Source of the DNA: Ziziphus jujuba
Lineage: Eukaryota; Streptophyta; Magnoliopsida; Rosales; Rhamnaceae
Direction of reading: 5' to 3'
DNA: 64,000 nt
Assembly (NCBI RefSeq): GCF_031755915.1
Contig: NC_083386.1
Span: forward strand, 10,540,001-10,604,000
The position numbers were made by a program, and so were the translations under genes. Shown here one piece after another: positions 1 through 64,000 of the stretch; position 1 is the first letter of the stretch, and every line of letters begins with the position of its first letter. The notes beneath the pieces are model-generated. The model worked only from the letters and a program-made list of their open reading frames with translations, was not told the origin of the DNA and ran no database searches.

Positions 1-191
1 AATAAAGATTGAGTGTTTTTGTTTGACTTATCAATAGGACATCCATCACCTATTGTGGTGTCTTTAACATATACCAAGATTTCTTATCGTAAGTTGATTA
101 GAGGTCAAGGTGACCATTAAAATCTGAACTTTATTTCGATCCGGACTAGTATAATATAGGTTTAGGAGTAATTCGACCTAGGTTTGTATAA
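1..191 (+). mobile_element. 3' end of a family-X LTR, cut by window edge
   Basis: These bases match, with scattered substitutions, the last 190 bases of the complete solo LTR at 34076-35208. Both share the run TTGACTTATCAATAGG, a later CTATTGTG block and the closing CCTAGGTT-GTAT. The terminal dinucleotide is AA here instead of CA (TTTGTATAA against TTCGTATCA). The left part lies outside the window, so it is not possible to say whether this is a solo LTR or one end of a full element. The copy is more decayed than the one at 34 kb. Confidence 0.75.
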
Positions 192-428
192 GAATCTTAG
201 GAGATAACGTCTCTTGGTCAGTTCCAAGGAATACACAACAAGAATTTCAATTCCAAGGAAAGAAAACAAAGAGAATGAATGGGATTGACACCAACTGGTC
301 CCATTAAAACCTTAATGACTAAGAACCCCAATGCGGAAAACCTCACTAAGGAAAACGAGTACCAACAAAATAAACAAACAAAGCTAAAACAGAAATCTAT
401 AATTCTCAAAACCCTTAATAATATCAAA

Positions 429-482
429 ATAATAATAATAATAATAATAACAACAACAACAACAACAACAATAATAATAATA
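429..482. repeat. AAT/AAC trinucleotide microsatellite
   Basis: A run of AAT triplets passes into AAC triplets and back to AAT. The short reading frame crossing it (poly-I/poly-T) is an artefact of the repeat. It may mark the tail of the minus-strand LINE remnant that lies just to its right. Confidence 0.9.
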
Positions 483-589
483 GATTACTTGAAAGGGTTA
501 AAGAATTAGGACATCCCAACTAAGCTAACACCCCTTAAAATGTCAACTCATGCAAGTTAAATTTATTAAAGTAAGAAAAAAATTATAAA

Positions 590-950
590 CAAGAAAATAT
601 CCAACAATAAAAAGGTGTGAAACAAATATAACAACAAGCATGGCCTCATCAAAACCTACAGGAAGAAAAACCCCAGTGGGGAAAACAACCTGTAGGAAAA
701 AGAGTACCATGAAATAGAAATACAATAAATCCAAAAATACAGGCAAAGTGAACTGAAAGGCTCTATCACTCAGTAAATCATCAAGATGAGCAGCAACCTA
801 GGACTCAGGAAGCCGGAAACTCCAAGAACCTGAAGATGAATGAATAGCTTCCTAAAAAAGGATATCAACAACTTTGTTACCTTCACGAAAAACATGGGAA
901 GCCCAAAAATTGACGGAGGTAAGAAAATTAAGACATAAGCCGCCTTTCAC
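590..950 (-). pseudogene. LINE-type RNase H remnant with 3' flank
   Basis: Read on the minus strand, about 905-830 gives FWASHVFREGNKVVDIL followed by a stop. This matches the signature end of plant non-LTR retrotransposon RNase H domains (a histidine-rich HxxREGNxxAD motif). Further on, in the same frame, come an SGSW-like stretch, a stop, and a downstream block with TTTTCCCCACTGGGG and GATGAGGC. This type of sequence is familiar from the 3' parts of plant retroelements. At least two stops interrupt the frame, no reverse transcriptase is visible upstream, and only the last few dozen codons remain. It is a 5'-truncated dead copy. The RNase H assignment rests on one motif, so a captured host RNase H-like gene cannot be excluded. 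Confidence 0.5.
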
Positions 951-3900
951 AAATAATAATAATAATAATAATTTCTTTAGACAATAACTCAAGTTGAAAT
1001 CAAACCCAACCCAATATCAAAATAAAAATAATAAAAAAATTTTGAAACAACATCACAGATGCACACCATGAATTTTGGACTACATCGTTTGCTCACTCAC
1101 TGTTACTTGGAACCTGTTGGCTGTTGCGTGTGGCATTAGGGATTTGGACAACTCAAGTCCAATTAGGATTGGGACAGTAATGCTTACATGGTGCTATGTA
1201 TATATAAATATATATGTATATAGATATACGTTTACCCATCAATTGAATATATAGAGCCGAATAGGCATTGGGTATGGCCACTCTTATTTAGACAGCTTTG
1301 AAATATATTCGTACATGTTTCTTTTTGGTTTTCTTCTTTGTTTTTAGATGAAGAGAGTTTTAGGTGTATTTGGAAGATTTTCTCTGTGAGAGTTTATTCT
1401 ACTCTTTCGTTTTCTGCTTTGATTATAGTGATTTTTCTTTTTCTTTTTTTTGTGTATTTTTTTATATGACACATAAATCTAGGGTTTCTTATTTTATTTT
1501 CTGTTAATTTTAATAAGAAATAATTGAATGCATAAAAGAACTTAATCTACAATGAGTCACATAATCACACATATTTTTCTGACAGACAAATCTAAAGTGA
1601 ACAAACCAAACCATAATCTAACAAAGAAAAATTAAAGGTGATATAACCTGCAGTGGTAGAAAGAGACAGATCGGCGAAAAACGAAGGAGACAAGTGTGAG
1701 CAGCAAGGGCGAGCAATGAGCGGTGCACAGAAGCAGCGAAGTATATGGTGGATTGTGGAGACAACGAGTCACAAGGAGGTCGGAACTAGTGGATACCGGC
1801 ATATGAGGTCCATGTTCATGATCCGCGTGGGCAATGTTTCTCTTCCTTAATGTCAGATAAGACCTAAATGTGAAAATGTGGAGAAAAAGAATGTACCTTA
1901 GAATGAAATTTTGGATTGATAACAAGGATTGAAATGAAAGAATAAAACATGCGTGTTCGTGGCTATAAATTAAAAGGTTAAAACGATGAGCATAACTGCC
2001 TGTCATTAGAAATTAAAGTCATGTATAATTGATGACGGCCGTATATATGCCTGACCCTGGATTTCCTAATTCTTTTTTCCATTTATAGACCCATAGACAA
2101 AATTAAGTTAATACTTAATTTTAATAGTATTTACCACGAGTTTAAAAAGTCCATCGTTATATTTTTAATAAATTTTTAAAGACGGTCACATGTGTCAATT
2201 TGTTAAGATATCAGTATTTTCACCTTTATCCTCACTCATAGTCCCCATGTACCTCAAGTGACAATGTTTAACTATCCAAAACAGGCTAACTGTTCTCATA
2301 GATGTTGTTTAAGGTGTAATGTTGTTATCCCATAGTTCAAGGACAGTATGCAATATGTTTAGGTGACATTTGTGTAATTCAAAAAAAATAAATAAATAAA
2401 AATGAAAAAGGTGTCATTTGTGTAAAAGATCTAAATATAAATAAATGTGTCACACATAAAAGATGTTTATACATGTCCATCTATATAAAATGTAAATTGG
2501 GAATTAGTGTGCTTGTTAATTTGGCCAAGAATCAAAAAAATAAAAATAAAAATAGAAATTATGATAAAAATAATAAAAAAATTAATTTAAGGAATTTTTT
2601 TTTCCACTAATGCCTACTGGAATTTTGTCTTATTTTTCACTTTAAACTCTAATCTGTAAAATCAGCACCATGTATATATAATCCTATAAACTTTTCAAAC
2701 ATTGTGGCTGTAATGCATATCCTTGACAAAGTTTATTTTTAGTTCTTAGATGACACTTGGTTTATAAATGGCAGCATGGGGCAGGAGCATCTGTTGGAAA
2801 TTAAAAAAAAAAAAAAAAAAATTTGTTTGCACCATTTCGCCTTCTACTTTTATCTTTTGCAGTTTAGACCATGAACTAAAATTTTGGCAACATTAGACAA
2901 CAATTCTTTTGTTTTTTTAAAGCCATCGAGGGCAAATTAAATGTACTTCACAAATTAAGTTTTTAATATTGTTTAGTTATATTAATTATAATTTCATACA
3001 CATGAATCGCATATCCAGTAAGGTTTTTACTTTTCTATTATTATATAATTTTTTTTAAAAATATTTTCATCATATTAATTATTTACCAGAATCAAATTAA
3101 GAAAACTAAGGTAATGCAGTTTTGCATGAATAACAGTTGCAATATTGGGGTTTAATTGTAATAATTACACCAATGATTTTCAGTGAGTACATAACAATTG
3201 AGCAAATAAATATTGTTTAATTTTTTTATTTAAAAGGTTATATATATATATATATATAATATTTTAATTGTCATATGATAATAGGGAAATCTTGAGTTTT
3301 ACAGCATTTTGTATAATGAAAGGAGAAAAGAAAATATATATTATCTATAGATTATTTTTAAGGGTTAATAGCACCTATGCCCTCTCAATTACCAGTAATA
3401 TATATATATATTTATATGTCATCGATCCTTATTTATTGATTTATTTTTAGAGCAGTATATTTATTTGATCTTTTATGCCATCAAAATTTTAGTTTCAAAA
3501 GTGCAAAAGGAAGAGTTAATCAAAAAAATAAAAAATAAAAAAGCGCAAAAGGAGGATTTTTTTTTTATTTCTTATTATTTATTTATTTATTTGTATAGAA
3601 ATAATATTTGATTAAGAAGAAAAAGCACAAGAAACATCAACCTCCAAGAGTGCATGAAGCCACGGAGTCCCTTTTTCAATCCAAGTACAATAGCCGCACT
3701 GAGACAAACCAATCTCATGCATGGGCAGTCTTATTAGCAGAACCTAGGGCAAACACACACACAAAACCAGGAAAACAACGAACTCCTTTTCCCTTTCGTC
3801 ATGCAATAAAGGACGAAAGTTGAAGGAGGGCAATGGAGTAAACAAAATACTTTTTTTATTTTCAACAAATATCTTGGGCAAAACACGTGCCTTCTAGTGG

Positions 3901-4210
3901 CAAAAAACAAATGATGTTAAACACTTGGGCTGCATTAGCACTAAATGAGAAGTTCAGAAGTTAATGATGCTGATTTTATATATCCTAAGGTGACGTGCAA
4001 AATCAAGCAAATTTCAGACGGCATTAGTGCAAAAAATTCTAATTTTGATATTGGCAAAATGTGGAACAAGATCTTTTATTCCTATTCCTGTAAAATTAGG
4101 AAAGATTATTCCTAAGGTTAATGACATGATGTCACATTACTTAAAAAACTGAAATTTTTTTTCTTATTTTATTTTGTTATTTTGCTATTTTCTTTTTAAT
4201 TGAGATGACA
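951..4210. other. AT-rich stretch without recognisable gene
   Basis: No reading frame here looks coding. It holds AAT repeats (about 950-972), A tracts (about 2803-2821), a TA run (3239-3260) and short duplicated T/A runs. A 124-codon open frame on the minus strand at 1632-2006 and a 71-codon plus frame at 3608-3823 have no motif, no homolog I recognise and no supporting splice sites. Confidence 0.6.
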
Positions 4211-4322
4211 TCGTTTCCCTGGTTAGATATATAATCTGGGCCCAAAAAAAAAAAAAAAAGAAAAAAGAAATTGTTTTAAAAAGGAAAAAAAGAAATATGA
4301 GAGAAGAAATATCTTGACATAC

Positions 4323-4453
4323 GGGGAATTGTTGATCAGATTCCAATTCATTGTACTGATATGTGAACCAGAGTCAACATGCTTGAGATCAATGAATCCA
4401 TCTAACACCATGCCGTAATGCATATATAGCTGATGATAGAGATAACTAACAAC
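4323..4453 (-). other. possible coding exon next to the repeat gene
   Basis: On the minus strand an acceptor (ATATTTGCAG) is followed by 131 bases open in one frame, closed by a good plant donor (GTATGTCAAG). The encoded stretch begins VVSYLYHQLYMHYG and includes DGFIDLKHVDSG. I do not recognise the protein. It lies about 200 bases downstream of the repeat-bearing frame at 4654-5521, in the same direction, so it may be the next exon. Joining the obvious donor at 4653 to this acceptor puts a stop in frame, so either the linkage is wrong or the gene is dead. Confidence 0.25.
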
Positions 4454-4653
4454 CTGCAAATATGCAGCAGAAAAAACCAACATCACCACTAGCATATACG
4501 TGATAGAATAAATGGTTATGTACACACATAAATAGATTAGTTTTCAACAACATATATATAATAAGCAAATTCGTATCTTGTATACATATAGAATAAACGT
4601 AATCCACAATTACGTTTTCTTATATGGTATATGAGAGTGTAAAAATACATGAC

Positions 4654-5521
4654 CTTTTTTCCCAGGAATGCTGTGCGTTGACTTAGTACTGGTGCTGGCA
4701 GTATTATGTTGGCCTTCTTGTTGATGGAAAGTCGCCTATGGACTTGTATTTGGGGTTGAACCATACCCTCTTCTAGTGGCAGAAGGACCTTGTTGTTGAT
4801 GGTAAGCCTCCTGTGGATTTGTATATGGGGTTGAACCATACCCTCTTCCAGTGGAAAAAGGACCTTGTTGTTGATGGCTAGCCGCCCGTGGATTTGTATT
4901 TGGGCTTGAACCATACCCTCTTCCAGTGGCAGAAGGACCTTGTTGTTGATGGTAACCCTCCTGTGGATTTGTATATGGGGTTGAACCATACCCTCTTCCA
5001 ATGGCAGAAGGGCCTTGTTGTTGATGGGTAGCCGCCCATGGATTTGTATTTGTGGTCGAACCATACGCTCTTCCAGTGGCAGAAGGACCTTGTTGTTGAT
5101 GGTAAGCCTCCTGTGGATTTCTATATGGGGTTGAACCATACCCTCTTCCAGTGGCAGAAGGACCTTGTTGTTGATGGTAAGCCTCCTGTGGATTTGTATA
5201 TGGGGTTGAACCATACCCTCTTCCAGTGGCAGAAGGACCTTGTTGTTGATGGTAAGCCTCCTGTGGATTTCTATATGGGGTTGAACCATACCCTCTTCCA
5301 GTGGCAGACGGACCTCGTTGTTGATGGCTAGCCGCCCGTGGATTTGTATTTGGGGTTGAACCATACCCTCTTCCAGTGGCAGAAGGACCTTGTTGTTGAT
5401 GGGTAGCCGCCCGTGGATTTGTATTTGGGGTTGAACCATACCCTCTTCTAGTGGCAGAAGGACCATTTCTGCTTTCCATAGTTTCAGAGTCATGACCAGT
5501 AGCTCTCCATTTGGTCCCTCA
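4654..5521 (-). pseudogene. repeat-rich protein gene remnant, unknown family
   Basis: On the minus strand a frame opens near a possible acceptor (TTTTAAG), gives a methionine at 5479 (MESRNGPSATRRGYG) and runs 247 codons to a TAG at 4736. Almost all of it is a 25-residue repeat with core GPSATGRGYGSTP, then a P-x-N-P step and a QQQ tail: rich in G, S, Q and P, likely disordered. The TAG sits where other repeats have a CGG arginine codon. Past it the same frame stays open to a donor at 4653 (AAAAAAG/GTCATG), with a Ser/Thr-rich tail (TASTSTKSTHS). The TAG therefore looks like a late nonsense change in a longer exon. A second minus frame is open over the whole array (342 codons) because the period is a multiple of three. 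I do not recognise the family. Confidence 0.35.
4711..5466. repeat. 75-bp minisatellite, about 10 copies
   Basis: The block CTTGTTGTTGATGG recurs at about 4787, 4862, 4937, 5012, 5087, 5162, 5237, 5312 and 5387, every 75 bases without exception, with diverged end copies. Two sub-types are interspersed: one with GTAAGCCTCCTGTGG and one with TAGCCGCCCGTGG. The alternation suggests higher-order duplication of pairs. No indel breaks the period, so all reading frames are preserved through the array. Confidence 0.95.
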
Positions 5522-6366
5522 CTTAAAATAAATAAAGGATGAATTATCACTAAACCCGGTTTCAATTTTATTATAATGAATGTGAAAAAGGGAGAGTTCT
5601 TATCAGTTTATTCCTTAATCAATTTGCAAGTAGTATGATTAATGTTAAGAGAAAGAAAAAAAAAAAAAATATATATATATATAGATCATTGGTTCAGTTT
5701 GCAATGAGCACTGGCGTATGCCATAGGTTCAAAGCTTAGTGATTCTATAGCCAGTTAGAGTAGTCACCAAGTTGTTCCAAAAAATAATAATAATGTTTCA
5801 ATACCTTAGCACATATGATATTATACACACAATAACTTAAGTATATATCATTTAAAAAAAAAAAAAAAACTCTTTGACCAAAACAAAAAAATATATATAT
5901 TTTGGTTTTGTTAGAAATTAATCAACCAAAATAAATTAAAAATTATAAAAAAATAAATATACTGATGTTTAATTATATTTTTATTTTGTCATTAACTAAT
6001 TGTACTAAAAAATCATAAATATAGATAAGTATATGTTAAAAAATAACAATTAGATAAAAATTATATTAGTATGAGTTTATAGATAAGTATTGTATTAATT
6101 AAAATAGTTTAAATTGGAGATAAGTGGTAGACGAACCAAAAATATATATAGATAAGTGAGGACCAAAAAAAAAAAAAAAAAAAAAAAAGGGTACCCGAAT
6201 CAAGAGAAGAAATGAAAAAGAAAAAAAAATTTAAATTTTGACTTAAATGAGGAGAAAGGGATGGGGCACGATTGTAAATTTCTATTCTTAGGAATAACTC
6301 TGCTCTTAGAAAAAAAGAAAAAAAAAAAAATGGAGGCATACAAACCTCACGCACCGTCGGAGACGT

Positions 6367-6582
6367 TTATTTGTATAAAGCAATATTGCAGAAGGGGCAA
6401 ATAAGGTAAGCGCAAGTGGTGTTGCATGTGTACGTATTAGTCGCAGCATCATGCATGTGTGCTGTATCTCCATTCTTTATTGAAGGTAAGCGCACCATCC
6501 TCGTGGTGTGGCGGATGTGGTGTTCCACGTCTTGGCCTGAAGGGTGTTGCATGTTCGCTTGTTGATTTGAAATACCAAACAA
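6367..6582 (-). other. 71-codon open frame, unknown
   Basis: A minus-strand frame (start MFGISNQQANMQHP) is rich in His and Thr and ends in a run of Cys. Its distal half is shared with the diverged duplicate at 51180-51290, but there the frame is broken, and no splice sites tie it to a neighbour. It is more likely non-coding. Confidence 0.15.
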
Positions 6583-6639
6583 ACGATTAATAATTTCAAC
6601 GTTCTTTGAGTTGTTTAGGAAAAAAATAAATAAATAAAA

Positions 6640-7060
6640 TTATAACAGTAGCAATGTTAAGCAATGATAACAGCAGCAAGAATACCAGTATTTTATAACG
6701 CATTTAAAATTATAGTAACAATGAAATATCATAATACTAAAAAAGATCATGTTGGAAAATCATAAAAACCAAAATCATCACCCGACAGTATAAATCCTTC
6801 AAATCCATAAATAAATAGAACAAATTATATGTGAATCACCAATTTTCCATAATTCCATTTTTATAAATCAACATTGAAAATTGTCTAATAAAACCAAATA
6901 ATTTTAAAATACCATACCTTCAAAACCATCTCCAATAATGTAAATTTTTCAAACCATAAATAATAATTTTAAATTATTAATAAACATGATAAATCATAAA
7001 AGTATCCATACTAATAATTCATAGTAGACTATACTTAAAAAAAAAAAAAAAAAAAAAAAA
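6640..7060 (-). mobile_element. array unit 0: partial LTR fragment only
   Basis: It starts in the middle of the LTR's GC-module equivalent and runs through 'AATTTTCCATAATTCCA' to an A tract at 7040-7060. It is the left edge of the array. Confidence 0.7.
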
Positions 7061-9612
7061 AGACTCTTAGAACGTTGAAATTAAAAGTCTCCTCCTGCAC
7101 TACTTGCTCACTTCTCTTAATTTTTTCTTCTCTATCGGCCCTGACCATGTGCATGTGTTGCTTGACCATATAACATGGATTCATATGGTTGATTTTATTT
7201 TTATTATTTGTTTGTGGATGTAGAAATAGATTGCATTATAATGCTAAACACAATTATGTATCAGAATGAACAACATAGAGAAAAGAACTAGCTAGGGAAG
7301 AGGTTATCATGATTGAATTACCCAAAAAAAAAAAAAAAAAAACAATTTCTATTTTTATTTTTTGTTTTTGGATGTAGAAATAGATTGCATTAAAATGCTA
7401 AACACAATCACGTATCCGAATGAACAACGTAGAGGGAAGAACTGGCTAGGGAAGAGGTTATCATGATTGAACCAAGAAAGAAAAAATAAAAAAATAAAAA
7501 ATCCTCTTTTACAAAAGAATTATATTGACACAGCTATAATATTAATGCAATATAAGCAATCATTTCGTAAGAAAAATAAAAATTTCAATGTATTTTATAT
7601 AATTAAATAACTAGACTCAACTTTTCTAAGAGAAAACTAATATAAGGATGCCAAAGTACTACCCATGTCACCGGAGCAATACATGATTAAAATTATATTT
7701 TTTCCACCGGTATCTAACTATGTCTGTTGCCATTATATCGTTCATCAGGCTTTGATATTAAAAGTCAAATAAGGTTAAGCAGTTAATAAGTCATTCACAT
7801 ACACATTTAGCAGGTCATGGGTTTAAAATATCGAGATGGAGAGAAATTGTTATAACTTTGCAAAGAAAGCACACCCCTAAATATATGGTTATCTTATTCC
7901 TCCCCCTTGTTACAGTTTTTAACAAATTTACAGCACTTTAATATATAAAATAGATAACAACACATTAAATACATAATTAATAAAAACAACACTTTTGTCC
8001 ATCATTAGCATAAGAAGATTTTAGGATTGTTCGAAATATATAAATATTACAAATAAAAAAGAAATATATTAGTAATAGTAAAATAACGACAAGATGAGGA
8101 GGAAAAGCTGCATAATACAGCTACAGGAGAAATGCAATCGAATAGTTTGCGTAGCTCGTACAATCGGTTCACTATCTACTTAGACCTCGGGGAACAAATC
8201 TGCAAAATAAAAAAAACTAATGAAATGCTAATAATCTCAATTAGTGGTATCTTTCTCATACCACTTTCTCATATTAACAGTAATATTAATACTACAAATA
8301 AATCATGAAAGAAATAATAATAATAATAATAATAATAAGAATAATAATAATAATAATTGTACAAGGAAATAAAATAAATATTTTGAAAATAGTTTTTCCC
8401 TCAAAACCCTTCTTAGTCCACCCATTTTGAAAAATTCCATATTAAAAAATTATAAAAGAAAACATTTTCACATAACTCATCATTTTGTTTCCCAAATTAT
8501 AAAAATAACTTATTAAAGAATAAGATAAAACAAAATAGCATTTAGATAACTATCCCAACAAAATAATCATTTAGATAAACAAAGAATTAAATAAATGATA
8601 TAATCCAAAAACAAAATATGTAACACATAAGTAAAATGAATAAAATAAATAAGTGCTTGTAAACCATTTAAAAACGTATAACATATAAGTAAATAATCAA
8701 TTTATTAAATAAAATAAAATAATTAAATAATTAAAATACTTAAATTAAATAAATAAATCAATAAATAATTTAAAATCAAATGAGTTAAAATCAAATAATT
8801 CAACAGTGAATAAAATAATATAGCATTTAAATAAATGATATAAATTAAAAATAAAATAAAACAAATAAGTGATTAATTAAACAAGTAAAACTATAATTTA
8901 AATAAATTCATTAAAAATATTTAAAAACACATATAATATCAAGCATATATATGATACACTATACTACATACTAATAATGTTAGAGAGGTATTTTGTGTTC
9001 CAAACACCACTTGACAATAGAGAAGGAGAAAAGAACCTACAATCGGACCCTTCGGCATTGGTAACTAATCGAACCCTTTGGTATTGCATAGTTATCGACA
9101 CTGACAACTTGTTATCATACAGCTAATGAGAGGGCGATTAATGCTGACATCCAAATACCTACTCACTCTTTCTCATCTTAGCTTTCACATGATGCTAAAT
9201 ATACTTGCACAATAATAAATGATAACACTAGCAAGAATACCAGTACTCTAATAACGCATTTAAAATTATAATGACCATGAAATATCATAGTATTGCGAAA
9301 GATCATATCGGACAATCATAAAACCAAAATCATCACCCAGCTGTATAAATCCTTCAAATCCGTAAATAAATAGAACAAATTATATATGAGTCAGCAATTT
9401 TCCATAATTCCATTTTTATAAATGAACATTGAAAGTTGTCTAACAAAACCAAATAATTTAAAAATACCATACCTTCAAAACTATCCCCAGTGATGTAAAA
9501 TTTTCAAACCACAAATAATAATTTTAAATTATTGATAAACATGATAACTCATAAATATATCCGTACTAATAATTCATACTAGACTATAATTTATAAAAAA
9601 AAAAAAAAAAAA
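7061..9612. repeat. array unit 1
   Basis: Host part is 7061-7860, LTR-derived part about 7870-9590 (minus strand), then an A tract. This unit has lost about 110 bases at the LTR start: the text jumps from 'AAATTGTTATAAC' directly to 'TTTGCAAAGAAAGC'. It has no internal insertion, so it is the best empty-site reference for unit 2. It contains an AAT microsatellite at 8310-8357. Confidence 0.75.
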
Positions 9613-11542
9613 AGGACTCATAGAACGTTGAAATTAAGAGTCTCCTCCTGCACTACTTGCTCACTTCTCTTAATTTTTTCTTCCCAATCGGCCCTGACCA
9701 TGTGCATGTGTTGCTTAACCATATAATTAACATGGATTCATATGGTTGATTTTATTTTTATTTTTTATTTTTGGACGTAGAAATAGATTGCATTATAATG
9801 CTGAACACAATCACGTATCGGAATGAACAACAAAGATGAAAGAATTGGCTAGGAAAGTGATAATCATGATTGAATGACCAAAAAAAGGAAAAAAATCCTC
9901 TTTCTCAAAAGAATTATATCGACACAGCTGTAATATTAATGCAATATAAGTAATAATTTCATAAGAAAAATAAAAATTTGAATGTATTTTTAATTTATAA
10001 CAAAATAACTATCCAACTTATCTAAGAGAAAACTAATATAACGATGCAAAAGTGCTATCCATTTCACCCAAGCAGTACATGATTAAAATTATATTTTTTC
10101 CACCAGTATTTAAATATGTCTATTGCTACTGTATCATTCATCAGCCTTTAATATTAAAAGTCAAATAAGGTTAAGCCGGTTAATAAGTCAATTCACATAC
10201 TCATTTAGGAGCTCAAGGGTTTAAAATATTGGGATAGAGAGAAATTGTTATAAATGATCAAAAATGTCATATGCTTTTCGAAGTTTTTGCTGGAACCATA
10301 AGATAGCCTCGACTAAGGGAAATGTAACACCTCGTCCCGAAGTACACTGGAAATTTCTCAAATTTGACCAAGGTTGACCGGGTTTGACCGTCGTTGACTG
10401 AGAATGGATCAAATGTTGACTTTTTACTCCTGATGGAATTTCACATTGAACGAGATACCGTTAAAAAGTACACATTGTCATGAGTTCATAGACTATTGTA
10501 CTTCAAAAACGAAGCTACGGTTTGAAAGTTATGAGCAAAACAAGTTGAGATCCAAACTGTCCAAGAAGTGCCGGAGTTGACTTTTTGTTCATGTAAAGTT
10601 GAGCTTTGACTCATGCATGGTTGTGAAGTACTCGTCGATACCAGTTCATAGACTAGCGGCACGCTTAAATTGGACATCTGATTAAAAAATTATGGACATG
10701 CGAAGTTTTTCGAATACTATAATATTTTAATATATTTGGCTTGAGTGAACAGTGTATGCCACGTGTCACAATTTCAGCCAATCCCATGAGTGAACAGTGT
10801 CACCCACGGGTGGCTTTTATTTTGGCAAAACACGGGAGCTGGGGAGAGGAGAGAGAAAGAAAGGATGAGAGAGAGAGAGAGAAAGAGAGAGTTAGAGAGA
10901 GAAACCAATCGACCATCGCCGTTCACCCATTTTTGGCCACCGGAACAGTACACACACCACCCCAACTTGAAGCCCACCTGAAGACCGGCCAGCCAGACAA
11001 AAATCACGACCAACCAACCGCCGATGCGTCTGGATCGAGGCTTTGTCTGACGGCGGTGCCGATCACTTCAAACCCAGATTTCTCCCTATTCCGGCCACCG
11101 TTTGCCTCACCGCCGGTCCCATTGAGTTACCCATCACCAGATCTACCTTCCCACCAAAAATCAATGCCAGTGGCCATCGGACGTGCCGCCGGCGGTGGTG
11201 GATTCCGGTGACCATGGTGGCTCACTGGGAAATTGACTTTCCGGCGAGTTTCCAGTTGCACCACCCCTCCTTTCCCACTAATTCCGACCCTCTGAACCTA
11301 AATCCGGTATCCACTTACCTCAATTCAGGATGGATTGTGAGAATCGAAGGCTTAAAATCCGTGGGCTTTCCGGTGAGATTCCGGTCACCACGGGTCCGAT
11401 CTCCGGGAGGTAAGCCTCAATCCGTGATCCTCGTTCCACAAACTTCGATTCGGTGTATTACTCATAAATTTTGGTTAACGTTTGTGTTAGTCATCCGAAT
11501 AAAATATTAATTTATTTGAGATGTGTAATGTTGTTGTTCTAG

Positions 11543-11603
11543 GAGCACGTGTGCGTCATAAAATTGATCCCATGGAGGATCTTGGGTTAATTGCGTGGTC
11601 GAG
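11543..11603 (+). ncRNA. 61-nt LTR mini-exon, copy 1
   Basis: It is bounded by TTGTTGTTCTAG and GTGAGTGACC. Upstream donor GGGAG/GTAAGCC at 11410 would give a 133-nt first intron. The core reads GATCCCATGGAGGATCTT. That it is an exon is inferred from splice-site conservation, not from transcripts. Confidence 0.55.
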
Positions 11604-12313
11604 GTGAGTGACCCACCTTCAAAATTATTTTGGGTGATTAATTATATATTTTGTGTTAATTGATTATTTGGAAATTATGTTTTATGTGTTAGTGACTTAA
11701 TAAAATTACTCTTTAATTTTATATTGTTAATTTATGATAATTTCAATGTGTGTTTTGGCGCCAAAAATATATTTGTGAATTAAAGGAATTGTGGTTTTAA
11801 TTCCTTCAATTTATTGTTATGTTTATTATTAGATTTATTGTGCATAGTTATATGATTTTAATACTGATGAAATTATGTGATTTAATATTACTTTGGTATG
11901 GATTGATTTTATGGATTTGAAGGGAATTATTTATTTTAAATTTATTATATATTGAGGAATCGTGGATTAATTATGTATATGAAATTTATGTGGTTTTAAG
12001 GATATGTTGATTTAAATGGATTTTGAGGATTGGAGAAAAATATTGTTTTAAAGAATTATGTTTCAAAAATATTTATGCCATTGGAAAATTGTATATTTGA
12101 GTTGATGGAAATGAAAATTGATGGATTTGAAAATTTTATAATTGTATCGATGGATTTTGTGATATGAGAAAAATTATATATATTATCGAAGTATTCATGC
12201 TGGTGATATTAAAAGAAAAATGTGAGTTGTGAATTTGAAAAGTAGTATAATTCCCACGGTAAATTTTGGAAAAAATTGCATATTTTTAATAATAAATTTG
12301 GTTATCTGTTTTA

Positions 12314-12583
12314 GACGCACTCATACAGTACTAGTGTTTTGTACTGTATATGTGGATGAGTGTGCAAGTTATAATGTCTCCCGTGAGTTGCCATCAGACC
12401 GAGGGTAGGCAAGTTTGATATTGGCCATAAGCCACCCCCTTCATGGCCGGGATGACGGTTTAAGCAGCGGCGCTGTTGGGACGCCGAAGCGATCATATGC
12501 AAGTTTCTCTCTTTAACCTCCTGCCAGATGGTGCCGGGACGCTGGATATCATAGGGCATCACTGGTATATAGTGTGGTGCGTC
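12314..12583 (+). other. GC-rich LTR module, copy 1
   Basis: 270 bp with inverted ends: GACGCAC...AGTG at the left, CACTGG...GTGCGTC at the right. A perfect 9-bp stem (ATACAGTAC / GTACTGTAT) follows the left end. The module starts directly at a TGTTTTAG acceptor and stands out as GC-rich within AT-rich LTR sequence. Confidence 0.75.
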
Positions 12584-13838
12584 AAGTATTATTTTTCTGA
12601 TATAAATTTCAAATCCTAAAGTTTTAAAGTCGTAATTGAATTAAATGTATTTAATGTTGTTTTTATTATTCATTTCATTGGAGATTTTAATACAAATTTT
12701 ATGGAATTTTATTCTGTTTTTAATTACCTATTTATATTAATGTTTTAACAATGCATTTTATCTTGATTTTACTATTTACATTGATTTGATGATTTTAAAG
12801 AGATCTTACTATGTCTTTACCATTTATTTTAAATGGAGGTTTTAATTATTCCTTGTTCAATTAATTAATTCATTATAACTATTTTAATTATTTCCTAAAT
12901 TGTCTTAATGTAAGTTTCATTAATATTTTTGTATTATTTGTTTATGACATTATCAATCATTTAGTAATTGTTACAAAATTATTTTTATTTCTATTCCTGT
13001 TTTATTTTCATTATAAATTTTGGATGCTTGATTTATTATATTTTATTTTATTTGATATTTAGTTAACTAATTGTTTCCTTGGTTTTCGGAGAATACAAAT
13101 AACGGGTTTTATGAAAATGTTTTAAAAGGGGAACTTTTCCAACGGAGTGAATGGTGAGGGTTTTGAGAGAAAATATTATTTTCAATTAATTATTATTTAT
13201 TAATTTATTCTTAATTAATCAAATATACTATAATTAACTTTGTTTTATAGCTGCATAGTAGATAGCATCACTCACTGAGATGATTAGCATTTCATATTTT
13301 TAAATTCCGTTCCCCTAGGTACAAGGATTGGGAGACGTTGATCATCCAGGGCGAGCCCAACGTCTCAGTTCATTGCCGAAATTCCAAGAAGCATTTCCTC
13401 CCTTTTTCCTCTTCATCTTGTATTGCTTCCTTATCTGACATTGAATAAATTTTATGTTTATTTGTATAATGCTCTGTATACTGTATTGGACATTTAGTTA
13501 TTAATTATGCACTGATTTACTGTTATTCATTTGGAGTGCTGCAAATTTGTAGAATTAAATTATAGTAATGTGGGAGGAATCATGGGATGTATATAGAAGT
13601 GTGTTTTCAGTGCAGGAAATTTGTGGTAAGTCCAACCCTTAGGGGAAGTTCTGCCGGATTTTCTATTGGAGGGTCCAGTAGAGTTTCTCTGTGATCAGGG
13701 CTTGTCTAGGATTCCGATGAGAAATTTTGGACGGGTCCTGACAGAAAAACCCATCGAAAATTTTACAAAAAATTCAATGGCATCTCCCATATAAATTGAA
13801 CTTTCCCAAGTGATTTTTGCATAGAAAGCAAGCTCCTA

Positions 13839-14234
13839 TGTGAGATCCCACATCGGTTGGAAAGGGAAACGAAACACTCCATATAAGTGGATGTGGATAC
13901 CTTTCCCTTGAGGGGCCTTTTAAAACCTTGAGGGTTGGGTTATAAGAGAATTCCCCAGGCCTAAAGAGTACAATATCTCATGCGGGTGGTATGGGCTGTC
14001 ACAGATGGTATCAGAGCCAGACCCGGATCGGTGTGCCAGCGAGGACGCTGGGCCCCAAGGGGAGAGGATTGTGAGATCCCACATCTGTTGGAAAAGGGAA
14101 CGAAACACTCCATATAAGTGGGTGTGGATACCTTTCCCTTGAGAGGCCTTTTAAAACTTTGAGGGCTGGGTTGTAAGAGAATTCTCTAGGCCCAAAGAGG
14201 ACAATATCTCATGCGAGCGCTCTAGGTTGTCACA
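13839..14234 (+). mobile_element. complete TRIM retrotransposon, 396 bp
   Basis: Two 165-bp LTRs (13839-14003 and 14070-14234), both TGTGAGATCCCACATC...GTCACA, about 90% alike by eye, surround a 66-bp core. The core starts with a primer-binding site TGGTATCAGAGC (14006-14017), complementary to the 3' end of initiator tRNA-Met, and ends in a polypurine tract AAGGGGAGAGGA (14058-14069). There is no coding capacity, as expected for terminal-repeat retrotransposons in miniature. The TSD is a perfect TCCTA (13834-13838 and 14235-14239). It was presumably mobilised by the proteins of an autonomous element. Confidence 0.95.
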
Positions 14235-15838
14235 TCCTACATATATAGTTACCTTATTCCTCCTCCTTGTTATAGTTTTCCACAAATTTGCAGCACTTTT
14301 ATAGATAAAAAAGACAACAACACAATAAATACATAATTAATAAAAACAACACCTATGTCCATCATTAGCATAAGAAGATTCTAAGATTGTTCAAAATATA
14401 TAAATATTACAAATAAAAGAGAATTATATTAGTAATAGTAAAATAATGACAAGATGAGGAGTAGGAAAAAATACATAATACAGCTGGAGGAGAAATGCAA
14501 TCAAATAGTTTCCATAGCTCATACAATCAATTCATGATCTACTTAGACTTAGGGGAATGAATCTACAAGATAAGAAAAACTAGTGAGATGCTAAATATCT
14601 CAATAAGTGGTATCTTTCTAATATTAAGAGTAATATTGTAACACCTCGTCCCGAAGTATATCAAAATTTTTCTCACATTGACTGGGTTTGACCACCATTG
14701 ACCAAGTGGGTCTCATTTTAACTTTTTGAACTAGATGGAATTCTATGATGATCAAGGCACCATTGCGAAGTACGCATTAACACAAGTTCGTAGACTAGTA
14801 TTACATTGAAACAAAGCTAAGGTTTGAAAGTTATGGGCAAAACAAGATACGGTCCAAATTGTCTGAGGGTGCCAGGTTTGACTTTTAATTTTATAAAATT
14901 TTACATTGACTCATGTATGGTTGTAAAGTACTCATCGATACAAGTTCATAGACTATTGGCATGCCTAATTTGGACATTTGATTAGAAAGTAGTAGACTTG
15001 AAGTTTTTCAGGGACAGCGTTTAATGTGTATCGATCTGTATACATGTGCACAGTGCCCAATAACACTGTGCCACATGTCACATTTTTGGGCCAATCCAAG
15101 AGTGCATAGTGCCATCCATGAGCATTTTGATTGGGCAAGAAGGGCAGAGAGAAGGGAGAGAAGGAAGAGAAAGAAGGAGAAAAAGGAAAGAGAGGGAGGA
15201 ATCGGCGTTAGGCTGTTCACCCTTTTCTGGCCACCACTATGCAACACACACCAGCCCACCATGAAACCAACCTAAAAACCAGCCGGCCACCCAAAAACCA
15301 CAGCTAGATTGCCAGCGATGTGCCCGAATCAAGGCGTTTACCAGCGATGGCCCCGTTTCCTTCTGCCACTGATTTCTCCCAAACTAGCCACCCATTTTTT
15401 ACATCGCTGATTCCATTAGCTTATCCATCCTTCAATCTACCTCCCCACAAAAAATCACAGCCAGTGGTGATGGTTTCCGATGACCATGTCGCCTCGTTGG
15501 AAAACTTGGTTCCGACGAGTTTTTGATGACATTTTCCACCCTTTCCCACTAATTTCACATCCCTGAATCTAAATCCAAGGTTCTTTTCGCTCAATTCTTG
15601 ATGGATTATAAGATTTGTGGACATCAGTTCCGACACTTTTCTAGCGAGATTCCAACCACCACAGGTCCGATCTCTTGGAGGTAAAACTTGATTTGTAATT
15701 CTCATATCGTAAGCTTCATTTCGGTATATTATTTGTAAATATTGGTTAACATTTATGTTAGTTCCCCCGGGTAACTGTGCATAAAATACCCAATTAAAAT
15801 ATTAATTTAATTGATTTTGTATGGCATTGATATTTTAG

Positions 15839-15899
15839 AAACATGTGTGAGACATGGGATCGACCTCGTTGAGGATCTTGATTGATAACCGTGCTTGAG
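15839..15899 (+). ncRNA. 61-nt LTR mini-exon, copy 2
   Basis: It is flanked by TTGATATTTTAG and GTGAGTTTAT. Sequence differs from copy 1 at many sites, yet the length and both splice sites are identical. Confidence 0.5.
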
Positions 15900-16541
15900 G
15901 TGAGTTTATCCAACTTCAAATTTATTTTCAAGTGTCAAATTATTTATATTTTACATTAATTAAATATTTGGATTTGATATTTTATGTGTTGGAGATTTAA
16001 TAAAATTGCAATCTAAATTTATATTGCCAATTTATGATAATTTTTAATATATGTGTTGTTGCCAAAAATATATATCGGAATTTAAAGGAATTATGGTTTT
16101 GAATTCTTATTAGTTATTATTATGTTTATTATTGAATTTATGATACATAATAAATGTGTTTATATGAATTTAATTGCATATGAATTTTAATATTATTTTT
16201 GGTACAACTTGATTTTAAAGATTTGAAGAAAAATATTTGTTTGAAGTTATTACGTTTCAAAAATATATTTATGCATTTAAATGTTATGGATTTGATTTTA
16301 CAGCATTGATAAATTGGCATATTTTATCTATGGATTTATGAAGATTTGAGGGAATATTGTTTTAAATTTTTTATGCTCAAACAATGTATTTATGCATTTG
16401 ATTATTTGTGGATTTGATTTAGTTATGGTGAAATTGATGGATTTATGATTATGGTTTAAAGGTAATGTAGATTAATGGATTTGAAAAGTGATATTTATGA
16501 GATTTCAAGATTTGGAAAATATATGATTTTACTGGTTTTTA

Positions 16542-16819
16542 GATGCACATACAATACTAGTGTTCTGTATTATATATGTGGATATGATTAGCATGCAGGT
16601 TTATAGAGTTGTACTGTGGCTGCCATCGCAACGAGAGTAGGCAGGGTATAATGTGCAGTGAGCATCAGCCACCCCTCTCCATTGCCAGGATGGCTGATAG
16701 CAACGGCGCTGTGGAATGCCAAGCAGTCGTACGTCGGTTTCCCTCGTTAACCCCCCCTTAAGACGATGCTTGAGATGCTGGATACTATTGGGCATCACTG
16801 GTATATAGTTTGGTGCATT
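16542..16819 (+). other. GC-rich LTR module, copy 2
   Basis: It begins after GTTTTTAG, with ends GATGCAC and GGTGCATT, the CpG-decayed forms of GACGCAC and GTGCGTC. The short stem reads ATACAATAC / GTATTATAT: the G-C pair of copy 1 has become A-T on both arms. Confidence 0.7.
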
Positions 16820-18028
16820 AAATCGTTTTGTCGACATGATTTTCAAAACTAAATATTTTAAAATCATATTTAAATTTAAAATATATTTAATGGTGTTTTT
16901 ATCATTTATTGCAATTGATGTTTTAAAAATGCATTTTACCATGATTTTGTTATTTAAACTGATTTGACTATTTAAAATGTTTTAAAAATGCATATTCTTA
17001 CATTTTATGTCAAATAGATGTTTTAAATTGATTCAAATATTCCTTTTATTATCAAATTGATTTATTCTACTTATTTTAAACTGATTGTTAAAATGCATTT
17101 ATTCATGTTTTTATTATTATTTCAATGTGGGATTTTAACATGAAATTTATTGTATTTAATTGCCTATGCAAATTGAGGTTTTTTTTAAAACTAATTAAAA
17201 TAATTCTTTTACTATTTATTATTTCATTGAATTAATTAATAAATTTGATAAATTATATATTGAGTTTAGTTTTGTTTGGTTAATTTGCTTTTGTACTAAA
17301 TTCTTCTGATACAAATTCTATTATTTATTTGTGACTTTATTTTATCTTATGATATTTTATTATATTTTTCATTAAACTATCCTCAAAGTTATGTTGTAAG
17401 ATTTAAATTATTGTATTTTATTTATTTAACATTTCCTTAATTTTTGGGGTATACAAATTATTTTCAACTAATTAATATTTATTTATTTATTTTTAATTAA
17501 TCAAGTGTATTATTTTACTATGATTATTATTACTATTATTGTATAGTAGATAGGGTCACTCACTGAGATGATTAGTATTTCGCATTTCTAAATCCATTCC
17601 CCTAGGCTCGGGTTTGGTAGATGTGACCATCCTTGGGTGAGCTTGACTTTTAAAGTTATTTCTTTTCTTTCCTATCTTGTAAATTTTTTCTTCTTATTTT
17701 TCTTTTTATCTTTTATTGTAAATTTCATACTTAGTTGTAACTTTAAAATGTTCTGTATGCTACATCGAGTATTTATTTATTTAATATTACACTGATTCCC
17801 TTTTTATTATTATGAAGTGCTGCAAACTTGTGGAAACAAATTGTACTATGGTAGCAAAAATAAGAAGATATTGTTATAAGTGTGTTTTTTATGCAAGAAA
17901 TTTTATGGTAAGTCCAATCCTTAGGGAAGATGCTACTGAATTTTCCATTGGAGGGTTCCGTAGAGTTTCCCTGGGATCAGGATTTATCTAGGGTTCAGGT
18001 GATAGATCGTAAACGGGTCCTGACGGAG

Positions 18029-18040
18029 TGGTATTAGAGC
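18029..18040 (+). other. primer-binding site
   Basis: TGGTATTAGAGC, three bases inside the 5' LTR end. It has one change from TGGTATCAGAGC, the complement of the initiator tRNA-Met 3' end. Confidence 0.85.
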
Positions 18041-18159
18041 TTTAAGTTTTAGTATCCTTAAGGGATTGTGCATCATTGTGCCTCCCATCCGCATTTATTC
18101 TTTTGTTTTAAACATATTAAATCGTCATTCCCTTGCCTAGGAGATAATTCTTTGCTCGA

Positions 18160-20150
18160 GTTGTAATAACTCAAACCCCTTGAGATGCCAATTAAAGATC
18201 GCCACTCCTGCAGAAGAGTTCCCATGGTTTAGTCAAATGGTCAAGGGTTGTCTCTTCTGTATTGAAGATCAAGTGATGGAAGCAAATCTTATTCTGTTGG
18301 ACCTTTTAGGCTTAAAGTAATCATAGACATGTAATCATAGACATGGATTGGTTAGATGTGAATCGTACCTTTGTGGATTGCTACAATAAAGAAGTAAGGT
18401 TTATGTGATTTGGCCTACCCAAAGTGGTGTTTTGTGGAAACTTTAAGAGATTTTTGACAAGGTTAATTTCTACATTCACAGCCAAGAAGCTATTAAAGAA
18501 CGGTTATTAAGGATATCTAGCCCATGTGATTGATACTTGAGTATATGGTGAAAGGTTAGAAGACGTCCTTGTAGTGATAGACCGTTCGAAGGTGTTTCCC
18601 AACAAGTTACTTGGGTTACCACTGGAAAAGGGGATTGACTTTGCCATCGAATTGGCTTTGGGCACCTACCTATTTCTTTATCGCCATGCCATATGGGTCT
18701 AATAGAATTGAGGGAGCTAAAGTTCAACTGTAAGATTTGGTAGATAATGGATTCATTAGACCAAGTGTATCACCAAACTCCAAGGTGCCAAGAAGTTTTT
18801 CAAGATTAACTTAAGGTCTGGGTTTCATCAATTGAGAATCCGAGAGTCGGACATCCTTGAAGTCAAGAAAGAAATCCTAAAGGAGGCACACAGTTCGATG
18901 TATGCGATGCAACCCAAAAGTACTAAAATGTACTGCACACTCATTAAGTACTACTGGTGAATTAACATGAAGAGGGAAGTTGCACATTTCATATCAAAGT
19001 GTTTAATCTTTCGACAAGTGAAGGTGAAAAGACAGAAACCTTCAGGGCAACTTCAACCCTTGCCTGTTCTCGTATGGAAGTGGGAAGATCTCAATACGGA
19101 TTTCATGTTCAAACTTACTCCCATAGAGAGAAGGTACAATGGGGTTTAATCGACTTACCATGTCAACACACTTTCTACTTGTATGAGAGCCGTTCTCACT
19201 AAAGAAATTAGCCGAGTTGTTCGTGAGGCACATCGTGAGTCTACATGGAATGCTGATCATCATCACATCTAATAAAGATCTACACTTTACTTTATGACTG
19301 TGGTGAAAGTTAGCAGATGCACTTGGAGCAAGGCTCAACTACCATATCGCCTTTCACCAGTGGACCGATGGACAAGCGGAGCGCAATATTCAGACTTTGG
19401 AAGATATGTTAAGATCATGTATCATGCAATTTGGAGGAAGCTAGGACGAGCAATTGCCATTGGTAGAGTTAATTTATAATAACAGGTACCAAGCAAGCAT
19501 CGAAATGTCCCCAGTTGAGGCCCTATATGGGAGACAATGTCAAACCCCACTGTGGTGGAATGAATTAGGCGAGGAGAAGCTCTTGACGGCAAACAATGTG
19601 ATTGGTCCGACTACCTACGGATGACTATGGATAAAGCAAAAGTCATCCAAGAAATAATGAAGGCTGCTGATGATCAACAGAAGAGTTAAATAGACGTGCA
19701 TAGAAAAGATCTTGAATTTAAAGTCGAAGATTAGGTTTTCTTGAAGTCATCACCGATGAAAGGAGTCGTACGCTTGGGCCGACGAGGGAAGCTAAGTCCT
19801 CATTACCATAGGTGCCTATGAGATTATCAAGAGAATTGGTTTTGTGGCATACAGGTTAGCATCATTGGAAAAGATAGCACGAGTACACAACATGTTTCAC
19901 ATTTCGATACTCCGAAAGTACATAGCAGACCCATCACACATGCTTGAGGCTTCCAACATCGAGTTAAGATAAGACCTATCATATACGAAGCATCCAGTTC
20001 AGATCTTAGATCACAAGGAGTGCATATTGATCAATAAGACCATTTCTCAAATCAACATATTGTGGTGAAATCACCTAGTCGAGGAGGTGATGTGGGAGCC
20101 TAAGGCACAAATGCTCAACCAGTACCCCTACATGTTTCAATGATGCAAAA
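18160..20150 (+). pseudogene. pol remnant: protease, RT start, integrase, chromodomain-like tail
   Basis: Protease-end sequence (18230-18440) has an IDMDWL-type motif, followed by the start of reverse transcriptase (18560-18860: a P-L-E-R-E-I-D-F block, a DNGFIRPSVSP-like block and GFHQLRIRESD). At about 18866 the text jumps into the integrase zinc domain (EAHSSMYAM, then KCLIFRQVKV, where the last Cys of the HHCC set is Phe). The lost part covers the RT active site and RNase H. Integrase core (FKL-type and QPLPVPVWKWE-like blocks), a GPYEIIKRIG-like motif (19815-19840) and a tail with PVQILDHKE and WEPKAQM (19990-20110) follow. That tail resembles the C-terminal chromodomain of the plant Tekay/Del clade. 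Many stops and frameshifts make it inactive. Confidence 0.85.
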
Positions 20151-20171
20151 TTTCAAGGATGAAATTTTTAT

Positions 20172-20182
20172 AAAGGGGGAGA
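20172..20182 (+). other. polypurine tract
   Basis: AAAGGGGGAGA immediately before the 3' LTR, the expected plus-strand primer site. Confidence 0.8.
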
Positions 20183-21413
20183 TTTTAACACTCCATCTCA
20201 AAGTACACTAAAATTTTTCTCGCATTGACCAGGTTTGATCGTCATTGACCAAGTGGGTCTCGTTTTGAATTTTTGACCTAGATGGAATTCTATGTTGATC
20301 GAGGCACCATTGTGAATTATGCATCAACACAAGTCTATAGACTAATAATAGCATGTGAAAAACAAAGTTGCAGTTTAAAAGTTATAGGTAAAACAAGATG
20401 CAGTCTGAACTGTCTGAGAGTGCCAATTTTACATTTTATTTTTATAAAGTTTTGCTTTCACTCATGTATGGTTGTAAAGTACTCATCAATACGAGTTCAT
20501 AGACTCGTGACATGCCTAATTTGGACATTTTTTTAGAAAGTAACAGACCTACAAATTTTTTCCGAGACAACATTTAATGTGCATCGATCTGTATACATGT
20601 GCATAGTGCCCAATAACACTGTGCCACATGTCACATTTTTAGACCAACCCATGAGTACACAATGGCACCCATGGGCATTTTGATTGGGTGAGAAGGGGAG
20701 AAGGAAGGGCAGAATGAAGAGTGAGAAAGAGAAAGAGGAGAGAGAAGGAGAAACCAACCTTACATCGTTCATCCTTTTCAAGCCACCACCATGCAACACA
20801 CACTGGCCCACCGTGAAGCCAACCTGAAAACTAACCGGCCACCCAAAAACCATAGCTATATCACCAACGACGCTCCCAGATCAAGGCATTTTCTGGTGAT
20901 GGCCCTGTTTCCTTCCACCACCGATTTCTCCTAAACTAGCCACCCACTTTTAACACCACCGGTTCCATTGGCTTATCCATCCTCCAATCTACCTTTCCAC
21001 CAAAAATGAAGGCCATTGGCCACCAGACGCACCATCGGTTGTAACAATTTTCAGTGACCAAGGTGGCTCCTCGAAAAACTTGGTTCCGATGAGTTTCTGA
21101 TGACACCTTCCACCCTTTCCCACTAATTTGACCTCCCTTAATCAAAATTCGAGGTCCTTTTCCCTCAATTCTTGACAACTCATGAGATTTGTGAACATTA
21201 AGCCTAAGATATTTCTGATGAGATTTTCGGCCACCACAAATCCGATCTCCAGGAGATAAGACTTGATTTATAATCCTCGCATTGTAAGCTTTGTTTCGGT
21301 ATATCATTTGTAAAATTTGTTTAACGTTTGTGTTAGCTCCCCCGGGTAACCTTGCATAAAATACCCGATTAAAATATTAATTTAATAAGTTTTGTGTGGC
21401 ATTGATATTTTAG

Positions 21414-21474
21414 AAGTACGTATGAGTCGTAGGACCGACCCCGTTGAGGATCTTGATTAATAAGCATGCTTGAA
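21414..21474 (+). ncRNA. 61-nt LTR mini-exon, copy 3
   Basis: Between ATTGATATTTTAG and GTGAGTGATC. The 61-nt length is unchanged. Confidence 0.5.
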
Positions 21475-22183
21475 GTGAGTGATCTACCTTCAAATTTATC
21501 TTCAGCCATTAAATTATATATATTTTGTGTGAATTAAATATTTGGATTTGATATTTTATGTGTTGGAGATTTAATAAAATTGCTATCTAAATTTATATTG
21601 CCAATTTATGATAATTTTTAATATATGTGTTGTTGCCAAAAATATATGTGCGAATTTAAAGGAATTATGGTTTTAAATTCTTATTAATTATTATTATGTT
21701 TCATATTGAATTTATGATACATAATAAATGTGTTTATATGAATTTAATTGCTTATGAGTTTTATATGAATTTTATTATTATTTTTTGTACAACTTGATTT
21801 TAACGATTTGAAGAAAAATATTTGCTTACATTTATTATGTTTCAAAAATATACCTATGCATTTAAATGTTATGGATTTGATTTATGGCATTGAAAAATTG
21901 GTATATTTGCATCGATGGATTTATGATATGGAATTCTATATAGATTGGATTTTTAAGATTTGAGGGAATATTGTTTTAAAATTTTAATGCTCAAAGAACG
22001 TATTTATGCATTTGATTATTTTTTTATTTGATTTAGTCATGGTGAAATTATTGGATTTACATTGATGGATTTAAAGTGATGGATTTATGATGATGGTTTA
22101 AAGTTGATGTGGATTAATGGATTTGAAAAATGGCATTTATGAGATTTCAAGATTTGAAAAATATATGATTTTATTCGTTTTTA

Positions 22184-22462
22184 GGTACACCATACAGTAC
22201 TGGTGTTCTGTACTGTATATGTGAATATGATTAGCACGTAGGTTTATAGGGTCATCCTATGGTTGCCATCGGATCGAGGGTAGGCAAGGTATAATATGCA
22301 GTGAGCATCAGCCACCCCCTTCCATGGCCAGTATGACTAATAGCAACGGTACTGTGAGACATCAAGCGACCGTATGCTGGTTTCTCTCTTTAACCTCCCC
22401 GTCAGCCCGTGCTCGGAACATTGGATACCATCGGGCATTACTGGTGTATAGTTTGGTGCATT
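22184..22462 (+). other. GC-rich LTR module, copy 3
   Basis: It follows GTTTTTAG. The stem ATACAGTAC / GTACTGTAT is perfect here, as in copy 1, while the outer inverted ends are decayed. Confidence 0.7.
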
Positions 22463-25400
22463 AAGCGGTTTTCTCGACATGATTTTCAAAATGAAATATT
22501 TTAAAATCATATTTAAATTTAAAATGTATTTAATTGTGTTTTTATCATTTATTTGAATTGATGTTTTAAAAGTACATTTTATCGTGATTTTATTATTTAA
22601 ATTGATTTGACGATTTAAAATGGATTTTATAATATTCTTACATTTTATTTTAAATAGATGTTTTAAATTGATTTAAATATTCCTTTTATTATCTAATTGA
22701 TTTATTCTATTTATTTTAAACTAATTATTAAAATGCATTTATTCATGTTTTTATTATTGTTTCAATGTGGGATTTTAACATCAAATTTATTGTATTTTAT
22801 TGCCTATGCAAATTGAGGTTTTTTTTTTAAAAACTAATTAAAATAATTCTTTTACTATTTATTATTTCATTGAATTAATTAATAAATTTGATAAATTATA
22901 TATTGAGTTTAATTTTGTTTGGTTAATTTGCTTTTGTACTAAATTCTTCTAATACAAATTCTATTATTTATTTGTGACTTTATTTTCTCTTATGATATTT
23001 TACTATAAATTCACTTATTTGTTATTAAATTATCCTCAATGTTATATTGTAAGATTTAAATTATTGTATTTTATTTATTTAATATTTCCTTAATTTTTTG
23101 GGTATATATTGGGTTTTGTGAAAATATTTTAGAAGGTGAATCTTTCCAACTGAGTGGATTGTGAGGATTTTAAGGGAAAACATTATTTTCAACTAATTAT
23201 TATTTATTTATTTATTATTAATTAATCTAGTGTATAATATCATTATGATTATTATTACTATTATTGTATAGTAGATTGGGTTACTCACTAAGATGATTAG
23301 CATATCACATTTTTAAATTTGTTCCCCTAAGCTCAGGTTTTGTATATGTGACCTTCCGAGGTGAGCTTGACTTCTTACTTCGTTGCCATCTTCCAAGGAG
23401 TTCCTTCTTTATTTTCCTTCCTATCTTGTAATTTTTTTTCTTCTTTTTCTTTTTATCTTTTTTTGTATTAAATTCCATACTTAGTTGTAACTTTAAAATG
23501 CTCTATATGCTACATTGAGTATTTATTTATTTAATATTACACTGATTCCCTATTTATTATTATGAGGTGCTGCACACTTATGGAAACAAATTATAGCAAG
23601 GTAGGAGGAATAAGGAAATAAAGAATAAGTGTATTTTACGTGCAAAGAATTTTATGGTAAGTCCAACCCTTAGGAGAGATACTGCCAGTTTTTCCATTGA
23701 GGGTCCAAGAGGATTTTCCTAAGATCATGGCTTTTCTAAGATTCTGGTAAGAGATTTTAGATGGATCCTGACAAATGCTAATAATAAAAATAAATAATGA
23801 AAGAAATAATAATAACAATAACAACAACAACAACAATACTAATAATAGTAATAGTGCAAGGAAATCAAATATGAAAACAATTTTTCCCTCAAAACCCTCG
23901 TTAGTCTACTCATTTTGAAATTCAATATTAAAAAAAAAAAAAAAAACACTTTCACATAACACATCATTTTGTTTCACAAATTATAAAAATAACTTATTAG
24001 AGGATAAGATAAAAAAAAAATAGCATTTAGATAACTATCCCAACAAAATAATCATTTAGATAAATAAATAATTAAATAAATCATATAATCCAAAAACAAA
24101 ATATGTAACACATAAGTAAAATGAATAAATAAATAAGTGCTTGTAAACCATTTAAAAACGTATAATATATAAGGAAATAATCAATTTATTAAATAAAATA
24201 ATTAAAATACTTAAATAAAATAAATAAACCAATAAATAATTTAAAATAAAATGAGTTAAGATCAAATAATTCAACAATGAATAAAATAATATGACATTTA
24301 AATAAATTATATAAGCCAAAAATAAAATAAAACAAATGAGTGATTAATTAAACAATTAAAACTACAATTTAAATAAATTCATTAAAAATATTTAAAAACA
24401 CATGTAATATCATGCATATATGTGATACACCATACTATAAACTAGTGATGTTAGAGAGATATTTTGTGCTCCAAACACCATTTGACAAGAGGGAAGGAGA
24501 AGAGAACCTATAATCGGACCCCTTGGCATCGCATAGTTATTGACACCGACAACTTGTCATCCTACAGTTAATAAGAGAGCGATTAATGCTAACATGCAAA
24601 TATCTACTCACTCTCTCTCATCTTGGCTTTCACAGGATGATTAAATATACCTGCACACTACTAAACGATAACAGTAGCAAGAATACTAGTACTCTATAAT
24701 ACATTTAAAGTTATAACAACCATGAAATATAATAATATAGCAAAAGATCATACCAGAAAATCATAAAATACCAAAATCATCCCCCAGCGGTGTAAATACT
24801 TCAATTCCATAAACAAATAGAACAAATTATATATGAATCACCAATTTTCCATAATTCCACTTTTATAAACCAACATTGAAAGTTTTCTAACAAAACCAAA
24901 TAATTTTAAAATACCATACCTTCAAAACTATCTCCATTGATGTAAATTTTTCAAACCATAAATAATAACTTTAAATTATTAATAAACATCATAACTCATA
25001 AATAACTTTAAATTTTTCTTCTCATGAACATGTGCATATGTTGCTTGACCATATAACATGGATTCATATGGTTGATTTTATTTTTATCTTTTATTTTTGG
25101 ATGTAGGAATAGATTGCATTATAATGCTTAACACAATCACGTATCGGAATGAACAACAAAGAGGAAAGAATTGGCTAGGAAAGTGGTAATCATCACTGAA
25201 TGACAAAAAAAACGAAAAAAAAAATCCGCTTTCTCAAAAGAATTATATCGACACAGCTGTAATGTTAATGCAATATAAGTAATAATTTCATAAGAAAATA
25301 AAAATTTGAATGTATTTTTATAACAAAATAACTATCCAACTTATCTAAGAGAAAACTAATATAACGATGCGAAAGTGCTATCCATATCACCCGAGCAACA

Positions 25401-25754
25401 CATGATTAAAATTATAGTTTTCCACCATTATTTAAATACTGTATCATTCCTCAGCTTTTAATATTAAAACTTAATAAGGTTAAGCCGGTTAATAAGTCAA
25501 TTCACATACTCATGCAGGAGCTCATGGGTTTAAAATATCAAGAGAGAGAGAAATTTTTATAAACGATCAAAAATGTCATATGCTTTTTAGAGTTTCTTGT
25601 TGGAACCCTAGGATAGCCTCAACTAAGAGAAAACCCATCAAAAATTCTACAAAAAATTCAATAGCATTTCCTATATAAATTGAACTTTCCCAAGTGATTT
25701 TTGCACAAAAAACATGTAACACCCCGTCCTAAATCGTACCGGAATCCGTGCACG

Positions 25755-25836
25755 TTGACCGAGGTTGACCGTTAACCGTTGACCGAAGAGGTCAAAAGTT
25801 GACTTTTTGACTCGGTGAGAATTTCGAGTTGACCAG
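25755..25836 (+). promoter_or_regulatory. W-box cluster in LTR start
   Basis: TTGACC or TTGACT occurs about six times here, with two more at about 25958 and 25992. TTGAC(C/T) is the binding site of WRKY transcription factors, often stress-responsive. Other family-A copies keep a similar cluster in the first 120 bases. Confidence 0.55.
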
Positions 25837-26138
25837 GGTACCGTGGCAAAGTGCACGATGCCCTGAGTTCGTAGACTGGTAGCACGTCGAAAACGGAGCT
25901 ATGGTTTGAAAGTTATGGACGAAACAAGTTGCGGTCCAAACTGTCCAAGGGGTGCCGGAGTTGACTTTTTGTTTATGGGGAAATGAGCTTTGACTCGTGC
26001 ATGGTTGTGAAGTGCTCGTCGATACGAGTTCACAAACTAGCGGCACGCTCAAAACAGACATCCGGTTAAAAAGTTATGGACATTTGAAGTTTACCGGATA
26101 CCGTAATATTTTAATGTTTTGGGTCGGTGAACAGTGAA

Positions 26139-26175
26139 ATGCCACGTGTCAGCTTCTGATTGGTCCACGTGGCAT
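26139..26175 (+). promoter_or_regulatory. inverted G-box pair around CCAAT-type box
   Basis: ATGCCACGTG and its inverse CACGTGGCAT enclose TCTGATTGGTC, whose inverse complement contains CCAAT. CACGTG is the core of bZIP/bHLH sites (ABA- or light-linked). It lies just upstream of the GA tract and 30 bases past a TAATATTTTAAT run, so a core promoter here is plausible. Confidence 0.5.
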
Positions 26176-27095
26176 GAACAGTGTCACACCGGGGTTTTTA
26201 TTTGATAAAAATCTCGGGGAAGAGAGAGAAAGAGAGAGAGGAGAGAGAAAGAGAGAGAGAGAGACCGCCGGCCACCGGAGTTTTTCCACTGTTCCGGTCG
26301 AGTTACTGTGCACGCGCCGGCCAGCAAGCTTGCCCTCCCCATTTCCGGCGAAACCTCCAAGTTTCAAGGCGAACGGCCGCCGGACTCGCCCGTATCGGAC
26401 CTCCGAAGATCGGCGGCGAGTTTTTCCCCTCCACCGCCGGCCACCGTAAATCGACCCATTTCTGGCCATTTTCCGGCCACACGCGCCTTACACCCTTGAT
26501 CCTCTCCTCAAGTCCGGCCGACCCACCAAAAATCACGGCCATCGGACCACCGACACGCCGGGATCGGAGCGTTTTCTGGCGATGGGCCGGAAAACTTCAA
26601 ACGGTGATTTCTCCACCGTCCGACCTCCGTTTTGCTCACCGCCCGTCCCGTTGGGTTGCTCTCCTCACGATCTACAAGTCTGCAAAATTTCACGACCAAC
26701 GGCCACCGCACGCGCCGCCGCTGGCGACAGTTGCCGGTGACCGCGGTGGCTCGCCGGAAAGTACTGTTCCGGTGAGTACCCAGTTTTCCGGCCAGCTCCA
26801 GTCAACTGTGTTCGACCTCCTGAACCCGAATCCGGCTTCTATTTCCACCAATTCGCGATGGTTTGGGAGAATTGCGGAGCCGAAACCCGAAAAGCTTTCC
26901 GGCGAGATTCCGACCCCGTCGGGTCCGATCACCGGAAAGTAAGACCGAATCCGTGATCCTCATCACGCGAGCTTCGATTCGGTATATAACTCGTAACCCT
27001 TTAGATATCGTTTGGTGTTCGCTCCCCGGGTATCCATTTGGGAATTACCCGAATAAAATATTAATATTTTTGGTTTGTGCACTGTGGTTGTTTAG

Positions 27096-27156
27096 GTGCA
27101 CGCACGAATAGCGGAGTTGATCCCGATGAGGATCTTAGTTGATTTACGTGCTCCAG
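27096..27156 (+). ncRNA. 61-nt LTR mini-exon, copy 4
   Basis: Between GTGGTTGTTTAG and GTGAGTGACC. With the donor at 26939 (GGAAA/GTAAGA) intron 1 would be 157 nt. Confidence 0.55.
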
Positions 27157-27570
27157 GTGAGTGACCCACCTTCAAAAAAATTATTTTGGGCAATTAATTA
27201 TATTTAATTGGTATTTAAATTATGCTCATGTGGTGTGGTTTATTTATGGTTTTATTGTGGTTTAATTTATTTGTTATGCATGAGCAAAGTATGTTTCGGT
27301 ATTAATTGTACGTGGTTTTCAATATTAATTTTTCGGGCATAATTGGGTTAAATATTTTACGAAAATATTTGGTTATATTTTATAAATTATGCCGCGGTAT
27401 TTTTATGGTTGCATCTCGTATTTCGAGGAAATTGTGATTTGTTGGTTATCGCTGTTTCGTACCGGGTTGTTGAATAAAAATATGTGGGATGGTGTTTTGT
27501 GAAAATTTGGTATACTTCCCACGGTGGTTTTTGGAAAAACGGTACGGTTGGTTATTATTGTTTATTTTTA

Positions 27571-27870
27571 GACGCACTCATACAGTATTGGTGTTCTGGT
27601 GTATGGTGTATGGACACGTGGTAGCACGCGGTTATTATGTGATTTAGCGTGCGGTTATTACTTCACCCGTGAGTTGCCATTGGACCGTGGGCAGGCAAGG
27701 TTATTGTTGCACACAGCCGCCCCCCTCCTTGGCCGGGTGATGGTTTTTAGCAGTCGGTACTGTCGGGACGCCGAAGTGACCGTTGCAGGTTTCTCTCTTT
27801 AACCCCCCGCCAGTCGGTGCTCGGGACGCTGGGTATCGGAGGGCATCACCGGTATATGGTGTGGTGCGTC
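27571..27870 (+). other. GC-rich LTR module, copy 4
   Basis: 300 bp beginning after ATTTTTAG, with GACGCAC and GTGCGTC ends intact. It is about 30 bases longer than copy 1 because of a local duplication (GCACGCGGTTATTATG then GCGTGCGGTTATTA). Confidence 0.75.
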
Positions 27871-30800
27871 GGTGTAAATTTCAAATAATGTTTTAAACCC
27901 CAAAGGTGTTCAAAATTATTTACTATAATTTATTATATTTTAATTTTATATTTGGGGTATGTTTTCACTTATTTATTGTGTATCAAATGGTTTAATCCCT
28001 TGGTTTTTGGGGGGTATGTACATTGGGTTTTGCGAAAAGGTTTTAAAAAGGGAACATTTCAAACGGAGCGATTGGTGAGAGTTTTGAGGGAAATTATTAT
28101 TTTCCAACAGTTATTATTATTATTATTTATTAATTGTTGGTATTTGTTCTATTCCTTAATTGCTATTACTATTATTTTTTATTATCACAAAAGGTGTTCA
28201 GTAGTTCGGGTTACTCACGGAGATGATTAGCATCTCACACTCTTAAATTCCGTTCCCTTAGGTGCAAGTGGTGGTAGACGTTCTTCCAGAGCGAACCAAG
28301 TTTTCCGCTGCTGTTGTGTTTCGAGAAATACATCTGTACTCTTTCATTTCAGTGTATTATTTCTTTCATCCTTACTGTATTTCTGTTGTTTAGCACTTCT
28401 TAAAGCTCTGTATACTATTGGGATATTTGTGTTTAATTATGCACTGGACTGTTGTTGCTTTTGAGAAGTGCTGAAATTTGTGGAATCAGTTTGTAGTTTG
28501 TGGGAGGAATAAGGGGATGTTTTTAGAAGTGTGTTTCCAGTGCAGGTAATTTGTGGTAAGTAAATCCCTTAGGGGAGGCTCTGTCGGATTTTCCATTGGA
28601 GGGTCCGGTAGGGTTTCCCTGGGATCAGGGCTGTCTAGGGTTCCGGGGAGAAATTCTGGACGGGTCCTGACAAAACAAGCTCCTAAATGTATAGTTACCT
28701 TATTCCTCCTCCTTGTTACAATTTTTGACAAACTTGCAGCACTTTAATATATAAAATAGATAACAACACAGTAAATACATAATTAATAAAAACGACACCT
28801 ATGTCCATCATTAGCATAAGAAGATTCTAAGATTGTTTGAAATATATAGACATTACAAAATAAAAGAGAAATACATATATTAATAATAGTAAAATAGTGA
28901 CAAGATGAGGAATAGGAAAAACTACATAGTACAGCTGGAGGAGAAATGCAATTGAATAGTTTGCAAAGCTCATACAATCGGTTCACTATCTACTTAGATC
29001 TAGAGGAACGGATCTGTAAAATCAAAAAAACTAATGAGATACTAATAATTTCAATAAGTAGTATCTTTCTAATATTAAGAGTAATATTAATACTACAAAT
29101 AAATAATGAAAGAAATAACAGCAACAACAACAATAATAATAGTATAAGGAATAAAATAAATAATTTGAAAGCAGTTTTTCCTTCAAAACCGTCGTTAGTC
29201 CACTCATTTTGAAAATTTTCATTTAAAAAAAAAAAAAAAAAACACTTTCACATAACTCATCATTTTGTTTCCCAAATTATAAAAATAATTTATTAGAGGA
29301 TAAGATAAAACAAAATAACATTTAGATAACTATCCCAACAAAATAATCATTTAGATAGATAAATAATTAAATAAATGATATAATACAAAAACAAAATCTG
29401 TAACACATAAGTAAAATGAATAAAATAAATAGATGCTTGTAAACCATTAAAAACACATAATATATCAGGAAATAATCAATTTATTAAATAAAATAATAAA
29501 ATAAAATAATTAAAATACTTAAATAAAATAAATACACCAATAAATAATTTAAAATAAAATGAGTTAAAATCAAATAATTCAACAGTGAATAAAATAATAT
29601 AACATTTAAATAAATCATATAAACCAAACAAAAAAAAAGTGATTAATTAAACAATTAAAACTATAATTTAAATAAATTCGTTAAAAATATTGAAAAACAC
29701 ATATAATATCATGCATGTATGTCATACGCCATACTATATATCAGTGATAGTAGATAGATATTTTGTATATCAAACGCCACTTGACGATAGAGAAGGAAAA
29801 GAGAACCTATAATTGACCCCTTGGTATCGCACAGTTATTGATGATGACAACTTGCCATCCTACAGCTAATGAGAGAGCGATTAATGCTGACATGCAAATA
29901 CCTACTCACTCTCTCTCATCTTAGTTTTCACAAGATGACTAAATATACTTGCATGCTAATTAATGATAATAATAGCAAAAATACTGGTACTCTATAATGC
30001 ATTTAAAATTATAATAACCATGAAATATCATAATAATGCAAAAGATTATATCGGAAAATTATAAAATTCCAAAATCATCACCTGGCGGTATAAATCCTTC
30101 AAATCCATAAATCAATAGATCAAATTATATATGAATCACCAATTTTCCATAATTCCATTTTTATAAATAAACATTGAAAGTTGTCTAACAAAACCAAAGA
30201 ATTTAAAAATACCATACCTTCAAAACTATCTCCAATGATGTAAATTTTTCAAACCATAAATAATAATTTAAAATTATTAATAAACATGATAACTCATAAA
30301 TATATCCATAAATAATTCATAAAAATATCCATGCTAATAAGTCATACTAGACTATATTTTTAAAATAAAAAAAATAAAAAAAGGACTCGTAGAACGTTGA
30401 AATTAAAAGTCTCCTCCTGCACTACTTGCTCACTTCTCTTAATTTTGTCTTCTCAATCGGCCCTGACCATGTGCATGTGATGCTTGGCCATATAACTTGG
30501 TTGATTTTGTTCTTATTTTTTATTTTGGATGTAGAAGTAGATTGCATTATAATGCCAAACAAGATCACGTATCGGAACGAACAACAAAGAGGAAAGAATT
30601 GGCTCGGAAAGTGGCAATCATGATTGAATGACCAAAAAAAGGAAAAAAAGTCCTCTTTCTCCAAAGATTTATATCGACACAGCTGTAATATTAATGCAAT
30701 ATAAGTAATAAATTCATAAGAAAAATAAAATTTGAATGTATTTTTATAATAAAATAACTAGCCAACTTATCTAAGAGAAAACTAGCATAACGATGTGAAA

Positions 30801-32904
30801 GTGCTATCCATATCACTCGAGCAATACATGATTAAAATTATATTTTTTTCGCCAGTATTTAAATATGACTATTGCTACTGTATCATTCATCAGCCTTTAA
30901 TATTAAAATCAAATAAGGTTAAGCCGGTTAATAAGTCATTCACAAACACATTTCAGAGGTCAAGGGTTTAAAATATCGAGATGGAGAGAAATTGTTATAA
31001 ATGATCAAAAATACCAGAGAATTTTCAGAGTTTCTTGTAGGATTCCTAGGATAATCCTAACTAAGGGAAAATACATCAAAAATTTTATTGAAAATTCAAT
31101 AGTATCTTCCCTGTAAATTGGACTTCCCCAAGCAATTTCTGCACAAAAAACACATTTCTAAATATATAGCCACCTTATTTCTCCCCTTTATTACAATTTT
31201 CCACAAGTTTGCAACACTCTAAAATATAAAATAAACAACAATACAGTAAATACATGATTAATAAAAGCAACACCCCAAGTCCATAATTAGCAAAAGAGGA
31301 TTCTAAAATTGTTCAAAATATATAAATATTACAAATAAAGAAAAATATATATTAAAATAACGACAAGATGAGGATTACATGATACAACTAGAGGAGAAAT
31401 GCAGTTGGACAATTTGCACAACTCATACAGTCGGTCCACCACCTACTCAGACTTAGGAGAACAAATTTGGGGAGCGGATTTGAAAAATAAGAAAACTAAT
31501 GAAATGCCAGTCATCTCAATAAGTGGTATCTATCTAATATTAAAAGTAATATTAATAATAAAAATAAATAAGGAAAAAAATAATAATAAAATAAATAAAT
31601 AATAATGACAACAACAACAACAACAATAATAATAATAACAATAGTATAAGGAAATAAAATAAATATTTTGAAAACAGTTTTTCTCAATATCTTCACTAGT
31701 CCACTCATTTTGAAAAATTCCCCTGTTTAAAAAAATATTTTCTCAAAATTCATCATTTTGTATCTCAAATTATAAAAATATTTATTAGAGTATAAAACAA
31801 AACAAAATAGCATTTAGATAAATGTCCCAACAAAATAATAATTATGATAAATAAATAATTAAATAAATGATATAACCCAAAAATAAAGTATGTGACACGT
31901 AAGTAAAATCAATAAAATAAATCAGAGCTTTCGAACCATTTAAAAAGTATAATATATCATGAAGTAATCATTTTAAAAAATAAAATAAAATAATAAATTA
32001 TTTAAAATATTTAAATTAAATAAATAAACCAATAAATAATTTAAAATAAAATGAGTTAAAATCAAATAGTTCAATAGTGAATAAAATTATATAACATTTA
32101 AATAAATGATATAAATCAGAAATAAAATAATAAATAAATAAATCAATACAACAAATAAGTGATTAATTAAACAATTAAAACTATAATTTAAAGAACTTCA
32201 TTAAAAATATTTAAAAACACATATAATATCAAGCATATATGTGATACGCCATATTATATACTGAGTGATGTCAGATGGATAATGGTGCTCCAAACACCAC
32301 TTGAGAATATAAAAGGAGAAAAGAACCTGTAATCGGACACCTTGGCATCCCACAGTTACCAACACTGATAACCTATCATCCTACAGCTAATGAGAGGGCG
32401 GTTAATGCTGACGTCCAATTACCTGCTCATCTTCTCTCACCTTAACTTTCAAATAATGGATAAATATATTGCACGCTAATCAATGATAACAGTAGCAAGA
32501 ATACTAATATTATATAGTGCATCTAAAAAATAATAATTATGAAATATCATAATACTGTAAAAGGTCATACCGGGATGTCATAAAGTACCAAAATCATCAC
32601 CTTGCGGTATAAATCCTTCAAATCCATAAATAGATAGAACAAATTATATATGAATTACCAATTTTCCATAATTCCATTTTTATAAACCAACATTGAAAAT
32701 TGTCTAACAAAACCAAATAATTTAAAACTAACATACCTTCTAAACCATCTCTAGTGATGTAAATTTTTCAAACCATAAATAATAATTTTAAATTATTGAG
32801 AAAATATGATATTTCATAAAAATATCCATACTAATAATTAAATTCTCAAACCGCAAATAACCCAATAATTAATTAAATAAAACTCATATATGAATATATT
32901 AAAA

Positions 32905-33714
32905 TGTAACACCCCTTACCAAAGTATACTGGAATTTTTCACATTTTGATCAAGTTTGATCGAAGTTGATTGAATGGGTCACACATTTGACATTTTCATC
33001 AGATGAAATTTTTCTTTAACCAGCCCACCATTATGAACTAACATTATCATAAGTTTGTAAACTAATAGCATGCTCAAATTAGAGTTGAGATTAGAAAGTT
33101 ATGAGTAGCACAAAGCACGGTCCTACTAATCAAGCAAGCCCAAGGTTGACTTTTTATTTGTATGAATTATGGCTTTGACTTATGTACCATAGTGTAATGC
33201 CTATCGGTACATGTCCATACACTAGTAGTTTGCTTAATTTAAACCTATGGTTGAAAAGTTATAGATTTGTAAAGTTGTAGTTTTTTTTTTTTATTAACTT
33301 TACCTTTTAAAAAAAAAGAGAGTAAAATGTGGGATTAAGGGCATCAACTGATATGTGTCATGTATCAACATGAGAACAACTCTCATAAGTGCACAGTGGC
33401 ACCAAGAGGGCCTTTATTGGGCCCTTGACTATGAAGGAGGGGACAGGGGAAGGGAAAGAGAGGAGAAAAAGAGAGAGAGAGAGGGACGATCGGCCACCCA
33501 TGGAACACCAATCTCCAGCCACCTCTCTATCAAAAGTGCCACCCCACAGTGAAGCCTGCCTTGAACTCAATCAATAAACCAAAAATCTAGGCAAAATAGC
33601 TGACGATGCATAGGGATCGAGTAATTTTTAACAGCAAGTCTCTGTTGGCTTTCTTGACCAATTTTGCCCCTTTTCAACCACCATTCTTCCTCACCACCAT
33701 TTAATGAGGAATAA
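32905..33714 (+). repeat. 5' LTR, 3'-truncated
   Basis: About 810 bases match the start of the 3' LTR, including the GA tract (33440-33485) and CACCATTCTTCCTCACCA (33680). After about 33705 the match ends and gag follows. The mini-exon, module and primer-binding site are missing, so a deletion runs from mid-LTR into gag. Confidence 0.8.
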
Positions 33715-34070
33715 TACTAACTTTTACCAAAGTCAAATCCTGGAGGAAGTTCTAGAGCGGCTTGCAGGATCTGTGGTAAGCCGCATTATGGGCCATGTAA
33801 ATGGGATGGCATATGCTTTTAGCACAAGCAATCACATATGAAGAAAAATTGTCCCTTTTTCATGATGGTATCATAGTATTGAGATCGGGTAAACAAGCTC
33901 AATAGGCCAGTGGTTACAGGGGCCAAGTTCAGAGGAAAGCCAAGTCGCAAGTGATTCATCTAGATTAGTGCAACAGCCTAAGGTACCTAGTTAAGGCAAA
34001 TGACTGAAGACCATAGCCATTAAGTTTGGGATAGATGTTTTCTATGACACAGTAATAAGCCTTAGCTACA
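33715..34070 (+). pseudogene. gag zinc-knuckle remnant
   Basis: At 33757-33860 the frame gives CRICGKPHYGPC, then a CF pair, a stop, and HxxxxC (SHMKKNCPF). This is the CCHC knuckle of plant Ty3/gypsy gag, with the second Cys of the knuckle replaced by a stop. Downstream sequence to 34070 is the gag-protease linker, with stops. Confidence 0.75.
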
Positions 34071-34075
34071 CCCAA

Positions 34076-35208
34076 TGATGCGAATCCGCCCGAACCCATA
34101 CAACCAACAACCCGCTGAGGTGCCGATCCGTTACGGATGAAGGTGGGACCGATCACTAGAGCCCTAGTCAAGAAGTTCAAGGACAATCTTGCTGTCTTTA
34201 TACAAGGAATAAGTCATAGTCAAGAGGGGTTGGTCATATCTAAAGAACCAAGGCTTGTTTTACTCATACAAGCAATAGAAGCCAAAACGGGCCCGGGTGG
34301 CGGTTTTGGTACATTTTGGAGTCCGGGAAGCATGAAATGGTTCCAATGCTTTATGGGTTCAATACATATGCCTAATAGGTCATGGAATCAAGTTAAATCA
34401 GCCTCAAATGCAATCAAAAGGGCTTGTACGGACAGCATCAACAATTTGGCCGAATTTGCTGTATTACTTGCTGGCTTTACTGTATTTTACTGTATTAGCC
34501 TTTTCTTATTTTTCCAAGCATGGGTAATGTGTGGGACTTCATATTCAGCTTATTTGGCATCCTAAAAAGCATCTAGAAGTTGATTTTGAGCTCAAAGAGG
34601 TCAAAGATTGATCAAAGTCAACTTGATCAAAAGGCTAGCATTTTTAGTTTCCTAATTTGTTTTTACTTTTTGTTTTAGGAAACTACCATTACTTTTTGGC
34701 TTTTATTTATTTATTTTCTGGACAAATAACTTTAGGAAGGTTTTTATTTTATTCTTTCCATTGTAAATTAATTAATTCCTAATTTAATATAAAGGAATTA
34801 ATTAATCAAACTTAGATTAGGAAAGGAAGTATAGTTTCGGCCAACTAGGTTTCTTTATGTGTGGTGGCCGGTTTTCTTTATTTTTAGGGTTTTATTTTGT
34901 GGCTTTGTAGCCTATTTAAAGGATTATTTTTCAATATGAAGACAACTTTGATTTGATTAAGAAAATACTTGTGAGATTAATTATCTCTTTGTTCTTTGAG
35001 AACACCTAAAACACCATTAGAGAATTGGTTGATATAGCTTGACTTATCAATAGGTTTTCCATCCCCTATTGTGACGTCTACATTATACCAAGGTTTCTAA
35101 CCATAGGTTGGTTAGGGGTTGAGGTCAATTCCATTAGAACTTGAACTTAATTAAGATCTAGGCTAATATAATACGGGTCTAGGAGCAGGTCGTCCTAGGT
35201 TCGTATCA
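34076..35208 (+). mobile_element. solo LTR, family X
   Basis: 1133 bp with inverted tips TGATGCGAATCC and GGTTCGTATCA, and a perfect CCCAA TSD (34071-34075 and 35209-35213). A TATTTAAAGG TATA-like box is at 34912-34921. It contains a 142-codon open frame (34137-34565) whose start, GPITRALVKKFKDNL, resembles the C-terminal tail of some plant gypsy pol proteins, as though pol ran into the 3' LTR of the parent. It is unrelated to the TGTAACACC LTRs. Confidence 0.92.
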
Positions 35209-35319
35209 CCCAATGTGGTAATAAGTATCTTGAATTTTTTTTTATAATGATGCACCTTTTCTTATGGACACAAGGGGCCACACATTCCTTTATCTCATGA
35301 AAATTTGTTGTCCGAGTTG

Positions 35320-38300
35320 GGTTAATGCTAATTCCTTTAGGGTGTCAATTAGAAACATCTACTCCCGTAGTAAAGTCATCGTGGCCTAACCAAATGTTTA
35401 AAGGATGTCTTTTCTACATTGAAGACCAAGTGATCGAAGCAATCCGAACTGTATTGGATCTTTATGGGTCAGATGTAATCCTAAGTATGGATTGACTTGT
35501 TGCAAACAATGCCTTTGTGATTGGTATAAAAAATACATGACATTCAGGCGATCGGGTTTACTAGTTCTAAAAAAAGTGCAAAAGACCTCACCAGGTCTAG
35601 TATATGCCTTTCTTACTAGACATTTGCTCAGGAAAGGTTGCAAAGGGTGTATTATTCATGTGATTGATACTTGGATTGATGAGATAAGGTTGGAAGACCT
35701 ACCCATAGTAGGAGACTTTCCAAACATATTCCCCTAAAAGTTACTAGTTTTACTATAGGAAAGGGAAATTAAATTTGTAATTGATTTGGTCCCCGACACT
35801 TTTCCTAGTTCTTTGCTATCATATAAAATGGCTCTAGTAAAGTTAAGGGAATTAAAGGTTCAGTTACAAGAATTAGTGGATAAGGGATTTATTAGGCTTA
35901 ACGTATTTTCTTGAGGAGCATTAGTCCTATTTCTAAAGAAGAAAGATGGTAACCTAAGGTTATGCATTGACTATAAGCAGTTTAACAAAATTACTATCAT
36001 GAACAAATATCCATTGCCAAGGATTGATGACCTATTTGACCAACTCTAGGGTGCAAAGATATTCTTTAAAATCAATTCAGGGTTTGGATATCATCAATTG
36101 AGAATCAGAAAATCTAATATATTCAAGACTGCCTTCAAAACTCGATACGGGCATTACGAGCTTCTAGTGACATCATTTGGACTTACGAATACTCCAACGA
36201 CTTTATGGATTTGATGAATATTATACTCCATCCTTACTTAGATTTTTTTGTTATCTTGTTTGTAGATAATATCCTAGTTTAATAAAAAAGCAGGGAAGAG
36301 CATGTGAGCAATTTAAGAAGGGATTTGCAAACCCTAAAGCAGCATCAACTATATGCGAAGTTTAATATATATGAGTTTGGTTGGATAAAGTAGGATTTCT
36401 TAGGCATATAATGTCGGTGGATGGTATTTATAGAGACTTCGAGAGAGTAAAGGCCGTTTTAAATGGGAATGCACAACCACAATGACCAAAATATAGAATT
36501 TCCTTTGTTGGCAGGATACTATCACCATTTCGTTGGTTCTCAAAGATAATGAGACTACTCCATTATCTACTTGGAAGGAAGTTAAGTTTGAATGGACGGA
36601 TAAATGTGAATGGAGCTTCTAAAAATTAAAGAAAAGGCTGATATCAACTCGTATTTTAAACTTACCAAAAGGAAATGAAGGTTTCAAAGTCTACTATGAT
36701 GCATCCCATCAAGGTTTAGGCTGTATCCTAATGCAGAATTAGAGGTTAGTTACTTCTACTTCAAGGCAATAGAAGAAACATGAGTTGAATTGCCCTACTC
36801 ATCATTTGGAGCTTGCTGCAATCGTCTTAACCTTGAAAACTTGGAGGCACTACCTGTATGGAGCAACATACCAAATCTACACCAACCATAAAATTCTCAA
36901 GTATATTTTACACAGAAAGATTTCAATATGAGTCAAATGAAGTGGATGGAGTTATTAAAAGACTACGATTGTGTGATCAATTTCCATCTAGGCAAGGCTA
37001 ATGTGATAGTTAGTGCTTTAAGTAGGTAGGCTACTAGATCCCTAGCCTATGTATAGTGTATCCAACTTCCTCTAATGGTTAAGCTAAAGAAATTGGAAAT
37101 GGATATCTACATACATCCTTCTAAGATACTCTTAGCAAGTTTCCGAATGTGGTCGATTTTGGTTAATCCCATTTAAGAAGTTCAAATGGAATACCCCAAG
37201 TTAAGAATAATCAAAAGTAAAATGGAAAAAGGGCTCAACCAAGACTCTTCTAGTCAGAAAGATGGAACCTTAGTATATAAGGGCAAGCTTTGCGTTCCCA
37301 ACATACTAGAACTAAAAAGGAAAATTTTGGAGGAAGCCCATAGTTTAACATACACAATGCATCGAAGGAGTACTATGATGTATCAGATTTTAATAAAGTA
37401 CTACTAGTGGATTGGTATGAAAAGAGATAACTCCAACCCTTACCCATCCTTGTATGGAAATGTGAGCACATCATTTTGGATTTTGTATTTAAACTTCCTC
37501 CCATAACAAAAAGGTGATGGTATTTAACTAATCATAAATCGCTTACTAAGTAAGCATATTTCATACCTATGCAAGAACGATTCACTCCGAAAAAAAGACT
37601 AAGTTATTTATGAACCATATGGTGAATCTAGTCTACAAGTGAGCATATCTGATAGAGATTCGCATTTCACCTTGAGACTATGGCAGAATTTGATAAACGC
37701 ACTCAAAACAAAGCTAAATTTTAGCATCACCTTCCATCCGTAAATAGATGGATAGTCTAAGAGAACAATTAAGTCCTTGGAGAACATGCTAAAATCCTAT
37801 ATCATGAAGTTCAAAAGAAATGGGATAAGCATCTATCGTTGGTGAAATTTGCCTACAACAATAGTTACCTATTAAGCATGGAATGTCCCCATATAAGACA
37901 TCGTATTGGAAACAGTGCAGGACCTTACTATGTTGAAGTGAGGTAGGCGAAGAGAAACTTATTAAATCTAAGGATTTGGTTTGGTTTGATTACTTGTAGA
38001 TGACCATAGACAAGGTAAAAATCATCGAAGATAGACTTAAGGCAGCACAGGATCAATAAAAAAGCTATGTAGATGTTATGTGTATGTGCTTAGAAAGGAT
38101 CTCGAATTTGAGGTCAGCGATTGGGTATTTCTAAACTAGAAAAGCTAAGCCCTTGCTACATAGGTCCGTATGAGATAATTAAGAGGATTGGTTCGATGGC
38201 GTATAGGTTGGCTTGGCCAAATGGCCTGGCATGATTTGTCATATGTACTAGAGGCATCAGACATCAAACAAAGAGAAGACTTATCTTATATGGAGTAATC

Positions 38301-38440
38301 AGCATAGATTTTGGACCCCAAAGAGCGAGTGCGTCATAATAAGACCATCCCTTTAGTTAAGGTCCTTTTAAGGAAGCAACGTGGGAACCTAAAAAAGCAA
38401 ATGCTAACCTAATATCCTTACTTGTTTTAGTAAAATATGA
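35320..38440 (+). pseudogene. pol remnant: protease, RT, RNase H, integrase, chromodomain-like tail
   Basis: Order is as in plant Ty3/gypsy. Protease end is 35400-35560 (LSMD then stop where LGMDWL is usual). RT is 35760-36420: [28 protein letters not shown], and active site FVDNILV at about 36258, where the second catalytic Asp of FVDD is Asn. RNase H is 36640-37030: VYYDASHQGLGC, ELAAIVLTLKTWRHYL. Integrase zinc domain is 37250-37410 (EEAHSLTYTMH, no CC pair). Integrase core is 37430-37900, degraded. GPYEIIKRIG-like motif is at about 38163, then a tail with ILDPKE and NKTIPLVKVL (38300-38420). More than ten stops make it dead. Confidence 0.88.
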
Positions 38441-39393
38441 AACTTTGTGGACAAAATTTTTATAACAGCGAAGATTGTAATACCCCATACTAAAGTGCAT
38501 CGAAATTTCTTACATTTTGATCAAGTTTAATTGGAATTGACTAAGGTTAATGGAGTAGGTCACATCTGGTATTTTGATACGGATGAAATTTTATGGATGA
38601 AATTTTACTTTGACCAGGTCATCATTGCGAAATATGTTCATTGATATGAGTCTATAGACTAATGGCAATATGTCAATATTAGAACCACACCTGTGAATGC
38701 ATAATGGCACCAGGGAGGGCCATTATTTATTAGGCCACATGGAAATGAAGGAGGGGATAAAAAGAGGAGAGAGAGGATAAAGAAGGAGGATCGACCACCC
38801 TTAAAACACCCATTTCCAACCACCTCTCTACTCAAGCATTGGCCTAGCATGAAGCTCGCCTTGAACCTGGCAACAACAATGTGCCAAGATCAAGCAATTT
38901 CTGATGATAGTGGCCATTGGCTTTCCTAGCAGATTTTGCCCTTTTCCTACCACCATTCTTCCTCACCATCATATAGCCTTTTTACCCACCCAAAAACTGA
39001 CTAGGCCCTAAAATTTCATGGTTGGTGGACCATCGAAGCACGAGCTTGTCGATCACCCATTTTTGGCAAGTTTCCATCTAATCCACCATGCTTTTCCATT
39101 ATTTTCAACCTCCCTAAACCCATATCTGAGGTCCATTTGGCTCAATGCAAGCTAATTTGTGAGATACAAGAGCATTAAATTGGCTAAGTCTTTTCGGTGA
39201 AATTCCAGCCATCATTGGTCGAATCTTCGACAAGTAAGACCCAATTCACGACCCTCGTACTCTAAGATTCATTTTGGTATATAGATTACTAGTTTTGCTT
39301 GAGATTTCCATTTAAACCCTTGGGTAAATTGTGTGTAAAATACCTAATAAAAATAATATTTTAATGGATGTTGTATTTTTGTTGATATTTTAG

Positions 39394-39449
39394 GCACTGT
39401 GTGAACCGAGAAATGGATCCATAAAGATCTAGAGTAATTCCACTTTTAG
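39394..39449 (+). ncRNA. LTR mini-exon, shortened copy (56 nt)
   Basis: Between TTGATATTTTAG and GTGAGTGGTA. Five bases shorter than the others, though both splice sites are intact. Confidence 0.4.
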
Positions 39450-39570
39450 GTGAGTGGTACATTTTTTGAAACATATTTTTGATAATTAGTTAATTTTATG
39501 TTTTTATGAATTGTTGATAAATATTGTATTATTTAATTAAAAGAAAATTTTTATTTATGTTGTGTGTGGT

Positions 39571-39680
39571 AAACATATTTTATGATTATTTTTGTAAAAA
39601 GAGTTCGTTGAGATTTATGAAATAAAAACATATTTTATGATTATTTTTGTAAAAAGAGTTCGTTGAGATTTATGAAATAA
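39571..39680. repeat. exact 55-bp tandem duplication
   Basis: Copies 39571-39625 and 39626-39680 appear identical. In an otherwise decayed LTR this must be recent. Confidence 0.9.
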
Positions 39681-39860
39681 ACTTTGATGGAAAATTATAT
39701 ATTTCGGTAATAGTAATGGTTTTTATGAATACAACTTAAATCAATTAAATAATTTATATGGGTTTGGTATATTGTAATAACCTGACAAAAATTTATAAAA
39801 ATGGACAAAAATTCATAAAAATGGCACTGTGGTAAAATCTATACATTTATACTATTATCA

Positions 39861-40139
39861 GATACACCATGCAGTATTATTGTTTTGTAATGTTACTATT
39901 ATTTATTAGCATGTAGATATTGTTTAGCCATCCCACGGGAGCTAAGTGAGAGAGGGTCAATGGATTTCTTGCACTTTATCATTAGCTATCTTTCCTTTAA
40001 CTGTAAGATTGTAGGTTGTTAACGTTGGTGCCCTGGGACACCAAGGGGTCCAATTGTAGGTATTTTTTTCCATCTCTATTTGTTAGGGATATGTCGGACG
40101 CCAAGTGCTACCTGACATCAATATATAGTATAATGCATC
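39861..40139 (+). other. GC module, degraded copy
   Basis: It starts GATACACCATGCAGTA after TTATCAG and ends ATGCATC. Most CpGs are lost and the stem is broken. Confidence 0.5.
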
Positions 40140-42074
40140 AAGCATACACATGATATATACTTTAAAATGTTTTTAATATGTTTATTTAATTTATGGTTGT
40201 AATTGTTTAAATAATCGATTATTAATTTATTTAATTATCTTAAATATAATATTTATTATATTATATTATTTTCATCTCATTTTTACTTATTTATTTTTAA
40301 AAGAATATTTTTGGGAAAAATTATTTAAATAATATTTTTTTTATTTTTTATTATATTATATTATTTTCCACAATAATATTTAAATATTTAGGGATCCAAC
40401 TTATGGGTTTTATGATAGATATTTTTAAACAGACGAACTTTCAAATTGAGTGAATTAGTGAGGGTTTTAAGAGAAAATCATTTTTCTAAATATTTGCTTA
40501 AATTACCCTTCCTATTATTAATTCTTTAATTCCTACCTATTTATTTATTTACTTATTTATTTATTCATTCATTTTTTTTATTGTTATTACCATTATGTGC
40601 AACATAATTATTATTAATATTGCTGTTATGATTAGATAGGTACTATTTACTTGGATGATTAACATCTTATTAATTTTCTTTATTTTTCAAACTCGTTCCC
40701 TAAGGTCCTGATAGTTAACGGATCGACCACCAAGGTGTGCACCTTTTTAATTGCCTGCTTTTGTTGTTGTAATCAAGTAGAAATTTTCTTCTTTCTATAT
40801 CTCTATATTATTACTGTTTCTCTTGTTTCCATATTATCTATGTTTCTTTAAATAAATTTTAGACTACTTTGATACTAAACTGTCGACTGGGTGTTTTGTA
40901 TAAAACTATTTTGGTTTGTTAATTTAATTATTGTTGTATTGTGCCCCATTCAAATATGTTGTGCCGTAATAGTGTGGAATCCAGTGGTAAGGAGGAAGGA
41001 ATAAGAGAGTTGCATATATTGAAGTGTGTTTTCTATACAAGGGAATTTTGGGGAAACTCCAATCCGAAAGGAGATGCTGTCAGTTTTTCCATAAAATTTT
41101 CAGTGGGGTTTTGTAACACTTTAACTCAAAAAAACATTCTAAATTTGAATTTTTGACCAAGTTTGACTAGAATTGACTAAATAGGACCCATAGTTGACTT
41201 TTTATGACGTGAATAATTTTGATTTGAACGAGGCACCATGGTGCTAAGTATACATCGCCTCAACTTCGTAGACTAGCAATATACCAAAATCGGAGCTGAG
41301 ATTAAAAAGTTATATTCATAACAAAGTGTGGTTCGGACTTATTGACGAATCTAAGGTTGACTTTTTATTTATATTAGTTTGGATTGTAACATATATACCA
41401 TGTGATAATGCTAGTTGATATGAGTCCGTAGAGTAGTGGCACTCTTAAAGTGGATTTGTGCTTAAAAAGATATAGATCCGTAAAGTTGCATTTATTTTTC
41501 AAAGCTAACCGCCACTCGATGCGGTCAGGTCCAGCCAACAAAGCCGACAGTAATGATTTCCATGGATTTGTGGTGGAATTTATGGTGATTTCCAAACAAT
41601 GTTTCTGGTGTATATTAGGCATCCTATGGAATTTGTGGTGGATCTTACAGTAGAGCAACAATGGATAAATGTTATTACTGTAAGTGATTCATTTTTTTCT
41701 AAGTTTTATTTTTGAGTAAAATAAATAAAAAGCATATATTGATTATTAAATTAGGCTTTGAAAGTGTCTTTAACATAATATAATTAATTGAGTATTCTAT
41801 GAAATTTTAAAAGGGTTTAGATGCTTATGTTTAATTTAAAATAATTTCATTTTTTGATTTATTGTTTTAACTATCGATTTACAATTCTTATAAACTTTAA
41901 ATTATTGGGTTGGTTGTAGAATTAAAAAGATATTAGTTTAAACATTTTCTGTCTAAATGCTTCCGTGCTTTAATTTGGACTATAACCTATATTCGAATTG
42001 TGAAATTATTTATCACTAATTTTTGTTCTGGTAAAATAATCATATTAGTAAAACATGTCTATTTATGTGTGTGT

Positions 42075-42110
42075 GCTTTTATATATATATATATATATAT
42101 GTATGTGTGC

Positions 42111-42159
<49 letters not shown>

Positions 42160-42160
42160 A
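42075..42160. repeat. compound TA / TG / CG microsatellite
   Basis: TA runs, then TG runs, then a short CGCGCG step. Confidence 0.9.
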
Positions 42161-43675
42161 GTGCTTGTAATTAAGTTAATGTACATAATTTTGTAAGATT
42201 ACTTCTTTGCCTATTTTTATTTAATTAGATGTTGATTTATAAATAAAGGAAACCCAATTCTGGTAATAATTATTTTTCTGTTTTGAAAGGACAGTTCTTG
42301 ATTTATGGTTTGTAAATCGAAATGGGGAAAACCTTTATTTTTTATATCTATATATGTACATATTTGTAGATATGTTTATCTGTGTGTATATTTAAATATA
42401 TGTGTATGATTTTGATAAGATTATTTATATATTTATATATTCATTTGATTATTAGTGTATTTACTTATTAATTTAATATTAAGATGATTTCAATGTGGTT
42501 TGCTTTCTTAAAATATTCCATTCGGGCCTTCCAAATTTATTTATGATTGGTTATTCATTTTTGGATAATAACTAGATAGCTAATATTATGATTGATTTTA
42601 TAGACACTGTAACATTGTTCATTAATATCTTTGAATATTATTATTTCTCATATTTTTATGCTTATTTGTGTATTATTTAAATACTCATCTATTTATTTGT
42701 TTATTAATTTATTTATCCAATAATTATTTGAAACATTTAATTATGGTTTTTAAAATGAAATTATGAGGAATTAACATTTTCGTACCATATAGTACTAGTG
42801 TTCTATTCTATTGTATCTATGGATTAATGCATAGGTTATATTTGGTCATTCTTTGTGAATTGTGGTAAGAAAGGGCAGGTAGGTTGTCAGGACCCGTCCA
42901 AAATTCCTCACCGGAACCATAGACAAGCCCTGATCCCAGGAAAACCCAACCGAACCCTCCAATGGAAAATCCGGCAGAACCTCCCCTAAGTGTTGAACTT
43001 ACCATAAATTCCTGCACTGAAAATACACTTCTAAATTCATCCCCTTATTCCTCCCACAATACTACAAGTTGATTCCACAAATTTATAGCACTCCAAATGA
43101 ATAACAGTAATTCAGTGCATAATTAATAACTAAATGTCCAATACAGTATACAGAGCATTATACAAATAAATGTGGAATTAATACAATGTCAGATGAAACA
43201 ATACAAGATGGAGAGGAAAAAGGAAGGAAGTGTTTCTTGGACTTTCGGCAATGAACTGAGACATCGGACTCGCCCCGAACGATCAACGTCTCCCAACCTG
43301 GACCTAGGAGAACGGAATTTAAAAATATGAGATGCTAATCATCTCAGTGAGTGACCCTATCTACTGAACACTTTTAATATTAATAATATGGAAATAAAGG
43401 AATTTAATTAATACCAACAATTAAATAAATAAATAAATAATAAACAATTAAAGTAATAATTTCACTCAAAATTCTCACTATTCACTCCGTTGGAAATGTT
43501 CCCTTTTTAAAACATTTTCACAAAACCCGTTGCTTGTATTTCCCGAAAACCAAGGGATCAATTAATTTAATAAACAATAGATAAATACCCCAAATATAAA
43601 TAAAATGTAATAAAATATAATAAATAGTTTTTGAACACTTTGGGGTTTGAAATTTCTATCCGAAAATTTATACTT

Positions 43676-43945
43676 GACGCACCACACCATATACCAGTGA
43701 TGCCCTCCAATACCCAGCGTCCCGAGCACCGAGTGGCGGGAAGATTAAAGAGAGAAACTTGCATATGGTACTTCGGCGTCCCGACAGTACCGCTGCTGAA
43801 ACCGTCATCCCTACCATGGAGGGGCCGGCTATGTGCACTATATAAAACTTGCCTGCCCTCGGTCCAATGGCAACTCATGGGAGACATAATAACTTGCGCG
43901 CTAACCACATATACAACCAGAACACCAATACTGTATGAGTGCGTC
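43676..43945 (-). other. GC-rich LTR module, copy 5
   Basis: Exactly 270 bp, like copy 1, GACGCAC and GTGCGTC ends intact, again directly after a TTTTAG acceptor (minus strand). Confidence 0.75.
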
Positions 43946-44354
43946 TAAAATAATTATTAAATTAATTATTACCGTATCGATTTTCCAAAAATCACCGTGG
44001 GAAATATACCAGTTTTCAAATTCACCATCCCACATTTTCCTTTAACATTTCCGGTATGAAACCATTGATAGCAATATACAAATAATTTTTCTCGAATCAC
44101 AAAATCCATCAAATAATATTCCACGGGCATAATTATCAAATTTAAAACCACCAATTTAAACCAATCATGCCCAAAAATAATATTAAAATCCAAACATAAT
44201 TAATTAATAAAAATACTTTGCTCATGTGTAATAAATACAATTAAATCACAATAATAATTAAATTTCCACCACATGAGCATAATTCCAGATATCAATTTAA
44301 CACCAAATAAATATAATTAATCGCCCAAAATAGTTTTCAAGGTGGGTCACTCAC

Positions 44355-44415
44355 CTGGAGCATGCAATTAACCTAAGATCCTCCATGGGATCAATTCCAC
44401 GACGCACACGTGCTC
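44355..44415 (-). ncRNA. 61-nt LTR mini-exon, copy 5
   Basis: Minus strand, between TTGTTGTTCTAG and GTGAGTGACC. It is nearly identical to copy 1 at 11543. Confidence 0.55.
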
Positions 44416-46304
44416 CTAGAACAACAACATTACACATCTCAAATAAATTAATATTTTATTCGAATAAATAATACCCGGTACCCGGGGGGTCTAACACAAA
44501 CGTTAACCAAAATTGACAAATTATATGTCTATGGAAGGCTTGTGAGATGAGGATCACATTACCGACCTCCATTGAGCTCAATTCAACCGGAGGTGGCCGG
44601 AATTTGGCCGGAAAGCTTCGGCTGAGTTTAAACTTGAGGGATCTCTCAAACGGTGGGGATTTTGGGCAATCTAACCCCGGAAATGGACTCAGAGGGGTCA
44701 AAATGGTGGTATAGAGGTATGGGTCGAGCTGGGTTGGCTGAAAACGGCGAGAATCGCCGAAAAAACTTAACCCGCTGCCACCGACTTCACCGACCCGATC
44801 TGGGCGCGTCTGGCAGGGTCTGGCTGGGAAACTTGGAGGTCGGGGTCACCGGGAACTGGGCTTCACCGGTGGCCCACGCGTGTGGCCGTCCGGTGGCCGG
44901 AAACGAAGAAACGGCGACGGCCCGAGAGGAAGAAGGAAAGGAAAGGAAGAAGAAGGAGGCTTCGGGTGGGGTTGGGTGTTTTCTCATGTGGGGGAAAAGA
45001 AAAAAAGAAAAAAGAAAAGAAAAAGAAAGAAAAAGAAATAAAAAGAAAATAAATTAAAAATAATTAAATAATATTAAAAATAATATTATTATATAAAATA
45101 ACAGTAATAAAATAATATGGTATTAAGCATGGTTGACATGTGGCATCTCAACATGGTGACACATGGTCACATTTATTAAGTCACACGTGGCACATTGTTA
45201 CACGTTTAAAAATAATATTAAAATAATACAGTATTTGAAAAACTCTACAGGTCCATAACTTTCAAACCACATGTCCAAATCAGACGCGCCACTAGTCTAC
45301 GGACTCGTATCGACGAGTAATTCACAACCATGCATGAGTCAAAGCTCAACTTTGCATGAATAAAAAGTCAACTCCGGCATCCCTTGGACAGTTTGGACCT
45401 CAACTTGTTTTGCTCATAACTTTCAAACCGTAGCTCCGTTTTCGACGTGCTACTAGTCTACGAACTCGTGCCAACGTGTACTTCATAACGGTACCTCAGT
45501 CAACCTAGAATTCCATCCAAGTCAAAAATTCAACGTTTGACCCCTTCAGTCAACGGTCAACGGTCACCCTTGGTCAAATTTGAGAAAATTCTGGTGTACT
45601 TCGGGACGGGGTGTTACATAGGTATTTTTTAGTAATAGCATCAGCCACCCTCTCCATGGCAGAAGGAAAACATGTTTAACATTCCTATAGGCACTAAGGT
45701 AAGCGAGAGTAGGCAAGTATTTCTAAGATGATTGACATTAGCCACCCAACCTTGGCTACATGATGGAATATTATTTAGCATCGGTGCCATTGAGATGCTA
45801 ATGGAGCCACTTGTAGGTTCTCTTCTCCCTTTTTCATCTATCAAGTGGTGTTTGGGATACCAATCATCACTTGACAACACTGGTATATCATATGGTGCAT
45901 CATATGTCCTTTCGATGTACACACACACACATATATATTATGTTATGTTATAGTGTATCACATTGTACTAGAGCAACGACCTGACTTGGCTCATGAGTAG
46001 CTTAGTATTGTATTTCTGTTGCTTACAAGACCAGTGGGTTGGATGGCCATTATAGGTAACCATTCTTGGTTATATTGGTAGTAATATATCTCTAGACAGT
46101 TGATATCATGGGACCATGCATTAATATACTATGTGATACTTTGTGTGTATCTCTGCTATGAATGTGCCAGTTATGTAATGTATTTATCAATTTTTGTTCT
46201 ATTTTACATACTTATTATTAAAATTTTTATTGTTGTTGTTGTTGTCAACTATACAATTATTGTATTTGGTCAAATTAATGACTTAATGGACTTAGGGATA
46301 CTAT

Positions 46305-46556
46305 AAACTTTGGGCAGATGTTTTAGCCTTCGAGCATATATGTTAGCCTTCAAACAATTATTGCAGCTTTTAAATAGGTATTGTAGTATTGGGATAGGTG
46401 TATTAACCTCCCATAGGTATTGCAACTTTAGGGCTGGGGTATTAGCCTTCGGCATGTATTCGGCCTTCGGGCAAGTATTATATTCTTCAGGCAAATGTGT
46501 TAGTCTTCAAGCATATGTGTTAGTCTCTGGGTGAGTACTACATCCTTCAAGCAAGG
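46305..46556. repeat. degenerate ~20-bp minisatellite
   Basis: Units like TTAGCCTTCGAGCATATATG, TTAGTCTTCAAGCATATGTG and TTAACCTCCCATAGGTATTG recur about 12 times, with varying spacers. It lies only in family B. Confidence 0.7.
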
Positions 46557-46595
46557 TATCCAAATTTTTCAAGCGGTTTTGTACAAATATGTAGA

Positions 46596-46658
46596 ATATA
46601 TATATACATATACATATATATATATATATATATATATCTATATATATATATATATATA
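46596..46658. repeat. TA microsatellite
   Basis: Long TA runs broken by occasional C. Confidence 0.9.
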
Positions 46659-47796
46659 ATTACATTGGTTCTACATAGCGGTTATGTTATGGGCGTTACT
46701 ATTAAAACCTTAATTGTTCAATTTAAAATGTTGTTCCATTAGCTGCATTTTCTTAGGTGTAATTTATTTTATTGAAAGTTGTTTATAATTTACCAATTAT
46801 TAATGGTACAATTTGTATTAGCGCATATTCTAGATGTTGAAAGGTAGTATGAATGATTTAGGGGCTAGGACCAAAGTTGTATTATTGTTATTATTACTAT
46901 TATTACTAGTACTTCTACTACTACTGCTACTACTATTACTTTTCTATCTATATTTATGTATTTGGTATGTTCACAGAGTGTTGTAAAAATGTGAGATTGT
47001 AGTAAATGGAACGCGTGGGTAGTCCATGAGTCATAAAAATATGTATTTTCAATGCTGAGTAAGAACTTAGGAAGAGTCAAGATCATCCTAGGGTACAAGT
47101 AGTAAGCTCCGGAAGGGGTTCTGATACATATCAAGTATTAAAGGTTTATTAATTTTTACTTATACTTGTATTTCTACACTATTTTTATAGAAGTCTTGCA
47201 AATTTGTGAAAACTTATAGTAAAGTAGAAAGAATAAATATATGTATATTTTTCAAAATGTATTTTCTATGCAATAAATATTTAATAGAGTCCAGTTTATA
47301 GGAGAAATATTGCTGGATTTTTCATAGGATTATTAATGTGGTTCATCCTAGCTGGTGCCATTTTGAGGGTTTTAATAGGTAACTTTGAGAAGATCCTAAT
47401 AGGTTTCTATTAATCAAGGCTAGCATAAAGTTCTAGTACAAAATCCTAAGGGAGTCCTAACTTCAAATCTTTAAATTAGCATTCAAAAAATTCAATAATT
47501 AAGATAATGAAATAAATATAAATTAACTTAACAAATAATCTGATGGAAATCCATAATAATATATTTACCAAGTCAAATATCTCAAATTTCAAATTGGCCT
47601 ATCAACGGGTAAAAATAAAATAAATATATTTTCTTTTAAACATATTAATTCATCTAATAAAAATACCACAAATAAACATAATCAAACATAGGTATATATA
47701 TAAATATACACAACTATCAATCTAAACACCGCACAAGATTAGAAATCCAATATATATTATAACCAAGAAATATAATTTGAAAAATATATCATTCAC

Positions 47797-47856
47797 CTAG
47801 TAATAGGAATCATTCCATTTCCTTCATGGGATCCATTCCACAATTTACATGAGTGT
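47797..47856 (-). ncRNA. LTR mini-exon of the parental array LTR (60 nt)
   Basis: Minus strand, between TAATATTTTAG and GTGAATGAT. Sequence is far from the family-A copies, but both sites and length are retained within one base. Confidence 0.45.
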
Positions 47857-49025
47857 CTAAAATATTACCAAAAATACAATATATATTAATTCTTATCATT
47901 TATTTTATATACAACTCATCTTAGGAAAATACACAAACTTCAGCCTAAATTAACAATTTACATAGTAAAACGAAGTTTGAAATACGGTGATCGCAAATCC
48001 AAACTCACTTCTCAGAAACTCAGCCGGCGTTGGCTTGAATTTAGCCAAAAATATTCAACCAAACTTGATCTTTTTATATCTCTCAATCTAGCTCGGATTG
48101 AGCTTAAAGGACCTTGGATTTGTGTTCAAGATGGTTGAAAATGGTGGAAATGGGTGCTCACGCGGGTAGAAACTCGCTGGAAAATGGAAAACTGACAACT
48201 ACCACTGTAACTGAAAAATATGTCAATCTTGCTGAGTCATAGGTGATCTAGCTGTGAAATTTTGTAATCTGGTCGGTCTTTGGGTGGGTAATGTGATGGT
48301 ACAGTGATAAGCCAAAATGGTGGCCGAAAACTGGTGTTTTTGGTGGAAAATATGGCTGTCGTCGTTGTCGAAAAACTTGCCCCCTTGCTAGTTTATCAAC
48401 AGCGCTCTTGCATCAAAAACTACATACCAGCTGAACCTGGAGTGGGTAACGCAATGGGGCAAGCAGTGAGGGAAACCTATGGCCAAGATGGATTGTTCAG
48501 CTCTCTGTCTCCCTTTCCTTCTCTAATTGGTCCGAGTGGACCAATAAATGGCCACCAAATGGCCATTGTTCATCACACGTGCCAACTTGTCAACCATCAA
48601 AATGCTGACACATGGCATGTGTCTGTTGATATTTTTAAATCTCCCATTTTTTGTGTTTTTTAATAAAAAAAGCAATTCAGAAAAATAATCATAGTTCTAA
48701 ATTAAATATGCTGCTAGTATATAAACTTATATCAAGTTAATATCATAACTTATACAAATAAATAGTCAACTTTCAATCTCACTTGGTCAATCTTGATCAT
48801 ATTTTGTTCTGATCATAACTTTTCAACTCTAATCCAAATGTCATACCACTAACTTATGAGCTCCTGGTGGTGTGTATTTCACAAGGTATCCTAATCAACA
48901 CAAAATTCCAGTTGTACAAAAAAATCAATTATGATATTTACTCAATCAAACTGGTCAATTTCAGTCAAATTTTTTTAAAATGGAAAAAAAATCCAATACA
49001 GTTTTAGTCAAAATGTTAAAAAATA

Positions 49026-50520
49026 AAAAGATTATTAAAGAAATATTATTTATTACCATCGGATGGGCTTTATGCGTTTAACATGACTTTACGGTTGACT
49101 TTTAGAGATTAAATTTTTAGTTTTAAAAAATAAATGCAACTTACTTATATTTGATAAATCCAACTTACTTATATTTCATAAATCCAACATAAATCCCACT
49201 AGTAACAAATTAATAGAAAGACTCTTGATATTAAAGTCTTGAGGCTGAGGACAGCTTAACAACAATAATTAAAAAGTAAATAAATAAATAAATAAATAAT
49301 TATACAAATGTCCTCATGAAACATTATTTAAAAAATCAAAGAATAAAGGTGCTAACCTCATGGTTAACGGAAAATTTACAATATGGTATAGTTTGGGAGC
49401 ACATATGCAAAAAATGAAAGAATAAACATGGTACATAAATCTAAAAGCCTATATATTTGCCCCAAAAAAAAAAAATTCTAAAACCTATATAGTTAGGCAC
49501 GTAGTACTTATTACGACAGTTTATCTTTTACAATTATAATTTAGAATATAGTTCGCTGAAATTAAAAAAAAAAAAAATTTATACATAAGTTATACTATCA
49601 AGTGGTTTACAAAAAAAAAATAATAATAATAATAAACAATAGTAATAATAATAATAAGAAAATATTAAAAAATGAGTCTAGAAACTTATGGAAAGTTGTT
49701 TCTCGCTACGCACAGACGTGCTACGGCCTATGATGCATCCACCATGTATCTGCCGCTAATAGTTGGTGTAGAAGGTATTGCACCCAATATTATTTATTAC
49801 TATTTCATTGATGGGTCATCAAATGTAAGTTAATGGCTCTATGTGTTTAATAGGCTACTTTCACGGTTGACTTTTGGAGATTAGACTTTTAGTTTTAAAA
49901 AATAAAAATTAAAAATTAAATGCAACTAACTTATATTTGATAATTCACATAAATTCCACTAATGACAAATTAATAGAAAGACGCTTGATATTAAAGTCTT
50001 GTGGCTGTGAGGGCAGCTGAGCAACAATAATTAAAAATAAATAAATATATAAATAATTATACAAATGTCCTCTGAAACATTATTTAAAATATCAAAGAAT
50101 AAAGCTGTTAATCTCATAGCTAATGGAAAATTTACAATATGGTACAGTTTGGGAGCACATATGCCAAAAAATAAAAGAATAAAAATGGTACCTAAATCTA
50201 AAAACCTATACATTTACCCCAAAAAAAAAAAAAAAATCTAAAACCTATATAGTTAGGCACGTAGTACTTATTACGACAGTATATTTTTTATAATTGTAAC
50301 TTAGAACATAGTTTGCCGAAATAAAAAAAAGTAAAATTGTATATAAGTTATACTATCAAGTATTTTACGTAAAAAACGAAATAATGAAATTAAAGATTAA
50401 AAAATGAGTCTAGAAACTTCTAGAAAGTTGTTGCTCGCTATGCACAGACGTGCTACGGCCGGTGATGCTTCCAGCATGTTTCTGCCGCTAATAGTTGGTG
50501 TAGAAGGTACTGCATCATCA
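49026..50520. repeat. tandem duplication, two ~0.75-kb copies
   Basis: Copies are about 49026-49785 and 49786-50520. Shared blocks include ACGGTTGACTTT, GACGCTTGATATTAAAGTCTTG and CACAGACGTGCTACGG. Each has, near its end, a short open frame starting MSLET and containing HRRAT and LPLIVGVEG (49674-49838; 50405-50536). Differences between the two are mostly amino-acid-changing, which argues against coding function. Confidence 0.75.
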
Positions 50521-50724
50521 CCCAAAATGTTTTGATTCCGTTGACCATTTCCACGTTCCATGGGCTCAGCATCATGACTTAGCTAGTAGCACTAGTACTG
50601 CCGAGGTAATATGCTGCTTATTTCTTGAATTGTGCAGGGGGCGTGTCATGGAGAAGAAATCTAGTGCTAATAAAGATTGCAGCAGACATGCACGCATCCA
50701 AACTATATGATTATTATTAATTTA

Positions 50725-50775
50725 TTCTTTTAGTTAATTTGCAATTAATATGATTAATATTTACAGAAAGAAAAA

Positions 50776-50811
<36 letters not shown>

Positions 50812-52570
50812 TACATATATGATGATGATTATCGTATAACCAAATGATACAAAAATAAAGAAAATTAAAACTAAAATCCTTGGTGGAGAGTTCATAGTCA
50901 ATATTCAAGTGTTATAAAGTACTATATATATTCATTAATAGATTGGGCTTTTACCCTCCTCATATTTTTCCAAATTTAAATAAAAACTATAAAATTTTGG
51001 GTAAATTACAAATTTTACCTGGTCATTATTTTTTCATCTTGGCGTGTTCAATAAATTTAAAGGACTATACATATACTGTTGTTAAAATTTTAGTTCAACA
51101 ACAAGAATCCGAAAAATGTTCATGAATAACTCTGCTTTATAAAAATAAATAAATAAATAAAAAACAGTGTCACAAACTTTTATTCGCATAAAGCATTTTC
51201 AGAAGTGACAAGTAAGGCAATCGCAAGTGGTGTTTTTTGTGTACATATTAATTGCAACAACAAGCATTTGTTTTATATTTATATTAGTCAGACTTAAATA
51301 AATTATTTAATGTAAAAACTAGCATAAAATTTTTGTTTTTCAGATTTTAATTGTATTAAAAATTAAAATTTAAAATTACATATATTAATAATTGGATTTT
51401 GATAAGTTAGTTCATTTATTTTAGATAAAAATTTAATATATTATTAAATTTATATTTAATTATTTTTTAAATTTTATATTATAATTTTTAATGTGATCAA
51501 ATGGTTATTATGGATTTTAATTTAAAAAAAAAAGTAAATTTTATTTGATATTGATGTGATATATATATATATATATATTAAACATGTTTGTCATGAGTGT
51601 TGAATTTGATATTTGTAACTTTGACTTCGTAGTAAAATCATTGAGAATATTCCGTTAGATCTAGGATTCAAAAATCAATTTAGAAAAATTCCCCTTCCCA
51701 AGTTGTTGGGAGAAAAAAAACTACAAATGGCTCTTATTATTATTAAAATAAAAAAATAAAAAATAAAAGTAAAAGTAAAAAAAGACTCATTGAGCGTTGA
51801 AATTAGAAGTCTCCTCCTCCTCCATTAATAATTTGCTCACTTCTCTTCTCTTAATTTGTTCATCTCGCCCTGAAAAATGTGCATGTGTAGCTTGACCATA
51901 TAACATGGATTCATATCACGTTCTCTACACATTATTTTCTTATAATACACAAGCTGTTTTTTTATTTATTTATTTTTTTTTATTAATCAGTTTTTCTTTA
52001 GGGAAAAAAAAAAAATTAGTTCGCGGCAGATCAGTAGTATAGTAGACTAAGTCATCAATACTTAAAGTGTGTATAAATATATATATATATATATATATAA
52101 TTAATTGCCTTGAATTTGAATGAGTTCATTTAATTCCTTATAGAACATAGCAGAAAGATTTGATACAAGATTTTATGCTTTATGAATGATTTTATTTTTA
52201 TTTTTTTGGATCTAGAAATAGAAGTAATATTAAACACAGTCATGTGATCAAAATGAACAATATAGAGGAAAGAACCAGGAAAGTGGTATTAATGATTGAA
52301 TGACAAAAAAAAAATAAAAATAAAAATTACACTTTCTCAAAACAAAATTATATTAATTTGACACAGCTGTAATATTAATGCAATATAGTTAAAAAATTTC
52401 ATAGATAAAAATTTGAATGCATTTTGTGTAATTAAATAATTACCTAAGTAATCTAACAGAGAACTACCATAATGATGCGGAAAGTAATATTAATGCAATA
52501 TAATTAAATAATTTCATAAATAAAAACTTGAATGTCTTTTATATAATTAAATAATTACCTAAGTTATCTA
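50725..52570. repeat. diverged duplicate of 5.6-7.7 kb
   Basis: Carries the block order given for 5625-7700 but without minisatellite or array. TA microsatellites lie at 50770-50812, 51559-51580 and 52078-52100. No gene is recognisable. Confidence 0.65.
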
Positions 52571-52599
52571 AATCTTAATAATAAATAAAAATTTGTCAG

Positions 52600-52900
52600 T
52601 TTATATAGCTCGCTGGTGACAAATATTGGCTTTGTCACATTTAATGATTGGATGATTTAATTAGTAATAAACCTTTACTTTGTCACATGTCTTTTAACTC
52701 ATTGCCCATTAAATTTTGGAGGCAAAATTTTTTTGAACTTGTTTGGTGCCAATGGTGACAAACATTTTACATTTGTAACTAATTTACTAAAATTATATTA
52801 ACATTATATTACTCATCTTATGGCGACAAAGGTATTGTGTCATAGATAATCTTGGCACTACTGCGACAAAATAAGCAATATCACAAAAAACACTCACACT
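52600..52900. other. GTGACAAA/TTTGTCAC repeat patch
   Basis: GGTGACAAA, GGCGACAAA and inverse TTTGTCACA occur several times, with a CACTACTGCGACAAA at 52857. This looks like subterminal repeats of a second, fragmentary CACTA-type element. No partner end is visible. Confidence 0.3.
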
Positions 52901-54164
52901 ATAGTTAAAAAAAATTTTAAAAAATTTCTACTAAAAACAATGTTGTTTTGCCAATTATAACACCCCGACTTGAGAAAACACTCTGAATTTGCATTTTTCA
53001 CCAAATTTGATTAAGGTTAACCAAATGGGCCTCACGCTTGATTTTCTGCTATAAGAATAATTTCACTTTTACTGAGGCACCATGGCAAAGTATGTGTCAA
53101 TCCAAGTTCATAGACCAATAGTATGCTAAAATCAGAGCTGATATTAGAATTTCATGATCATAACAAGATACATTTCGGACAAATAAAGCGAGCCTGAGAT
53201 TGACTTTTTATGTGTATGGATTTTGATTTTGACTTATGTACCATTTGATAGTATTCATCGATACAAGTCCATAGACTAGTGGTATACTTAATTTAGATCT
53301 ACGGTTGAAAAGTTATAGATCTATAAATTTGTACTTGTTTTTCTATGATTGACATTACCAGATAGTTTTTACCGAAAAATGTATAAAGGAATATTTCAAA
53401 AGATCTCTTACAAATGCCATGTGTTAGGGCCTAAGAGGGCCACGTGTCACCTTAAATTTCTTTTTCTTTTTCTCTCTCTCTTTCCTCCCTCTCCCATGGA
53501 TGAAAGACGCCTCTCTCTTTCGCGCAATGCATGTGTAGACTGGCCAAACTTGGGCATGCTTCTACCATCTGGCACTGACATGGATCGTCCACAATGGAGG
53601 TCAAGGCAAGGTGACTCTGGCAGCCAAATCTCTTTCCATTTAGCCTGTGGATGGGCCAAGATCGGCATTTAAACATCGGCGACCATGTTGCTCAATTTGC
53701 CATTTTAATAGTCTCTGGCCATAAAATCAGTCCCTCCCTTTAATTTCAACCCCTTGATTCGAGTATGGGCTTCATTTTTCCAAATTCGAAGCCATTTAAG
53801 AGATACAATGGTTTGATGTTTGCTCGAAAATTTCCATCCATTTTTTGGCTACCAGTAGTGAGTTTGGATTGTTTAAGCTAAGTATCTTTGGTTTTTGTCT
53901 TTCATTTTATATATAGTTTACTAATTATAGTTGAGTATTTAAAATTTTATCATTTTGGAGCTAATTTTGAAATTACTGTAAAAGATTGGTCTGTATTGGA
54001 AGTTCTTCCTAGGAAAATTATTGTACATAGATTTCCAATAACTAATAGGTGTTAATAAAATACTCAATTTCATAAAATTGGGCATAAATAGGAGAAACCT
54101 CAAACTTTTAGGCAATAGGCCATTCTGGGTACACTACTAGAATCGCATTGATAAATGACGTAAT

Positions 54165-54935
54165 AAATACGTCGCAAAAAATAAACAACGACGTATTCTA
54201 ATGAATCGCCTAACATCCAGTTGCGAAATGTAAAGACATTTAGCGACCCATTATCAGAGTCGCTTATCCTTGAGTTTTTAGCGACTTAAGTAGACATTTA
54301 GCAACTCATTATGAGAGTCGCCTATACATCAATTTTTAGCGACACATGTTACTTTTAGCAACACATTACGTGAGTCACCGATATTAGAGTTTTTAGTGAC
54401 AACCACCGACTTTTAGCGATTCATTATCAGAGTTGCCTATATTTCCATTTTTAGGGACAATATACACTTTTAGCGACGCATTATTTGAGTCACCGAATTA
54501 GAGTTTTTAGCAACATAGATCAACTTTTAGGGACTCTTTATGAGAGTCTCCTTATTTGGATTTTTAGTGACACTTAATTATTTTAGCGACGCATTATATA
54601 AGTCACCTATATATGAGTTTTTAATGATGCATATAAACTTTTAGCGATTCATTATTTCGATCCACTTAGAGCGATGTATTTTCTAGCAACTATTTCCTAG
54701 AGTCACTAAATAAAGATATTACAAGCGACTTATAAGTAGAGTCGCCTTTTTAGCGACCATGGAGAATTTTAGCGACGTAGTTTTCATTACTTATAGCGAC
54801 TCTTTATTTATCTTTAGAAAAGTCGCTAAAAATGATATTAGCGATTCTGTTTTAAGCATCGCTAGATTTGTTAGTCGCTAAAGATAGGCAAGTAAAGGTC
54901 GCCAAAAATGTTAGGCGACCTTGTTTCTTGTTGAT
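54165..54935. repeat. CACTA subterminal repeats, left side
   Basis: TTTTTAGCGAC alternates with GAGTCGCC every 30-60 bases, over a dozen times, with CpG-decay variants (AGCAAC, GAGTCACC). Confidence 0.85.
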
Positions 54936-55504
54936 GTGTCACCCATTCATTTTTTAATTTTTAATTTTGTAAATATTATTAAAATAATAAAAATATAAAA
55001 ATAATTAAAATACAAAAAAACTAAAACTAGCTTCATCCAGAATAATTATAATACAAAAATTTAAAATACATATTTTTTCATAACAAATTAATTATCAAAT
55101 AAATTAAATATTAACTAATTGACATATTTTTACATAATTTGTAAACTATTGTATTTTTTCATAACAAATTTAATATTAATTAAACTTTCGTGAATGCATA
55201 CTCATTGAGATGGAAGTTGACGTCCTCTTGTACACCCTCATATTGCATATGTAAAAATTAAAAAAGTTATTAACACTTATGCAAAATAAATAAAATATTA
55301 ATCATTATTAAATTTATAATTTAGTAAATGAAAATTTAAAGAATATTACCATCGTTCTTAAAATTTGGCGAGGCACATTTCTCCTAATTAAAAGTGGAAA
55401 ACACATAATGAAGCGGATCAAAAAAATAATTAAATGAATAATTATAAATATTACTTAAAACATAAGTTAATAAATATACGTACCAATTTATTTAGAAAAT
55501 ATTG

Positions 55505-55735
55505 TTTATCCATATCCCCTTACAATCATTACAAGCATAGCTACTCTCACATTCATCCTCACTATCATTTTCATTGATACTTAGCAACTATATGACAAAT
55601 GGATTATGAGCCATTGTAGTATCTCCAAGAACATCTTCTTCAACAAAAGTATGATGTTATGGTGAAGTTAAAACAACATACCATCTCGCATCAAGTTGAT
55701 CTTCAACATAAAATACTTGTTGAACTTAGCAAAAA
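55505..55735 (-). pseudogene. CACTA transposon protein remnant (DUF4216-like)
   Basis: Minus-strand frame gives QQVFYVEDQLDARWYVVL, a stop, then VEEDVLGDTT, another stop and an acidic stretch (NENDSEDECES). VFYVED-x(5)-W-x-VVL is the hallmark of the DUF4216 segment of plant En/Spm-type transposon proteins. About 75 codons remain, with two stops, and the upstream transposase domains are missing. Confidence 0.75.
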
Positions 55736-56339
55736 AATGTCAAGCAATATCACAAACAAAATTTCTACCAAAGCAAGATTAATAAAACCCCGAATCTAAC
55801 CTGCGGTTAAAACAAGAAAAAAAAAACACACACACACAACCCACCACATGTCTCCGCCAACCATAAAGAAAAAAGAAACTCACCTAAATCATGGAAACGA
55901 AGAAAGAAGAAACCCAGAAAATCACACAACACAGAGAAATCCAGCTTCCCTGCCGACAACAACATGGGCAAATGAAAAATGAAATCCAAAATATCCCACT
56001 CTTCAAGTCTTTCTTAGATTGCTTCCAAATCTAATATCTATTAGATAGTGTACTTGATGCAGTTTTAAAAAATAAAAAAAAAAAGGATTCAAAGGCTCGC
56101 GTAAAAATTTTAAAACGGGCCAAAAAATTTTAAAAAATGGCAAAAATACGCATTTTCTCTCAATTTCATTTTTTTTTCTTTGATTAATTTTTTAGTTTTC
56201 ATCTACAAATAAAAACTAAAAATATTTCATAAAAATACGAAGCAAAATATCAAAGATTGCTGTTTATTTTTCTGTTTTTCAAGTACACCTTTATTCTTTA
56301 TAAAAATTGCATGTCTTTTAAAATTTTTGTTTTTTTTTT

Positions 56340-58800
56340 TTAATTGAGAGAACAGGCGACGCATTCTCTTTAAGAAGGGTCGCCTGTTCTCGAATTGTAG
56401 GATCAAGCGACGCATTGTGGTCAAAAAGCGTCACCTGTTCCAATTTTTATACTTTCTTTGTAATCTTTAAATAAATTTTTAATTGTTCATCTGCAAATAT
56501 ATTCATGTAACAATCCAATGAACATAAATTACATTGATCTAAAACAGAAAATAGTTTTGTTAATGCTTTTCTCAATTATTCACATATATGTGTATAGACG
56601 AGACACAAAATATATCAAGACCTAATTTGAGATAGGGTACCGAATATAGAATTCTAATTCAACAAGCATTTATTAACCAATTTATCTACATAAGTACGTT
56701 AAATGAGCTTAACTTTCATGTATTTATGGTCAATGATAGCTTATTTGTTTTTAAAAATTGAAAGTCTATTAAATTGCTTTTTCTTAAAAATAAAAAATAA
56801 AAAAATGGAGGAACTGGCGATGCAATTCCATTAAAATGCATCGCCTATTACATGTTTTATTATTATTTTTTTTGAATCTTTAATTAGTTTTATTGATTGC
56901 TCATCTACAAATTAAAAAAGAAGCATATTTGCAAAATTAAAAAAATTACTAAAAACAACTTTCAAATACAAAAAAAGTTAAAAATTGGCTGAGTGAAAAG
57001 GCGACGCAGTTGTTGCAAATGCATCTCCTTTTCATCTATTTGGCGACTCTTTGTTAAAAGAATGCGTCGCCTAAAACTATATTAAGCTAGTTCTTGTTAT
57101 ATTATTACATCCAAGTCATTTGGCCTGATGGTGTGGTGATTCCTTCAGGGTGTAAGAGGTTCTGAGTTCAATTTTTTTTTTTTTTGGTTCTTTTAGTCAA
57201 TCTAATTTTTTTTCAACTGCAAATAACCAGTGAAAATATTATAGCAATATAACTGAGATTTCTTTTTTTTTTTTTAAGATTTTGGTAACAGACAACGCAC
57301 AGGCTCCATTGTGCGTTGCCTTTTTTTTCTTTTCTTTTAATCAATCTAATTTTATTTCAACTACAAATAACAAGTGAAAATATTAGAATAACATAACTGA
57401 GCTCTTTTTTTTTCTTAGATTTTGGTAACAAGCGACGCACAATAAAAATTGTGCGTCACCTATTCTCTTTTTTTTTTTTTTTTGTTCTTTTAGTCAATCT
57501 AATTTTATTTCAAATACAAAAAACCAGTGAAAATATCAAAGAAACATAACTGAGCTATTTTTTTTTTTTTTTTTGTTAACAGGCGATGCGCAATGAAGAT
57601 TGTGCATCGCCTGCTCCCCTTTTTTTTTTTTTTTTCTTTTTGATTCTTTTAGTCAATCTGATTTTATTTCAACTACAAATAACCAGTGAAAATATTAGAG
57701 TAACATAACTGAGCTTGTTTTTTTTTTTTTTTATTCTTTTAGTCAATCTAATTTTATTTCAACTACAAATAACCAGTAAAAATATTAAAGCAACATAACT
57801 GAACTCTTCTTTTTGTTTTTTTTTTTTAGATATTAGTAAATAGTGACGCACAATGTGCATCGCCTATTACTAATAGAAGACGCACAATGTGGGTCGTCTA
57901 TTACTAACTGGAGACGCACAATGTGCGTCGCCTATTACTAGAGTCGCCTATTACTAACTAGAGACTCATAATGTGCATCGTCTATTCCTAATTGGAGACG
58001 CACAATGTACATCACCTATTACCAAAATCTTAAAAAAAAAAAAAAATAGCTCAGTTATGTTGCTTTAATATTTTCACTGGTTATTTGTAGTTGAAATAAA
58101 ATTAGATTAACTAAAAGAACCAAAGAAAAAAAAAGGGGAGAACAGGCGACGCACAATGAAGATTGTGCATCACCTATTATCAAAATCTTTAAAAAAAAAA
58201 AAAAGAGAAAACCAACTCATTTATGTTACTCTAATATTTTCAATAGTTATTTGTAGTTGAAATAAAATTAGATTGACTAAAAGAACCAAAAAAAAAAAAA
58301 AAGAGGAGAACAAGCGATGCACAATCTTCATTGTGTGTCGCCTGTTACCAAAATCTTTAAAAAAAGAAAACCAGCTTAGTTATATTGCTTTAATATTTTC
58401 ACTGGTTATTTGTAGTTGAAATAAATTTAGATTAATTAAAAGAACAAAAAAAATATAAAAAAAGAACAGGCGACGCATAAAGGAGACTGTGGGTCGTCTG
58501 TTATCTATATTTAAAAAAAAAAAACAGCTCATTTATATTGCTCTAATATTTTCACTGGTTATTTGAAGTTGAAATAACATTACATTGATTAAAAGAACCA
58601 AAAAAAACAAAAAAAAAAAAAAAGAGAATAGGCGATGCATAAAGAAGACTGTGCGTCACATGTTATGTTGCTTAAATATTTTCACTGGTTATTTGAAGTT
58701 TTCAAGAAAATCAGGTTGATATTCGAAAAAAAAAAAAAAAAGAAGGGGGAATAGGTGACTCGGAATGATTTTTGTGCATCATCTGTTACCAACATGTTAA
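56340..58800. repeat. hairpin array and large inverted repeat inside CACTA
   Basis: About fifteen short hairpins of the form GGCGACGCA - loop - TGCGTCGCC lie at 56350-58790. From 57180 to 57840 they alternate with a forward spacer (AGTCAATCTAATTTTATTTC ... AACATAACTGAGC); from 58020 to 58790 the same spacer appears inverted (GCTCAGTTATGTTGC ... GAAATAAAATTAGATT). The centre (57840-58015) is a tandem run of GACGCACAATGTGCGTCGCC-like units. The whole is thus a foldback of about 1.6 kb made of smaller foldbacks. Confidence 0.85.
57110..57175 (+). other. possible tRNA-derived (SINE-like) fragment
   Basis: TGGCCTGATGGTGTGG resembles a pol III A box, and AGAGGTTCTGAGTTCAA 30 bases later resembles a B box (GGTTCGA-type) with changes. 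A T tract follows. Short and imperfect. Confidence 0.3.
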
Positions 58801-60379
58801 AAAAAATACTATTTAAGAGATTTGCAAGAATAAATTGTACATAAAGAATTATATAATTGAGCAACAACCTCGTATAATTAAATTTTGTTATTATACAAAC
58901 ATAGATAAGTTGATGGTTAATCATTTTTCATAAGTCTAGCATTTAAACAATATAATTCAGATGAAATATACGCACAGTATTAAAAGTGACTCTGTTCAGC
59001 CGCATATTCAACGACTCTTCATCGATGTGTCGTGTGCTGTTGTTTTTAACGACCATTTGACATCGACTGTTTTGGGATGCGTCGTTAATTTATTAAATTT
59101 ATACTGATGCATTAACCTTAGAATCGTAGTTTTATTTTTTCAGAAGTGTTCGTTTCGTAGTGTTGCTAGATATCAATTTTCACGTAGTGATATTATATAA
59201 CTAGATTTATCAGAGTTCAACTTTGAGAACCCCGAGAAATAAAAGTAAATTTTAAAATATTTAATGCATTCCGGTACCTTTGGGAATGCAAGTGATATCT
59301 AAAATATATTCTTGGCGTATGTTAGGCACCTGACAAGGCTTGCGATGGACCCTGCAACAAAGCAAAGGTCACAATTTACCCAAGATCTCTTACTGGAACC
59401 CCTAGATAAATCTTGACTAAGGAAACTCTACCAAACTTTCTTATGGAAAATTCGGTAACATCTTCTCTAAGGGTTAGACATACTTCAAAATTTTTGTATA
59501 GAAAACACACTTTTATAAAGTACCACCTTATTCTTCCCACCTTACTACAAAGATTTCTATAAAGGCAGCATTTCAAAAATAAAGTAATATAGGGAACAGA
59601 CACAATATTAAATAAATAATAATCATTCAATATAGTATACAGAGCATACTAAGGTTTACAACAATTACGGTGATAGAAAGATAAGAAATAAATATTACAA
59701 GAAAGGACAGAAAAGGAAAAGGGTTTCTTGGAATTCAGCAACGAACAAAGATATCAAGCTCGCCTCTAAACAGTCAATGCCTACTAACTTGGATCTAGGG
59801 GAATGAATTTAAAAAATAAAATAAAAATAATGAAATACTAATCATCTTAGTAAGTAACACAACTACTACAGAAATTATAATAATATAATAATATAAGGTG
59901 ACGGTGATTAATAATAAATAATAAACAAATAAATAAATAAGTAGCTAAGATAATAAATAAGTAAAATTAGGAATTTTCTCTGAAAACTCTCATAATTTCA
60001 CTCAATCTGAAAAGTTCCCTTTTTAATAACCATTTGCAAAAAACCCATCATTTTTATATTCCCAAAAAAAAAAGAAAATAATTCAATAATTTCAAAGTTA
60101 AAATTTAAAATTAACATTACAAATAATATGGTAACAAATTATTAAATTAAATAAAATATCATAAGGAAAAACAAAGTCATAAATAAAATTTGTATTAGAA
60201 AATTTTAGTATAAAAACAAAATTTACATAATATATAAAGTTTTGATTAAATAAAATTAATTAAATAATAAAGGTAATATTTTAATTAATTTAAAATATCA
60301 ATTTGAAATAAATAATAAAAATATAATAAAATACATCTTAAAATATTCCACTATGAAAAACATGTTAAGAAATCAACTT

Positions 60380-60658
60380 GATGCACCATATTATATACCA
60401 AATGGCGCTAAACGGTATCCGACATCCCAAGTGCCACTTTGACAGGGAGTTTATAAAGAAAAACCGATAAACGGTCACCTTAGCATCCCAAGGAGTAAAT
60501 GCTAATAACAGTCATCCTGACCATGGAAGGGGGCAGTCGATGCTCACGGTGCAAAATACTTACCAACTCTCAGAGCCATTACTCCCAAAGGATAATTATA
60601 CATAATTATGCACTAATCAACAAATATAATATAAAACATCAGTACTATATGCTGCATC
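60380..60658 (-). other. GC-rich LTR module, copy 7
   Basis: Ends GATGCAC and TGCATC; many CpGs lost. The GGGATGCTAAG and TGGGATGT blocks correspond to GGGACGCCGAAG and CGGGACGCTGG in copy 1. Confidence 0.6.
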
Positions 60659-61189
60659 TAAGACCATAAAATCAGAAATATTATAAATATTGAAAATCTC
60701 ATAAAATGCCACGGAATTTAATATATCTTTCTAAACCCATAAAAAAGTCAACATGCTCTTTTAAACCATCATCATAAATCCAAAAATTTAAATAATTCAA
60801 TTTTTATCATAATAAATCCACATCCATAAATATTAAATGCACAAATATATTTTTGAGCACAATAATTTAATACAATTTTTTTCTCAAATCCTTAAAATTA
60901 ATTTATGCAAAAACCACACTAAATCACATAAAATTCACATATAATTAAATTTACATAAATACATTATATTATGCATAAAAAATTTAACAATAAAATTTAA
61001 AAATAATTTAACAATAATTTAAAACCATAATAAAAATTTCATGCAACACATATATTTAAATCTATATTAAAGCAAATTTTTCTTAAATGCTAAAACATAT
61101 AATAGTTTCAGAAATTTAAATAACATAATATATATATATATATATATTTTTAACAACCCCAAAATAGTTTTTGAAAAAGGATCACTCAT

Positions 61190-61250
61190 CTCAAACTTAT
61201 TAATCTCTCGAGATCCTCCACATGATCGGTCCCACAAGTCACACAAGTGC
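61190..61250 (-). ncRNA. 61-nt LTR mini-exon, copy 7
   Basis: Minus strand, acceptor TGATATTTTAG, donor mutated from GTGAGT to ATGAGT. Length is still 61 nt. Confidence 0.45.
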
Positions 61251-62301
61251 CTAAAATATCAAAAACACACAACAACGATTAAAATAATATTTTAATTGGA
61301 TATAATATACACGGCTTACTTAGGGGAGCCAATACAAATGGTATTCAAATTACACAAATTATTTATCAAAATGAAGCTTACAAAATGAGGATTAGATTGA
61401 GTCTTACCTCTTGGAGATCGGACTGGTGATGGTTGGGATCTAACCAGGAAGCTTAGGAATTAACCATCCCTGGATCTCCCAATCCGTTGAGAATGGTTGG
61501 TGGACACATTAGAAACTCGCAGGAACCAAGGATTCCAACAACCTACCGCCATCGCCGATAAACTTTATTGGTGCTGGAGCATCCGACAACCATTGGCCAT
61601 GAAATTTGGTAGGTTGGTCAGCCTGAAGGTGGGTAACATGGTGGTGTGAGCATTGTAGCAAGAGGGTGGCTAGATTGAGAGAAATCGGCTGAAATAGGTA
61701 GTGCAGTAGTTGGAAAAACATCGATCCTGGCATGTGGCTGACCTATCTGTTGTGAAACTTGGCCATCGATTAGTCTTAAGGTGACCACACAATGGTCTGA
61801 TGCATGTGTATACCAGTGGTGGCCAGAGCATGGTCGCGTTAGGTTGATTCTCTCTCCTCTCTCCTCTTTCTCTCTCCTTTATCTCCCTCTCTTTCGTCCT
61901 TCTCTCTCCTCTCTCACATCCTTCCACCAATCAGAACCACCTATGGGTACCACTGTGCATCCACAGGATTGGTTAAATTTTTGACACATGGTACAGTGTC
62001 AGTGGGCACTGTGCATATATTTTTCACATATATAGATTGGAACATGACACATACTTTACAACAGTGTCTTAATCAACGTGAAACTCCATCCACAACAAAA
62101 AGTCAACATGGGCTCCACTCGATCAAGCGCAATCAACTCAATCAACGAGTGAAAAATTTTGATGTACATCTAGACGAGGTGTTACAAAAAAGATGAATAA
62201 ATGTCATGTCAGTGTTGTACTCGAGGGAACTTGCAATGGACCCTGGAACAGAGCAAGGATGAACAAATATCAATGCTGTAAATGACATATTTTCTAAATA
62301 A

Positions 62302-62303
<2 letters not shown>

Positions 62304-62373
<70 letters not shown>

Positions 62374-62374
62374 G
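62304..62374. repeat. TG microsatellite
   Basis: About 30 TG units, one CG change, then TATATA. Confidence 0.95.
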
Positions 62375-63218
62375 TATATATTTATTTAATATTAAATTTG
62401 GATTTAATTGTATTATTTAACAAATTATTATTAATTGGGTACTTTATTTAAAAGTCCAAAGGGGTTTAGATGCTTATGTTTAATTAAATTTATTTCATTC
62501 ATTAATTTGTTTTAAAAGTTTATCTACTTCTTTTTTAAGGGCTTTAGCACTTTAAATTTTTATTATAAACTATATTTGAGTTGTGGAATTGTTTAGCATA
62601 AATTTTAGTTTTGATAAAACAATCATAATCTTATTACGTGTCTATATGTATGGGTATATATAAATAAATATATATAGGTGTGAGTGTTCATAATTAAGTA
62701 AATGTGAATGATGTTGCAAGATTATTTATTTATTTGTACATTTATTTATTAACTTAAATGTTGTTTATAAAGAATTAAGAATTATAAAAGTATTTAATAT
62801 TAAGATAATTATAACGTGATCTATTTTTCCTTAAAAAAAATTTATTTGGGTTTTCAAAAAAATTTTTATTGGTTATTATTTTTTGGTAATATTTAAATAG
62901 TTAGAATTATGTTTGAATTTATGAAGATTGTAAGATTATTCATTATATTTAAACCTTATTATTGTTTTTCTTATTTTTGTTTGTTTATCATTTATTTATT
63001 AATCCATCTATATTATTTATTATTTATTTTTTTATTCATTTACTTAAAACATTTAATTATAGTTTTACAATGTAATTATAAAGAGTTGATGTTTTCATAA
63101 TTGTGTAATTATATGTTACTAAACCTTTTTTTTTATTAAAAAAATAAAAATAAAAAAAAGGGTCTCAATCTCAAATCCATGATTTCCTTTCTATACACAA
63201 TCTTCCTCGCTCAACTAC

Positions 63219-63229
63219 TATATATATAA
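63219..63229 (+). promoter_or_regulatory. TATA box of the inhibitor-like gene
   Basis: TATATATATAA, about 145 bases ahead of the first duplicated ATG and about 290 ahead of the presumed true ATG. Lies about 110 bases right of the truncated LTR. Confidence 0.6.
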
Positions 63230-63474
63230 CCCTTTTCTCTTTGCATGCTATTGCAATATGAATAATTCATAGAAGAAGCAGCAAGAAATAGAAAAGAAAA
63301 GAGCTAAAAAAAAATAAAAAAAAAAAAAAAAAAACGTACACACACACACACATATAGGAAAATGGACCAATATTCCTCTCTGCTTCCTCTTATAACCCTT
63401 TTCTCTTTGCATGCTATTGCAATATGAATAATTCATAGAAGAAGCAGCAAAAAATAGAAAAGAAAAGAGCTTAA

Positions 63475-63505
<31 letters not shown>

Positions 63506-63547
63506 CACACAGAGGAAAATGGACCAATATTCCTCTCTGCTTCGTCT
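63225..63547 (+). repeat. tandemly duplicated leader plus first codons
   Basis: 63225-63390 and 63391-63547 are two copies of one leader: ATAACCCTTTTCTCTTTGC, a CAGCAA-AAATAGAAAAG stretch, an A tract and CA repeat, then GGAAAATGGACCAATATTCC. Each copy thus has the ATG and about eight codons. The upstream ATG (63362) opens a 21-codon frame ending in TGA at 63425; that peptide (MDQYSSLLPLITLFSLH..) is itself hydrophobic, like a signal peptide. Confidence 0.92.
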
Positions 63548-64000
63548 GTTTCTAGTAGTGTCATTGTGTAGTGGTGGTCTGAACTGGTAAGCAAATGCAA
63601 GGCCACGTACTGACAAGATAACAAGCCAAATAATTAACAAAATCTACTTCAAAACAACAAACACTTCCGTCTGTTTGAATGTTCTAAATAAATTCAGATC
63701 CCAGAGTTACCACCGCGGCCAGTTTCAAAGGGCTCGTTATCGTCACCATGAACTAAGTGAAAGCGAACTTAACAGCGACTTTGAATATGATCAAGTATCT
63801 TGCTGCCCAAGCAACAGATCCGAGGCTGAAGGAACATTACGGTTATTATGTAGAGTTTTATGATGATTGTCTGAGTACTCTTGAGACTGCCTTTCACTAT
63901 TTGAAAACTGGATATCTACGAGGTGTCAGTGTTCAAAATAAAGGTGTGTATGTGTGCATTAATCACTGTGATGAAGAATTGGTAAGCCCTCCGGCAGATC
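63519..64000 (+). pseudogene. pectin methylesterase / invertase inhibitor-like (PMEI domain), broken, 3' end outside window
   Basis: The ATG at 63519 opens a signal-peptide-like start (MDQYSSLLRLFLVVSLC). A TAA at 63588 follows codon 23, but the same frame continues with a mature-like start (ANARPRTDK), NTSVCLNVLN, then a frameshift at 63686-63693 caused by a tandem AAAT AAAT. The next frame gives SDPRVTTASFKGLVIVTMN, a TAA at 63754, VKANLTATLNMIKYLAAQA, TDPRLKEHYGYYVEFYDDC, LETAFHYLKTGY and CINHCDEE. SDPR, a middle YDDC and a late C are hallmarks of the four-Cys helical PMEI domain, secreted inhibitors acting in the cell wall. The first Cys is Tyr here (INKIYFKT). GGTAAG at the first stop could be a donor, but such genes are usually intronless. 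About 30 codons lie beyond the window. Confidence 0.85.

Follow-up and report, generated by a model that had tools for sequence, protein, structure and literature searches.

Long terminal repeats (LTRs) in a 64,000-nt stretch of the Ziziphus jujuba genome (hereafter, the window) carry splice-like sites in a recurring order, raising the question of whether these repeats are laid out like multi-exon genes and give rise to a spliced leader or non-coding RNA, as the original prediction proposed.

A family of long LTRs in the jujube genome

Six LTRs in the window were compared with one another and with homologues elsewhere in the genome. They and their associated element features are listed here in window coordinates, with exon 2 denoting the putative 61-nt mini-exon.

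10323–13743, plus strand: LTR copy A, TG...CA, 3421 nt, the coordinate reference (from sequence, homologues, and genome matches to its 3′ end)
14637–18025, plus strand: LTR copy B, at the 5′ end of an old element; exon 2 at 15839–15899
18029–18040, plus strand: primer-binding site TGGTATTAGAGC, one mismatch to TGGTATCAGAGC, 3′ of LTR B (read from the sequence)
18541–19972, plus strand: remnants of a broken pol, resembling RT and integrase by eye and the Tf2-1 SH3 domain by profile
20172–20182, plus strand: polypurine tract AAAGGGGGAGA, 5′ of LTR C (read from the sequence)
20185–23773, plus strand: LTR copy C, 3′ LTR of copy B's element; exon 2 at 21414–21474
25715–28672, plus strand: LTR copy D; exon 2 at 27096–27156
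42885–45618, minus strand: LTR copy E; exon 2 at 44415–44355
59380–62186, minus strand: LTR copy F; exon 2 at 61250–61190, donor ATGAGT

The terminal repeats begin with TG and end with CA, and of the 30 copies whose start was recognised, 13 are flanked by identical 5-bp repeats, the target-site duplications of an LTR retrotransposon. Copies B and C (85.2% identity, K2P 0.168) have a primer-binding site after the 5′ LTR and a polypurine tract before the 3′ LTR, and the primer-binding site is present also 3′ of the LTR of another copy, L050. When the broken pol pieces of the B–C element were searched against Pfam, SH3_Tf2-1 scored above its cut-off (E 1.7e-10; piece 19796–19972), Integrase_H2C2 fell below its own, and four of the six pieces had no match. 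The family is best read as a Ty3-type LTR retrotransposon whose pol is known from broken pieces alone; given a resemblance in the C-terminal end and the long LTRs, it may belong to the Tekay/Del chromovirus clade. Certain repeats initially guessed to be element interiors were dropped as such, a profile search having found antisense LTR-like sequence there.

The family is large: 2,565 places in the 394-Mb genome match the exact two-ended mini-exon pattern, and the total probably runs to several thousand copies. Long LTRs, a short or broken interior, and many copies also characterise non-autonomous elements of the LARD type, which the jujube family resembles in these respects; LTR introns are not known to be part of the LARD description.

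For the alignment, 40 LTR stretches were taken from 158 genome places matching the 3′ end of copy A—a sample in which the closest matches to that end and low-numbered contigs are over-represented—and ten without a recognised start were left unaligned. Most statistics on the 36 aligned rows use 29 of them (23 from outside the window plus the six window LTRs), leaving out two truncated rows (L012, L028), four without the exon-2 region (L015, L020, L040, L046), and one deleted in exon 2 (L042). Donors and acceptors were scored with approximate plant frequencies.

Splice-like sites and the blocks between them

Positions of the sites and blocks are given for copy A, with a slash marking each predicted junction.

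10860–11409, plus strand: putative exon 1, GA-rich then GC-rich, 5′ boundary provisional (mean GC 0.535 over 33 rows)
11410–11411, plus strand: donor D1, GAG/GTAAGC, subfamily-specific (GT in 16 of 29 rows)
11541–11542, plus strand: acceptor A2, TTGTTCTAG/GAG (AG in 28 of 29 rows; on internal branches the dinucleotide is unchanged, the hexamer is not)
11543–11603, plus strand: 61-nt putative mini-exon (exon 2)
11604–11609, plus strand: donor D2, GAG/GTGAGT (GT in 26 of 29 rows)
12313–12314, plus strand: acceptor A3, TTTTAG/ACGCAC (AG in 27 of 29 rows; hexamer TTTTAG without internal change)
12315–12585, plus strand: putative exon 3, GC-rich (GC 0.508, measured to 12591, versus 0.247 and 0.242 in the flanking putative introns)
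12586–12587, plus strand: candidate donor D3, TCAA/GTATTA, weak (GT in 22 of 29 rows)
13317–13318, plus strand: acceptor A4, CCCCTAG/GTAC (AG in 27 of 29 rows; on internal branches the dinucleotide stays the same, the hexamer varies)
13319–13625, plus strand: putative exon 4 (copy A with AATAAA at 13444 inside)
13626–13631, plus strand: donor D4, GTG/GTAAGT, 118 nt upstream of the LTR end (GT in 28 of 28 rows with letters)

The predicted spacing of exactly 61 nt between an AG and GTGAGT (ATGAGT in one copy) was recovered in all six window LTRs, with 44355 and 61190, cited for the two minus-strand copies, being the 3′ ends of their blocks. The lengths given for two diverged copies were likewise correct, namely 56 nt before GTGAGT for the one at 39394 and 60 nt before GTGAAT for the one ending near 47797. 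Homologous sites lie exactly 61 nt apart in 29 of 33 aligned LTRs (the 36 rows minus three truncated or misaligned); of the four exceptions, L015, L020, and L040 have no mini-exon and L042 carries a deletion. There is a subfamily without the mini-exon. Among 100 matches listed of the 2,565 in the genome, the length was 61 nt in 93, 60 nt in six, and 62 nt in one, and length is the only informative property here because the two-ended pattern presupposes intact ends. The constant 61 nt is, moreover, less telling than it appears, since the putative intron 1 is nearly constant in length too (median 156, quartiles 155–157).

D1, predicted as a conserved donor at 11410 and 26939, did not hold up as such: GT is confined to 16 of the 29 rows, copy C reads ATAAG, copy E has no such site, and the rows without D1 have other candidate donors or none. 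The apparently young L050 likewise has no D1, nor any donor scoring at least 3 between about nt 145 of the LTR and its mini-exon. As an internal cassette exon, the mini-exon would not be general, since roughly half of the aligned LTRs, and L050 too, lack the donor ahead of it.

The predicted acceptor before the GC-rich module (A3) and the donor near the LTR end (D4) were both borne out by the aligned rows. A4 is kept equally widely in the alignment as A3 but lost in window copy C. D3 was chosen only once a composition border had been seen, so that its median distance of 3 nt to that border is partly by construction. AATAAA within 13425–13470 is found in copy A alone of the 36 rows. Copy A also contains a strong antisense donor. 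Downstream of the primer-binding site, the three elements aligned there share no conserved acceptor for D4; a candidate CCTAG near 18140 in copy B was rejected, as L027 and L046 do not retain it.

A2–D2, A3–D3, and A4–D4 delimit GC-richer blocks of the right polarity, with T-rich sequence between them and the core splice-like sites present in most aligned copies. Coding exons were discarded as an explanation: three-base periodicity is absent, and few frames are open, with 20 of 29 rows stop-free in the best frame for the 61-nt exon 2, whereas exons 1, 3, and 4 each have no more than 3 such rows of 29. By these measures the blocks have a non-coding look.

Composition and conservation

Averaged over 33 rows, the AG/GT-bounded blocks have a GC content of 0.535, 0.465, 0.508, and 0.362, compared with 0.346, 0.247, and 0.242 in the stretches between them, where T reaches 0.40–0.45. 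Segmentation by composition—blind to the site positions, with its two compositions set by the analyst after block GC had been measured—placed borders at a median of 17, 2, and 12 nt from D2, A3, and A4, versus 224 nt for random positions. A border lay within 30 nt of these sites in 19, 16, and 24 of 29 rows, respectively (8.1% for random positions), and near A2 in only 8 of 29. These borders constitute partly independent support for a splice layout. GTRAGT, furthermore, occurs 104 times in sense and 29 times in antisense orientation (33 rows), with 52 of the sense copies at D2 and D4. Conserved GT-AG boundaries around a U-rich, GC-poor putative intron were found for D2–A3 and at A4, in contrast to the unconserved D1 and the weak D3.

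Five sites (A2, A3, A4, D2, and D4) keep their AG or GT in 26–28 rows of the 29 aligned LTRs, and on the whole-LTR tree their dinucleotides show zero internal-branch versus nine terminal changes. With every AG/GT in the LTR as background, zero internal change at five sites is rare (p 0.001–0.002), and only 2 of 253 and 1 of 270 position shifts reached the observed value; with controls matched for conservation among the window copies, however, p rises to 0.12–0.14. The sites also differ among themselves. None of the six D2 columns changes on internal branches of either the whole-LTR or the local tree, while the D4 hexamer changes once on the local tree and not at all on the whole-LTR tree. The A2 and A4 hexamers undergo three and two internal changes (23 rows; five and three with 29 rows) and are no better than 32% and 24% of all 6-nt windows (23 rows), and the tracts at A2 and A3, judged on local trees, are as changeable as introns. 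D4 sits in a block conserved as a whole, and so does the sequence 3′ of it.

The original claim that the surrounding sequence drifts much more than the sites was therefore overstated. The sites do surpass the average AG/GT in conservation, yet do not individually stand out among those conserved in at least five of the six window copies; the A2 and A4 hexamers change, and around D4 the whole block is conserved. Selection on splicing while the family was active, also part of that claim, fares similarly, being favoured against all AG/GT and losing significance after matching for the reader's choice of sites. We conclude that the splice sites may have been kept by selection during family activity, a view to which the comparisons lend moderate support.

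A proposed spliced leader and its alternatives

The gene-like layout—GC-richer blocks, splice-like borders, T-rich spacers—suggests a spliced RNA leader. We lean towards the reading that the LTR of this Ty3-type element combines a promoter with a multi-exon non-coding leader whose introns are of the plant T-rich type, the unspliced RNA serving as genome; on balance this is probable, with ample room for error. Sequence features support the prediction of a spliced leader or non-coding RNA in part; D1 as a conserved donor and a general cassette mini-exon do not hold. Transcripts started in the LTR would be partly spliced. Whether or not splicing follows, U1 bound at D2 and D4 would help the polymerase to traverse the long T-rich leader with no premature cleavage and would promote expression and export. 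The RNA that is packaged and reverse-transcribed would be the unspliced form, which would explain why new copies still have the introns. If D4 were spliced into the interior, the primer-binding site would be lost and the spliced RNA thereby barred from reverse transcription. The 61-nt exon would be a cassette where a subfamily has an upstream donor, and where D1 is lost, exon 1 and the mini-exon would form a single block ending at D2. Because the elements examined are internally broken, any benefit via translation would require a helper. Two patterns for an intronless exon 2–exon 3 retrocopy, allowing at most three mismatches, had no genome match each, although they would catch precise junctions from only 14 of 29 rows, about half. 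This absence is expected if only unspliced RNA is reverse-transcribed, and equally if nothing is spliced.

The blocks could instead be promoter, packaging, or integration modules inherited across subfamilies and separated by AT-rich spacers, their splice-like borders a coincidence spotted by eye. The non-significant conditioned test fits this account, as do the conservation of everything 3′ of D4 and the existence of other stretches without internal change and without an obvious splice role (13270–13306 and 13471–13479, among others); three consecutive blocks with the right polarity, composition borders near D2, A3, and A4, and the sense bias of GTRAGT speak against it, and we consider it unlikely. 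A further proposal, that the modules are stem-loop RNAs merely flanked by splice sites, starts from the mini-exon arms GAGCACG/CGTGCTC, visible by eye in several copies. An inner 5-bp stem is kept in 26–29 of 29 rows (z −3.6 versus column shuffles), but z drops to −1.8 with 8-nt flanks, the outer arms fall outside the predicted consensus structure, no predicted pair changes on both sides, and Rfam gave no match within 10000–33000 at E up to 1. We rejected the stem-loop modules as very improbable.

That the donors act without any splicing is another alternative: D2 and D4 would bind U1 and suppress premature cleavage and polyadenylation in the T-rich repeat, with the acceptors incidental or rarely used. 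These two donors are indeed the cleanest sites (0 of 12 columns change on internal branches of the whole-LTR tree), D1 is dispensable, and the three elements aligned downstream of the primer-binding site keep no acceptor for D4. Precedents come from foamy virus (PMC3694450) and from the plant element EVADE, where U1 binding is tied to premature cleavage and polyadenylation (PMC8892269). The acceptor dinucleotides at A2, A3, and A4 are nevertheless equally free of internal changes, and composition borders lie at A3 and A4 too, so that we regard action of the donors alone as quite unlikely.

A spliced LTR leader would differ in its layout from the known systems closest to it. A review account holds introns to be generally absent from plant LTR elements, with EVADE (Arabidopsis, Ty1/copia) and Ogre, whose introns serve subgenomic RNAs, as notable exceptions (PMC12786077, PMC8892269). 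Barley BARE1, also Ty1/copia, produces a spliced Gag RNA through a single intron of 104 nt where the pr domain begins, adjoining gag (PMC3735527). Like BARE1, the jujube family is a plant LTR retrotransposon with U-rich putative introns and GC-rich flanks; unlike it, these follow one another within the LTR and are non-coding, with both their splicing and the separate spliced and unspliced RNA pools—described for BARE1—predicted from sequence. Membership in the group of BARE1, EVADE, and Ogre would call for an intron in or adjoining the coding region, whereas the jujube putative introns sit within the LTR, between blocks that look non-coding. Foamy virus, compared by description, likewise has a strong donor inside a repeat found at both ends, a single major one upstream of the poly(A) signal through which U1 controls poly(A) choice (PMC3694450), whereas the jujube LTR would hold a chain of exons. 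Spliced non-coding RNAs that start in or contain an LTR are known from ta-TRIM solo LTRs of tapeworms and MIKKI of rice (PMC4558846, PMC5599236); those join LTR to other sequence, while the jujube exon chain would sit within each LTR of a large family.

In its fullest form, the spliced-leader reading would posit a selected, multi-exon LTR splicing programme, in which a spliced pool without primer-binding site is set apart from the genomic pool, a 61-nt cassette is gained and lost, and solo LTRs spread promoter–exon–intron units; we offer this as a tentative and rather doubtful extension. If the leader is indeed spliced, genomic and expressed RNA would be kept apart without coding-region splicing in a plant retrotransposon, and LTRs of at least 3 kb would have a functional reason. 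Each solo LTR would then act as a portable unit of promoter, exons, and splice sites, with consequences for the way in which long-LTR families rewire host transcripts.

A long LTR family and its copies

The stretch at 10323–13743 is a single LTR of a larger family, with ends like TGTAACACC...GGACGGGTCCTGACA. Beside six long copies (A–F, with copy A as coordinate reference), the window contains several LTR fragments.

Long LTRs of the window and parts of the element bounded by copies B and C
10323–13743, plus strand: LTR copy A
14637–18025, plus strand: LTR copy B
18029–18040, plus strand: PBS of element B–C
20172–20182, plus strand: polypurine tract of element B–C
20185–23773, plus strand: LTR copy C
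25715–28672, plus strand: LTR copy D
42885–45618, minus strand: LTR copy E
59380–62186, minus strand: LTR copy F

Copies B and C border the same old element (85.2% identity, K2P 0.168), whose interior holds broken pol pieces. The 3′ LTR end occurs at 158 places (41-nt pattern, at most three mismatches) in the genome searched, which contains the window (393,829,984 bases, 14 contigs). Of the fetched copies, 30 had a recognised start, and 13 of these lie between identical 5-bp repeats; we take the 13 for solo LTRs whose flanks are target-site duplications. This is a genuine LTR family.

Diverged antisense LTR-like sequence was picked up by profile search at window positions 7858–8495, 14250–14614, 28572–30097, 31026–31606, and 31659–32543, segments that sit where blocks recur along the window. 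On the minus strand at 4537–5607, two open frames (356 and 260 aa) are built from tandem 75-nt (25-aa) units; Pfam matches of the former were scattered and mutually senseless, and the latter had none.

A putative 61-nt mini-exon and its flanking sites

The original prediction placed a 61-nt block between AG and GT in the long LTRs (the mini-exon, or putative exon 2). We recovered it in all six window copies, with AT replacing GT in copy F, and the two diverged window copies indeed measure 56 and 60 nt. For a sample independent of splice sites, 40 of the 158 3′-end places were taken in listing order, and the 30 LTRs with a recognisable start joined the six window copies in one alignment. In 29 of 33 aligned rows the mini-exon measures exactly 61 nt. 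Genome-wide, the exact pattern TAGGAGCAC-N(40-68)-GGTGAGTGACCCACC matched 2,565 places and its reversed control none; among the 100 matches listed, the length was 61 nt in 93, 60 nt in six (five of them from one tandem array), and 62 nt in one. This constancy is less telling than it appears, because putative intron 1 is also near-constant in length (quartiles 155–157). A subfamily (L015, L020, and L040) lacks the mini-exon and carries an AAG/GTATAT or AAG/GTATCT donor close to the same place. A fourth row, L046, likewise lacks the region, the nearby AAG/GTAT donor being confined to the other three.

On contig C1 of the searched genome (G000), identical mini-exons recur at several places in same-strand pairs spaced about 6.5–7.3 kb apart (among the matches listed), which suggests a young element with a short interior. 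At least 22 matches on one strand at C1:9510557–9584445, with a period of about 3.5 kb, near the length of a single LTR, apparently form a tandem array of LTRs; at least five more lie at C1:1740003–1766666, spaced about 6.65 kb apart. LTR segments of a jujube centromeric element form tandem-repeat-like structures, according to excerpts of PMC12596083.

Retention of putative donors (D, GT) and acceptors (A, AG); positions in copy A; main set of 29 rows with intact exon 2, then every row with letters
D1, donor at 11410: 16/29; 17/33
A2, acceptor before 11543: 28/29; 29/33
D2, donor at 11604: 26/29; 30/35
A3, acceptor before 12315: 27/29; 33/35
D3, donor at 12586: 22/29; 28/35
A4, acceptor before 13319: 27/29; 29/36
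D4, donor at 13626: 28/28; 35/35

D1, proposed as the donor upstream of the mini-exon, did not generalise: the remaining rows have other candidate donors or none. L050, one of two same-strand copies whose identical mini-exons are spaced 6,667 bases apart and hence apparently young, possesses A2, D2, A3, A4, and D4, a PBS after the LTR end, and pol-like remnants; no donor scoring at least 3 was found before its mini-exon in the part of the LTR read. No acceptor for D4 is kept directly after the PBS across three aligned elements.

In plants, introns are expected to be rich in U and the exons on either side richer in GC (excerpts of the BARE1 paper, PMC3735527). Mean GC was 0.535, 0.465, 0.508, and 0.362 in putative exons 1–4 and 0.346, 0.247, and 0.242 in putative introns 1–3 (D1–A2, D2–A3, and D3–A4), with intron T at 0.40–0.45; exon 4 is itself T-rich (0.39). 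For a two-state segmentation, supplied with two compositions and no positions, the median distance to the closest border of correct direction was 17 nt at D2, 2 nt at A3, and 12 nt at A4, against 224 nt for random positions; borders fell within 15 nt in 10, 16, and 24 of 29 rows, respectively (random positions, 4.7%). A2 showed no such border (8/29 rows within 15 nt). The border at D3 (median 3 nt, 21/29 rows) counts for less, since D3 was picked after the composition profile had been seen.

Branch-wise change and matched controls

Changes on internal branches date from when the family was active, those on terminal branches mostly from decay after insertion. Across 29 rows, the dinucleotides of A2, D2, A3, A4, and D4 had no internal and nine terminal changes. 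When three AG and two GT were drawn at random from the LTR, the sets averaged 14.5 internal changes (p 0.0009), or 10.7 in the 23 non-window rows alone (p 0.0019); with the five sites slid jointly, 2 of 253 shifts and 1 of 270 gave zero. At the level of hexamers, D2, A3, and D4 had no internal changes, A2 and A4 three and two (23 rows) or five and three (29 rows).

On the whole-LTR tree, internal/terminal ratios were 0.76, 0.46, 0.71, and 0.51 for exons 1–4 and 0.49 for U3. Intron 1 gave 0.88 and intron 3 gave 0.78; intron 2 was split into its first 90 nt (0.45) and the rest (0.94). The acceptor tracts of A2, A3, and A4 stood at 0.82, 0.50, and 0.24, and the hexamers of D2 and D4 at 0. With local trees D2 stayed at 0 and D4 had one internal change over six columns; the ratio was 0.55 in exon 2 and 0.67 in intron 1, and the tracts of A2 and A3 (0.79 and 1.14) were no better than introns.

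Because the sites had been picked for looking conserved in the window, matched controls were needed, namely AG and GT dinucleotides conserved in at least five of six window copies. In the 23 non-window rows, 18 of 28 AG and 21 of 30 GT controls also lacked internal changes, which puts the five zeros at p 0.12 (p 0.14 for 29 rows). Retention of 91–100% is singly unexceptional, the controls averaging 83% (AG) and 87% (GT). Among window-conserved control hexamers, 40 of 121 had no internal changes in the other rows; several overlap D2, A3, and D4 themselves, with others located elsewhere, e.g., around 11481–11509, 13270–13306, and 13471–13479. The predicted selection on splice sites is thus supported against AG and GT of the LTR at large and weakens against matched controls, which are often equally quiet; selection on the dinucleotides is therefore likely, short of proof here. 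The segment at 13270–13306, before A4, has few internal-branch changes and may hold a branch point or other function; a comparable quiet stretch precedes A2 (about 11500–11509).

A putative spliced leader and its alternatives

At the sequence level, the family, the site layout, the composition, and their preservation in most aligned copies are established. We lean modestly towards an LTR that contains a putative spliced or spliceable leader. Conserved modules unrelated to splicing, with coincidentally splice-like borders, are a rather improbable alternative, favoured by the quiet matched controls and disfavoured by the composition borders at D2, A3, and A4. In 33 rows, GTRAGT occurs 104 times in sense (27 at D2, 25 at D4) and 29 times in antisense (23 at one site); the donor score alone proves nothing, as copy A has its strongest single donor on the antisense strand (by an approximate frequency table). 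U1 binding without splicing, favoured by the quiet D2 and D4 hexamers and disfavoured by acceptor dinucleotides that are just as free of internal change, we rate slightly lower still. No retrocopy joining exon 2 to exon 3 was found in the genome, where about half of copies would be detectable (14/29), a result that fits unspliced genomic RNA and no splicing equally.

Introns in plant LTR elements are already known: excerpts of a 2025 review (PMC12786077) name Ogre and EVADE as exceptions to a general lack of introns in such elements and mention BARE1, whose own 104-nt intron lies where the pr domain begins (PMC3735527, in excerpt). No exon chain inside a plant LTR was found described in the open-licence literature searched. 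In the excerpted sources, foamy viruses have a splice donor inside the LTR that controls poly(A) choice via U1 (PMC3694450), and tapeworm TRIMs (PMC4558846) and rice MIKKI (PMC5599236) yield LTR-started or LTR-containing spliced non-coding RNAs.

Under the spliced-leader reading, transcription would start from the jujube LTR, D2 would be spliced to A3 and D3 to A4, and U1 would act at D2 and D4; the spliced RNA would lose the PBS and so be kept out of reverse transcription.
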